Source: Coptis chinensis (lineage: Eukaryota > Streptophyta > Magnoliopsida > Ranunculales > Ranunculaceae). Taken from it: a stretch of 64,000 bases of DNA. Position 1 is the stretch's first letter. Each line of letters begins with the position of its first letter. The notes beneath the pieces were generated by a model, which was not told the DNA's origin, did not search any database, and saw nothing but the letters and a program-made list of their open reading frames with translations. Made by a program: the position numbers and the translations under genes. Location of the stretch: positions 7,413,501 through 7,477,500 of the forward strand of contig CM027382.1 of NCBI GenBank assembly GCA_015680905.1. The letters run 5' to 3'. This document shows positions 1 through 64,000 of the stretch, piece by piece.

Positions 1-420
1 TCTCCAATATTCCAATCGTGGGAAGAAGTTGGAGAACTGGCGGGAGAACTGTCCAATCATGGGATGAAGTTGGAGATTCGGTAAAGGCGGGGCATTTTAT
101 TTTCGATGGGATGAAGTTGGAGAACTGGCGGGACATATGTCAGCTCGTGGAATGAAGTTGGAGAACTGGCGGGAGAACTGTCAGCTCGTGGAATGAAGTT
201 GGAGAACTGGCGGGAGAACTGTCAGCTCGTGGGATGAAGTTGGAGAACTGGCGGGACATCTGTCAGCTCGTGGGATGAAGTTGGAGAACTGGCGGGAGAA
301 CTGTCCAATCATGGGATGAAGTTGGAGAGCTGGCGGGGCAACTGTCAGCTCGTGGGATGAAGTTAGAGAGCTGGCCGGGGACATATGTCACTCGTGGAAT
401 GAAGTTGGAGAAGGGCATGG
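1..420. repeat. Minisatellite, ~41-bp unit
   Basis: Tandem copies of a unit of about 41 bp built around GATGAAGTTGGAGAACTGG and GCGGGAGAACTGTCAGCTCG. About nine copies are visible and they differ by small substitutions and indels. The array runs off the left edge. Short open frames here are by-products of the repeat and are not genes. Confidence 0.9.
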
Positions 421-479
421 GAGAACCGGCTTTCGTGGAATGTAGAAGCTTCGGCATGGGCTTTTTCATAGATAAGCTC

Positions 480-735
480 GAGCATGGGCTCTGGCGTGGG
501 CTTGTTTTGTTAGGCTCGGCGTGGGCTTGTTTATAGTTAAGCTCTGAGCATGGGCTCTGAGCGTGGGCTTGTTTATAGTTGGGCTCTGAGCATGGGCTCT
601 GAGCGTGGGCTTGTTTATAGTTGGGCTCTGAGCGTGGGCTTGTTTATAGTTGGGCTCTGAGCGTGGGCTTGTTTATAGTTGGGCTCTGAGCGTGGGCTTG
701 TTTATAGTTGGGCTCTGAGCATGGGCTTGTATTGA
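480..735. repeat. Minisatellite, ~29-bp unit
   Basis: Tandem copies of a 29-bp unit with the core GGGCTCTGAGCGTGGGCTTG followed by TTTATAGTT. At least seven copies are nearly identical towards the right end, which suggests recent homogenisation. The unit differs from the neighbouring 41-bp minisatellite. No gene is seen between it and the next array. Confidence 0.9.
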
Positions 736-799
736 ATTGGGCTTATATTGGGCCACATTTGTGGGGGCCGGAACAAATACACTACGCCCACTTGAAAAG

Positions 800-1160
800 A
801 TTTATCACATGAACGTGTCTTACGAACCGGTGTCGTTATATTAAATTATTCTAAAAAATATTAGCAACTATGCATAGCTTTGAGATATGAAAATTATATT
901 AATTACTCATTTAAATTTCTTACACCTCTCTATAAAAAGGAAACATCAAACTTTGATAAAACTAATCGACTTTTTTTTATTGTTAGGTTTAACAATAAAA
1001 GTTTGATTAAAGTTTTGTTAGAATGCCCAATGTGGCGAAGATAATATTGAAGCTACATGAATAGCAAGACATTTCTAATCACAATAAATGAATTATGACT
1101 AACACTACTTAAAATGCAAAACTATATTTGTCAAGACATTTATTCCCTCTACATATAATA
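800..1160. repeat. Leader segment of satellite block I (direct copy at 2815-3190)
   Basis: AT-rich, non-coding segment. Its order of short motifs (GAACSGGTG, TTATATTAA, ATTATTCT, AAATTTCTTA, AATAAAAG, TTTGATT, GAATAGCAAG, AATGCAAAACTATA) recurs at 2815-3190. The two copies have diverged substantially. Each sits immediately left of a 55-bp tandem array, so leader plus array was duplicated as one unit. Confidence 0.7.
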
Positions 1161-1169
1161 CAAATATAT

Positions 1170-2690
1170 TTTAGGGTTATTAGTTCAATGTATTTACATC
1201 AAGTTTCTGATTTTTTCATTAATTATTTTTGAGGTTAGTTTAATGTAGCACGTTGCATCCAATTTCTAATTTCTCATTAATTATTTTTGAGGTTAGTTCA
1301 ATGCGGTTGCATCAAGTTTTCAATTTCTCATTAATTATTATTTGAGATTAGTTCAAAGGCAATTGCATCCACTTTATGATTTTCCGTTAGTTATTCATTA
1401 AGGTTAATTCAGTACAGTTGCATCCGGCCAATTTTCGATGTTTCGTTAATTAGTATTTGAGATTAGTTCATTGCATTTGCATCCAGGTTCCAATCTCCCG
1501 TTAATTACTCTTTGAGGTTAGTTCAATACATCTGCATCCAGTTTCTGATTTCCCGTTAATTGTTTTTCTAGGTTAGTTCAATAGTTTAAAATTTCTATAC
1601 AGTTTGCATACATGTAAGAGTCTGTTTTTATAAACTCGCTTTCATTTTGGGTTCTTAATTACTCGTAATTACTCATGTGAGAAGGCTATTATGCTTTGAG
1701 ATTAGTGCGATGCAGTTACATTCGACTTCCAATTTTCAGTTAACTATTTTTTGAGGTTATTTCAATGCATTTGCATTCAATTTCTGATTTCCCATTAGTT
1801 AATCTCTTATTTTAATTTAATACAGTTGCATTCAGTTTTTGGTTTTCCGTTAATTATTCTTTGAGGTTAGTTCAATGCAGTTGCATCCAATTTTCGATTT
1901 TATGTTAATTGTTCTTTGAGGTTAGTTCAATGCATTTGCATCAAGTTTTCGATTTCCCATTAATTATATTTTTAGGTTAGTTCAATACAGTTACATCAAA
2001 TTTATAATTTCCCGTTAATTATTCATTTAGGTTAATTCAGTGCAGTTTCATCCATTTTTCAATGTTTCGTTAATTAGTCTTTGATATTAGTTAATTGCAT
2101 TTGGATCCAGTTTCCGATTTCCCGTGAATAACTCTTTAAGGTTAGTTCAATACATATGCATCTAGTTTATGGTTATTTATGCTTTGAGGTTAGTTCGATA
2201 CAATTATATCCGGTTTCTGATTTTCCGTTAATTATTCTTTAAGATTATTTCAATGCATTTGCATTTAGTTTTCGATTTCCCACCAATTATTCTATAAGGT
2301 TAGTTTAATGCAGTTGCATTCGATTTTTGATTTTCTGTTAATTATTTTTTGAGTTTAGTTCAATGCATTTGAATCTAGTTTCCGGTTTCCCATTAATTAT
2401 TATCTGAGGTTTGTTTGATGTATTTGCATACCGTTTCCGATTTCCCGTTAGATATTTTTCAAGGATTTGCATCCAATTTCTAATTTTCCGTTAGTTATCA
2501 TCTGGTGTTAGTTTAATGCAATTGCATCAAGTTTCCAATTTCTAGTTAATTATTTTTTGAGTTTAGTTTATTGCATTTGCATAAAGTTTCCGATTTCCCG
2601 TTAATTACTCTTTGAGCTCAGTTATGTATTTGAATCCAGTTTCTGATTTTCTTTTAATTATCCAATGTGGTGTACTAACTTCTACTGATC
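1170..2690. repeat. 55-bp degenerate satellite, block I
   Basis: Tandem array with a period of about 55 bp. Spacing between equivalent positions was measured as 55 at 1473 and 1528. The consensus parts are TTAGTTCAATGCATTTGCAT, CCAGTTTCCGATTTCCCG and TTAATTATTCTTTGAGG. About 25 copies are strongly diverged from one another, so the array is old. Most units carry ATTTGCAT or AGTTGCAT. No open frame of note and no gene. Confidence 0.88.
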
Positions 2691-2814
2691 TATCTGTAGT
2701 GTTCTTGCAAATATGACATAAAAAGTAAATTATACTTAATTTACTATGTGGGATCATCGAAGATTATCCAGTTCCCGATTTCCTATTAATTATTCTTTAA
2801 ATTATACATGACTC

Positions 2815-3190
2815 ACTATGTGAAATCTTCAAAGGTTATCTACGAACGGGTGCTGTTATATTAATTATTCTGAAAAATATTTGCAAATATGCATAACTAT
2901 TATATATTAATATTATATTAATCACTCAACCAAATTTCTTATAACGTGAAAACCTCACTTTCAATTAAAAAAAAAACTCGTCTTTGATAAAATCCTTCAA
3001 CTTTATTTTGTTGTTTAATAAAAGAAGTTTGATTGAATTTTTGTGAGATTGTCTAATAAGGTGAAGTTCATATATATTGAAACTACTTGAATAGCAAGGA
3101 GTTCCCAATCATCTTTAAAAAAGATAAGATAAACACTATTTTAAATGCAAAACTATACTTATTGAGACATTCCCACAACATATAACCCAA
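2815..3190. repeat. Leader segment of satellite block II
   Basis: Diverged direct copy of the segment at 800-1160, with the same order of motifs and small indels. It separates the two 55-bp arrays and shows that the satellite region has a higher-order structure of two leader-plus-array units. Confidence 0.7.
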
Positions 3191-4150
3191 CTATGTTTTG
3201 AGATTAGTTCAATGCATTTGCATCAGTTTATGATTTTCCGTTATATTTTGAGGTTAGTTCAATCTGATTTGCATCGATTTTCAATTCCGTTATTTATTTT
3301 TTGAGATCAATTCAATGCGGTTGCATCCGGTTTCTGTTTTCTCGTTAATTATTCTTTTAGGTTAGTTCAATACATTTGCATCCAATTTCCAATTTTTACG
3401 TTAATTGTTATTTGAGATGGAGTTCAATGCATTTGCATCCAGTTTCTGATTTTCCGTTAATTATTATGTGAGATTAATTTAATGCATTTGCATTTAGTTT
3501 CTGATTTCTCGTTTATTATTTGATAAAGTTGCATTTGCATTTGGTTTCCGATTTCCTGCTAATTATTGTTTGAGGCTAGTTCAATGAATTTGCATCCAGT
3601 TTCCGATGTCCCGTTAATTATTTCTTGAGGTTAGTCAAATGCATTTGCATCCAGTTTATTTTTTTGAAATTAGTTCATTTTTTTGAGATTAGTTCAGTGC
3701 TGTTGTATCCGGTTTCCGATTTCCCATTAATTATTTTTTAAGATTAGTTCCACGCATTTGCATCATGTTTCCAATTTATAATTAATTTTTCTTTGAGGTT
3801 AGTTCAATGCAGTTGCATCAAATTTCCGATTTCCCGTTAATTTAATCTTTGAGGGTTAGCTCAATGCATTTGCATCAAGATTCTGATTTTCCGACAATTA
3901 TTTTTTTATGTTAGTTTGATGTATTTGCATTCAAGTTTGGATTTTCCATTAATTATTCTTTAATATTAGTTTAATGCAGTTGTATCCATATTCCAATTTT
4001 CTATTAATTACTTTTTAAGATTAGTTTAATACTTGCATTTGTATCCAGTTTTCGATTTTCCGTTAAATATTATTTGAAGTTAGTTCGATGCATTTGCATC
4101 CAGTTTTCGATTCTCCATTAATTGTTTTTTTGACATTAGTTTCATTCAGT
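3190..4150. repeat. 55-bp degenerate satellite, block II
   Basis: Second run of the same 55-bp unit (GTTAGTTCAATGCATTTGCAT-like core, then TTTCCGATTTCCCGTTAATTA), about 17 copies, again highly diverged and with some partial units. It fades into AT-rich DNA after 4150. Confidence 0.87.
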
Positions 4151-4329
4151 ATTATATATTTTTTAAAATATTTGTCATTATTGTTTTGCCGTTATTAATT
4201 TTTTTTCATTTTATATTATATATTTTGTGATGTTATTTTTTGTATAATTATTTTTAACTATGTTTTGAGGCCGTGTTAAGGATATATTCGAAATAAGTCG
4301 GTGCTTTATCATAGATACTAAAATTGTAT

Positions 4330-4720
4330 GATTTGTAATAGGGAATTAGTTTCTACAAATCACCTATTTTTTAGCAATTTTTTTTATTTGATCAAATATA
4401 TAATAATTGGAACACTAAAAATGTTTGATTCGTAATAGGAAATTAACTTTTACAAATCACCTATTTTTTAGCAATTTTTTTTATTTGATCAAATATATAA
4501 GAATTTGAAATACACTCAGACTCTCCAAATATAAGAATTAGAAATACACTCAAACTCTCCAAAGAGTTTCAATGTACGTGGGATTGTATGCTATTAGAAA
4601 ATACTATATTTCATATTATAGTGCCACATAAATGAGAGAAAAACTAACTCTCATATTAAAGTGCCACATAGGAGAGAGAAAATCATCCATAAAAAGTCTC
4701 TGCTTTAGTATATAGATAGT
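4330..4720. repeat. Short AT-rich tandem duplications
   Basis: Three small tandem duplications follow one another: a ~97-bp unit containing CAAATCACCTATTTTTTAGC (copies near 4356 and 4453), a ~34-bp unit around ACACTCARACTCTCCAAA (4505-4565), and a ~42-bp unit around AGTGCCACATA (4620-4680). The segment ends in TAGTATATAGATAGTAG. It is non-coding and could be the edge of a transposon, but no clear termini were found. Confidence 0.6.
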
Positions 4721-5770
4721 AGATAACAAGAAGACTGCATAGGATTATTGACTGAAACTTTGGTTACTGAATACACATGAGCTTATGATTAGTTGTATCA
4801 AATATGGAAGAACTTAATTAAAACAGTATTTAAAATGCATTAAGACCATAGAACGCAACCATCATAAACTGTAACATTGTGACCTTGGAACTAACTCTGC
4901 CTCATTTGTTGGTTGCGCAAAGTAACCAAGCCTAAAAAAAAAGGCACAATATATATATCCAGCCCGTTATATGAACTCCATTTGTACGAACTCCAAAGAA
5001 ACTCCACTATGAAAAACAATGAATTAGAAACTGATTTTTGGTGGAGATATTATCTTCACAATATAGATTATCCTTAGAAAAAATCAACACATTTATAAAT
5101 GTCTAGATGTATCAAAAATTGCTTACAATATTATAAAGTTATCTAATGGTCCAAAATTTTCAAATTTCAAAACAACTTTTGACAAGGTTAAACATTTTTG
5201 TTTGGGGATTAGTATACAACATATTTTGTACAACAGATCTTACAATGAATGTGGACCTTACAACACGTACACCAAATCCTAGGGTCCTTAATAAGAGAGT
5301 CCAACTGTCATAATTGACTATCAAAATGATGAAAATATAGCTTGGCTTAACTAATGCGCAAGCAAGCATTTGACCAGAATATGACCGAAATTGGTGCTAA
5401 AAACACACTATCTTCCAGTTCACACTTTTTTTAGGACAATCCACACTCTCATTTACAAGACTTATTAAAGGGGTTTCTATTTGATTCCCCCCCCCCCCTT
5501 TAATTTACTCCTTCCGTTGTATTATATTTCTTTGATTCTTTATAGTGTATTAGTTATGATTTCTTCATTTTTATTTTTCTTCATTTTGTTATTTTCTTAA
5601 TTAAAGAAATAAGCAATATTTGAGATGAACAAAATCAGTTGAGTTTCTGGATTATTAAGTGACTAATCACTAAAATTTTACTACAGGTGTAGTGTTGTTA
5701 AAAATGGCATAATCATGTACAGAATTGTTTGACAATAGAGGAAGATATGAGGCAGGTCACTGGATTTCCT
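4721..5770. other. Intergenic, no gene seen
   Basis: AT-rich DNA with a run of about 14 C residues near 5488-5501. The only open frames are short and lack codon structure. Nothing else is recognised. Confidence 0.6.
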
Positions 5771-5777
5771 GATAAGG

Positions 5778-7950
5778 ATGTTGAACATATATAATATTCA
5801 AACACTATTTGTGGGCATGGGTTTTGATTCAAGCGAAGAGGCGAAAGGATACTACAAAAAATATGGTCTTAGCAAGGGGTTTTCAATCATTAAAAGATTG
5901 TCTAACAAATCCTGGAGTAATTGTGATAAAGTGACAAACATCTCTTTTACATGCTCGCATTTGAATTATTATTAAAAAAAGTTTAATGAGGAGGTGTCAA
6001 GACCACGATTCAATACCTCAACACAATGAGAGGGGAATGCAAAACACAAATGTATATTAAGCTCATTCGAACCACAATGAAATGGGAGCTAGGTTAAGTA
6101 GATTTGTGGCGAGCATAATCACTCCTTTGTGTAAGCCCTCAAAAAAGAAACCACCTAAGGCTAAATTGAAAATGCCGATGCAGTGAAAGGTATGGTACGG
6201 TTGGCGTTTTTATGTGCAAATCTACAGATAAACAAAGTCAATACTATTCTTGGAGGTGAAGTGATTGGTGCCAACGATCGTGGTTTTGGAATCATCTTCA
6301 TGATGTGAGACAAAAACTTGATGTTAGTGATGCTCAATGGGTTTTAATCACTTCAAAGAAGAGAAATTGATAATCCTTAGTTTTACCATGCTCAAATGGT
6401 GTGATTTAGAAGGGAGAGTTGTTAATTTCTTTTAGGTTGATGCTAGGTCATGCATGTCCTACCAACAATTTGGAGATGTAGTCACTTTTGATACAACATA
6501 CAAGACTAACAAGTACGAGTTACCTTTTGCACCATTCAATTGGGTGTAAACCATAACTTTCAAACTATCCAATTTGGATGTGCATTATATTGCTACAAGA
6601 CGAAACGGAGAAGAGTTTCGATCTTATGGCTATTCAAGACTTGGAAGGAAGCAATGGGGGGAAAGGCTCCGATTTCTTTTATTATTGACTCAGATCCAAC
6701 CATGAGAGTTGTTGTTCCTAAGGTGTTTCCTACCACACAACACAAGTTATGTTATTAGCATACTAAGAAGAAGTTTGGTAAAAAAATTAGGATATTTGCA
6801 CTACAAAAAATCAAGTTATTTCTAAAGGGCCATGAAGGAATGTCTGAGTTTAACATTTAGGATTGAGGATTTTGAGAGAATTGAAGATGGAAATCATTGA
6901 TAGCTAAATATGGGCTTACCAAAAATACTTGGTTGGATGGACTTTATAAAGATATAGAGGCATGGGTTCCAGTGTATAATCGAACTACTTTCTTTGCTGG
7001 TATGAATACTACTGGCCATAATGAGGGAATTAATAGCTTTTTCAAAGACTATATCTATAGTACTATTAGTCTAAAGGAATTCGTTCAAAAATATGAACAA
7101 GCTTTGAAGAATATAGAAGTAAAGGAGAGACACGATGACTTTTGAGTCGAAGTAGAAAAATTGTATTGTTACTGGAAGAAGTTTTATTTTGAAGCATGCA
7201 ACGAAGATATATAATACAAGAAAGATTTATGAAAAATTTAGGGCTCAGTACTTTGATCTTGAGTTGTATAAAGCTAACTTTGTTGGTGGTAAGTTGAATA
7301 CATATAAGGTGGAGTTCATGCGCAATAAAATTGATGGCGAGAATCAACATATATTGGATTGTGAAATGGAATCCACAAACTTGTGATCGAAGGCGTTTGT
7401 GAATGTCACCGTTATGAGTTCGTTGGAATACATTGTGCCCACTTAATAAATGTATTATCCAAACTTGATGTTTATGAAATTCCTAAATGTTTCATAAAAG
7501 AAAGATGGTTGAAAAGGGCTAACAGATTTAGGAGAGATGATAAGGGAGGATCACAATGTCAAGAACAAATTGAAGTGATGAACCTTAGCTATTTATGCCA
7601 AGAAGAAACAAAATGGGCATGTATTGCCTTGTGAACTCCAGCAAGCTACAAGATATTCTTAGATGGTTTACGGGAACTCGGTAAAAAAATATCATGTATC
7701 ACTCCAGGGGAAGTTGTCAAGGAAGATGCTCTAAGTGAATCAACACCATGTGCTTCAAGAGATGACCCTTCTTTGCCATCGGCACCATGTGATTCAAGAG
7801 CTAGATGACCCTTCTTTGCCTCGTAGCTCTTAGATCCCCCTGTTTCACAAACTAAAGGTAGACCCAAAAAAGATGATGCATCACAAGGGGAACATGGTAG
7901 ATACTTAGATCTATGGAAGAACAAGGAAGTAATGTCAGAGACCCAACACA
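5778..7950 (+). pseudogene. FAR1/FHY3-related (MULE-derived) gene, decayed
   Basis: Successive + strand translations match the order of a FAR1-RELATED SEQUENCE protein. A FAR1 DNA-binding start (VGMGFDSSEEAKGYYKKYG) lies at ~5808. Then comes the MULE-transposase core: FGCALY, WLFKTWKEAMGGKAP and DSDPTMR at 6570-6710, with KVFPTTQHKLCY after it. TFFAGMNTTGHNEGINSFF lies near 6990-7050. A SWIM zinc finger (CECH...HCAH) lies at ~7400-7440, and an AT-hook-like KGRPKK near 7855. FRS proteins act in phytochrome signalling and descend from Mutator-like transposases. The coding sequence here is broken by many stops and frame changes in a region that looks intronless, so it cannot make the full protein. 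It could be a host FRS pseudogene or a MULE relic; no terminal inverted repeats were found. Confidence 0.85.
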
Positions 7951-10900
7951 CATCAGGGGCGTGGAATGAATCTCGCGAGACACCTATCGATTCTACGAAA
8001 TTTTATAGTTTCCTTTGTTTGATCGGCGTTAAGTAAAACCCAAAACTTGTCATAACTGTCATAAACCACGGACATCTTATAATTCCTTCCAACAACCATA
8101 CATACATCCAAAACCATATATACAAACTCTCTAACTACTACGAGGGATATGGCGATATAACTACAAAACAAAAACGGTTTGCCAAATACGATTATTACAT
8201 CAAAATGACCTAGTATATATCTTAGTCTCTTTTATACAACCAAAGGAAAAGAGCTAGGCTCATTATATTGACAAAAGAATAACCTAGGTCATCTATCTGA
8301 GTCAAATATAACCTTGACTCTGCCTCTCGTCAAGCGTAAAGGGAATCCTCCCAAATCACCATACCGTCATTCCTAGGGTTAGGAAACCCTCCTCCACAGT
8401 TGGCTGCCGTCAGGAAATGTTAAGTAGGATGAGCAAACAACTAATAGAAGCGCACATAACGATAATAGTTTACTTATATAAAACATTTAAAACATGCGGG
8501 GTTTCTATAATAGTATTCAAATATTGTGACTATGTATATATACATCACTATCTAGCTAAATCAAATCGGCATGCTTCATTGATATACAAAATATAGTTTT
8601 TTACGATCGGCATACAACTCTTGTGGGTCATTTGCATCCTATTAGAATGGTGAGGATGCGGTATTTTCGACCCGGTCGAGAGCAATCTTCTTCCCGGTGT
8701 GAACCATGTATTGTTTTCGATTTTATTTTGTTGTGTTCAGTACACACAAAATCCCAAAGCTTTTAGGGCTGGTTTGACCCACGACCCCATGGGGCTGTCA
8801 CCTAACTATTTCGACGATGGGTTGCTTTCGGGATCGACACACAAGTGGACTAAACTCTCACTTCGTCTAAACCTTTCGAGGTAGCATGTAACCCATACAA
8901 GCTAATCACCATTTTGCGTCAAGCAATGGTTATCTAGAAAAGTAGAAAAGGAATTCGGACTACATCCGGTGATGCATCCCTTTAAAGGTGGCCACCATCG
9001 AAGGTGTGTTTGGTTGGAATCTGAATGACTGCAGAGTCTCAGAAATCGACCGGTTCCTTTTTATAGGAATTGCGGTTCCTTTTCTAAATCTCCTCGTGAT
9101 AAACATAGTAATATCTATATATATATATAAGTATTACCATTATTTTCAAATACTCTAGTTACATATCTAGTTTTTCTTTTAAATTTGATTATATAGGTGT
9201 GAGTTCACGGATTTCGAAATCGGCGGAACAACCTATGACTCCCAGCGGGCGATCGTAGTAAATAACAACCGATGATTCCCCAAGCGAATCATCGTAAATA
9301 ACGACCATCCGGGACCGATCGAACTTACCTAGTTACAAACAACCGGGTAATATTACAAAATCCATCTTATCTCCTTCGCGGACAAAGAGACGCGAACCTT
9401 TCCCCAAAACCAGTTTTTCACTTTTAAAGGAAAACAATTGCTACCCCCGATTTGAGAAAACCATTTCACGCGAAAGCTATCCATATACTTAATTCATATC
9501 GAGGAAAACTACAATGCAAAACATGAATATCATATATACATGCATGGTTGATACACAAACTATCTATTTCCAATTTGATCAATTCAAATCATGCATGAAA
9601 ATAAGCGGACTATATATTGGGATGTAGGTTCTACCTTAGCAACTCCGTTCTCCTCAATCCCTTAGCGAATCAAGCTCGGCAAACCGAATCAACTTCGAAT
9701 TCAATTATCTGGCATATAAATATCGTCGGTTATTAGAATTTTACGAAATTCTTATATAAATTTGTTGGGAATTTGGTTTGGTATTTATTTTTATCTAACT
9801 ATGTGAGGGCCATTTACGATTACTTGACGATCTCTGGCTATTTGTTGGGCTTATTCCAAATTTTTTAACTTCTGACCCATTCTACAGCCCGATTCATATT
9901 AACTCTAACAATAATATCGGGTGTTCTTTATCCCCTTCATTACTCATTCAAGTCTTAAGCGGTTATAAATCAACATGAATTGCTTTCGAAATTGGCTTGA
10001 ATAATCAAATTCTTGGGATAAAAGCTTCTTGTCAAAATGGAGCTCTCCTTCTCCAAACCGAACTCTTGCCGAAGTGTACAACCAACCCATTCAAATATCT
10101 TTCATCCAATACCACTAAAGCGAGTTTAAACTAATCGTTTGAAACCAAATTACTCACCTTTTAAAAATGGATTCAAATAATTTTTCGACTCCACCCTTTG
10201 TTTTCCTTTTCGTCCAATTATTGCCGGACACCCCTAATACAATCCATTTAAAGCATCACAACCTCAAGAAATCGAAATTGAAGCAAATTAACTCAGCTAG
10301 CTTATTTTAATTCAATAATTTTTGAATTCGCTTGGTTGAGTGTTGTTAAGGTTTTAGGCGTTTAAGTTTTTGAGTGGAATCGATTGGAGGCGATTCACTC
10401 ATGGCGATTTGGCGTCGGGATGCTCGAATTTCAAGAGATTTCAATCCTCTCACTTCATTCTAGTGTTTCTAGGTTTGAGGCCGGAAGTATTGAAGTAAAA
10501 TCGATGGGGAATTGAGAGGATTAGGTCTCTCTCTCTCCTAGGGTTTTGAAAGTGCGAATGGGGAAGAAAGGAAGTCGCGTTTTTGGCGATTTTGGTTTTG
10601 CCCGATTTTTTATTTTTTCAATTTTAGCGATTTGGCCGATACTTTTGGGCCCAAGCCCGATCGATTCAATTGGACTTAAGGTCCTAATACTTAACCACTT
10701 TCGTTTGGCGTTCGTAATTATTTTTCGGCTCATCCGCTAAATTTGATCTTCTATATTCTATCTGGTTCATGCGTTAAATTTGTTAACTTCGTGCGGCCGC
10801 GCCTATTTAACCGCCATTTTTGGTCAAATTTTGCCTAAAGCCTACCTAGCGTGACTTATGAGTGGTCAAGTTTGATAAATTATACCTTTGAAATATAAAC

Positions 10901-11000
10901 CCGACGACCAAATTACATAACAACCACGGATTTGATATGAAATTTACAAAAATACCCTTAATAATAATTCAAGACTTTACAAGTAAGAACACAAGAAAAT
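7951..11000. other. Repeat-like non-coding DNA, possibly an LTR relic
   Basis: About 3 kb without a convincing gene. It contains a GC-richer segment (8640-9400) and a later stretch with GGGCCCAAGCCCGATCG (about 10650), a composition like that of the LTRs further right. No paired terminal repeats or target duplications were resolved, so the class is open. Open frames of 60-70 codons on both strands look accidental. Confidence 0.4.
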
Positions 11001-11527
11001 GTCACGTTTGCAACCCTTATATATGCTGATCATGACAATCGTAATTGTCCTTAAAAAAAAAGACAAAGTCGGATCACAAAGGTACAAACTACTATAGTAT
11101 TATTTATTTTTTTTTACACTTTTTTCATGTAGTCTCGCAGCTATTAATATAGTTTCAGTGTATTTTCTACATGCGCGTCAATAATGGAAGGATCTTAAGA
11201 TTTGAGTAACACGTAGTATTTATTTCTAGTTCAGTTTGATTGTTATTTTGTACTTAGAAGGGGGCAACGGGTAGAACTCTACTGATGGGTTACAATATAT
11301 TTATTTTGGTTTGTAAATAATTTTGTTTACAGTATATATAGCAATGGTGAAGTGCTACACTTCTATTACTTTGTAAATTTTGCTTTGCTGATCGACCTTG
11401 TTTCGATCTTGATTGTAACAGAGTAGTAAGTCTTTTGAGTGGGTGCACACTATATGTTTTTATAAACAATCTCCTCTCATTTATGTTGTTTTTAGCCATA
11501 GTCCATATAGCAGTTCAGTGTTTGTTC
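11001..11527. other. Intergenic flank of the nested repeat block
   Basis: No gene seen. The last five bases (11523-11527, TGTTC) are one copy of the target duplication of the family-C LTR. They recur at 35215-35219, where the flanking DNA resumes. Confidence 0.7.
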
Positions 11528-13090
11528 TGTAACGCCCGTATTTGTAATATGTATTTATTTATTTTATTTATTTAAAATTTGTTGGATTGGATTTGGGATA
11601 TGTGGGTCGATTTAAGGGCTCAGTAGGTGTTGGGGCTTAGGTTTCAAACCCGGTATATATATTCATATTTTTGAGAATAGGGTTTTGGGATAAAAATAAA
11701 ACAAAATGGAAGCGGAGATAAAAACTTCGCTTGATAGAGAGTTGGGCCATAGCGATTCGGACTATGAATGGAGCTTTTAATTAATATAGTAGTTATTTTG
11801 TTTTCAATTTCCGTGTGTCTGAGGAAATAGCTTTCTTGTCAAAGGTTTAAGCTTTGTATTTTTCTATGTTATTAGATGCTTGTCGAATAGTTAAAAATGG
11901 TTCCTTTGTTGCTATTTTGATTTCTTTGAGGTTGGCTGTTGAAACTCTGAATTTTGAGCTTTTGAAACTTCGGATATGTGTGTTAATAGCGGTGAGCCAA
12001 ACATCTTCTTGTATATTAAGTATCGAGCTTGATTGGGCTCGTTAATGGTAGTGCAAGCCCAGGAGAAAGAAATCGTCCTGCATAGTTTTTAACTCTTTTT
12101 GTTGTGGTTTTAAATTCTTATTGTTGTGAAGTGTTGGGTATATTGTATTGATTGTGGGTTGTTGGTTTATGGGGGATTGTCGGGTTTAAAAATCGGTGGC
12201 TTAACTGTCGCGGTGTATGGGTGAAGTGTGTGTTGATTGAACTGTGTTTGGTGAATGGAGATTTGATTGTTTAGGGATGGATGTTTGGTTGTTGGTTGTC
12301 GGGGGGCGTTTTCGAGGCGGTGGTGAAATTTCGAGATCTTGGAAGTGATTTGAGTTTAATAATTATAGTTTTGCCTTAATTAAAGTGGTAGGGTTTTGAT
12401 TTGGAGTAATTTCGATTAGGTTTGGAGTGGTAGCGGGTGGAATTCGTGGTGGTTGGTGGTGGAGGATAGGCTGCTGGTGAGGGGAGGAAGATGACCTCTC
12501 TGTTGGGCCTTGGGCCCAACCTAAGTTGGTTTGTTTGGGTCGGGCAAGTTTAGATTAGTTTTCTTTGGGTCAGTTGGGTTTAAGTTGTTGGGCCGGATTC
12601 TATTCTTTTGAGCATGGGCCGGTTTCCTTTTAATTTTGTGGGCTGGGTCATTATTGTTTTAAGTGGATATGTTTCTGATAGATATTTTTAGTTGGGCTAA
12701 ATCTGTTTTTAGGCTAGTTTCTGGTTTGGCTTTTATGTTTAGTTATGTGGATCCGGCTAACATTATTTGAATCTTTTGTTTGAGTCATGGGCTTGGCTAG
12801 TTGGGTCCGAACCATGACCTTAGCCATGAGCCCATGAGCCATGCACCTTTACCTTAGCCATGACCTGAACTATGACCTTAGCCATGAACCATGGCTATGA
12901 CCATGAACTTGCTGAACATGGAAATGACATGTTGACTTTGACATTGGATTGGTATTGGAATATTGACTTTTTCCATATTTTCACATATTTAATTTTATGG
13001 ACAAATGTAATAATAAAATGTTGTCGAAAAATTGTATAACCTTGTTTGTCATTATCTAATTAAGATTTGACGTGAGTAATGTGTAAAATT
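11528..13090 (+). mobile_element. Family-C LTR, copy a, left half
   Basis: Begins TGTAACGCCC directly after TGTTC. The right half (33243-35214) ends GGGGTGTGACA directly before a second TGTTC, so the two halves form one LTR-like unit of about 3.5 kb, probably a solo LTR. Element B interrupts it. The interior is non-coding and has the features shared by the family: a GGGCCTTGGGCCCAA stretch (~12510) and a run of CATGACC/TTAGCCATG and TTGACTTTGAC motifs (12800-12950). LTR retrotransposon fossil, lineage unassigned. Confidence 0.75.
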
Positions 13091-14899
13091 TGTAGACACC
13101 CATTTTTGCACCAGGGCATAATTAGATTCGTGATTTTACGCTTGAATTAAATATGATAATATAAGGTGATTTGCTTTCTAGAGTCTTCATTTCTACTTCA
13201 AACTTCTTTCTTTTCATCTTCTTTTAGAGTCTTTAGACTCTCCTCATTATGTTCTAGTTATGACTGAAGTTTCGTTGCTTTCTGAGTTTTGAGCTGAAAA
13301 TGACCAAAATGCCCCTGTAACCCTTTGGAGCCCAAATCTCGTTTTTTCCGCTCTTTCTTTGGATGAGATTATTTCCTGTTTGAATTCCCCTTGAAAAATC
13401 CTTGGAAATGAGTACAAGCTTGCCTAGGTTCCTTTTGGATTTCAGAAACCCTAATCTTGCCTTATCCCGTTTCAGCCCGTTGTGCGCACTGTTGAGTGTA
13501 ACGATTTATTGGAGTAAGATTTCGACCCAAGGGTAATTTTAAATGTTCATGGACCTTCCTAATGGATTAATGAACAACTTTTGTGAAGAAAGAGTTTTTC
13601 CTAATTTTGACCGGTCAAAGGGAATTTCGGCATTGAAAATATGGTCAAAATGGGCCTTTTGTGGTTTTGGACTTGTGCTCGTGGGCTGTGGATCCAGATC
13701 GAGTTGGACCTTTTCATTAGGGTTTCTAGCCCATTTTAAAGCCTCAAAACCTAGAGAACCTTCCTTAATTGTTTGATTTGATTTGATCCCTAAAATCGAG
13801 AATATTAGAGAATATGCCATTTTGGAGCCATGTTTGGAAACCACGGATTATGGGCTCATTGAGGACGTGTAGGGCTTGGTTTTTGCCTAATCCATCTGAA
13901 ATATCAAAACCAAGGGCCAAGATCGCACCCCCTTATCCCCCTCTTGAATCAAAGGCCGGTTAGGAGGTGCAACTAGAAAAGAGATCGAGCCATTGGATTT
14001 TTTTTCTTAATCAATACTTCGACCATTGGATCAAACTCATTACCATATTTGAATCTGCACACAAAAGCTATAAATATGGGTCTCATTCACCCACAAAAAC
14101 ATCACGGAGCTAAGGATGCGGAGCTAGGAATTGAAGTTAATAATGCGGACCTAGTTATTGAGCTAATAGCCTAGTAGTTTTCTTTTCTTGAGTGTTTTTC
14201 TTTTTTTCTTTTCTAGTTCATCATTCTAGAGTAGAATTTCTTTAGTTTAATCTGGAGTTGAAGGTAAAATTTCAACTTCGATGGGTTTTTCTAATGAAGT
14301 TCTTCGTGTTCTTCGTCTTTAGTATTCTTTTCCCCTCTTTCGATCTTAAGTAGAAGCTTCTTTTCACCAAAAGCTGTTTTTTTCTCAAATCACATGTTTC
14401 AATCCAAAAATCATAGTTGTCAATTCCAAATCAAGTTTACCATCATCATTTATCAACAATCAATCAAGATCATCAATCAATCAATCAATCAAGATCAAGT
14501 ATGAGGCACATTCCAAACAAGGTGACATCTTTCTTTTCTCTTTTATTTTAATTAGTATTGCATATTAGGATTATTTGTTTTTTTTAGTTTTATTATAGCA
14601 TATAGTTATTAGTTTTTAAATAATTTAGTGAAGATCATCCAATTTGGTAGATTAATGTTTCAAGCTTTCTTCGTTTGCCTATCTTAATACATTACACCTC
14701 AATAGAAGTAAATTTTGGTTTTACCGGCGGCGTGGGTGCCTAACACCTTCCACATCGTTACCTTGACTACCGAACCCGATAATCATCTAGTTTTGAGGGC
14801 TAGTCCTTCACATAGGTTTTTCTCGACTTTTCCTTAATAAAGTTAGTGGCGACTCTAAAATCAATTGCATAGACCTAGGTACACATTTTTGTCATTACA
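13091..14899 (+). repeat. Element B, left LTR
   Basis: Aligns by eye with 31595-33242 over its first ~740 bp (TGTAGACACCC, the CTTTAGACTCTCCTCA region, CCCTTTGGAGCCCAAATCTC) and its last ~300 bp (TTTAGTGAAGATCATCC to the terminal ACA). The middle differs because the right LTR has a foreign inverted segment there. A CAATCAAT-type simple run lies at ~14458-14492. Confidence 0.88.
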
Positions 14900-14904
14900 A
14901 GTTT

Positions 14905-14930
14905 TTTGGCGACTTTCTGCTAGGGACATC
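14905..14930 (+). promoter_or_regulatory. Element B, primer-binding-site-like sequence
   Basis: TTGGCGACTTTCTGCTAGGG lies a few bases right of the left LTR end. It resembles the TTGGCGACTC...GGGGA sites common in plant gypsy elements. The matching tRNA was not determined. Confidence 0.55.
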
Positions 14931-15172
14931 ACGAGAGAGTCGGACTTATGTTTTCTTTTGAGGTATTTCGGTTAAGATAGGAAAGAAGAAACTTATGGGA
15001 AGCCGGTTGGAATAGAAGGCGGGGTTAAGGTTATCTCGTGCAACCGGATTAACTTCGCTTATGGAAATGGAGAATCTACCCGACTAATTCTCCTCGATGG
15101 TCTTTTCCACTGGCGTCTCGGTGATGGTTAGTTCCAGCTTATCTCTCAAGGTGAACAATCCTTTGTCTAGCA

Positions 15173-16330
15173 ATGGACAACCACCCCGAGGAGGTGGTTA
15201 GAGTCAACATCACCCCCTCTGGATCGGACAAATTAATGAGACAAGCAATGGAGACAATGTTTCAAGAAAATGCTACCAAAATTCATGAACATGGGGCAAG
15301 GACAATTTTCTCAAAGGCAATCCCTCCATTACCACCACCAAGAGGTTTGATTTTAACCTACCTACTCCATAAGCTCAACTACCTACTAGGAATTTCATGC
15401 ATCAATCCACCTGACTACAACTTCTTATACCAACTCGGACACCAAGCCAACCCGTCTCTTATATCGACCCTACCTCATTGGCATAACCCCGCGTTCACCA
15501 TTCATACTACAACCCAAACCAATATACATACACACCCGTATTCACCCCAAATTTATCGACCCATGAGCTCTACACCATTCATGTTCCCTCCTCCATACAT
15601 CACCACGGACACCCTGACCTACCACTTATATGAACACCAAAATCAAATTCCTATCATCCAAGATCAATACCAAGGCCCAGTGGTAGACAAATTGAAAAAG
15701 CTTGAGGAAGCACTGACCAAGATCAAAGTGGACGAGTTCGATTTGGATAGTCTTTGTCCATATCCACAAATTAGGGTTCCACATGGTTTGAATTCCCTAA
15801 GATGGAGAGATATGGCGAATTTGGGTGTCCCAAAGCCCATGTGAAAATGTCGCTAGCTACTTGCGGCCTATGGGGATCGGGCGAGAACTATTGGTCGATT
15901 ATTCCAAAGGAGTTTAAAGGGTGCGCGACTTGGTGGATGAACGAGGGCTCGAGGAAGATGAGATCGTGGGCTGAACTTGCAATAGCTTTGGTGACCCATT
16001 TTTCATACAATCTGAGACATCTAGATGGGTCGAAGACAATTGGAACACTCAAGCAAAGGTCCTCTTGAGACATTCACCAAGTATGTAACCAAGTGGAGGA
16101 CCAAAGCAGCTCAATTCTAGGCGGGCCGTCGAGGAGACCAAGCAGATTCGAATGGTGGTAAAAGTTTGAACTCGAATATGCAAATTGATTGAGTCTCGGC
16201 TATCATCCATCTTTTTAGGCTTTGGTTTTGTGAGGGGACTCAAATTGAAGATGTTTTAGCTTGTGGAACTATGACCTCAATTGTATCATCGGGTTCAAAT
16301 GATGCTCGAGGAAGAAGAAGCCACCTTAGG
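15173..16330 (+). pseudogene. Element B gag-like region
   Basis: A 223-codon frame from 15173 starts MDNHPEEVVRVNITPSG, is proline- and histidine-rich in the middle, and ends in a DKLKKLEEALTKIK coiled-coil-like stretch. The next frame has GCPKAHVKMSL and a GCATWWMNE stretch like the tryptophan-rich gag core of plant gypsy elements. Fossil and broken. The start was chosen as the first ATG after the primer site that gives a gypsy-like N-terminus. Confidence 0.75.
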
Positions 16331-17495
16331 TTATTGTCGATAAGCGAAAGGACACACATGCGTTTGCCACACAAGTACAACCTCAGCCCACATCACGCCA
16401 AATTCGGTCGGAGGTGACAACTCATCCTTTTCAATCAAGTCATTTTCCTCCAAGAATGACAAGGCGGGGGTTTTCGAACCAATGAGGCAGTTCATAGAAT
16501 TGGGCTTCCCATTACAAGTTGTATTGAGGGCTTTAGTCAGCGGGGATTGATTACGTTAATGTAGCAGGCCTCCTCCAAATCGATTAATGGATTACGGTAT
16601 AATGCTTGAAACATTGTGACTTCCATCGGGCTCCAGGTCACACGGCGGGAGAGGTGCATGCTCCTTAAACATCTTATCCAAAACTTAATTGATGAGGGTA
16701 AGATAGATGCCTCGATCTCGGCACTCCCAATATTTTCGACAAATCCATTTCAATTCATAATGGAAGAGTTAATACTTTGGAAAATGTCAGAAGGGTCCGA
16801 CATCATTCATCATTCGATCAGACGGGCGTCGATGTTAAGCCCACAAGGCGGTTAATCTTCAAGATGCGGTTAGAAGATGCATGGATCAAACAAAGCCTAG
16901 AGGTATCTAATTAAATGAGGTGGTAGCACCATTTCTACATACTCCACAAATTCAAAAGCCGTTCAAGTTGACTAGAGAGCATCGGAATCCTTTATGATCG
17001 CGAGGCCCATTCTGAAATGGGTAGATCCTTTGAATACATCTCGATCAGCGACATCACAAGTTGGGTGAGAACCTCGAGGACGTTGATTAGCGAGAATCAA
17101 CTTCGGCGGCGGGTGATCGAACTCTATCCACTGATCCCCAAGGTCCGTTTGTGCCGGCCCAAGAGTCCGCGATCCGAGGGAGGTTCTAGGGAAGAAGTTA
17201 ATTGAGCAGAAAAGTAAAGATGATTTCGGCAATCTCACTACATCAGTTGAAGCAATTAGAACCTAGTTTGGCGGAGGAATGTGTTGAGACTCGCGGTTTG
17301 ACAAGAAGAGGAAGGATATACAAGGCACCACACTACGGAAGGATCGGGGTTTTGTCCCAACGGCTGACCATGCGACTCTTGAACGAGAAGCGGGGAGGGT
17401 AATGAGGTAATCGACAATTGCAGAAAACCAAGTCAATATTTCCATATGGGGTTTACTCATGACATCACTGACATAGGCAAGCAGTTCTTCAAGTC

Positions 17496-18010
17496 TTGAA
17501 CCAAGCTCATGTTCCAGTTTCTATCCAGCCAGACGATTTGGCACGTATTGTTGCTTCCCTCAGGAAGACAAACTCCATAATATTTTCTGATGGTGATCTA
17601 ACCATGAGATGGAATAATCCACCTAAAGCGTTGACTATTACGGTGCATTGCAACAACCATAAGGTGTCATTTGTACTGATTGACAATGGATCTGGTTTAA
17701 ATATCTGCCCAGTCAATTCTGCGAAAGCCATTGGAATCATGCCAGAAGACTTCACTTTCACTAAAGATATAGCCAGAGCGGTTCATGGGTTTGATAATCG
17801 AGAAGAGAAGTCCTTGGCGAGTTCACAACTAACGTCCAAATAGGTCGGTCACATTCAAAGTCACATTCTTGGCTATGGACGCCGAGGCTAATTACAATTT
17901 CCTTTTTGGACCGGTGGCTACACGGTCGGCGCACAATTCCATCTACATTTCCGAAAGCTTAAGTTCTTATGGCAAGAAAAGATTATCTGCATCACTAGTG
18001 ATTGGGATGA
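17496..18010 (+). pseudogene. Element B retropepsin-like region
   Basis: The frame from 17496 reads NQAHVPVSIQPDDLARIV, then a VSFVLIDNGSGLNICP aspartic-protease-type active-site region (DNGS in place of the usual D-S/T-G). An ...ANYNFLFGP stretch follows near 17890, matching the typical '...YN-LLGRPW' position. This is the usual organisation of retropepsins in plant gypsy polyproteins. Fossil and broken. Confidence 0.75.
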
Positions 18011-18939
18011 TCACGGATTCTTCGAGAGGAGCATAAAGGTACCAATGATTGAAGGAAAGTGTAACTACACGAGCGACCATTAGGGATTGTGGAGTTTAGA
18101 GCACTCGATAAGGAGAAGCTCCTACCCCATTTTGCAATGGAAATCCCAAGATGATTTCGGTTGTTAGTGAAGCGAGAACTATTTTCCAAAGATTTGGATT
18201 GGGAAAAAACCAAAGCGGCATTTTAGAACCCTTCTGATTCTAGTCAAGATGATCGAAAAGGGCTAGGCTATCTTGAGGAGTTTGTGGAAAATTTGGCGGG
18301 GAATTATTTTCGATTCTAGCATACGGTGAATTATCTCGGATTGGCTCTACCTAATCTAGGGGCATAGATTGAGGCTATTATTGATTCAACATATTTTGGG
18401 GAAGGCGATGACCGGATCTGCGGCTTCGAAATTCTTGTTTCAAAGCGGATGTTAATTTCTATTAAGGATATCGCCTTGACTTAGGTTGGATCATGAGGCT
18501 AAACGGTTTAGTTGGATAAATGAGGTTGGATCGACATCTCCTCGTCGGTATGGACTATACTCCATCTTTTACTTTGGCGGTTCCCCAAGTTGAATCTTAC
18601 GACCGGGGAGGCGAAGGCTATCCTCCTTATCATGTCGGTTGGACCCTCATACCATACTTGATTTGGATGATCATTGAATATGGAATCTATTGTTGACTCG
18701 GTTCGGTAGATGTTGAGAACATGCCACTTTCGACTCCCGGTATGATATGAGATTTGGGAAAGGTTTTTAGAGACCTTAGATTACGATGAGGATCCATTCA
18801 TTGATGGCGACTATGATGATTGGGGAGCATGAAGTCATTATTGATCAATCCCGGCCATCATATTGCTCGGTTTGAGCCAGGATGAATCAGATAGGGCTCG
18901 AAAGGCGTGAAACTTTTGTTCTAACTCCTTTTTGTACTA

Positions 18940-19090
18940 TATTTCAAAAATCCAAAAAAATCAAATATTTCAAAAATTCAAAAAAAAAAAAAATCAAATA
19001 TTTCAAAAATCCAAAAAAAAAAAATCAAATATTTGGAAAATCAAAAAAAAAAAAAATCAAATATTTCAAAATATAAAAAAATCAAAAAGT
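18940..19090 (+). repeat. A-rich tandem repeat
   Basis: Five or so copies of a ~30-bp unit with core CAAATATTTCAAAAAT separated by runs of A. It lies inside element B and creates lysine-rich open frames that are not genes. Confidence 0.85.
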
Positions 19091-19199
19091 TTTCAAAATC
19101 CCACGAATATGATTTACCCACTTGCCTTAGTGCAAGATGATTGAATGACTTGTGCAGATTATTATGATCCCTCCCCAGGCAATGATAAGGAATGGACAA

Positions 19200-19860
19200 T
19201 GAGGCTGCTTTGAGTCCGTTTCCTTCTCATCAGCTTGATCGAGAATTAACCGGGGGCGCTAGTCATTGTGGAGACAAAGACCATCAACCTTGGCACCACC
19301 GGATGAACCACATTATGTGCAGATTGGTATAACCTTGATCCCCTCGGCGTTGAAGCTTTGATCAAATTCTTGAAGGAATCCATAGAAGTGTTGATCATAC
19401 CTATGACAATCTATTGTCTTAAGGTGGTACATGATTTTCATTGTTGAAGATGAGAGAATCACTCACGAGAAGAAGAAATTGAGGAGGAAGAAAATTCAGC
19501 GGTTATGTTTGAGAACATTTTTCAAATGTCTAAAATCATCAACATCGACATTGACATTATGCATTTACCGCTTGTGGAGAGGGCAAAACTCCCTGGCGTC
19601 ATTTGATCAACTACCTTCTTGAAGAAGGGAATATTTTGCATTTCATCAATCAGCGACTACTTAGCCAATCAATGACCGGCTACCCCTACCGTGGAGGGCA
19701 AATTCCATATTGCATCATTAGCCTCGATCGAAAACATGAGAGCTATCTATCATCAAAAGTCGGTGATTTCGAATCGACTACATCAAAAGAAGCGAGAATC
19801 TTTGAAAGGAATTCATCTATGATCAACATTTTTGAGCGAGATATATGAAGTAGGGCATTG
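19200..19860 (+). pseudogene. Element B, remnant of the linker before RT
   Basis: Frames contain TINLGTT and, further on, DPLGVEALIKFLKES. These resemble the conserved linker just before reverse transcriptase in gypsy polyproteins (INLGT...EEEALIKFLKE). The reverse transcriptase itself is not recognisable downstream, so the element cannot be autonomous. Fossil and broken. Confidence 0.55.
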
Positions 19861-20199
19861 ATGTTTCTCTTGGGACTTAGATACCAATGGGCAGATTGTT
19901 GCAAGTAAAAAATTGGGCAAAGCGGATCGGACTAGAGTGGAATCAATGAACGAGAAAGTTCAAACCAACGGTGAATGTCCATTCACTATGAAGATTCTAC
20001 ATGAAAAATCCTACTAATGCCGACCCGATTAAAAGGTACTATTTTTACCGGCTTTGTTTATTTTAAGGCGAAGAGTATAATGGAAATCTTAGATAGGCGA
20101 TGGAATAGGCCATCTTTAATCGTTTTGTTTTTAGCCTCATAAGCCCACTTAATGTCATATGCTACCATTAGAAGCCCATTTGAGCCTTAGCCTATTCTT

Positions 20200-20752
20200 T
20201 TATTTCCCACAATATAAGCCCATATCTTTTAGGAAGCCTAATAAATCTTTAGCCTACCCATAGATTGCCCATACCTATTTTTATAGAACTTGTCATATTC
20301 CAGGGGTATCATTCCATCCATCTTTGATCACAAAACAATCACCCCCATGTTATTTATCCCAAGAAGATGTTGAAGAAAATTCTAGTGCAAAGGGAAAAAA
20401 AAAAAAAATCTTTCAAAAAAAAAAAAAAAAGAGAGAAAACCCCCGTCAGAACTCAAAATGCTTAGAGTTGCACAAAATAATCAACACCGGTCCAAAATGA
20501 AAAACCTAAACAAGGGGCATTTTTATTTAAGATTTGGGATCCGTATCATCATCTCACTACCATCATTCCAATTACTCATCCCTTTATATGACAAGTTCTA
20601 CTCCAAAAATAAATTTTGATTCTATCCTTCTTTACGAGGCCCATCACCTAAGCCTACATTATAGTCCTATGAAAGTCCGCTCTTGATCTCTAAGTCCACT
20701 ATATCTCCTAGTTGAGAAGTACTTTCGCAAAAAAAAAAAAAAAAAAAAAAAA
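20200..20752 (+). repeat. Inverted-repeat arm (partner 32331-32890)
   Basis: A ~530-bp segment bounded by A-runs (20392-20430 and 20730-20752). Its reverse complement lies in the right LTR of element B at 32331-32890, for example CCTAGTTGAGAAGTACT here and AGTACTTCTCAACTAGG there. Non-coding. Confidence 0.9.
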
Positions 20753-20761
20753 AAGGAAGGC

Positions 20762-21400
20762 ATTGGAGGATTCACTACTAGTGTTTTGCGATGTATGAGG
20801 AAGTCGTCTCCAGAAGATTGGTCCTATGCTTTATGCTCTATCTGTGTTGGAAAAAAGTTTTTGGGTGTCGTTCAGTACGTTGTGAAGGTCAAACAATCAA
20901 AGGGAAAAGAATATCATCTAATTCATAGGTGCCAAGTTTGATCGTACTTCTATCTGATGGTTGTCCTCATGCTCACATTCTTGTCGGTAACTCATTCCCC
21001 CACCTTCACTTGTGATGCAATCATTTGTGGTATTTCTTGTTCTGTGGATAAAAAAATGTTTTGTTTCACATTGTTTTCAAAATGAATTTCAAAAAAAAAA
21101 AAAAAAAAAAAAATTGATTTGTTTTCGAAAACTTGGTTTTGCTTTGGATGGCTTATGGCGAAAAATCTAGGTTGACATCACAAACCCGCGTAGAATTCTG
21201 AAGCAATCATATCCAAACTAAACCATGCATTGTTTTACTAACATAGCATGCATACACCACAATCTTTCTAACTATTCATGCTAACATAGTTGCATTATTT
21301 TCATGCATATATCATGTATATTTCACTCCATTGTAATATGTGTAGAGAGAAATAAATTGTCTAACCTTTGTCGAGGAAGTTTCTTTAAGTTTCACAGTTG
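20762..21400. other. Element B interior, no gene seen
   Basis: AT-rich DNA with an A-run at 21092-21111. The sequence up to CTAAA (21401-21405) is the left flank of element D; the same five bases follow D at 26807-26811. Confidence 0.6.
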
Positions 21401-21405
21401 CTAAA

Positions 21406-23598
21406 TGTTGCAACCCGTTTCACAATTTTTTCTAATTTTATAGTCCTCGACTACTTGGTTAGATGCGAAGGCGAACAACACCTAATCGACTTCATCGGTG
21501 AACCCATTTTGGGTTGCCCTCGTACCCACCCTTCGAGGGATCAAGGCTGCACCGTGGTTCTCTCCTCTCTCCACTCTTTTCTATCTCACTCTTGGATTCT
21601 CCTCCTCTCTAGATGTCATCTCCTCACGGTTTGCCTCCCTATTCTCCTACCGTTGTCTCCTCATTCTAGTTCCTCTTCTCTGGGTTTCTCCTCCTCTTTC
21701 TCCTCCTCCACGGATGTTGTCACCTCTCTTCTTCTCGGATCTCTCCTCCTATTCCTCTTCCTCTCTGGCTGTCGTCTCCTTTGGCCGGCGTATCCTTGGC
21801 GTCTCCTCGACCGTCATCTCGCCCGGCTCTCTATGGCCGTCGCCTCGTCATCCCTTCTCTCTAGATATCTCCTCTCTCTTTCTCATCATCTCCTACCCTC
21901 CCTGCGGCGTGTATCCTCGGCCGTCGTCCTTTCCGCTTCTCGCTATATACATCTCACCTCTTCCTCCTCATCTCGGGACATTATCTCACTATTCCTCCCC
22001 TCGGCGGCGTCATTATCCTCTTCGGCCGTATTATCCTTTGGCGGCGTCTTCTCGACCCGTCGTCTCCTTTGGCCGCCGTTCTATGGCCATCGTCTCCTCC
22101 CGCCTCTGCTCAGATATCTCCTCTCTCTTTCTCCTCATCTCGGGACATCATCTCCCTACTCCTCCTCTCGGCGTCGTATCCTCTGGCCGTCGTCTTCTCC
22201 CTTCTCTGCTATAGATATCTCCGCATCTCTTCCTCCTCATCTCGGGACACCATCTCACTACTCCTCCCCTCTGCGGCGTCATACCCTCGGCCGTGGTATC
22301 CTTTGGCGGCGTTTCCTCGACCGTCGTCTCCTTTTGCCGCCGTTCCTATGGCGTCGTCTCCTTCCTTCTCTGCTCTAGATATCTCCTCCTCTCTTTCTCC
22401 TCATCTCGGGACACCATCTCACTACTCCTCCCCCTCTCTGGCCGTCGTATCCTCTGGCCGTCGTATCCTTTGGCCGACGTCTCCTCTGACCGTCATCTCC
22501 TTTGGCCGCCGTTCCTATGGCCGTCGTCTCCTTCCTTCTCTGCTCTAGATATCTCCTCCTCTCTTTCTCCTCATCTCGGGACATCATCTCCCTACTCCTC
22601 CTCTACGGCGTCGTATCCTCTGGCCGTCGTCTTCTCCCTTCTCTGCTATAGATATCTCCTCATCTCTTCCTCCTCATCTCGGGACACCATCTCACTACTC
22701 CTCCCCCTCTCTGGCCGTCATATCCTCTGGCCGTCGTATCCTTTGGCCGACGTTTCCTCTGACCGTCGTCTCCTTTGGCCGCCGTTCCTATGGCCGTCGT
22801 CTCCTTCCTTCTCTGCTCTAGATATCTCCTCCTCTCTTTCTCCTCATCTCGGGACATCATCTCACTACTCCTCCCCCTCTCGGCCCGTCATTATCCTCGG
22901 CCGTCGTATCCTTTTGGCCGGCGTCTCCTCGACCCGTCATCTCCTTTGGCCGTCGTCTCCTTCCTTCTCTGCTCTAGATATCTCCTCCTCTCTTTCTCCT
23001 CATCTCAGGACATCATCTCCGTACTCCTCCTCTCTGGTCGTCGTCTCCCTTCTCCTCTTCTCTAGATCTCCCCTCCTCTTCCTCCTCCTCTCTGGCCGAC
23101 GCCTCCATACTCCCCTTCTCTAGATCTCCCCTCCTCTTCCTCCTCCTCTCTCTCGGCCGCGCCTCCATACTCCCCTTCTCTAGATCTCCCCCTCCTCCTC
23201 CTCTCTCTATCGGGCCTCCCATACTCCCCTTCTCAGATCTCCCCTCCTCTTCCTCCTCCTCTCGGCCGGCGCCTCCATACTCCTCCCCCTTCTCAGATCT
23301 CCCCCTCCTCCTCCTCCTCCTCTGGCCGGCCTCCCGCCTCCCCTCCTCCTCCTCCTCCTCTCGGCCGGCGTCTCCCTCGGCCCGTCGTCTCCGCCTCCGG
23401 TTTGTCTCCTCCCTCCTCCTCCCCTCCACCTCTCTTTTTTTCTCTCGGTGCCTCTTTCCTCCCTCTTTCCTTTCTCCCTCTTCTACTAGTTCCCTCTCCT
23501 CACTTTTTATATCTCCTCCTTGGGTTTACCTCATGGGGCCCTAGTAGGTCTTGGGCCCAATACCTATAAAGGCCCATCTTATGAAAATGGCTATTACA
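21406..23598 (-). repeat. Element D LTR (left)
   Basis: 2.2-kb LTR, extremely pyrimidine-rich on the + strand. Between 21840 and 23060 it contains degenerate tandem units. CTAGATATCTCCTCCTCTC-like motifs recur near 22372, 22541, 22645, 22818 and 22973, giving alternating ~104 and ~170-bp spacings, a higher-order period of about 275 bp. Confidence 0.85.
23504..23511 (-). promoter_or_regulatory. TATA box of element D (left LTR copy)
   Basis: The minus strand reads GATATAAAAAGTGAGGAG. It sits about 90 bp inside the LTR's minus-strand start, a normal place for an LTR promoter. The other LTR has the same box at 26713-26719. Confidence 0.6.
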
Positions 23599-24866
23599 TT
23601 TGCCCCTACCGGGTTGGTGATGGATGACGGACCGAAAGTCTCGAACTTTATTGTCTCTCCCTACGAACTCTAGATATCCGCGGTATCTTGGGGTACTGCG
23701 CATTCTTCTTCTCCTCAGGACGTTCATATCCATGTACTCTGCTACTGGATCATATGTCTGTAAGGTACTTAGTCCCTTTTTCTGCTATTAGATCTTTTTA
23801 TAGAATTCACTACCATGTCAGTGGAACGCCTCACCCCAGCCACCAGCTCTTCTTCTCGGAACTCATTACCATGTCCGCAGAGTGTCACGCATCCTCCACC
23901 ATCTCTCCCTTAGATAACTCACCACTATGCCCGCGGAGTGTCCCAGTCCCGCCATAAACTCTCCTTCACAGAACTCACTACTATGTACGCTGAGTGTCGC
24001 GCCTCAGCCACCATGCATCTCTCCCTCGGAAAACTTGCCACTATGTCTGCAGAGTGTCTCACCTTTTCATTTCCCTTTCATAGAACTCAACATTGTATCC
24101 GCCAAGGGTCTCTTCCCGCTTTGCACTTTTCATGGACCGCGATATCTCTTCCACAAAGGGCCTCGTCCCCTCATTTCTCTTTTGCCGAACTTCGATAGTA
24201 TTATTCCTTCTAGATATGTTGCTTGCTCCCCAATTGCAATTTGGAACTCCATTTCTTGGAGGGCTTATCCCCCTATCTCTACGCTTTAGAATGGAGTGCG
24301 ATGAGGGGCGGCTTCGGCTTGCCCCATGTTTGGTCGGATCTCGTCTCTGCGGAGGCTCATCCCCGCCGTCTGCGCTTTGGGGTGGAGTCGATGAGGGCAA
24401 CTTCGGCTTGCCCCCATGTTTGGTCGGATCTCATCTCTGCGGAGGGCTCATCCCCAGCGTCTACGCTGCGGGTGGAGTCGATGAGAACGGCTTTGCCCCC
24501 ATGTTTGGTCGGATCTCATCTCGCGGAGGCTCATCCCCCAGTTGTCTGCGCTTTCGAGTGGAGTCGATGAGGCAACTCCGCTGCCCCGGGCTTGACTTTC
24601 GGATCTCAAGTCCATATATCCTATCCATTTCGAGGCCGGACCGAGGGTCGGGGGCTACTGCCTGCCCACCTTTGTTTGGACCGCAGGGTCTGCGGATCCT
24701 ATCCATTTCGAGGCCGGATACCCGGTCAGGACGGCTCTGCTGCCCGCTACGCCTTGTTTGACCACGAGGGTCCACGGAGGGCTCATCCCCTACGCACGCT
24801 CGCTTTCGGGTAGTCGCGAACTATATCGAGGATAGCTTCGTCTTGTCCCCACAGGGCGGCGCCATT
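23599..24866 (-). repeat. Element D interior: tandem repeats, no genes
   Basis: Holds ~66-bp tandem units (23840-24060) around CACTATGYCCGCRGAGTGTC, ~88-bp units (24300-24590) around ATGTTTGGTCGGATCTCATC, and a twofold repeat around CCTATCCATTTCGAGGCCGGA (24615-24730). Repeats with periods divisible by three explain the open frames seen on both strands. Confidence 0.75.
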
Positions 24867-26806
24867 TGTTGCAACCCGTTTCCACGATTTTTTCTAATTT
24901 TATAGTCCCGACTACTTGGTTAGATGCGAAGGCGAACAACACACCTAATCGACTTCTTCCCGAATTTGAACCCATTTGGGTTGCCCTCACGTACCCCTGC
25001 TCGAGGGATCAAGGCTGCCGTAGTTCTCTCCCTCTCTCCACTCTTTTCTATCTCACTCTTGGATTCTCCTCCCTACAGATGTCATCTCCTCAGTTTGCCT
25101 CCTATTCTCCTCGTTGTCTCCCTCATTCCCAGTTCCTCTTCTCTAGGTTTCTCCTCCTTTTTTCTCCTCCTCCACTGGATGTTGTCACCCTACTCTTCTT
25201 CTCGGATCTCTCCCCTATTCCTCTTCCTCTCTAGGCTTTCGTCTCGCTTTGGCGTATGTATCCTCGGCGTCTCCTCGACCGTCATCTCCTTTTGGCCGCT
25301 CCTATGGCCGTCGCCTCATCCGCTTCTCGCTCTCTAGATATCTCCTCCTCTTTTCTCATCATCTCTACCCTCCCTCCTCTGCGGCGTCATTATCCTCGGC
25401 CGTCGTCCTTTCCTTCTCTCGCTATATATCGTCTCCGCCCTCTTCCTCCTCGTCCGGGGACATTATCTCACTATTCCTCCCCTACGGCGGAAATCGTCCT
25501 CGGCCGTCATTATCTTTTGGCGTCTTCTCGACCCGTCGTCTCCTTTTGGCGCCGTTCTATGGCCATCGATCTCCTCCCTTCTTCTAGATATCTCCTCTCT
25601 CTTTCTCCTCATCTCGGGACATCATCTCCTACTCCTCCCTCTCGGCGTGAGCCGTATCCTCGGCGTCGTCTTCTCCCTTCCGCTATAGATATCTCGCGAT
25701 CTCTTCCTCCTCATCGGGACACCATCTCGCTCTCCTCCCCCTGCGGCGTCATACCTCCGCCGCCGGCGTATCCTTTTGGCCGGACGTTTCCTCGACCGTC
25801 GTCTCCTTTGGCCGTTCTATGGCCGTCGTCTCCCTTCCTTCTGCCTTTCTGAGATATCTCCTCCTCTCTTTCTCTCATCTCGGGACACCATCTCTTTCTC
25901 CTCCCCTCGCCGCCGATGGCGTATCCTCGGCCGTGTTATCCTTGGCCGACGTCTCCTCGGACCGATCATCTCCTTTGGCGTTCCGTTCTATGGCCGTCGT
26001 CTCCTTCCTTTTCTGCTCTAGATATCTCCTCCTCTCTTTCTCCTCATCTGGGACATCATCTCCCTACTCCTCCCTCTCTCGCCGCCGTATCCTCGCCGCC
26101 GTCTTCTCCTTTCTCTTGCTATAGATATCTCTCATCTCTTCCTCCTCTCTCGGGACACCATCTGTCTCTCCTCCCCTCTTTCGGCCGTCATATCCGAAAT
26201 TCATTATCCTTTGGCCGACGTTTCCCTCGGCCGTCGTCTCCTTTTGGCCCGGAGTTCCTATGGCGATCGTCTCCCTTCCTTCTACCCTGCTCCTAGATAT
26301 CTCCTCCTCTCTTTCTCCTCATCGGGACATCATCTCATTTCTCCTCCCCTCTCGGCGATTATCCGCCGGCCGACGTATCCTTTGGCGGCGTCTCCTCACC
26401 GATCATCTCCTTTGGCGCCGTTCTTATGGCCGTGATCGTCTCCTTCGCCCCTCCTCCTCCTCCTCTCGGCCCGGCCTCCTCCCCTCCCCCTCTAGATCTC
26501 CCCTCCTCCTCCTCCTCCTCTCTGGCCGACGCCTCCATACTCCCCTCCTCCTCCTCCTCCTCTCTGGCCGACGTCTCCTCTGGCCGTCGTCTCCACCTCC
26601 TCTGGTTGTCTCCTCCCTCCTCCTCCCCTCCACCTCTCTCTTTTTCTCTCTCTGGTGCCTCTTTCCTCCCTCTTTCCTTTCTCCTCTTCTCTACTAGTTC
26701 CCCTCTCCTCACTTTTATATCTCCTCCTTAGGTTTACCTCATGGGGCCTAGTAGGGTCTTGGGCCCAATACCTATAAAGGCCCATCTTATGAAAATGGCT
26801 ATTACA
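24867..26806 (-). repeat. Element D LTR (right)
   Basis: 1.94-kb partner of the left LTR with the same termini and CT-rich repeats but fewer tandem units. The minus strand reads ATATAAAAGTGAGGAG near 26713-26719. On the minus strand the primer-binding-site-like sequence lies at about 24845-24866, beside this LTR. Confidence 0.85.
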
Positions 26807-27746
26807 CTAAATGCCAAGAGTACGTGAGAGCAAAGCTGTCATTGGTAAATAAGCTTGACGTTTTGTCATCACCAACTTCTCCTCCGTTGGACTGATCAGC
26901 TAAGTAAGGTATGGCTCATCCTCATCGTATGTGTGTACTGTGAGTTTGTTGATTTCAGACCTAATTGTTTGGTGAGGAAAGCAAATTTGAGTTTACATGT
27001 AAATAAGTGAAGCGCATGTATGAGATTCACGATAAAAATATTGCGGTGGCTTACCTTGGCCTGGCCAGCATGGCATAGCGTGGTGTAGACTGCCTGACGG
27101 TCGCGGCACTTTGGCTTATCTCCTTTCTCGATGCAGCAAGGTATGTCTACCTCTCCGGGAATAAGGTTTCCTACGACAAAGGGAAAGGAAAAGGTAAGAT
27201 TTCTCTACTCAGAAATAGATGTATCAGTAATACAGACTAATTTGCATGGTATAGTTGAGTCCTCATTATGTAGGCCTGGATATTGTACAGATCGTCTGCA
27301 TATGTAAGAATGTCCATAGTCAGCATGCTGTCGACACATGTGAGCCTGGCCCCCATGTGTCCTGAGTTCACCATCATTAGTCGTGTGTACAATAATAATG
27401 GTTAATTATCATGCATAATATTTCGTTCACTTGTTAGGGTGTAAGGGATAATAATTCGTGGCAGTAAAGAAATCAAACGTTAAAGATTGGTTTGTTTACA
27501 TCTAGTTTTGATTGTCCTTAAGTGTAGTCTGTCATCTAGCGTTGGTTTAAGGTTTTCTAACGTTTCATATCACATCATCAGTAGGCCTAACAATAGCATG
27601 CATGTGTATATACTATGCGTTTCGTTTTGCTGACGTAAAAAAAAAAAAAAAGAGAAAAAAAGATGAGAGAAGAACTTGACATGAACCAAAGGAAGAAAAG
27701 CAAGCTTACCATGGCTTGAAGAAGACGACTGTGAGGAGGCTGCCAT
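26807..27746 (-). CDS. Candidate three-exon small gene antisense inside element B, unknown function
   Basis: On the minus strand a TATATATA box (27808-27815) lies about 60 bp before an ATG in good plant context (GTCAACATGGC). The possible exons are 27746-27710, 27170-27055 and 26899-26807, each bounded by GT/AG sites (GTAAGC donors twice). Phases agree and a TAG ends the frame at 26807, giving about 81 codons. The first block is serine-rich (MAASSQSSSSSHG); the second is cysteine-rich (IPCCIEKGDKPKCRDR); the last is basic. I recognise no family. Position and orientation fit the antisense ORFs known from Tat-type gypsy elements, or a captured host gene. Element D inserted exactly at the TAG. 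Exons were predicted by eye only. Confidence 0.4.
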
Positions 27747-27807
27747 GTTGACTCTCTGTATCGGTTGTGAAAAAAGTTGTTGAGGTACGTATGCACCTCC
27801 TCAAGCC

Positions 27808-27815
27808 TATATATA
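27808..27815 (-). promoter_or_regulatory. TATA box of the antisense gene-like unit
   Basis: Minus strand GCTATATATAGGC, about 30 bp upstream of the likely start of transcription and about 60 bp before the ATG at 27746. Confidence 0.5.
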
Positions 27816-27829
27816 GCGTTCCTTTGCTC

Positions 27830-28610
27830 CAGCTTTTAGAAGTTGCAGGACCTTGCTTGAATCACAAATGGAAAGTGCTGATGGGCCTTAACAAGAGAAG
27901 GGAATAAAGCCGGAATAGAGCTGTAGGCTCAGTACTTGTTCATGTGTTTTGGAAGGTAAGAAAAGGGAATAACGCGGTTTCTCTTTCTATTTTGAATTTT
28001 GGAAGTTTCTTTTTGTCCTGAGATTCCTCCTTTAGTTTCTCACAGGCGGTGGGCTGGCCCTTGTTTTTTGTTTTTAGCAAGTTCACTTGATACAAAATCA
28101 AGTTAGTTTTTAGGCCCAAATCTAATTTGACGTCCTGACCTGTTTTCTTTTTAGTCCTAGTGTCTGGCCAGTCTAAATTGGTTTTCATTAGTTTGACCGG
28201 TTGGTCTAGACTGACCCGGTTTTGACCAGTTTTGACAATTGACCAAGTTTGACAAAAAAAAAAAAAAAAAAAAAAATAAATAAATAATGATGAATATTAG
28301 TACCATGGGGTTCTTACCCTCTAGTATGAGAAAATATTCATCAAGTTTTTGTTCTTTATATTATTACTAGCGGCAACGATCGATCATTAATATCATTTTG
28401 GTAACTCCATTTGTGCAACATTAAAATTGTTCGCGAGAACAATGTTAGTTTTTACTGACAGCCTCACGGATAGATCGGCCTGAACTCATAGTGGCAGTCT
28501 TTTCCAATCCAAGTACTTGAATGTAATTGATTGATTGATTGTTTGAACTTGAATATCATCATCCCCAGCATCCATCTTTCATCTCCAACACATCTCTTAT
28601 TATAACACCC
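27830..28610. other. Element B interior, no gene seen
   Basis: Non-coding; TTGACCRGTTTGAC-like runs near 28190-28250, then an A-run (28254-28276). CTTAT at 28606-28610 directly precedes the solo LTR and may be its left target duplication. Confidence 0.5.
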
Positions 28611-28630
28611 CGTCTTTTATTTTATTTTTC

Positions 28631-28677
<47 letters not shown>

Positions 28678-30958
28678 AAATAGATAAAATAGATATATGA
28701 TATCTAGCAGTTACGGATAAAAGTCCCGTAAGTAAATAGATAAGTTTTATCCTTGTTTTTCGGGGAGTTTTTAAAACTAAAAAGGGAGTTTTCTCACGTA
28801 GAGTTTTTGGGGGAAAAACCCATAGAGTTTTATACAGAGGAAAAAAAAAAGGAGAGTTTTACTGACAACAGAAAAGGAAGATTTTTCCTGGTAGTTGGTT
28901 GATAGTCGGAGAGTGCTAAAGGTGAGTAGATATTTTATGGATTTTTATTTTATAAAATCTTTGTTACTGTCGATTTCTTTTCTGTTGAAATCTGTCGTGT
29001 TGTTAAAACTTAAAACTCTGAAATTTGATATTGAACTGTCGAACTGTGCTACTGTGTGGTGGTGTGGCTATGTTTATTTGGAACTGTTAGTATAGTTTTG
29101 GAAACTGTTTGAACTGTTGAAGCTCGAAAAAAGCATTAATGGCGGCGGGAATTATTTCTAGATCTAGTTTTGGTAAAGTTTGGATTTAAGGATTGGAGGT
29201 TTTTGCCTTAATTAAAGTTGGAGGGTTTGTGTTTAGGAGTAATTTCGGTTGGTGTTTGGATGGTGGCGATCGGAACTGGTGGTGGCCGATTTGGTGGCTG
29301 CTGGAGGGAGAAGATGACCGGCTGGGCTTGGGCTTTGGGCCCAAAGCCTTTTGGTTTTGGTTGGGCCGAAATCTAATTTTCGTATCAGACAATAGAAAAC
29401 TAAGTTAGTTAGTTGGGTGAACCAAATGGGTGGGCTTATGTGTTGTAAATTTTAGATTTTCTTTTGGCCTTAAGTTTAGACTATGGGCCTTTGACTTTGG
29501 GCTTTTGGGTTAGAGGAGTTTGAAATTTGGTTGACTTTGATGATCTGTTGACGAGTTGACTTTGATCATTGACCGAGTTGACATCGATCATTGACTAGGG
29601 TTGACTTTGACCAGTTGACCTAATTTGACCTTTTAACCTCGGATTATGATTCGCTCTATTAGGATAGGTCTAGGGCTATTAGCATGCTTGGCTTTAGGCT
29701 AAGACCTTTATATATCGTGTATGCGTGTATTAAGCGCTATGTGATATTTAGGTTTTATGATATGCAACGCTTATGACAATTTATACATCTATGAAATTAA
29801 TAACGCGTAAACTAATAATACATGAATCAAGATACTCTTTTCGTTATCCGAAATAATATATACAATAAAGTTCAATAATGCGTAAAACAAATTTATCGCG
29901 ACTCTTTTAGAACTCTCCCCTCAAGTTTTGGAATTGAGTTTTATGATTTGTTGATGTCATATGTTAGGTGGGCATTTATTGAATGTGCCATAAATGGCCC
30001 ATTAACGTTATCTATGGGTATTCATTCAATGAATGTGCCATGAGTGACCCAGTATTCATTGAATGTGCCATGAATGACCGATTCTTTGATTTTGCCACTA
30101 GAGAGGAACTAAGGTATTAAGCCAAGGGTTAGTTGTATTATTTGATTATCGCGAAGTGTTTGGGTTTACTTTTGAATACCTAATATAATATCTACATATG
30201 TTATATAGAAGTTCTAACTTTCTTTTGCAAGAGGGTAGGACTTAATAACATTTTGTGCAGGGACGCGGTCCTACCCTTATACAGCAGTGGATATCGGTAA
30301 GTTTTAATTCAATGATTTAAATATTAAAACGAGTTATTAGAATGAGTTAATATAATGGAAGTTTTGCTTGGGAAGAAACTATGTCGGTTGAAATGATGGA
30401 ACTACGTGTCTTACAAGATGAGAATGATTAAGTTATGAGAAAATATAATGTGATATGATTGTTTGGATAATTAAAGTATGATAATGGTTTTATGTGGTTA
30501 GTCTACTCATACCAAAGAAATTCCATTTTTTAACCCATGTTTGCTTTGTTTTGGCAACGTGGGTGTGTTCTTGGGAACATAGGTGGAAGGCAGTGGAACC
30601 GCGGCGTTTGATTTGGAGCAGTCTGTTAGTTTTTATTAGGTCTGATCTTTTTGGAAGTATGTAATAACGTAGTTTCATATTCATCATGGAATGAGAATAC
30701 GATGTTGAAGACCTATTATTCTTAGAGTGTTATATTGATGATTTTTGGATGGAAGATAGACTTTCATAAAGTAATAAAGAGAATTTTGGAGATTATTTTT
30801 GTTGTTAAGATTCTTTATGATGTGGGTTTTAGGTTTTGACATGTGTTGTATCCACCCGCCATAGCACTGGTTTTAGACAATTGAACATAGTGATGTTTGA
30901 GATATTTATATTTCAAATATTCATTTTTTTAATTGTTTAGAAATTGGCCGCGATGACA
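28611..30958 (+). mobile_element. Family-C solo LTR, copy b
   Basis: Begins TATAACACCCCG (a T-G to T-A variant of the family start) and ends GATGACA. It shares blocks with the other family-C copies: TCTAGATCTAGTTTTGGT, the TTGACTTTGA run (29530-29620), TTGATGTCATATGTTAGG (29950), GGACGCGGTCCTACCC (30260) and ATATTTATATTTCAA near the end. CTTAT before it and CTTTAT after it fit a target duplication with a one-base slip. It contains a long (ATA)n microsatellite at 28632-28675. No coding region; fossil inside element B. Confidence 0.72.
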
Positions 30959-31594
30959 CTTTATCTTCTCCAGCAGTGTTCGTATGTGTCTTCTTCCTTC
31001 ATCTTTTGAATCTTCCATCTCCAGTGGATCTTCTTGCTCTCCCCGATGAGTCTTTCGTCAGTGTTTGGTTATCACCATTATATGAGAATATTTAATCTAA
31101 GTCAAAATCATGAATGAATTGATCTATCCATTTAATTTTACCAGTTTTCCAAAATGAATCTGAAAATATTAGATTTCAAAAAAAAAATTTGTCCCTTGAT
31201 TTCAAAAAAGTTGTTCGTCATTTTCAAAAAATATTTTTCAATCAACCAATATCATGTTACGCGTTGTAAGTTCGTTCGATGCGTCTGCTAGCATTGATAT
31301 TTTGTCTTGTGGTATAAGTCCGTCCGATGCTTCCACAGATAATCCGGTTACCATGTTGCGTGGTATAAGTCCGTTCGATTCATCCACCAACATTCAATCA
31401 TTTTTAAACCCTCACAAACAACTTGAAAAAAATTGAGGATTTCAAATATCCAGGGAAATGCCCTCTTTCAAAAATATTTTTCAAATGAATTTTCAAAAAT
31501 TGCATGAGATCTTTTGGCTGGAGCTTGGCAAAAATGGTTTGTCTCCATGGCTTTGCCATTCAGTTGCAAGCAACCTTTGTTAAAGAGGGGCAAC
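30959..31594 (+). other. Element B, 3' untranslated part with a short tandem repeat
   Basis: Non-coding. Three copies of a ~57-bp unit around GGTATAAGTCCGTYCGATGC lie at 31254-31400. It ends in the polypurine tract AAAGAGGGGCAAC (31582-31594) immediately before the right LTR. Confidence 0.65.
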
Positions 31595-33242
31595 TGTAGA
31601 CACCCAATTTTTGCACCCCAGGCATAATTCATTCATGATTTTACCTTGAATTAAATATAATAATATAAGGTGATTTGCTTTCTAGAGTCTTCATTTCTAC
31701 TTCAAACTTCTTTTTTTTCATCTTATTTAAGCGTCTTTAGACTCTCCTCATCATGTTCTAGCTATGACTGAAGTTTCGTTGCTTTCTGAGTTTTGAGCTG
31801 AAAATGACCAAAATGCCCATGTAACCCTTTGGAGCCCAAATCTCATTTTTTCCGCTCTTTCTTTGGATGAGATTATTTCATGTTTGAATTCCCCTTGAAA
31901 AATCCTTGGAAATGAGTACAAGCTTGCCTAGGTTCCTTTTGGATTTCAGAAACCCTAATCTTGCCTTATCCCGTTTCAGCCCGTTGTGAGCCCTGTTGAG
32001 TGTAACGATTTATTGGAGTAAGATTTCTACCCAAGGATATTTTTAAGAGTTCATGGACCTTCCTAATGGATTAATGAACAACTTTTGTGAAGAAGAGTTT
32101 GCCTAATTTTGATCCGGTCAAAGGAAATTTGTAGCATTGAAAATATGGTCAAAATGGGTCTTTTTGTGGTTTTTGGACTTGTGCTCGTGGGCTGTGGATT
32201 CAGATCGAGTTGGACCTTTTCATTAGGGTTTCTAGCCCATTTTCAAGCCTCCAAAAACCTAGAGAACCTTCCTTAATTGTTTGATTTGATTTGATCCCTA
32301 AAATCAAGAATATTCTAGAGAATATGCCATTTTTTTTTTTTTTTTGCCTCGAGTACTTCTCAACTAGGAGATATAGTGGACTTAGAGATCAAGAGCGGAC
32401 TTTCATAGGACTATAATGTAGGCTTAGGTGATGGGCTCAGAAAGAAGGGATAGGATCAAAATTTATTTTTGGAGTAGAACTTGTCATATAAAGGGATGAG
32501 TAATTGGAATGATGGTAGTGAGATGATGATATGGATCCCAAATCTTAAATAAAACTGCCCCTTGTTTAGATTTTCCATTTTGGACCGGTGTTGATTATTT
32601 TGTGCAACTCTAAGCATTTTGAGTTATGACGGGGGTTTTTTCTTTTCTTTTTTTTTTTTGAAAGATTTTTTTTTTTTCCCTTTGCACTAGAATTTTCTTC
32701 AACATCTTTTTGGGATAAATAACATGGGGGTGATTGTTTTGTGATAAAAGATGGATGGAATGATGCCCCTGGAATATGACAAGTTCTATAAAAATAGGTA
32801 TGGGTAATCTATGGGTAGGCTAAAGATTTATTAGGCTTCCTAAAATATATGGGCTTATATTGTGGGAAATAAAAGAATAGAAACCCTAATATAATGTGGG
32901 CTTATATTGTAGATATAAATATTAATCTACGAAGAAAGTCCAAATATCATGCATAATTAAATAATTTAGTGAAGATCATCCAACTTAGTAGATTAATATT
33001 TCAAGCTTTCTTCGTTTGCCTATCTTAATACATTACACCTTAATAGAAGTAAGGCTGGTTTTACCAGGCGAGCGTGGGTGCCTAACACCTTCCCATATCG
33101 TACCTTGACTCCCGAACCCAATAATCATCTAGTTTCGAGGGATAGTCCTTCACATAGGTTTTTACTCAACTTTTTCTTAATAAAGTTAGTGGCGACTCTA
33201 AAATCAATTGCATAGACCTAGGTACACATTTTTGTGCGTACA
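31595..33242 (+). repeat. Element B, right LTR with foreign inverted insert
   Basis: Starts TGTAGACACCCA and ends TTTTTGTGCGTACA. Its two ends match the left LTR. The middle third of the left LTR is replaced here by an inverted copy of element B's own interior (32331-32890). Confidence 0.85.
32331..32890 (-). repeat. Inverted-repeat arm inside the right LTR of B
   Basis: Reverse complement of 20200-20752, starting at a T-run (32331-32346) that corresponds to the A-run at 20730-20752. At its other side the LTR resumes after TAAATATTAATCTACG with TTTAGTGAAGATCATCC. Confidence 0.9.
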
Positions 33243-35214
33243 AAAGCATATAAATATTGGCACGTAACAAGAGGGGAATTCTTATAAGACTTAGATATAT
33301 ACGTTTTTATGATAATTAAACTACATAGGGACTTAGATTCATGGACTTTAGTATTGGGCTTTTGACGGTTGATCAGTTTGACTTGACTTGTGATTTGGAC
33401 TCGAATAATTATGCATGATATTTGGACTTGAGTTGTTCTTTCTTTTTAAAGTCGTTTCATTTTGACATTGGTAGAATGGACATATATTTTGATTATTTAT
33501 TTACTATTTATATTGTGCACAAATGGAAATAATGCGTGCCTTTGATGGTGAATTAAGTTCACATAAATATATTGAACGAATACATTACATGATTGATTAC
33601 TATTATGAGTTGCTACTTAAATGAATTGTAGTATTTATGAATGTTTGATATATTCCATATGGTGTAGTACAATACATGATTGACACGTAAAATAATAAGT
33701 TTTGAGATTTGATATAGAGATGCTTGGATATCGTGCAATGAATAGTATTGGCACGTGATAATGTGGATTTTATTATAACGAGAAACGTTGAACTTCAATA
33801 CAATTAAGTATACTGGCATGAGATATAACAAGAATTATTATGAGATATGAATGTATGACACTGAATAAATTACGAATCTAAAAATCCTAGAACCTAGCTA
33901 CCACAACTCATGTGATTATCCCCGTGTAGCGGTGTAATTTGATTGGCCCTTCCGGCGTTTGATTGAATCTAAATGGCCTTCCAGCGAATCGAATAGTGGC
34001 TTGATTATTTCGTTCGCAAAATTAGAACGAGACTCGCTATATTTTATGCTGAATAGTGGTAGTACTCACATAATGGCTTTCGTGTGAGGGTTACCTGGTA
34101 TGCGATATCCCGCTTAGGGTAGCTACGCATGGAGTGGTTCATTATGTGAGGGGAGGCATGTGGATGTAGATTGTGGTAGCCATAGAAACTAGGTAAGACA
34201 TAGAGACGACTTGATTCTAGAGACACTTGAAGAAACTCTAAACAATAATTGTGATGATATATCAAAGCGTACGTTAAATTGATAATAAATGATTTATTAT
34301 GGTTGTGAAATTGGTCTTTGAGACGGTTCTTGTTGGTTCGAATGAGATGTTTGGAATTATGTATATGATATGCTTGTTCTATTGTAATTTATTTTGTATT
34401 CACAATGGGTTGGCAGAAGGGTGGGTTGGATTGATTATTTATGCAGGTGTGACCCACTCTGTGATTAGACTTACACCCATGTAAGTATAGAGTAAGTTTT
34501 AGTTTTGTTATTTTATTATTAAATGTAGTTGATCTAGTACGGTTTGAAGCTAAGACGCCCCCGGTGGAGGAACTAAATGCTTTGTTATTATTGGATTGGG
34601 AGCTAAAAGCGCTCAAGAGAGGAACTACCCGCCTTTAATTATTGTATTTAAGAACATTTGTATTAGTCGATTTGGAAGTTCGGGCACCTCGGTGGAGGAA
34701 CTAAGCGCCTTATTAATTGTGTATGTATATATATATAAATATATTTTGTATTTTAGGGCTACTTATACCAAAGATTGTTTTAATAATCGACCCGATTTGC
34801 ATGTTTGTTTATCGAGGTGTGTTCATTAAATGAACATAGTTGATAAGTCTTGACAGTGGTTAGTGTGGAAGAAGGTTAGATCTTTGCTTGTGGTTCGCGT
34901 GGCGCCTCATTCTGAGGATATGTTTGGTTTTCCTTGAGGTGCAATAGATTTTTAATTAAGACAATGTTTTTGTATTTTTCAGGTTGTAATTATAATTAAA
35001 GAGTTGTTGAAAGGAGATTTGTAACTTAATCATATTTGTGAATTTTTGTAATAAAGATGACTTTTGTTTATTTAAAAAATTTATTGGTTTCAAATTATTA
35101 AAATAATTAAATAGATGATGGGTTTTTGAAAGTGGAGAGTGCATCACACCTCGAAAATCAAGAGTTGGAAACAAATATTGTTTTTCCAATTTTGTCGAAA
35201 TTCGGGGTGTGACA
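33243..35214 (+). mobile_element. Family-C LTR, copy a, right half
   Basis: Continuation of the LTR begun at 11528. It ends AAATTCGGGGTGTGACA, followed by TGTTC (35215-35219), which matches the bases left of 11528. Non-coding; the open frames are short. Confidence 0.7.
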
Positions 35215-36055
35215 TGTTCCATCTTCTAGTGTAGCTCAGTGCGTTTATACAAAGAAAAATTGTTTCGGTGCTAAAAAAACACACTATCTTCCATGTCAAA
35301 TTTTGAATCCACATTAAAAATTAAATATTGAACTGACCCAACTGAACAACACATTCACCCATTTACAAAGATTTCCAGACTAACATTTTGTCAAGAGTTA
35401 TTGCTCATTCTGCTCACACAAGTATTGTATGGGTAAAGTTTACTTTACTTTTACAAAGTCTCACCCAACGACAAAATTTTAAGAGGAAAATCTACTTTCT
35501 TGAGCAAAATTTACTTTACTTAAAAATTAACTTTTTTGAGATCAGTCTTGAAATCTTGAGCGATTTCAAGGACTGGCGCTGGAACAGAAGCTTCTTGATT
35601 AAAAAGCTCAATACTCTTATGATATTTCCTGATTTCACGGAGATCAACAGTGCCAGCAGGGCTTCACTCCTCGCATTGCTGGTGTCGATTTCCTTCCCGC
35701 CTTTGTTGCTAGCTACTTCCTTGGTGTCTTCCCTCCTGTTGACTTCCTTGTTGTGTTGCGTGTTTTGTTCTTGCCATTTTTTTTTTCTTTTGATGAAAAC
35801 TGAAAACTAATTAACAAATGAGTGAATTGATTAAGAGAGAGAGAGAGAGAATATGTTTATAGTGAGTATGTTTATCTAGGTTAGAGGTTTTCAAATGAGT
35901 TGAAAATTTTATGGAAATGATTTTTACAGTGAGTATGTCATATCTACAAAAAATTTCGTTTGAATTCATTTATAAATGAAATTTTAGGTACATATTTATT
36001 TTAACTTAAAATATATATGTATTTTTAAGATCCATGACTAATTATATATATATAA
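35215..36055. other. Intergenic; one unrecognised 140-codon frame
   Basis: The flank resumes after the nest. A + strand open frame at 35388-35810 (start MSRVIAHSAHTSIVWVKF) ends in a leucine-rich hydrophobic stretch, with no recognised domain and AT-rich codon use. It may be chance. A (GA)n run lies at 35836-35850. The segment near 35270 (GTGCTAAAAA..CACACTATCTTCCA) also occurs near 5395, so it belongs to a dispersed repeat. Confidence 0.4.
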
Positions 36056-36230
36056 TTACAGAGGAGTTATTACATATACTCGATCCTCTTGCAGAATTTC
36101 CCTATGCCATACTAGAGGGTTTAGTAACCATTCTGAGCTAGAGTGTAGTTTACCAAAAGAAACTATGGTGCGAGCAGTTTTATTGCCTGTCTTGCTGACC
36201 CACTTAATAAAAACTTTGTGTAGTACTGAC
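36056..36230 (-). pseudogene. RNase H-like (RVT_3) fragment, C-terminal part
   Basis: Minus strand reads KVFIKWVSKTGNKTARTIVSFGKL and then a WLLNP..REILQEDRV tail. The pattern F-x-W-V-x-x-x-G-N-K-x-A plus a P-x-W-x-x-x-x-L-x-x-D tail is that of the plant RVT_3/RNase H-like domain found in LINE polyproteins and stand-alone plant proteins. The start is cut by Copia-like element E. The other half lies at 48207-48530 and meets this piece in the same frame at the CTGAC target site. The final acidic/histidine catalytic position appears to be lost (TAR). Confidence 0.65.
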
Positions 36231-37055
36231 TGAAACGCCCATATATGTTGGACATATTTCGTAACAAACCCACCGAATATAATGGACAAAATCCTTTGCT
36301 ACAACTGAAGGTAGATATGCTTTATCTATCTAATATAAGATATGCTTTATCTAATAAAGGGTTTCCAAGTTGAGGGGGAGACTTGGACCGAGGCTTTATA
36401 AGGGTTTCTATTCTCAAAAGGAAGCCCCGGAGAGTTAATAGAAAAGAAAAATCGTACCTTTGTGTTTGGTTGTTGAACCGCAAGCTATAGAGAGGATTGT
36501 TTGGCTAATTTGTTTGCTCTCCATTACTCTTCTCACATATGTATCTAGAGTTGTGATTACTTGTGATGCTATTTTGAGAGGAATAAAATTCCCAAACCAA
36601 AATCCAAATTGATTAAAGTTGTTCCTGCGAAAGGAAGAGTTATGCTTGCTGAGATTGCAAGACGAAGGTTTTAATGTCAAGGACTACAAGTGGAGAAGTG
36701 TGATATTCGAAAGAGTCAAAGATAGAAGGAAGAATGCGGTATTCGGGTAATCATGGGATTTGATCCCCGTTGTGAGTAGTTCTTTCTTTGAGTCTTAATA
36801 CTTCAATGTGAGCACAAGACATTGTAATACCTGATTTTATTGAGTGGATTTTTTCCACCGCTTGTGAAAGGCAGCGTGGATGTTTCAGCTGATTGGGTTT
36901 ACCACGTTAAAAATTCTCGCGGTCTTGTCTCGTTTTATTTTTCAGTTTGATTGTCATAGATAATTGTTTAATTGTTTGCTGGTGCATGATTAAATCTAAT
37001 TGTGAACATTGAATTCAACGAGATTACTCTTGTCAAATCAAATCTGGGAATTTCA
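36231..37055 (+). repeat. Element E, left LTR
   Basis: 825 bp, TGAAACGCCC to GGGAATTTCA, nearly identical to 47379-48206. Confidence 0.93.
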
Positions 37056-37057
37056 AT

Positions 37058-37068
37058 TGGTATCAGAG
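37058..37068 (+). promoter_or_regulatory. Element E primer-binding site
   Basis: TGGTATCAGAG, complementary to the 3' end of initiator methionine tRNA and the standard Copia site, two bases right of the LTR. Confidence 0.85.
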
Positions 37069-37140
37069 TGGGTGCTCTTTGTTTGGGTTTAACAGCCCTA
37101 AGAGTTTGATTTTTTCCCCAAAAGATATATTTTCTTTTCC

Positions 37141-39117
37141 CGATGGAATTTAATAAACTTGGATCAACTAACAGATCTCCATTTTCGATAGGTCTAACTT
37201 TCCTTATTGGAAGGTTAGAATGATTGCCTATGTACAAGCCTTAGGTGATGATGTTTGGGTTGCCATTGAGAATGGCTGGACTTGGCCTAGTGTGACCATT
37301 GGAGAGGGTGTTGCTGCTGTCACCACTCCCATAACTAGGAATAAATGGAATGAAACTCAAAAAACTCTATCTAGTTTTAATTCTAAAGGTCTTAATGCTA
37401 TATTTACGGCTATGTCACCTAATGAGTTTCGGCGTATATCTTCTTGTACCACTTCAAAAGAAGCTTGGGACAAACTATGTATGACTCATGAGGGAGACAA
37501 AACAGTTAAGGAAAGCAAACTTGAGTTATTAACCACCCAATTTGAGACATTGAGAATGGAGGAGAGTGAAAGTTTTGATGATTTTTTTGTTAGACTCCAA
37601 GATATTATTAACAACAGTCAAGCTCTTGATCTTAATTATCCAGATGTGTAGATTGTCCTAAAAGATTTTGAGATCACTTCCTAAGAGATTTAGGTCACGC
37701 GTAAAGATGCTATTCAAGAAGCACATGATCTCAAAACCATGTCGGTGGATACTTTAGCTGGTAAATTAAAACTTTTGAGTTTGAGTTGGAGATGGAGAAG
37801 CCTAAGAATGAGAAGACTCTAGCATTCAAGGGTACCTCCTTAGCTTCTAAGTCTAGGATTTTCTCACATCATGGTGTCTCACATGACTCAGATAGTGATG
37901 ATGATATCGACCAAGAGATTGGCGGGTGAGTAAAAGAGTTTCAAGACTCATAAAAAGGAAACATCGATGAAGTCCGATCTTGTCTTAGGAAAGAAGACCA
38001 TATTCAACAAAACTCGTGGACATGAGTAAGGTGCAATGTTTTAAATGTAAAGAATATGGTCACTATGCCCATAATTGTCCTACAAAGACTTCTAGTAATT
38101 ATGAAAAGAAAAAAAATCAAGTTTAAAAGTCGCTTGGGATGATAGTGGTAGTGATTGTTCGACTGATTTTTTTGAATGCCACTTGTGAGGATGATGATCT
38201 CTTTGCTAATGTTGTTGCATTCACTTCTAGCATTCATTCACATGCCTTGTCTGATTTTTCTGATGATGTTAGTGTTCATGGTAGTACTAGCCTTGATATT
38301 GAGAATGTTGATTGGGAGGATATGTATGCTTCTACGGCTAAAAAGTATGTCAAACTTGGTAAAGCTTACAAGAGCATGTTTGCCAAGGTTGAAATACTCG
38401 ACAAAGAAAAAACTGTTTATGTGACAAAGCTTGAGAGTTTGGAGAGTGAGTTTAATTCCTTGAGATGAAATTCAAGTCTACAATGGTTGATCTTGAGCAT
38501 ACAAAGGCAGATTTAGTTTCAACTCAAGAAAGCTCAATTCATTTTCGTTGGCTCAAAAATCTTGATAAAATGCTTGGAGTGGGAAAAGCTTCAAGTGACA
38601 AGAGAGGTCTCGGATTTTCTGAAAATACTAGTACATCAAAGAATACCTCTCGTGTCACTAAGTTTGTAAAGGCAACTACACCTAAAGTTCTTCCCAATTT
38701 AGCCATTTTAAGAATAGTCAGATCAAACTATGGGTAACGTTCAAAAGAAGAAGCCTTTTAGAGTTTTAAAATGCTATAACTGTGGTAGGAGAGAGGCATT
38801 TGACATCATATTGTTGGGATAATCATTATACTTTCCCTTATCCTTATTCCATTGGAAGGGATTTTGGAAGCCTACTCACTGAGCCCACCTTCAAACCAAC
38901 ACATATGGGTTTTAGAAATCAGTCCAGGACTTCTAAGCATAAGAAACATACTAAGGGAAATGGCAGTGAGAATAACAACAATTCTTCATCTTCATCTATT
39001 CATGTGACTCATGCATATAGTTCCTCTCACAGTGGTAGATCCATATGGGTGCGGAAGGATGAGTTGAAGTTGCTATTAGACTTGCGAAAGTCTGGTAGTA
39101 GTCCATCTCAACGATGA
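37141..39117 (+). pseudogene. Element E gag region
   Basis: The first long frame (37220-37651) has the UBN2-type gag pattern: WVAIENGW, KWNETQK, KEAWDKLCMTHEGDKTVKESK and ESFDDFFVRLQDI. A CCHC zinc knuckle (CFKCKEYGHYAHNC) lies at 38037-38078. An acidic coiled-coil region follows, then a second knuckle-like CYNC near 38771 and a C-terminal SIWVRKDELK. Gag builds the particle that packages element RNA. Fossil, broken in a few places. Confidence 0.85.
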
Positions 39118-39503
39118 GAGTTGCATTCTTTATAGCCTTGTGCTTCCTGTTCTGCACACAGGCTATGTCCTAGTGTTTTGTAGGTTTTGTTTCCTTTGCA
39201 TTTTGTTTTCTGTTTAGCTTGTTTTTCACGTTGTTTTTCTCCCACTTCTTTGCACGCATCTGTTTTCTTATTGAGACTATAGAGTGTGAGAGAATGCATT
39301 TGATTAGATTTTCAAACAAAAGAGATGCACATGTTGAATTTATTCATGAACTATAATTCTCTTTATCGCATCCAATGTTTATTGTTTTATTCTTGTTTCT
39401 TGTTGTGTGAAGGTTCATTGATTAAATTTCAGTTCATCTGATTTATTGTGATATCAATCTAACAATGAATATCTATTATAATGTTTCACCATTTTTTTTG
39501 GAT

Positions 39504-39690
39504 CACTACACCATAATAGGATATTTGCAACACGCACCTTTTTTGCTTTGCAACGCTTATTTACTGTTAGTAAATTGCCAACGCTAAATAAGTGTTGGCA
39601 ATGTTGTAAAGCGTTGGTTTATTTGAGTGAATTTCCGGAATTAATTGTTAACGCTTAAAAAGCGTTGGAGAAGTGTTACAAATCTAAAAA
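39504..39690. repeat. F1 left terminal and subterminal repeats
   Basis: TIR followed by CAACGCTTATTT, CCAACGCTAAATAAG, GCGTTGG and AACGCTTAAAAAGCGTTGG copies. These are presumed transposase-binding repeats by analogy with TNPA sites in Spm. Confidence 0.8.
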
Positions 39691-39699
39691 ACCAAAACA

Positions 39700-42634
39700 A
39701 CTTCGAAATTTCAAAAATAGGGAAACAAAAAAGAAATCGCCGTCGGTATGTCAAAATAGAAAACCTCAAACCTCTCTTTCTCTCTCACAGCCGCTGGGTT
39801 AGGTTAGGGTTTTTTTATCTTTGATGGTGACCCTTGTCCCTCTTTCTGTCCTTCAACCCCTCCTCCTCTTTCTGAAAAGCACAAATTATCGAAAACAAAG
39901 AACCCAAAACAAAATAGACCTAACTATTTTCTCTCTTTTCCAAACTAAACTAGGTATTTGTAATCTCAAAACCCTTTTTCATACCTTTTACCGAAAGCAA
40001 AAGATTTCAACATACTACTAATTCACAAACACAGGTTCATTGTCTTTTTTTCCTTCTAAAAATTCATTTAATTTGAAGTGGAGATTCCTCATTGTTTTGG
40101 TGTTGTAATGGCGGTCGATTGGAGAGCTTTCCGCCAGAAATTTCTACTACTTTATCGGTCGGTATTTGAATCTCGAATTTTACATTTCTTTGCTATATGT
40201 TTGTCTCATGTGTAGAATTTCATAGAATAAAGGCGATACAATTTTTTACTTGAGTTTAAATGTTGAAAGCAAGTTGCTTTAAATTTTGGATTTTAGAATT
40301 TTGATGAACTTGAGTTGAATTTGCGGATGTACTTAGAATGTTTGGATAAATGTTTATATATGGGACTTATTGCATCTGCTTTTACGGGCAATTATTCTAT
40401 GTTTGATAATGCATGTTGGTAAATAGTCAAACTCATGTGTTCAAGGATGATTACTATCATGATGCTTTACCTCTATGTAAGGAAGTTAAAGAACTGTATT
40501 GGTGTCACAAACATGTTTGGAATGAAAATCTTAGAGTTGGTACTTGAGAAATTGCAAAAAACATTCCATTAATTTTACAGGGGTATGGCAGTTCCAGTAC
40601 GAAAACGTGTATTTGTGTACAGGGGTCCTTAAATGTTGGATTTGGGGCTCACATAACATCTTACAACAACATAGGCACAGCTGCATTTACTTAGTACATG
40701 CTTATTGCTCTCGCGTCTAGTCCATTCAAACATGTGACTAAGCTTGTTTTGATTTAAACCATAATATAGTAGAAACTAGAAAGTGTGTGGAGTTTTCTCT
40801 CTTTAAAGAAAATGGTTTTAGCTATTTTTTTTTCAAGCCTGCATTATTTACTATAAGCATGTAATTATGGTGTAGTGTGTATAGCTAGTGCGTAAAAACC
40901 AAAACCAGGTCGACATACTTCTATATAACAGGAGACAGCAAGATGAGTCCCCTTTTCAAGATTGGAAAAGAACACACATACAAGTATATGACCATATTTG
41001 CTATAATAGGAAACTAAATATTCAGTTAGTTCTCCTGCAATTCCTCCTAATCTCTCCATTGGAACCAGTTAATGGTCTGATGTCTCCCTTCTTAATCATG
41101 GTTGCAACAAAATCGGCATTAAATGTGCTAGGATTGTTTATGTAAAGTCTCACTTGGGAATCATTTGCATCTGAGATTTGTGGATGTGCATGCATCTTTT
41201 GGCTTTTATTTTCTTAAATTAGGTACATTGTGAAGGCTAAAGACTACACTAGCTAATTTAACATGTATATATGTACTTGTAAAATTGATTATTTGTAATT
41301 TTCTAGATAGAGTGTGTTTGATTGTTTTTTGCTTGTTTTTGTGTTCAAGTGTTTCTGTTTTCATTTGTAATTTTGTTTGTGTGGTTGGAATTTGAATCAC
41401 CCATGCACTAAATAACAATTGTTAAATACAATTTGGATGTTATGGATAAGGAAAAAGTAAGAAAGAAATGTCAGCATGTGCTCTAGATAATCTTTAAACA
41501 GCTAAGGGAAATTTTGTTTCTTTTTTTCGTTCTTTTAATTTGTTTCTTCCTGATGTCATAATTTATTGTAATCAAGGCGGCTTTATAAATGACATTAGTT
41601 CGACAAGATCTCGAGGTGGGGTTTTGTTGCGGTGCTAGTCTTGGTTAGGCCTTTCGAAAAGGTAAAACAAAATTTTTCTTTTGCATTAATTAGTCTAGTA
41701 GCGTGATCGGTTTAACAATGCTGTTTTTCTTCTTTTTTGTTAAATGATTAATTTGTTTTAAGATCTTGTGAGTATTGTAATTCATCATCTATGATTATCA
41801 CCCATTTGTAACATGTACCAAATTAAAATCAGCATGTCATTTTATATATGAGATATCAATATGCATTATGCGTGCTTTTTGTTTGGTTTGATTGATTGCT
41901 TGCTTGCTTTGGTAGGAATGTCTAGCTTGCTCTAGTGTGATATTTAGCATGTGTGTCATCTTATTTTATTTGTTGCCTACTAGGCTACTACTACACCATC
42001 TTAGGGTGATTGGTTCCCTATTCATCGAGAAGTTGCAATGCCGATTTGCATGTACTTGGTTTATTGGACTCTTAATATGCGTTTCCATCTCATGTTGTAT
42101 TTCCCCATTGCTTTTACTTGTTATGAAGTTTAACATGCTTGGGCTGAGATAGTAAAATGTGTTAAATGCTTGTGTTTTGTAGCTATAAGCATACACCCTG
42201 ATTAAGTATGATTAGCGTAGGTCTTTGAGAAACTAATGCCCTCAGACGAAGTTTTCTTGTTTGATTTAATTTTAGTAACTTATCATCCTTAATGGATTTT
42301 AATATTAATTAGGCTACTTGTGTCTTAAGAATGGATTTTAATATCTGAGGAGTGACTTTCAGTCCCCTCGTCAAGTTTCTTTTCGAGTCCCAAATGAATT
42401 TACTTGTTTACTCCCTGACTCCAAACAGTAACTCTAAGGTGGTCGTGACCGTTAAACTGTAAAAGTAAATACCCTTGTGATGAAGTTACCTGAATTTCTA
42501 CTTTCTATTTCTGAAGTTGTACATTGTTGTTTTTGTTCTTCCAAGTTTCAACTCTGTCATTAAATCACCCCATCGTAGTATTGTGGTCGCTTGATTTAGT
42601 GGTGTGACCTCATCACGCTTTTGTTTTTCTATAG
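39700..42634 (+). other. F1 interior, no recognised gene piece
   Basis: A CT-rich leader-like segment (CTCTCTTTCTCTCTCACAGCCGC, ~39770-39795) resembles the equivalent place in F2 (~56490-56515) and may be the shared promoter/5' leader. The remaining ~2.8 kb is T-rich and intron-like; I could not match its open frames to any protein. Confidence 0.45.
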
Positions 42635-43870
42635 CTTCATGAATGCTTTGGTTCAGCTCTTGGTGCGATGGGACCGAAGCATTTCTTAGTTCTTCTACCC
42701 CTTAACCTCGAAGCTAAAGACCCATCTAAAGCCAATGTGTGGTTGTTTCCTATCTTGAAGCAAATATTGTTGGTGCTAGTTTAAGCTTTTTGGGAAGTCC
42801 ATCTTGGGCAAGGTTGGATGCTTAAGACAAAAGTCTCGGATGGTATGAACCTTATCATTTTAGATTGATTCGTTTTTCTTTCTTTTATGTGGCCTAACTG
42901 TATGCATCGTATGCTTGGCGTACCTTGAGCAAGAGGGACAGATTTATTCTTCAAGGAGTGCGGATGCACTTATATACCCTCTATGGTCCTTGTTACCTGC
43001 CTTTTGTAATTATCCTTTAGACATCGCTAGTAGTTTCAAGGATCTGAAGAAAGGATTGTGTGATGCGCTTTGTGATGAGCGATGTGCATGGCATAACTGT
43101 TCGAAGTCTGATTTCTCATTCAACGTAACAAAAGTTTGTTGGAAGAAAAAAATGATCCGCTCAATGATGACATAAGCATTCTTTGTACAAAGAGCTAAAG
43201 CAACTTATACCCCTCAAGTTGCAGCGGTGAGAATTTGAATGCACCGGGTTAGTGCTTTCGCTAATTTTTATCGGTATTATCCGCGCCTTCATGAAATCAA
43301 CAACTGATAGTGGTGGATGTGTGCGGTATTTGCATATGCTTGTTACCCGCTTCATTGAGATAGATGTATTTATTGCATGGATTTCCCTTTGTTATTTTTC
43401 TTAGTTCAAAGTCCGCTTCACAAGTTTCATTGTATCTTTAGTATTCACACGCTCATATAGGTATGTAATAAAGTGTATTTCGCGGATACCCCTCAATTGA
43501 CCCACTCGAAATGTTGATAAGAGCCGATCTTTGTGTGGGGCCCTGCGTCCCCTGCATATAGACAAAATCACATAGTTAACGGTGAGGATTGAAATTTTGG
43601 ACATTGTAAACTTTTATCCATTCATCATATTTTTTTGTAGTTACTAAAAAAGGATTTCCGATGATCCCATGGTCGTGTTATCCTTAAGAACCATTATTTT
43701 GGCTTTGAGAAGTTTAGTAATTCTATTTGTACCGCTTTGGCAGTCCACAATCGGTCGGTTTGTTTCAATATCGGATAAGGAAGTAGTCGAGGGGGACTTT
43801 TGAGCGCACAATGGTTAAACCTCCGAAGGTGACTCAAAGGAGTCGTTAAAAGCAGAGTCGTCGCAAACTC
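42635..43870 (+). pseudogene. Captured RRP12-like exons
   Basis: After a TATAG acceptor, 42635 reads LHECFGSALGAMGPKHFLVL, then LEAKDPSKANVWLFPILKQ. This matches RRP12-like proteins (NUC173/HEAT-repeat ribosome biogenesis factors that export pre-ribosomes). The next piece (42924 on) has SSRSADALIYPLWSLLPAFC and NYPLDIASSFKDL. Later pieces include KATYTPQVAA (43195), FMKSTTDSGGC (43285) and SDKEVV (43770), all in the order of the parent protein. At least four frame changes and stops lie within the exons, and one acceptor looks lost, so it encodes no full domain. Only an internal stretch of the ~1200-residue parent is present. Confidence 0.8.
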
Positions 43871-44546
43871 CACTTCCACGAAGATTGAGAACTCGGCAAA
43901 TGGAAGTTCTCCATTGCCAACTTTGCAACTTGTAATTAATAATCTAAATTGAAGCTATTAGTGGGATTGTCTTGATTGGTGGGCAGTAAACTACTTGAAT
44001 TGGCGGAACCGAGATATCAAAACTTAGAACTAATGTTCTCAAATTTCAGTTAGAATCCGCTACTTCCTCAAACAAATGCACGGATAACAATAGTCAAGAT
44101 GCTTTACCCCTTCTTTTTTACTATATGTGTTGGATTACTACGTTTGGCGATGGATGTAACTCTACTTTTTATTTGATTTTGCAGAACGCCTTTTCGTGAT
44201 AAAGACAGGGTAAGCATTTAATGTTCTAATTTCTCTTTCTTTGGATCACATGCTTTTAAGAGATGGGTTTATTAATTTTGTATTTTTCATTTACAGATAA
44301 AAGTTCTCCAAAGATGAGCTTGGTACGTAAAGGAGCTTTGCTTATAATAAAGGATGTGGAACTTCGGATCAGTCTTTGCTTATTATACCCCTCGTTTTAT
44401 GCTTTTCGGGATCACTTTGCCAATATTGTGTAGTCCCATTAACATAGAATGCTTGTTTCACGGGGAGAAAGTAAAGAAAGAACCAGGTCAAATGCCTCAA
44501 ACAAAATTTAAGGTATTTGTGATTTTAATAGAAATTAAAAGTTGCA

Positions 44547-45106
44547 ATGACCTACTTCGGGGTCGATATAAACACTGGTGGAATCATAGATACATTTGCC
44601 AACTTTGTATGGGAACCTACTGTTGTTAAGGTATTCAATGTTCTTTCCCATGTTGCTTTGTTCAGTTTCTTTTTACCTACATTGGTCGTGATTGCAAATG
44701 TCTCAGATAAATGCTATAAATGCGACAACAGAGGCAGCTTGCCTAATTCTAAGTGTGGACGAGACCGAAGAACCCAAAGGTAAGGTGTTCTCCGGCCTAG
44801 TTGTATGGCGTTTGTAGTGTTATCTATCAAACATGTTACACTCGGCCAAAAGTTCAGTGTCTTCATATCCCAAGAGTTCAGTTGTTCAGCCTTCTGTTAT
44901 TTCTTTTTTCATTCCACTGTGCCATCCTTGGTAGTCACAGTGTTTTTAATTTTTCTTTGCATTGTTATTTTCTAATGGCTATTCATTGTATTGATAATCC
45001 AGTCGGAGAGTGCACAAGGAGATGCTACTGCTAGAGCGATGGGTTCGAGGGCATGGGGAAGGCGGTGTTTACGGGCGTGGAAGGGGAATCGCGAAGGCAT
45101 TGAGCT
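44547..45106 (+). pseudogene. Captured CCT7 (TCP-1 eta) 3' exons
   Basis: Three exon-like pieces: 44547-44630 (YFGVDINTGGIIDTFANFVW then EPTVVK, donor GTATTC), 44707-44779 (INAINATTEAACLILSVDET then EEPK, donor GTAAGG) and from 45003 (SESAQGDATA, then a glycine/arginine-rich tail). This is the C-terminal end of the eta subunit of the cytosolic chaperonin CCT/TRiC, which folds actin and tubulin. Splice sites are preserved, showing capture from genomic DNA and not from mRNA. The N-terminal and apical domains are absent, so it cannot form a chaperonin subunit. The last piece shifts frame in the glycine/arginine tail. Confidence 0.85.
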
Positions 45107-45339
45107 TTTGGGTTTGAAGATGCCAAGGACTTCCCTAGAGTGAAAGGAAGATTTTGAAAGCAAGGGTGGTTTGTTTAGGTGGGAAGTTTGTTTTTGTCCT
45201 TAATTTTGTTTGCTTGGGTTTGGAGTGAGTTTGTAGCTATATATATATTTGTCTAAACCATTCTTGTATTCATTGGATTCTTGTATTCATTGGTTATTGT
45301 AGGTTTAATGGTCTCGCTACAAAATATGAGAAATTATTA

Positions 45340-45764
45340 TTTTTTTATTAGCAACCCATCAAAGAACGGTTTATAACCGTTACAAATGAATTTTAAATTA
45401 TTTTTTTAAAATTAACTAACAACTTTGCAACGATTTACAAACCGTTGGTAAAATTTTAACAAATTACCAACGCTTTAAAAAGCGTTTGTGAAATTTCTGT
45501 TTTGAAACGCTTTAGAATTTCGTTTGAAATGTTTTAAATTTCTGTTTGAAACGTTTTTAAGCGTTGGAAATTTCGTTTGCAACGCTTTGAATTGAATTTT
45601 TAACGCTTTTTTTAAGTGTTGGAAATTTCTATTTACAACGCTTTTTAAGCGTTGCAAATATTTCCAACACTTTACTGACGCCATATTTGCAATGCTTAAA
45701 AAGCGTTGCAAAAATTATTAGCAACGCTTTTTTGCCGTTGCAAATAGCCTCTTATGGTGTAGTG
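45340..45764. repeat. F1 right subterminal and terminal repeats
   Basis: At least ten copies of ACGCTTT and AAGCGTT, many paired as GCAACGCTTTTTAAGCGTTGC-like palindromes, ending with GCCGTTGCAAATAGCC and the TIR. Minus-strand frame 45475-45711 is a product of this array. Confidence 0.85.
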
Positions 45765-45912
45765 GATTTTTGCAATACACACACAACACGCTTATGCCAC
45801 TATTTAGGTCTTATAGTTTTTCACATGAGTGAATGACATATTTTCTATAAGTTTGTGAAATCTCTCGCAACTCAACGTATTATATATTTTTTAATTTATG
45901 GAGTAATGCGGT

Positions 45913-46190
45913 GCATGTAATCACCCAGTTGGTAGATTCGTAGGGGTTTAAGCCCGGTAATCTAAGGCCAACCGGTCGGACTTACCAATCGACAACCTGT
46001 TACAAGGGATGGTATTCCTCTCCACTATATAAACTCTTCCTATCTCTCTTTTGGAGCACAGGCATGCAACCACCCAGGTTGGTAGATTCGTAGGGGTTTC
46101 CACCTAGTAATTTAAGATCAACTGGTCTGGACTTACCAATCGAAGGCCTGTTACAAGGGATGGTTCCTCTCCAATATATCTATGTGAAAA
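45913..46190. repeat. Tandem duplication in element E, ~150-bp unit
   Basis: Two copies starting at 45913 and 46062 share GTTGGTAGATTCGTAGGGGT, GGACTTACCAATCGA and CTGTTACAAGGGATGG. Non-coding. The rest of E from 46190 to the polypurine tract at 47365-47378 (CCAAAGGGGGAGAT) shows GGGGGAG-rich untranslated sequence only. Confidence 0.8.
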
Positions 46191-47378
46191 AAAAAAATAC
46201 ACGCTTATGAATTTCACTCACTTATGGTTCAATTTTGTCAATCCTCACAAGTGGGTAACTATGTTTCCTAAATCGTGTGTTTAGGCCTTTTGAGCACCTA
46301 AAAAGAATTCCAAAATGTGGCTTGGCATTATGGCAGAAATTTAAGTTGGGATTCATGTTTCAATTGATTATATGAACCTTTTTTTTTTTCTGCATTTTTC
46401 ATTGGACAAGGTGCAAGTTTGAAATTAGTTTTCTTGCTGCCATGTTTTTGAATTATTCTCCATGAACATGTTTAACTTTAGTTCTTAATTGTTTGATTGT
46501 ATTTTTCTTTCATGCCTTCAATTGTTAAGGGCATCGGTTCCGCCATGTGTCAAGAATTGCACATAACTTTCTGCTCTCTTATTTGTTTTACAAACAGTTT
46601 GTTGTTCCTGAAAATAGACTTCTCAAGCTTTCCAATGGTACCAACCGTGTCTTCTAACTCCTACTAGTTCAGTACAGGACTTCCTGCTAAATGATGCAAT
46701 TGTGTCACTGCTGAAACTGTTTGAGCATTTCTGATATTTTTTGACAGAGGTCTAGGTAGGTTTGATTAAGGGGGAGTTGCATTGGTTTAGGGGGAGGTGT
46801 ACGGATTAGGAGGAGTTTCTAATAAACTTCTACCAAGGATGCATTTGTTTAGGGGGAGTGTATGTTGCATTACATACCTTTTGAGTTTTCAGTTGCATAG
46901 TTTTATTCAAATGCATCACATGCTGCCAGTAGATATATCATTGAGGGGGAGCACATTGTTTGTTTATCTTCTTATTTTTCTAATGGACTGCTTTTCGTCA
47001 AAGGGGAGAATAAAGATTTTTACTCGACATTTGTTGTGTTTGTTTCTGCTGCCATTTATTTCTATCTATTATACTGTGTTTTTTTTCTTTTGCATATTTT
47101 AGTCTGTCTTTCGTGACAAAAAGGGGGAGAATGGTTTGTGATTCCTAGAGCTTGTTATATTTTGGTATCATGATGTTTTTGTTTATTGTGCAGCTACAAT
47201 AACTTTCACGATCTCATCCGAAGTTGAGCTGAATTGGAGACAGTACAATGCATTGGGTGTCTTGAGTTTGGGAAGTCTCGAGTCATTCAGTGCACTTTTG
47301 TTTTCTCATAAGTGAGTGTTGACTACTTAGTTGTATTGTGTGGTTTTGTCTAACGAAATGATATCCAAAGGGGGAGAT

Positions 47379-48206
47379 TGAAACGCCCATATATGTTGGA
47401 CATATTTCGTAACAAACCCACCGAATATAATTGACAAAATCCTTTGCTACAATCCGATGGTAGATATGCTTTATCTATCTAATATAAGATATGTTTTATC
47501 TAATAAAGGGTTTCAAGTTGAGGGGAGACTTGGACCGAGGCTTTATAAGGGTTTCTATTCTCAAAAGGAAGCCCCGGAGAGTTAATAGAAAAGAAAAACC
47601 GTACCTTTGTGTTTGGTTGATGAACCGCAAGCTATAGAGAGGATTGTTTGGCTGATTTGTTTGCTCTCCATTACTCTTCTCACATATGTATCTAGAGTTG
47701 TGATTACTTGTGATGCTATTTTGAGAGGAATAAAATTCCCAAACCAAAATCCAAATTGATTAAAGTTGTTCCTGCGAAAGGAAGAGTTATGCTTGCTGAG
47801 ATTGCAAGAAGAAGGTTTTAACGTCAAGGACTACAAGTGGAGAAGTGTGATATTCAAAAGAGTCAAAGATAGAAGGAAGAATGCGGTATTCGGGTAATCA
47901 TGGGATTTGATCCCCGTTGTGAGTAGTTCTTTCTTTGAGTCTTAATACTTCGATGTGAGCACAAGACATTGTAATACTTGATTTTATTGAGTGGATTTTT
48001 TTCCACTGCTTGTGAAATGCAGTGGCGTGGATGTTTCCTAGTGATTGGGTTTACCACGTTAAAAAATTCTGTGTCTTGTCTCGTTTTATTTTTCAGTTTG
48101 ATTGTCATAGATAATTGTTTAATTGTTTGCTGGTGCATGATTAAATCTAATTGTGAACATTGAATTCAACGAGATTACTCTTGTCAAATCAAATCTGGAA
48201 ATTTCA
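47379..48206 (+). repeat. Element E, right LTR
   Basis: 828 bp, preceded directly by the purine tract and followed by the CTGAC duplication. Confidence 0.93.
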
Positions 48207-48530
48207 CTGACAATATAGAGAGTGCCTCATTTAGGTAGGTTTGAGAAGTCCAAGAGATGTTTCCTTTTCCCTTCTCCAAAAAAGTGCTGACATTCTTGCA
48301 GTCAGTCTCGATTTCTGGGTTCATTATTATTCTGAACTGCTTGCTCCATTTGATTCCTTAGAGCATTCCTTTGCTTTCGACATCTTCTGCTGTGAGATCT
48401 CTTCCATGCCCAAGTCCTACAGCAACAAATTCACCATTAGAATTTCTGAGTACCTAACCATAGCTAGATTGTTACTTGCTAGCATTAGATTCAATTTGAA
48501 TATGCTCAACTGGCTTAATTTCTAATCAAG
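48207..48530 (-). pseudogene. RNase H-like (RVT_3) fragment, N-terminal part
   Basis: Minus strand reads VLRNSNGEFVAVGLGHGRDL, then IETDCKNVSTFLEKGKGNIS and TYLNEALSILS, up to the Copia target site. G-x-x-x-R-N-x-x-G-E-F-V-A is the opening beta-strand pattern of RVT_3/RNase H-like domains, and E-T-D-C carries the central acidic residue. At least two stops interrupt it outside the Copia insertion, so it was already a pseudogene, from a LINE or from a plant RNase H-like protein. It continues in the same frame at 36230 leftwards. Confidence 0.65.
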
Positions 48531-48539
48531 AAAATAAAA

Positions 48540-49245
48540 TCCGCACATGGCACCGGTGTAAATATTATAAATATTAGAGACACGATACTATTATAGACAC
48601 TACGGAAGCCTAATTAAATTAGCCACAGATGGTCAATCAAATAATTGTCTTTAAATTTTGTTTTCTTGCGCTTCTCATATTTATTTGATACGAAATGTCA
48701 TGGATTTAGAACTGAAGCTCATTTGGAGTCAGTATTTAAACATCAAAAAGACTTCGCTTGCCAGGAGTACGTAGTGTTCCCAACTTGTGATCGAGTTCAT
48801 TCTCAATATCCAATATATGTACAAACTACTTGACAATTTTTTTTTTAGGGCAAGTTACAAACTACTTAACCAATTTACAAAAGAGGAGAGGAAAATATAT
48901 AGGAACCTCGATCAACGTAACAAACAGTTTCTTGTTAGGTAAAGATTATTGGTTGTTTTACACATAACCTTACAATTTTATAGCTATATTCATCATGGTA
49001 TGACATTATTCTAATTGTAGTGCACACTGCATGTTGCCTTGCCACTCTGTCATGCCATTAGGCCAACTCAGAAACACTAAAATTGTATTTTCTTAAGAAC
49101 ACTACCATTGGCAACTATTATGATAATCCATTTTATGACACATAATCAATTATGAGTCCCATAATCAATTTTGTATATAAAAAAATTGTTTGGTAAATTT
49201 TTAAAAAACCATTATCTCATTCCCAAAATGAGATAATCCCATAAA

Positions 49246-49281
<36 letters not shown>

Positions 49282-49760
49282 AGAAACAAAAATTATAGAA
49301 TTTTTCTCTTGAAATGACTTACCATATATTAATTATTTTGGTTTTGTTAATTTTTTCTTTCTATTTTTGGCTTGGTGAGTAAAATCAAAATTGATTTGTA
49401 TTTGGTTGTTTGGTATCATTTTCAGAAAATTAGGCTAGAGGGTTAGTTAAGAATATTTAGTAGTCCTAAGGCTACTCCTAAAATTTTTAGAATTTAATAC
49501 TCCAATTTGACCGAATATGGAACTGACCTTTGTTATCAATTTTACCGAGGGAATAGGCGAAAATATCCTCACTTGGAAACAAAGCATAACCGACTATCTA
49601 CCTAGTAACGTAGTGGGATGCAAAACAAAAAAATTTGAATTTCACACAAAAATTTCACTTATAACCACTACGCCTTTACATTTAAAAATGCATATAATGA
49701 AAAAACTAAAAATATTATGCCTCCAATATTTTGTGGAGGCATTTGACACTAGTTGTTAAG
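48540..49760. other. Intergenic; hairpin and A-run
   Basis: No gene seen. ATTATCTCAT (49211-49220) and ATGAGATAAT (49228-49237) form a perfect 10-bp stem with a 7-base loop, followed by an A-run of ~35 (49245-49279). It could be the tail of a SINE/LINE-like or foldback element. Confidence 0.5.
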
Positions 49761-49765
49761 TCTAA

Positions 49766-49945
49766 ACCCCAAACCACTAGACACTAAACCCAAAATCTTT
49801 ATAAACTAGACCCTAAACCTAAACCTTAAGACACTAAACCCTAACCCCTATAAACTAGACCCTAAGCCTAAACCCTAAATCTTAAGACACTAAACCCTAA
49901 CCCTTATATCTTAAATTTCTAAACATTAAACCCTAAACCAACCCG
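49766..49945. repeat. Degenerate telomere-like repeat
   Basis: Repeated AAACCCTAA / CCCTAAACC words, the plant telomere motif CCCTAAA, interleaved with ACACTAAACC and TATAAACTAGACC. About eight imperfect copies. Confidence 0.75.
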
Positions 49946-49994
49946 TTGCATTTAATAGTAGTTAATCAAACCCACAAAATAAATAATCAGATGC

Positions 49995-50165
49995 ATTTTG
50001 TATCTGCATTTTAAAATGCATGGTGTGTATACATTTTAAAATGTATAAGTTTATAATGTGGTGCATCTGCATTTTAAAATATATAAGTTTATAACATGGT
50101 GCATTTGCATTTTAAAATGTATAAGTTTATAATGTGGTGCTTCTGCATTTTAAAATGTTTGCATT
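49995..50165. repeat. ~41-bp palindrome-bearing minisatellite
   Basis: Four copies of a unit with the palindrome GCATTTTAAAATG followed by TATAAGTTTATAATGTGGTGC. AT-rich and non-coding. Confidence 0.8.
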
Positions 50166-50169
50166 CAGT

Positions 50170-52356
50170 AAAACGTTTTTCATAGAATTTGCAAGTGTAT
50201 CCATACAATTCAAAACCACTGATTTTAAGATTTAAGATGGGGGATTTACAAACCTATAAAATAAGGGGAGAGTCATGTGCATCAAAACTAACATGGCAAA
50301 CATCAAAGATATGAGGTGTTGAGGAAGAAGTATAGTCAAGTAAAAGAAAAGAATACACCATTAATACCATTGATAATCACAAACCGAAACTGTTGAACAT
50401 CAACCAGGTAAAAGTAAGGTGTTATTCTACACATTCCCTAAAAAAAATTACACACTCCCACAACTTTGTTAAAAGTAAATTCACATATTATAACTCTCAG
50501 ATAATTCTATGCCCAAACAAAGGGTAATGCAAAGGAATTTAATAAACTCACACACACAAATGTAGTTTTCAAACAATGATTTCCCATTCATGATTCTCGA
50601 CGCTCCTACAAACCATTAAATCTATATCAACAGAGCAGGACTTCATTGATGTGAACCCAAAGAAAAATTAGGATCCGAGATATCATTATGGGTTTTCGGC
50701 CGCCTCTACTTGCAGGAGATTTGTTCATTGCTCTCCAAACAATGCCTTGCTCATTAGATGATCAGGAATTGTTTTAGCTCATGAATTATCATGCGCTTTT
50801 AAGAAGAGATTAAATTAAGAGGAGATTAAAAGAATGATGATTGCATAAACTAAAAAAAGTTATGTAAAGAAGAAGAACAAAAAATAAATTAAGGGCGGTT
50901 ATTTATCTGATAAGTAGTTATTTTGCAAGGGCGAAAAAATAAAAAAATTATCTCAAAAAAAAATCACAGGTGGCGGGCGGTCTTGAGTCAAAAGCCCAAA
51001 TTCTAATGATTTTCTATAAAACAATATTTATGACGATGAAAAGAAATTAGGGGCATTAAAACCCAAAAAAATTATTGGTCCCCCTTTTAAGTTGTTTTTT
51101 TTTTTTTTTTTTTAAACCAGGCTCTCTAGCCCAATTTCTTGTATCATTTATACCATAAGTTAGAATTTATCTCAAAACTATTTATGTTAAAATTGATTTT
51201 AAAAACATAATTATTTTTACTTATAATTAATGGTTCCCAAACTCCCTCCCCCAACTAAAAAAACTGTTGGCTTAGCGACGCCCATCCGAGACAAATCAGG
51301 CGTGGAATCCCCATAATAGGCAAAAGCTAATCTTTGGATTGGAGACCGGCATCATGCCCTCATCACGGAACACAAAACCGATAGTTGTGAACATAGTTAA
51401 TTGGGTGTTACATCCTGTCAGCTTAGTTGGCCATATGTTTTTCAAACGAAAACTGATCGATGCTGATATATTGAATTGCTTATATATATAAATGTATGGA
51501 TTTTTAGTCTTCTTTGACACGAGAAACATGCAAGATTAATTTCACCTGCTTCCTGATATTAAAATAAATCAGCTAGCGTCTTCAATCACAAAAATAAAAA
51601 ATAAAATACAAAATGAAAAATAAATAACATAAAGAAACACTAACATTAAGACACTGATGAAATACGTTCAATTTGTACTTTTAATTGTGTAAAGAACTCT
51701 TAAATTCTGCCTACTACATATTTTTGATAAAAAAAAATTTTCATTGTGAAATTAAAGAAAATGGGAATGTAAAACAAGTAGAAGGAAAAAATGATGAAAT
51801 TACATTGTCAAAATATCATGTGTGATCCAAAACCATTGGTATATTTTTTTTTTATTGAAAAAGAAATCCAAAAACATCGGTGATTGAGCATTGGTCATGC
51901 AAATTTTTGGAGGACAGTACACATTTTTCTTTGTTGATCATCTCAGTCATATATGCAGATTTTTATTGAGAAAAAAAAATCTCGGTTATGCAGATCGATT
52001 ATTGTTTTTTACGAATATTTTGTTGATAATAATTAACATCTCATATTCAACAGGGCTGGATTATCAAAAAGATCCGTCTCCTAACCTTGTACAGTTGTAC
52101 GTATTCAAAGTTGAAGGCTTGATTTGTTGATGATAATATACACACAAAAAAAAGGATGTCAACCCTTCAAACTAGTAGCTCAAATCCAACTTGAGAAAAC
52201 AAATGCAAAGTATGCATAAAAAATCCTGACAGAGTTCTTAATAAAACAATAACCAAGCATTACAAATAGACACATGCATAAGTGCATACCTTCATCTCTC
52301 TGCTAATCAAAATTTATTTACTACCATTAAGGATTTAACACGCCCCTGTCCGAAAA
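50170..52356. other. Intergenic, no gene seen
   Basis: AT-rich DNA with a T-run (51087-51113). A minus-strand 77-codon frame (51529-51296) contains KLTGCNTQLTMFTTIGFVFR but matches nothing I recognise. The last few hundred bases should hold the promoter of the downstream gene; no clear TATA box was fixed. Confidence 0.5.
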
Positions 52357-53211
52357 ATGGTTTATCCATATTATTCTCCTCCACCACCACCTCCATCTGA
52401 TCCTTCATGGCCTCCAAAAACTGTGCCTCCCCTTCAAAAACACAACTCCCCACCGCCAACAACAACAAAAAAATCTCGGCCGCCACCACCATCTTCTCAA
52501 CCGACTTCGCCACCACCTCCCCCGCCAATAAAATCTTCACCGCCACCACCAACCAATCCACCAATTATAGTTGATCCTTTTCCTCCTCCAGCGCCAAGTG
52601 TTCCCAACACTCCACCACCAAGTGATCCCACCACTCCTCCACCACCAACTGGTCCCAGCACTCCTCCACCACCAACCTCAAATGCAACACCACCTACGAC
52701 ATCCATTACACCACCAACAGCACCCAACACTCCCTTACCTTCACCACCTCCATTTTCCAACATACCACCCCCACCCTCACTACCACCAACAACAATAACA
52801 ATTCCCAACACTCCATTTCCTCAACTTGTTTCAACACCACCACAACCAAGTGGAAATAACCATCATACCACTATCATAGTTGCATGTGTCTCATTAGGTG
52901 GTCTCTTTTTCTTGGCATTTCTTGCAATTGGATTGTTTTGCTTTGTTAAGAAGAAAAAAAGTTCCACCGCCAACAGTATGTGTAGACGTGGAGGAATTCC
53001 ATGAAGCCATAATAGAAGGTCCACATGGTCCAGAAGCTGTTATAGAACATGGAACAATCCATTAGAAGCCATAGTAGAAGGTCCACATGGTCCAGAAGCT
53101 GTAATATTATCAGTTGAAGAAGACATTCATCCTATGCATGGAGGGATGATGAAGCATGATGAAGACATTATTGGTTCAAGACATCACCTTCTTGAGCATA
53201 AGCATCCATAG
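52357..53211 (+). pseudogene. TED7-like proline-rich single-pass membrane protein gene, frame damaged
   Basis: The frame from the ATG at 52357 encodes a Pro/Ser/Thr-rich extracellular-type region (residues ~1-165), one transmembrane helix (~173-197, IIVACVSLGGLFFLAFLAIG) and a KKKK stop-transfer. This matches TRACHEARY ELEMENT DIFFERENTIATION-RELATED 7-type proteins, linked to secondary wall formation in vessel elements. The uninterrupted frame ends early (TGA 53002). The expected tail continues in another frame (VCVDVEEFHEAIIEGPHGPE), and after a 62-bp tandem duplication returns to the first frame (EAIVEGPHGPEAVILSVEED) up to TAG at 53209-53211. One extra A in an A-run plus 62 bases is a net 63, so the two lesions offset, but a stop lies between. 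A damaged copy, a truncated protein or a sequencing error are all possible. Confidence 0.7.
53003..53126 (+). repeat. 62-bp tandem duplication in the TED7-like tail
   Basis: GAAGCCATARTAGAAGGTCC starts at 53003 and again at 53065. 62 is not a multiple of three, so the reading frame changes between the copies. Confidence 0.9.
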
Positions 53212-53432
53212 TTATTCGTCATGTACGTAATTCTACGCGTACTAATTTTCAGAAACCATGTTTCGCTTAAGTCATTAAGTGCAAATGCCACCTAAATTAC
53301 TTACATAGCAATTAGCATGCAATGATGCAAAGCTAGTTTAATTTTCTGTGTCTTGTGTCTTGTGTTTTATTTCTTTCTTAATGCAAAAGGAACATTGGGT
53401 GTAGATCGAAATTGTATTATACGTTCTGAATG

Positions 53433-53438
53433 AATAAA
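53433..53438 (+). terminator. Poly(A) signal of the TED7-like gene
   Basis: AATAAA about 220 bp after the TAG at 53211, in a T-rich 3' flank. Confidence 0.5.
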
Positions 53439-53717
53439 AAGTTAAATGCTTGTGTTAAATTATGCATATATGCAATATAATTAGTTTGTACTTGCATATA
53501 AGTAAACTTGGAGACGTTGGAGACTTGGAGTAGACAGGACGTGAACTGGGGATCGGAGTAGACAGGACGTGGACTGGGATCAGGTAGCTAGCCGGAAAAA
53601 AAAAAAAAGAGAAAGGGGTAACTCTGGTGGGTCGGGTCGGGTACCATACGTCTTTCAACCCGAGCATAAGCCCAAGCCAAGCCCAAGCCCAAGCCAAATT
53701 TGGGACTATAAAGGTTT

Positions 53718-54746
53718 GAGTGATTTTGAGTTATCCTCCAAAGTTATGTCGAGTTTGTGTTTAACCCCCAAAATTTGAATCATACCCCCAATCTATCTCA
53801 GACCTCTAACAGAACAGAACTGTTACTTTTTCTGTAATGCCCAAACTACCCCAAAAACATTTTTGTCTCTCTTTCTACTGGGCTTACCTTCAAATTCTCG
53901 ACTTAGGTAATGTTTTTGTTAAACTCCCCTCTTTTGACTTTAGAAGAACAAGTGTGGCCGAAATGACCCTTCCAACCTCCTTCCCAATTCATACTTTGAC
54001 CAGAAATTCTTGGCATATCCGAAACTCTTGTCAAGTGGCCTCTCCAATTCAGCCCAGTCTTCGGGAATGGGTCCCTCCTTGGGCTTGGCAGGTCCTTGCC
54101 TCTTTGCGAGCGCCGCTTTGATATGCTTAGCCGGAGAGGGCGGAGGGAAAGGACGACGGAAGAATCTGCGGGAGTGGATTTTGAGGATCTAGCTGGGGAA
54201 GGAGACACTCCGACTGGGAGTAGACTGGCTGCACCGTGTGGGTATGGGCTGGGCCATGGGATATTGGAGGATGAATGGGCCGGTGTGTTTCGAACGTTAA
54301 CGCCACCGTTGTTGTTGTTGTTGTTGGTCACCGGGGTTTGAGGACGGTGATTCACCATAGTGTATGGGTCTTCTTCTTCCACTACAGAAATGTTTTTGCT
54401 GTAGCACTACCCCATTTAGCTATGATTTTTGTTCTTTTTTTTTCCTTTATCTCAACATCTAAATTGTGGTCAAAATCTAATCATCCAATGGTTCAGATCG
54501 ATTAGATTGAAGAAAGGATCTATCAGAAGGAGTGAGTAAGAAACAAGAAGAAGACGAGAATTTGAAGTTAAGCCCGGTAGAGAGAGAGAAAAAAATGTTT
54601 TTGGGGGTAGTTTGGGCATTATAGAAAAATACTTGAGTTCTGTTAAATTAAAGACAGTTAAGTCTAGTGGCGGTGAAGTTAATTTTGGGAGTTAAGCGCC
54701 TTAAAACTTCGGCCTTAACTTTTGGGGATAGCTGAAAATCCTTTCC
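53718..54746. mobile_element. ~1.03-kb TIR transposon, probably Mutator-like
   Basis: The ends are inverted repeats of about 200 bp. The left reads GATTTTGAGTTATCCTCCAAAG; the reverse complement of the right reads GATTTTCAGCTATCCCCAAAAG. Both continue with TAATGCCCAAACTACCCC and AAAAACATTTTTGTCTCTC-like blocks. AAGGTTT flanks both sides (53711-53717 and 54748-54754), a possible part of the target duplication. Long TIRs and no transposase fit a non-autonomous Mutator-like element. Two diverged arms suggest an old insertion. Confidence 0.7.
53903..54382 (-). CDS. Unidentified 159-codon frame inside the TIR element
   Basis: Minus-strand frame beginning [20 protein letters not shown], with an asparagine run, then a Pro/Ser-rich and a basic region. 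The DNA at 53950-54350 is clearly richer in GC than its surroundings, as expected of a captured exon. No family recognised; it may be a host gene piece (Pack-MULE) or chance. The C-terminal residues read into the inverted repeat. Confidence 0.3.
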
Positions 54747-54759
54747 CAAGGTTTCTGGA

Positions 54760-56232
54760 GAGAATGACCGAGATACAAACAAGTTCATCCCGATCGAGTT
54801 TATTCTTATTTTTTTAGTTTATTTTTTTAATTTTTTAGTTTTTTGGGCTATTTTTTAATGGATAATTTTGGTTTTAAATTCCTCTTGTGGATGATTGGGT
54901 TTATGTTATAATCGTTAGACTGTCGGGGTTGGATATTGGGTGGACTGCCGACGCTATGAACAAGCGTTCATGGAGGCTTAGCCCATGAATCGTCTTGCTT
55001 TATACTATGTTGCTTTGTTTGGTGGGTGATTGTTGTTTGTATTGGTTGATTAAACCGTGATTGGGTTGTGTAGTCATGCGTGATGTCAGGGGGAAGCTTG
55101 AGAAAGCTCGAGCCATCGTTAATGGCGTTAATGCCATCTTGGGACTTAGGGTTTATCGTTTTAACAATTGTTTGAACTATGTTTGGTTATTGGTTGGTTA
55201 GTGGTGGTTGAGAGTTGTGTGGGTTGTCGATTGGAGCTTGGAACAAGCTTTAATGGTGGCCGAAACGATTTTAGATCTAGTTTTGGTGATGTTGGGAATG
55301 GACGATTTGGGCTTTTTGTTTTCTTTAATGTTGTTGGTTTTTGTGAGGATTAAAATCGGTGGGTTTGTGTAGTGGTGGTGTGGAAAGGCTGTGGTGCCGA
55401 TTTTGGTGGTGGTGGTGGAGTGAAGAAGATGAACGATTAATCGATTTTGGGCTTGGGCCAAAACATTAGTTTAGTTGGGCGGTTTTAGTTAAGTGTGTTA
55501 TGTGGGCGAAATCTAATTTAAGTGGTTGGGCCCTTTTTCATTTGTTTTGAAATTTATGGATGGTTTAATTTAAAGTTTTGGTAGAACTTCGGTTGTGTTT
55601 TGGGCTGTTTCATTATAAGTTTTGGGCGTTTAATATTTTAGCCAGGGCGGTCCATGTAGGACTTAAAATAGATCTTTCGGGTCTTTACATGTTTGACTTT
55701 CGGGTTAAGGTTTGGGCTTGCCCGGTTAGGTCCCGAACTAATGGCTTAACCGTGAGCCCACGAGTAAATACACCTTTGACCTTAGTCAACGTGAACCATG
55801 GCTATGACCGCACCCGGTCGAACATGAAAACGGCGGTTGACTTGACACCATGATGGTTGACTTTGACTTTGACGAGTTGACTTTGACCGGGGTTGACTTT
55901 GACCGGTTGACCTAATTCGGAGATTATGATTTGGGTTTTATTAAGGCTATTAGCATACTTGACTTTTAGGCTAAGACCTCTATATATCGCGATGTGTATG
56001 TGTATTAACTATGATGATTTTGCATTATTTTACGATCTCCAATGCTATGATCCATGACACTAATAAAACTAATAGCGTAAATCAAAAATACAGGAATGAA
56101 GATACTCATTCGTTCTCTGAAATGATACATAAAATAAAGTTCAATAATGCGTAAATAAATTTACCGCACTCTTTTAGAACTCCACGACTCAAGTTTTGGA
56201 AATTGAGTTTTATGACTGTTGATGTCATATGT
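54760..56232 (+). mobile_element. Family-C LTR, copy c, left part
   Basis: Shares TTTTAGATCTAGTTTTGGTG, GGGCTTGGGCC, GAGCCCACGAG..CCATGGCTATGACC and the TTGACTTTGAC run with copies a and b. The usual TGTAAC start was not found; the left edge is unclear and may have been lost. It runs to GATGTCATATGT, where F2 inserted, and resumes at 62575. Non-coding fossil. Confidence 0.65.
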
Positions 56233-56420
56233 CACTACACTATAATAGGATATTTGCAACACGCACCTTTTTTGCTTTGCAACGGTTATTTACCGTTAGC
56301 AATTTACTAACGTTAAATAAGCGTTGGCAATGTTGCAAAGTGTTGGTTTATTTGAGTGAATTTCAGAAATTAATTGCTAACGCTTAAAAATCGTTAGATA
56401 AGTGTTACAAATTAAAATTT
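56233..56420. repeat. F2 left terminal and subterminal repeats
   Basis: TIR then GCAACGGTTATTTACCG, AACGTTAAATAAGCGTTGG and AACGCTTAAAAATCGTTAG copies. The order is as in F1 but with a mixture of AACGCTT and AACGGTT versions. Confidence 0.8.
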
Positions 56421-56696
56421 CGCGAAATAGTGAAACAAAGAAAAATCGCCGCTCTATTATTTCGGTCTAAGTATAAAACATAAGTTTCTTTCTCTCCTCT
56501 CTCTCTCACCGCCGCATTTCAAGATCCGATCTCGCACTCCTCAAATTTTTACTTCTCTCTCCAAATCCTTGAATCCGTACAAATTCTTTGCCTTCAAATC
56601 TAGTATCTTTTTCCAGATCTAGTTTCTTTCTTTGCAAAAAAGAACGCAGATCTGAATCAGGCCGGGATTCAAGTTGGTAACTTTATTGTCTCGAAC

Positions 56697-56732
56697 ATGG
56701 AATCCAACCCGATGGTATCATGCCTAGGTATA
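56697..56732 (+). CDS. Possible first exon of an F2 transcript
   Basis: An ATG at 56697 in the context GAACATGGAATCC opens a short frame (MESNPMVSCLG) that runs into a GTATAA donor-like site at 56730. It lies after a CT-rich leader and before the amidohydrolase exons. Its origin is not recognised and it could be chance. Confidence 0.3.
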
Positions 56733-56976
56733 ATCTAGTTTTTTTATTTTTTATTTTTCTATTTCACCGCTGAATTGCACAGAATTGCACATAAAAATGT
56801 TTGTTTTTGTGTTGGTTATTATTAATTAACAAAACTTCCTTTACCTGGTTTTTGTGTTTGTTTAATTTGATTTTCTCTCTGTACGTGATCTATTAAGAAT
56901 ATGAGAAAAAAAATTAAATCCCAATTGTGACGTGAAGTTTAGAAATTGTGAACTTTGAAAATGAAACTACTAATGT

Positions 56977-58598
56977 ATATGGCCTTATGAAGCCAACATG
57001 ACTAAGGAGGATTCTTATATTTCCACTCTTCTTTGTGGAATCGAACTTATACGATCCGGCGTAAGTTCATTTCCCTGATTATTCGACAAAGTAATGTATA
57101 TAATATGGTACATTTACTCATGTGACATGCTTTGTTGAAGCGGGTGGGCAACATGTGTCTGAAATGGCAAGGGCAGTGGAAGTATTGGGGTTGCGTGCAT
57201 GTTTAGCACAGTCAACCATGGATTCTGGTCAGGGATTACCTGGAAATTGGGCTCTTCATACAACTGATTACTGTATTCAGGTTCAACATCCTCTTCCCTT
57301 TCTTTCTTTTTGAACATCTCACTTTCTCTCTCAGTATAAGCTGTAATGGACTGAAATTCTGACTTCACTACTACTACTTGATATTTATTGATTGCTCACC
57401 TCATTTTGTAGCACAAAGTTTTTATGGGCTGTAAAGTATTGCTTTAGGTTATTCCAATTTTTTTGTTGCTTTAGGTATTGAGTTGTTAATATGGGTTAGA
57501 ACTTAGAACATCTGATCTGACCTGCTAGTTTTATTAAATTTGTAATATAATGTTTTCCATCAATAGATCGGCTAACTTCTTTAGAAAAATAATGGAGAGT
57601 CGTGCCAGAGAAGTGTTGATATTAGTTGCGTTGCAATTGTGTACTTTGAGGCTAGATGTCTGCTACCATGAAAATCTTGAATTTTTACTTTCGTCTGTAT
57701 GTGAGGTAATGTGATGAAGTGTGAACTGATAACCTCCACAATATTTCCTAGTGGGACATAATGGGCCAAAATGCTGCATCTCCCAATTAAGTAGGATTTA
57801 GTAGACAAGTAATTGTGGTGGAGCAGAATTCATGCCTGGATCTACATCTGCAATTTCGTCTTAGATGAATAAATTGGTTTTAATTTGAAATGTGATGTTT
57901 CCATTTATTTTTTGTAGCATCACTAAGTTTGTTCCTCTCTAGGCAGCATCCAAGGATGATTCTGTTCTGGAAGAAGTGGTAGATCAAAACCTATTTTTAC
58001 GTCAGTGTGTTAGCTGGATGTGAATATGTGATATTGTTAAGTTCATTTTGTTTCCCGCCACTGTTTTTGTTGGTACTTGTTAGTGTCATTTTTAATCCAT
58101 GTTTCGTAAATCATTATTTCCATCATTTGTGGTATAATTATAGTTAATATATTTCAAGGGAACAGTCCCAGAAACAACTTTACAACAAACATCATGATAC
58201 AGCAGATGGGCGCATCAGAATTTGGCTTGGGATTAGACAAATAATGAATGCAACTGATAAGTTACTGATTGATACCAGCGACACAGCAAAAGAACTAAAG
58301 ACAGGCATTCACATGGTAAAACCTTGAACCTGTCTGTTTTCTTGTAGAGTTACTCTGTTCCTCGTACTAAACTCTGTTTTACTGAGTCCATGGAATTTAT
58401 TCGACTAGAGCTGGTTTGTGGGTTCCAGTGCTTAGCCTTTTTATATTTGTATAGCATGTTGCAGAAATACCTTATGAGAATCAACTTGTTGTGGATACTC
58501 GAGAAGTTGATCATGGAACCGTCACCTACTTGGAGAAAATAAATTTCCTACAAGGCAACTTGTTGGCAGCTCATTCGGTCTGGGTTAGTGAGGCTGAG
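56977..58598 (+). pseudogene. Captured TRZ/ATZ-type amidohydrolase exons
   Basis: Four exon-like pieces in native order: 56977-57060 (IWPYEANMTKEDSYISTLLC), 57122-57280 (VTCFVEAGGQHVSEMARAVE), 58166-58315 (GRIRIWLGIRQIMNATDKLL) and 58455-58598 (HVAEIPYENQLVVDTREVDH, then LLAAHSVWV). They match the middle of plant chlorohydrolase/guanine-deaminase-like metal-dependent amidohydrolases. The H of HVAE and the AAH position are usual metal-site histidines of the family. Introns are kept. The acceptor before the second exon lacks its AG (ACTCAT), so splicing there would fail. Both ends of the protein are missing, so no enzyme is expected. Confidence 0.82.
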
Positions 58599-59556
58599 GT
58601 AAATTTTCTTGTCCCACCAAATTATGAAAGTAGGGCATATAACATTACTTGTACAAATGCTGATATTGACAAGCTGTGTTGTAAGATTGTAAACCAGAAC
58701 TCTCTAGTTTATGTAGATTAGATTCCGTTTGAGATGAGGGTTAACCATTTAAACAAGACTCTAGTGGGACAGTGCATATAGGCGACATACCATTATATCC
58801 TTTTAGATGCCTGGTCATTGTGTAAAACGATGGGAAATGATAAGTAGGCTAAGGGGTTCCAACCTAGTTGAGATGTTAGATGTATATGTTTCCACATACT
58901 GGTCACCCGCATTATGTCCTGCAACTCGCACGCCATTAGGAGTGACATGCCAGTTACTTGAAAATTATTGCGACTAGGAAATTTCTAATGGTGTTCTCAG
59001 TGACGTCTGTGTTTTGTTTTACAAGTTTGTAACTTAATTGAGATGGGGTGTAAAAACAAATACCATACAGTAGTCTGTGGTGGGGTGTGTAAATCCTTGT
59101 GGCTCCCATCTGGAGGTGTAGATTTACATCCCCCATTGCAAATGCTCTAATTGATGTGTCCTGGAACAAAATCTTATGGAACAACCTCATAATCTTAGTG
59201 TTCTCCTAATGATACCTCAGTTGGCTCCGCTTTAAAAGGTGTTTCGAGTTGGGAAAAATAGTTAGAAATGTTACTATGTGCTAGATGATTTTTGAATTAC
59301 TTCGCAACTATGTGGTCCTATGATTGGTTGGAAGGCCTGTTGTTATTTTTAAAATACTGGCTTTTGTAAATGATGCTCCACTGTGACCACAAACTTGTCT
59401 TCTTTTGGGGTTTTTTGAGCTCCATTGTTCATCTATCAGTTTATTTCGATTCTAAGGTTCTCCTACTCAGTGGAGGATTGAATTCATCCTACTGAACCTA
59501 GAGATATGGAACAAATCTTTATCAATGATATATGGGTCTGCATGCTGATATTTCAG

Positions 59557-60021
59557 GTGGAGAATGTTATCACAGAGATTGGTAAGAACTACCCTGCTGA
59601 TGGTTTGCTTCCAATCTATATTAATCCTCACACAGGAGCAACAGCATCATACCCAACAATTACCTTTGGAGCCATGGGTGATAGGTACTCTCTCTCACAG
59701 AATTATATACACTTTTGACAGATTTGAGATCAATAGCAACACTTTATTCTTCTTCTTTTTTATTATTATTATTATATTTTTAACAAATTAATTAATTAAC
59801 ATGATTATTGATTGGCAATTTGGCAGGCAGAGATGACCAAATTATCTCAAGACTTGCTTCGATTGCAGAATCAGCTGCAAGAATTTAAATCTGCTTCAGG
59901 TGAAACTATGATTACGAATGTTGTTAAGGATGATCCGATTGATGTTCAACGGAGAGGGAAAGTCAAAGAAGCTATGCTTCATGCATGGACTTGTTATGAA
60001 TGGGGGCAGGATGAACTTCAG
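59557..60021 (+). pseudogene. Captured class I alpha-mannosidase exons, order reversed
   Basis: 59557-59684 (after TTTCAG; donor GTACTC) reads [20 protein letters not shown], then FGAMGD, from the catalytic GH47 domain. 59827-60021 (after TTGGCAG; donor GTTTGT) reads MTKLSQDLLRLQNQLQEF, then DDPIDVQRRGKVKEAMLHAW and WGQDELQ, which belong to the stem and the start of the catalytic domain. In mannosyl-oligosaccharide 1,2-alpha-mannosidases (MNS1/2, N-glycan trimming in the early secretory pathway) the second piece precedes the first, so the exons were rearranged after or during capture. The usual YEKYAWG is shortened to YEWG, an in-frame loss of three residues. Confidence 0.82.
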
Positions 60022-60205
60022 GTTTGTTTTTGTTTATTTCCAGTTACTTAGACTACTTTTTCATCACTGGTAAAGCAATTTTCCCTGGAAATTTTGAATT
60101 GCAACAGCTCCTCCACATTTTCAGGTTCGCTTTTGAGTGCCTTTCTCGTTTTCACTCGAGATTTGTTCTTGGTAATGTGTCTAATTCTTCTGCATGCTGA
60201 TTCAG

Positions 60206-60424
60206 GCTACTTGGCACTGATTGTTTTGTCGCACTATCTAGAGGTATGTTTTCCAATATATCTGTTAATACTCACATGCAGATGTATGCCTGAAATGACT
60301 GCTTATGTTCTTTCTTTCTTTTTTTTTGCTGTTTTTTTTTGTATTTTTGTCCTGTAGACTGCAAGATTCAGACAGTTTTGGGATGAGGCTGCAAAAAACC
60401 GCAGCATACTTGAAGTTGTGCCAC
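60206..60424 (+). pseudogene. Captured eIF3k exons
   Basis: 60206-60243 (LIVLSHYLE; donor GTATGT) and 60358-60424 (after CTGTAG: TARFRQFWDEAAKNRSILEV; donor GTAAAT). These match two neighbouring exons of translation initiation factor eIF3 subunit k, whose plant proteins have a TLIVLSHYLE-RFRQFWDEA segment. Only about 35 of some 225 residues are present, including part of the PCI/winged-helix region, so no functional subunit is possible. Confidence 0.8.
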
Positions 60425-60822
60425 GTAAATATTCAAGTTTTTCTTATATCCATAAATTCAATCAGATCTGCTTTCATGTTAAATGCTCATTTCTTATATC
60501 TGATTTTGGAATATAGGATGACAATTTACCACTCTATTGATATGGCTCTGTGCACTGTATTTAGTGCTTTATGTTGAGTTGTATATTTATATTATATCTA
60601 AGCAGTTAAGTGCCATCCTTTTCAAAACTCATTCTTAACGAAAGGAACACAGACAAACATAATATCACCTTGATTAATTTTATAGTGTTAATAGCATGAT
60701 GCTACAATTATGGCATAACCCATCTTTCCTGATTCATATGCACACCATTTGTTGCTACCTAGGAAAGTAACTAAGTAAGCCAATAGTTGGTGTTAACTGT
60801 AACACAAGCTACTGTATTCTAG

Positions 60823-61970
60823 GATTCTGGTCCCATGGCTCATCCTGTCAGACGACCACATTCTTATATCAAGGTTAGCAACTACTAACACATAATTTCT
60901 ACGATCTATGTTAGTAAGGAATTGCTTGTAAAATGATATAAAAGAGTTCATAGATATAACTTACGGCATAATGCCTACAGGCTACATCCACAGATAATCG
61001 TTGATAATTATCCGTTATCCAAATCAACAATAATAACAATAATACGATTGTTAAATTATGAAAAAAAAATCTTTCCTTCCTCATTCGTCTCCATCTCGTA
61101 GGGACCCTTGGTTTTGTAACCACTCCTGATGATAATGTAACTGTTGCAATTACTCCGTCATATTTATAACATTCAATATGTTCATATAGTATCCGACACA
61201 GATAGGTGGAAATTTATAACATATCCACATTTCTTTAAATTTTTTTATTTGTTTGGCTTGTCAATGTATGCAGATTTAACAAGTATGTTAAATGAGCATA
61301 TATGACATGTTATGTGGTACAGCCTGTAATTGCCGCCACATGTATTACGAAACCTGGGATTTTGAAAGTTGGCATACCGCCGGATATGTTTTTACCTTCC
61401 ATTTATAGCAATCTCATTATTTTTATTTTTATGTATGGGTGTGGTTGTTTTTATTGGTCTTTGGCTACTCTTTAGTTTATTTAGTGCCTTACACATTACC
61501 CATCAGATTTTAATTGATAACTGCTGTGTTTCTTTTCACAGATGGACAACTTTTATACTGGTTAGCTTTTGTTCTCTTTCGTGATTTTACTATTGATCTG
61601 AAGTGATTGTGTGCTGTCGATTCTGATGTATTGAAATGTGTTGGCTGATGTTGTGCAACTCCATGATTGGCTATGACTCCTCATATGGGTCTATTATGGA
61701 CCATACAGTGACTGTGAGTCTTACTGTTTATCCCTCCTATTTATACATATAGTTCCATTGTCTATTTCCTTACTAAAAAAGTTATACAAGGCCTAAAAGG
61801 TTTCTTATTTTTCGACTAGGGTATATGAGAAGGTTCGTTTTTCTTCTCAAGACTCTTGTTCATCTTCATGTTGCACTATGACTTCATTTGGCAATGTAAG
61901 GATTGTGGATTATTGTTGTCATCTTTGATAGGATTTGAAGTTGTCAGGATGTACAAAACTTTGCTTGGGA
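60823..61970 (+). pseudogene. Captured M1-family aminopeptidase exons
   Basis: 60823-60873 (DSGPMAHPVRPHSYIK; donor GTTAGC), 61542-61560 (MDNFYT; donor GTTAGC), 61820-61833 (VYEK) and 61932-61970 (FEVVRMYKTLLGS). Read in order these follow the plant PepN/puromycin-sensitive-type M1 aminopeptidase around MAHPVRPHSYIKMDNFYT. This segment lies downstream of the zinc-binding HExxH, which is absent here. The third piece is truncated, so the captured copy is degraded. Confidence 0.8.
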
Positions 61971-62220
61971 GTATAGAATTGTATTTTATTTGATTTCATA
62001 AAATTGTATTTTTTATTTGGTTGCTGTATAGATGAGGTAGTTTCTTTTACCTCTTTCACTATCTTGTGAGATTTAGTCATCAAACCATAATACAAATGCT
62101 CCTGTTTTGATTAATTTCTTTCGTCCTATTTGCAAAAGCATTGGTAATTTTCTTTGTTTCTATATGAAACCAGGAGGTTCAAATTTAGGGCAAGAAAAAA
62201 ATAAAAATAATTTTTTTTAC
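61971..62220 (+). other. F2 interior between gene pieces and right subterminal repeats
   Basis: T-rich, no recognised coding sequence; it ends in an A-run where the AACGGTT/AACCGTT array begins. Confidence 0.5.
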
Positions 62221-62229
62221 AATATCAAC

Positions 62230-62574
62230 ACATTAGTAACGGTTGTAAACCGTTGCAAAGCAAAAATAAATATTAAAGCATCATCAATAATCGTTACAAA
62301 TCAAATTACGCAACGCTTTTTAACCGTTAGTAATTGTCACTCTGCAACGGTTAATAACCGTTGGAAAATTTAGTTTGCAACGCTTTTTAACCGTTAGTAA
62401 TTGTCACTCTGCAACGGTTAATAACCGTTGGAAAATTTGGTTTGCAACGGCAAAAAACCGTTGCAAATATTTCCAACACTTTACCGACGCCTATTTGGTA
62501 ACGCTTAAAAGCGTTCTGCGAAAATTATTCGCAACGGTTTTTTGCCGTTGCAAATAGCCTGTTATGGTGTAGTG
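62230..62574. repeat. F2 right subterminal and terminal repeats
   Basis: About ten AACGGTT / AACCGTT motifs arranged as inverted pairs (e.g. CAACGGTTAATAACCGTTGG, twice). It includes a tandem duplication of ~75 bp (GCAACGCTTTTTAACCG at ~62310 and ~62382) and ends in the TIR. The equivalent F1 array uses AACGCTT/AAGCGTT. Confidence 0.88.
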
Positions 62575-63584
62575 TGTTAGGTGGGCATTTATTGAATGTG
62601 CCATAAATGGCCCGTTAGCGTTATATAAGGGTATTCATTGAATGTGCCATGAATGACCCGGGTATTCATTGAATGTGCCATGAATGACCAGATTGTTTGG
62701 ACTGCCCTAGAGAGGAACTAAGGTATTCGCCTTGCGGGTTAGTTGTATTCTTGGATTATGCGAGTGTTTGGGGTTACTTTTGAATACATAGGATATCTAC
62801 ATATGATATATGCAAGTTCTAACTTTCTTTTGCAGGAGGGTATGACTTAATAACATTTTGTGCAGGGACGCGGTCCTACCCTTATACAACGGCGGATATC
62901 GGTAAGTGTAATTCAATGGTTTAGATATTAAAAGAGTTAATAGAATGAGTTAATACAATGGAAGTTAAACAAATGGAAGTTTTGCTTGGGAAGAAACTAT
63001 GCCGGATGAGATGACGGAACTAACTGTCTTCCAAGCTGAGAATGATTAGGTTATAATAGATTTAAAGTGTTAGTTGGATAAGAAAAGTTTGAAATGTTTA
63101 TATGTGTTAGTCTACTCATACCAGCAAATTCAATTTGCAGACCCATGTTTGCTTTGTTTTGGCAACGTGGGTGTGTTCTTGGGAACATAGGTGGAAGGCA
63201 GTGGAATCGTGGCGTGTGATTTGGATTCTCGCCTGGAGCAGTCTGGGAGTTTAGTTTATTAGGTCTGATCTTTGGAATGATGTAATAACGTAGGTTACAT
63301 TTTTTTATATGACATGAGAATACGATGTTGGAAACTGTTATTCTTAAAGTTTGTTTATGTTTGTATTGGGATGGAAGAAAGTTTTTAATAAAGTGATAGT
63401 TGAGGAATTTGGAGATTTTTGTTGTTAAGTTGATCCTGTTGTGATGTGGGTTTTAGGTTTTGACATGTGTTGTATTCCCCCCGTCATAGCCTGGGTTTTT
63501 AGACAATTGAACCAAGTGATGGTTGAGATATTTATATTTCAATTATTCATTTTTTTTAATTGTTTAGAAATTCGGTCTGTGACA
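62575..63584 (+). mobile_element. Family-C LTR, copy c, right part
   Basis: Resumes at TGTTAGGTGGGCATTTATTG, as in copy b at ~29963, with GGACGCGGTCCTACCC (62868), GGCAACGTGGGTGTGTTCTT and the end AAATTCGGTCTGTGACA. Non-coding fossil. Confidence 0.75.
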
Positions 63585-64000
63585 CTGACGCAGCTGTTTC
63601 TTCAGATTGTTATTCTTGCTCTCCAATTGTCGGAGACGACGGTCTACCTGAGTTGATGGATCTGGTACGTGAATACCCACTCTCTCAGTCGCAGATGGCC
63701 GAGGACCATCGGACTTGGAAAATGAATTCGCAGCAGAAGGTGAATGCTGAACTTGTGCGGTAAAAGGGATACTTTCACCGTTGTTTGTTTTTCGAGAAGT
63801 CATTGGACGTAACTTTTGTTTTGTGGTTGGTGGTAGAACACGAAGCCAAATATGTTTAAAGAAGATTTGCCAAAACACACCCTGATTGAGGGTTGTGAGT
63901 AATGTGTTCGGAGATGGTGAAGGAGATGGTGATTGGGGAAAGATGAGATGGACTTCGGTTTTGAAGTTGCCCTACGTACCCAAAGATATTGCTTGGGATC
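63585..64000. other. Right-edge DNA with unassigned open frames
   Basis: After the LTR end, a + strand frame (stop at 63761-63763) ends PLSQSQMAEDHRTWKMNSQQ, and a minus-strand frame (63878 towards 63564) has a heptad-like VDRRLRQLESKNNNLKKQLR. The minus-strand stretch looks like a short coiled coil. Neither is recognised, both are partial or short, and the window ends here. Confidence 0.3.

Follow-up and report, generated by a model that had tools for sequence, protein, structure and literature searches.

A Coptis chinensis CACTA element with segments of four genes, probably built stepwise, largely from cargo that related elements already carried

How does one transposon come to hold pieces of four unrelated host genes? 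The question is raised by an element of 6342 bp at positions 56233-62574 of the window, by which we mean the whole stretch of 64,000 nucleotides of Coptis chinensis DNA analysed here (GCA_015680905.1, CM027382.1, forward-strand positions 7,413,501 to 7,477,500). We consider it a Pack-CACTA/Tpn1-like, most likely non-autonomous element, whose cargo was copied during repair from genes and from sister elements and which then spread as a composite, and we give this explanation as a whole a probability of about 0.85.

The borders of the element are those of the CACTA superfamily, with CACTA...TAGTG termini in 28-bp terminal inverted repeats (TIRs), direct and inverted subterminal repeats at both ends and the TGT duplication on either side that an earlier note on this DNA had described (Table 1). 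The word AACGGTT, counted together with its complement AACCGTT, occurs 11 times in element positions 1-420 plus 5951-6342 and 0 times between them; of the five subterminal words counted, GCAACGC alone is found in the interior, once. When joined, the element flanks read ...gtcatatgttaggtggg..., as in the uninterrupted related LTR at ~29960. The empty site cited by the earlier note is thus present, but this LTR, with 82.6% identity over 662 aligned bases, is a paralogous and not an allelic empty site. A whole-genome search with the end pattern, allowing up to 2 mismatches, gave 801 and 803 matches on the two strands, and 0 and 0 for the reversed control.

Where the earlier note described a single element, the genome holds four full-length copies, flanked by perfect duplications of 3 bp that differ from copy to copy (TGT, GAC, TGA, GGT), and a second family member in the window also has a 3-bp duplication (GAT). 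Systematic errors seem to be present in this assembly, and an assembly chimera with no real element behind it might be suspected; since four copies at four places share the junctions examined, each between its own perfect duplications, this is hardly credible.

Table 1. Features in and around the element (window coordinates)
Feature	Position	Strand	Remarks
Target-site duplication TGT	56230-56232 (left), 62575-62577 (right)	.	one copy in related LTR at ~29960
5' TIR, 28 bp, CACTA terminus	56233-56260	+	CACTACACTATAATAGGATATTTGCAAC
5' subterminal repeats	56271-56400	.	AACGGTTA/AACCGTTG-type units
Family 5' leader	56233-56971	+	in four full copies, L023 and L024; parts at other places
Candidate first exon in leader	56697-56727	+	ATG ... 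splice donor GT
Amidohydrolase segment, 1942 bp	56972-58913	+	94%, continuous with C2:20901409-20903312
Amidohydrolase exons	56972-57060 (cut), 57122-57280, 58159-58315, 58455-58598	+	
GH47 alpha-mannosidase segment a, 821 bp	58916-59736	+	exon 59557-59684; C3 gene 94%, C7 copy 93%
GH47 alpha-mannosidase segment b, 330 bp	59738-60067	+	exon 59827-60021; C3 gene 87%, C7 copy 88% (part)
147-bp spacer	60068-60214	+	joined to eIF3k
eIF3k segment, 592 bp	60215-60806	+	exon parts 60215-60243 and 60358-60425; C91:146176-146763, 96%
M1 aminopeptidase segment, 1164 bp	60817-61980	+	92%, continuous with C6:85648338-85649535
M1 exons	60823-60873, 61542-61560, about 61930-61975	+	
Family 3' tail	61981-62574	+	subterminal repeats 62232-62556 and 3' TIR; common to many elements
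3' TIR	62547-62574	+	89% complementary to 56233-56260
Related LTR without insertion	29950-29970	.	paralogous empty site
Second family member, 6261 bp	39504-45764	+	duplication GAT; RRP12 and CCT-eta pieces

Host coding DNA lies within these intact TIRs: 4849 of the 6342 bp (76%) match, at DNA level and through introns as well as exons, four genes that lie unlinked in this genome and encode a TRZ/ATZ-type amidohydrolase, a GH47 alpha-mannosidase, eIF3k and an M1 aminopeptidase. The families had been named correctly beforehand, and the single orientation holds as well, all segments being in sense. The count of four pieces does not, as there are five segments, the mannosidase contributing two in reversed order, together with a 147-bp spacer without a parent. 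Capture at the DNA level is supported by the source loci, which match through exons and introns and hold further exons absent from the element; a single contiguous parental locus is ruled out, four having been matched. Leader, spacer, joins and tail together make up the remaining 1493 bp. Filler of ~10-13 bp stands at the leader/amidohydrolase and eIF3k/M1 joins and of 1-2 bp at those between amidohydrolase and mannosidase a and between mannosidase a and b. Neither spacer nor leader could be given a source, and the spacer has no match in the parent genes; it recurs at 12 further genomic places and, in part, at 2 more.

The joined amidohydrolase exons match Pfam Amidohydro_1 (1.1e-14) and had no match among solved structures. 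The joined M1 exons find aminopeptidase N chains (2.7e-10 at best), the peptide compared being one residue shorter than that of the window copy, as in the parent. For eIF3k, the element peptide finds spurious best chains (astressin, 0.018; an eIF3k chain, 0.43), and its identity therefore rests on the parent locus, whose exons on contig C91 match eIF3k chains (best 7.8e-24); the C-terminal exons alone had no match among solved structures. The eIF3k, mannosidase b and M1 peptides gave no Pfam match. Genome searches with the Pfam models CSN8_PSD8_EIF3K (5 matches) and Peptidase_M1 (6 matches) listed neither the C91 locus nor the one at C6:85.65 Mb.

For the mannosidase, several loci come into question as source. 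Since GH47 matches occur in exons along the gene at C3:30.07 Mb, this gene served as reference; near copies lie on C7, where the copy is broken up by other sequence, and on C2, and the protein of the segment a exon finds all three. Over part of segment a the copy at C2:72.28 Mb is nearer (96%). When CAG/CTG and CG sites are set aside, the C3 gene is no closer to segment a than the C7 copy is: among 559 sites, 5 agree with C7 and not C3, 4 with C3 and not C7, 9 are peculiar to the element and at 1 all differ. Segment b, which precedes segment a in the gene and follows it in the element, has nearer genomic copies of up to 95% (C3:46885402).

Five sense segments behind a leader with an ATG, whose use as a start is presumed, and a GT donor, with many splice sites kept in the window copy, might suggest a functional chimeric gene. 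Most of each protein is missing from the fragments, however, and the GT-AG introns of the earlier note are only partly kept, since the second amidohydrolase exon has lost its acceptor in the window copy, where CAT replaces the CAG found in the parent and L012; in L010 this acceptor is deleted and the frame of mannosidase segment b is also shifted. As judged from sequence, a functional chimera is very improbable. The leader could splice to the sense-oriented exons and so give chimeric transcripts; the fragments being incomplete, a working enzyme is probably not made.

Divergence was calculated as K2P at sites outside CAG/CTG and CG. Between full copies it is 0.3-0.6%. From the genes it is 1.4-1.7% for the amidohydrolase, 1.7-2.3% for eIF3k, 1.8-2.6% for M1, 2.7-3.1% for mannosidase a and 5.5-7.3% for mannosidase b, a ranking based on few changes (in L009, 17 of 1249 amidohydrolase and 7 of 352 eIF3k sites). 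Among 43 matches listed (with 40 of 153 candidates scored), the amidohydrolase segment occurs in the four copies and at one gene locus only. The other cargo recurs in the family. Element L024 has the same leader, a longer mannosidase piece, M1 and the same tail, and lacks the amidohydrolase. The M1/tail join is particularly informative: 11 of 18 loci hold the captured part of M1, and at every one of these 11 similarity to the gene ends at parent base 5163 and similarity to the window element continues past it. The spacer likewise runs on into eIF3k in L018, L025, L026, L037, L038 and partly L083, all six of the loci examined that contain it. Leader and mannosidase also recur elsewhere.

Some differences from the genes are common to relatives as well, 9 of 359 M1 sites and 4 of 216 mannosidase sites being shared by the window element and L024; in eIF3k there are 2-3 such sites. 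Such differences can also arise by change of the gene after a single capture, and the shared junctions carry more weight. Because several segments recur across identical non-parental junctions, sister elements probably held much of the cargo before this element did. That the transposon collected host pieces, as the earlier note had put it, is too simple a picture: the cargo is gene-derived, but assembly was probably stepwise and drew largely on cassettes that relatives already carried.

Four independent captures from genes into one lineage, with no exchange and with the other elements as deletion derivatives, would account for the presence of all segments in all four full copies, and L023 and L024 could in part be deletion products. 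L024, however, is no simple deletion product, having 2.1 kb of other cargo and mannosidase sequence (parent 2869-4332) that lies upstream of the part in the window element. L017 and L020 have extra M1 sequence upstream of the captured part (parent 3940-3965, and in L020 also 2981-3249). This alternative is largely contradicted by the three elements, and we regard it as improbable.

A fusion of elements has been put forward for Arabidopsis Pack-CACTA elements by Catoni and extended to other Pack-TYPE elements (PMC8903248): two members in or near a gene are mobilised as one after loss of their inner ends, and repeated rounds would yield five segments. Contiguous, intron-containing segments fit this existing proposal. 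The captured segments abut without transposon-end relics between them, though, and a search of the interior that allowed as many as 8 mismatches in 28 gave no TIR-like sequence; AACGGTT is likewise absent there, and a single CACTAC six-mer and the one GCAACGC are present; nor does fusion simply explain adjacent mannosidase segments in swapped order. We therefore hold it to be unlikely here, though less so than independent capture.

Under the favoured explanation, repair copying from genes and sister elements, the element would move by cut-and-paste, relying on an autonomous CACTA element that recognises these ends to provide transposase in trans. Cargo would enter during repair of a broken or excised element, with a gene or sister element as template and short filler left at some joins. 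Relatives would first have carried the M1, mannosidase and eIF3k cassettes, which were then combined; the amidohydrolase would have been captured last, from its gene, and the composite would then have spread to at least four copies. Among 150 of 2715 Transposase_21 candidates scored, none was tied to these ends; in a comparison by eye with the exact end matches on C1, no C1 candidate lies between nearby ends.

More tentatively, the family may be a cassette-exchange system, in which members swap captured segments, in sense, behind a common leader and first exon, and new combinations arise mainly from element to element and not by fresh capture; we would put this at somewhat less than even. All eight recognised pieces in the elements examined (amidohydrolase, two mannosidase, eIF3k, M1, Sel1-like, RRP12 and CCT-eta) are in sense to the 5' end, three of which could only be sense because the second window element and L024 were searched on the plus strand only.

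Gene-carrying CACTA elements are already known in Tpn1, Pack-CACTA and Tgm-Express1. The four-in-one arrangement, which had looked new in the earlier note, has precedents in soybean Tgm-Express1, with five gene pieces (PMC1947982), and in Pack-CACTA elements of maize and Arabidopsis, for which cargo drawn from several loci is reported (PMC8903248). Tgm-Express1, a CACTA element of 5.7 kb, also combines exons and introns from several unrelated genes; its genes are others (UP, CDC2, FPK, malate dehydrogenase and cysteine synthase), and it lies in a gene and has sequenced transcripts (PMC1947982). Tpn1 of Ipomoea nil shares 28-bp TIRs, subterminal repeats, 3-bp duplications and hundreds of mostly non-autonomous copies with interiors replaced by host gene pieces, and chimeric transcripts are reported for its family (PMC5105172, PMC8195511); its cargo differs, and the likeness drawn here is one of organisation only. 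A literature search for the end sequence of the Coptis family gave no match. Pack-CACTA and other Pack-TYPE elements are TIR elements, non-autonomous as the Coptis element most likely is, that hold coding DNA of several loci, and in maize the most distinct loci are those of Pack-CACTA (PMC8903248). The composite here has also moved, as its four full copies with their own duplications show; it differs in its traced source genes, the reversed segment pair of one gene and the sharing of cassettes among relatives. Chenopodium CACTA elements also contain gene fragments; in those described, each element has fragment(s) of one gene, which precede the transposase domain (PMC8978399).

Particular to the window element is that its cargo can be followed back to the source genes and that it seems partly assembled from what sister elements carried. 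Four young copies and several intermediate elements stand in one genome with the source genes, so that the sequence shows how and in what order capture took place, and the shared junctions point to cargo passing between elements, a step missed by descriptions of single elements.

Copies L011 and L012 look decayed, with 94.9% and 94.5% identity to L009 in the main BLAST alignments. Outside CAG/CTG and CG they differ from it by 0.55% and 0.62%, which rules out that they are old decayed copies, and ~70% of their CAG/CTG sites are scrambled. The scrambling is most likely base-calling error on methylated DNA, to which most of the apparent decay is probably due; this bears on the dating of copies and the calling of pseudogenes from such assemblies. 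For bacteria, errors from modifications missing in base-caller training have been described (PMC10687267); our literature search for nanopore errors at plant CHG found none, and one related work on methylation calling. Methylation-driven C-to-T mutation is ruled out: single C-to-T or G-to-A changes account for 13 of the 102 altered sites in one copy and 6 of the 98 in the other, and CG was gained in 57 of 96 and 57 of 86 cases and lost in none.

The element at window positions 56233-62574 (6342 bp) begins with CACTACACTATAATAGG and finishes with CCTGTTATGGTGTAGTG. Its left and right terminal 28 bp are 89% complementary, and subterminal repeats, both direct and inverted, occur at each end. A TGT duplication lies on either side, and an insertion-free version of the site is present in a related LTR at window ~29960, which is 82.6% identical to the element-bearing LTR over 662 aligned bases; these features bear out the CACTA borders claimed in the earlier note. 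The genome (935.6 Mb, 116 contigs, in which the window is C6:7413501-7477500) was searched with the end pattern at up to 2 mismatches, which gave 801 forward and 803 reverse matches, and 0 for the reversed control. With the interior as query, an end-to-end match was obtained at three further loci. Each of the four full copies has complete ends and its own perfect 3-bp duplication (TGT, GAC, TGA and GGT), and the seven internal junctions examined are common to all four; the composite was therefore transposed as one unit.

The cargo consists of five segments, together 4849 of the 6342 bp, which were aligned through introns and exons to four gene loci, all in sense, so that the proposed capture from four unrelated genes in one orientation stands.

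Cargo segments of the element and the gene loci that they match (element coordinate = window position minus 56232; C2, C3, C6 and C91 are contigs of the same genome)
Segment	Element coordinates	Orientation	Gene locus	Identity
Amidohydrolase	740-2681	sense	C2:20.90 Mb	94%
GH47 mannosidase a	2684-3504	sense	C3:30.07 Mb	94%
GH47 mannosidase b	3506-3835	sense	C3:30.07 Mb	87%
eIF3k	3983-4574	sense	contig C91	96%
M1 aminopeptidase	4585-5748	sense	C6:85.65 Mb	92%

When joined, the amidohydrolase exons of the element match Pfam Amidohydro_1 (1.1e-14) and its M1 exons match aminopeptidase N (2.7e-10), and the eIF3k parent exons, which extend past the captured part, match eIF3k chains (7.8e-24); mannosidase exon a by itself is a weak Pfam match (0.024), and its identity was taken from its gene. 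The amidohydrolase gene has further exons both upstream and downstream of the captured part, the C3 mannosidase locus carries GH47 exons along its length, and 3' of the captured part the M1 gene encodes a DUF3458 domain (Pfam, 1.7e-18), which is typical of M1 aminopeptidase N. A Pfam search of the open stretch 5' of the captured part in the M1 gene gave no match, and the M1 and eIF3k gene loci were absent among the matches listed in genome profile searches with Pfam M1 and eIF3k-type models. In the element the two mannosidase segments stand in swapped order compared with the gene (parent positions 4332-5138 first, then 1466-1795), and because near copies of this gene lie at C7:11.82 Mb and C2:72.28 Mb, the direct source may be the C3, C7 or C2 locus. 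Directly 5' of the C2 amidohydrolase gene (locus L074, part of L013), PIF/Harbinger-like open stretches for two proteins were seen by eye, which look like both proteins of such a transposon.

Several segments recur elsewhere, with counts that are lower bounds because only the best candidates were scored. The 147-bp spacer preceding eIF3k (window 60068-60214), possibly a fragment of yet another gene, has at least 12 further occurrences and 2 partial ones; all six spacer-bearing loci that were fetched (L018, L025, L026, L037, L038 and L083) show it continuing into eIF3k, and four of them (L025, L026, L038 and L083) have a family 5' end. Mannosidase segment b is present near full length in at least 10 places beyond the C3 gene and the C7 copy, with an adjoining GH47 match in 9 of the 10 and a family end known near one only (C1:86755054, end at C1:86753733). 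The 43 matches listed for the amidohydrolase segment (best 40 of 153 candidates scored) all belong either to one of the four copies or to the C2 gene. The element L024 (C7) lacks this segment; it shares the leader (el 444-731), which is followed by ~2.1 kb of different sequence, mannosidase, M1 and the tail seen here. This ~2.1 kb cargo, present between leader and mannosidase in L024 and L084 (C7:25.89 Mb), contains a Sel1-like exon (Pfam 1.2e-4, under the model's cut-off), and the mannosidase piece of L024 is longer than that of the element (parent 2869-4635). The end of the M1 part is present in 11 of 18 loci compared; in all 11 the gene match ends at one identical base and the element match continues into the tail. 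In four M1-carrying loci (L017, L019, L020 and L022), ~0.75-1 kb of other sequence replaces 60 bp (M1 parent 4674-4734); in L017 (2206-3206) a UTR-like stretch, an ATG and a splice donor were seen by eye, possibly the start of another captured gene.

An autonomous CACTA transposase would move the element in trans by cut-and-paste, judging from its ends; no autonomous partner with these ends was identified among the 150 of 2715 Transposase_21 candidates scored. Capture is best explained by repair copying in which the template changes, as there is filler at the joins (1-2 bp or ~10-13 bp), no recognisable transposon-end relics were found within the interior and the mannosidase segments are reordered. 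The published model in which neighbouring insertions fuse into one element (PMC8903248) is less likely but possible, since inner ends may be lost in such a fusion. Junctions common to other elements indicate that some cassettes predate this composite, and these may have been combined via either element-to-element copying or fusion. We give roughly one chance in three to the family being a cassette-exchange system, in which already captured sense segments are swapped between members; all eight recognised pieces lie in sense, and the odds are slightly lowered because three of these were sought on one strand only. The element belongs to an already known kind: Tpn1 elements are gene-carrying CACTA elements of the same kind (PMC5105172), Tgm-Express1 holds five gene pieces in one CACTA (PMC1947982) and Pack-CACTA elements hold material of several loci (PMC8903248), so that the four-in-one arrangement, which had looked new, has precedents.

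Two full copies, L011 on C1 and L012 on C3, are scrambled at CAG/CTG. Among sites identical in the other two (L009 and L010), each taken with three flanking bases per side, 102/143 were altered in L011 and 98/143 in L012 (~70%), for the most part by a mixture of short indels and substitutions; the equivalent count for seven other trinucleotide pairs, with neighbouring changes included, gave 11-34% and 12-42%, respectively. Per-base change in L011 and L012 was 0.30 and 0.29 at CAG/CTG, 0.05 and 0.17 at other CG, which is thus also raised in L012, and 0.02 and 0.03 elsewhere. CG was gained at 57/96 and 57/86 altered sites and lost at none, and outside CAG/CTG and CG both copies are 99.4% identical to L009. 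CAG/CTG is a favoured CHG methylation context. Deamination would not give this pattern; scrambling with CG gain is expected of a base-caller to which methylated C is known solely before G, and base-calling error on CHG-methylated DNA is the likeliest, though unproven, cause. In pairwise comparisons, CAG/CTG was strongly affected in L018 (19/26), L022 (9/15), L027 (16/33) and the C7 mannosidase copy (14/26), moderately in L025 (6/20) and L024 (12/40), and barely in L017 (1/15), L019 and L020 (2/15 each) and L032 and L033 (1/11 each); CCG/CGG was raised too in several pairs (small numbers). The window copy was altered at 6/57, 6/26 and 6/28 CAG/CTG sites against three genes. Low identity and frame breaks in scrambled copies are no measure of age.

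Outside CAG/CTG and CG, K2P divergence from the gene was 1.4-1.7% for amidohydrolase, 1.7-2.3% for eIF3k, 1.8-2.6% for M1, 2.7-3.1% for mannosidase a and 5.5-7.3% for mannosidase b (188 sites), and copy-to-copy divergence was 0.3-0.6%. This ranking, at most suggestive given the few changes, the overlap of the eIF3k and M1 ranges and the constraint on gene exons, fits a last arrival of the amidohydrolase and a recent spread of the composite. At a plant substitution rate of ~7e-9 per site per year, and as a rough guide, the copies would be <0.5 million years apart and the amidohydrolase would have been captured ~1 million years ago.

Another member of this CACTA family lies at window 39504-45764 (6261 bp, TSD GAT) and has the ends, and nothing else, in common with the element. 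Five of its plus-strand open stretches were searched; three gave no match, and the exon pieces found, on the plus strand, were CCT-eta (6.4e-5, with Pfam only 0.098) and RRP12 (7.2e-11).
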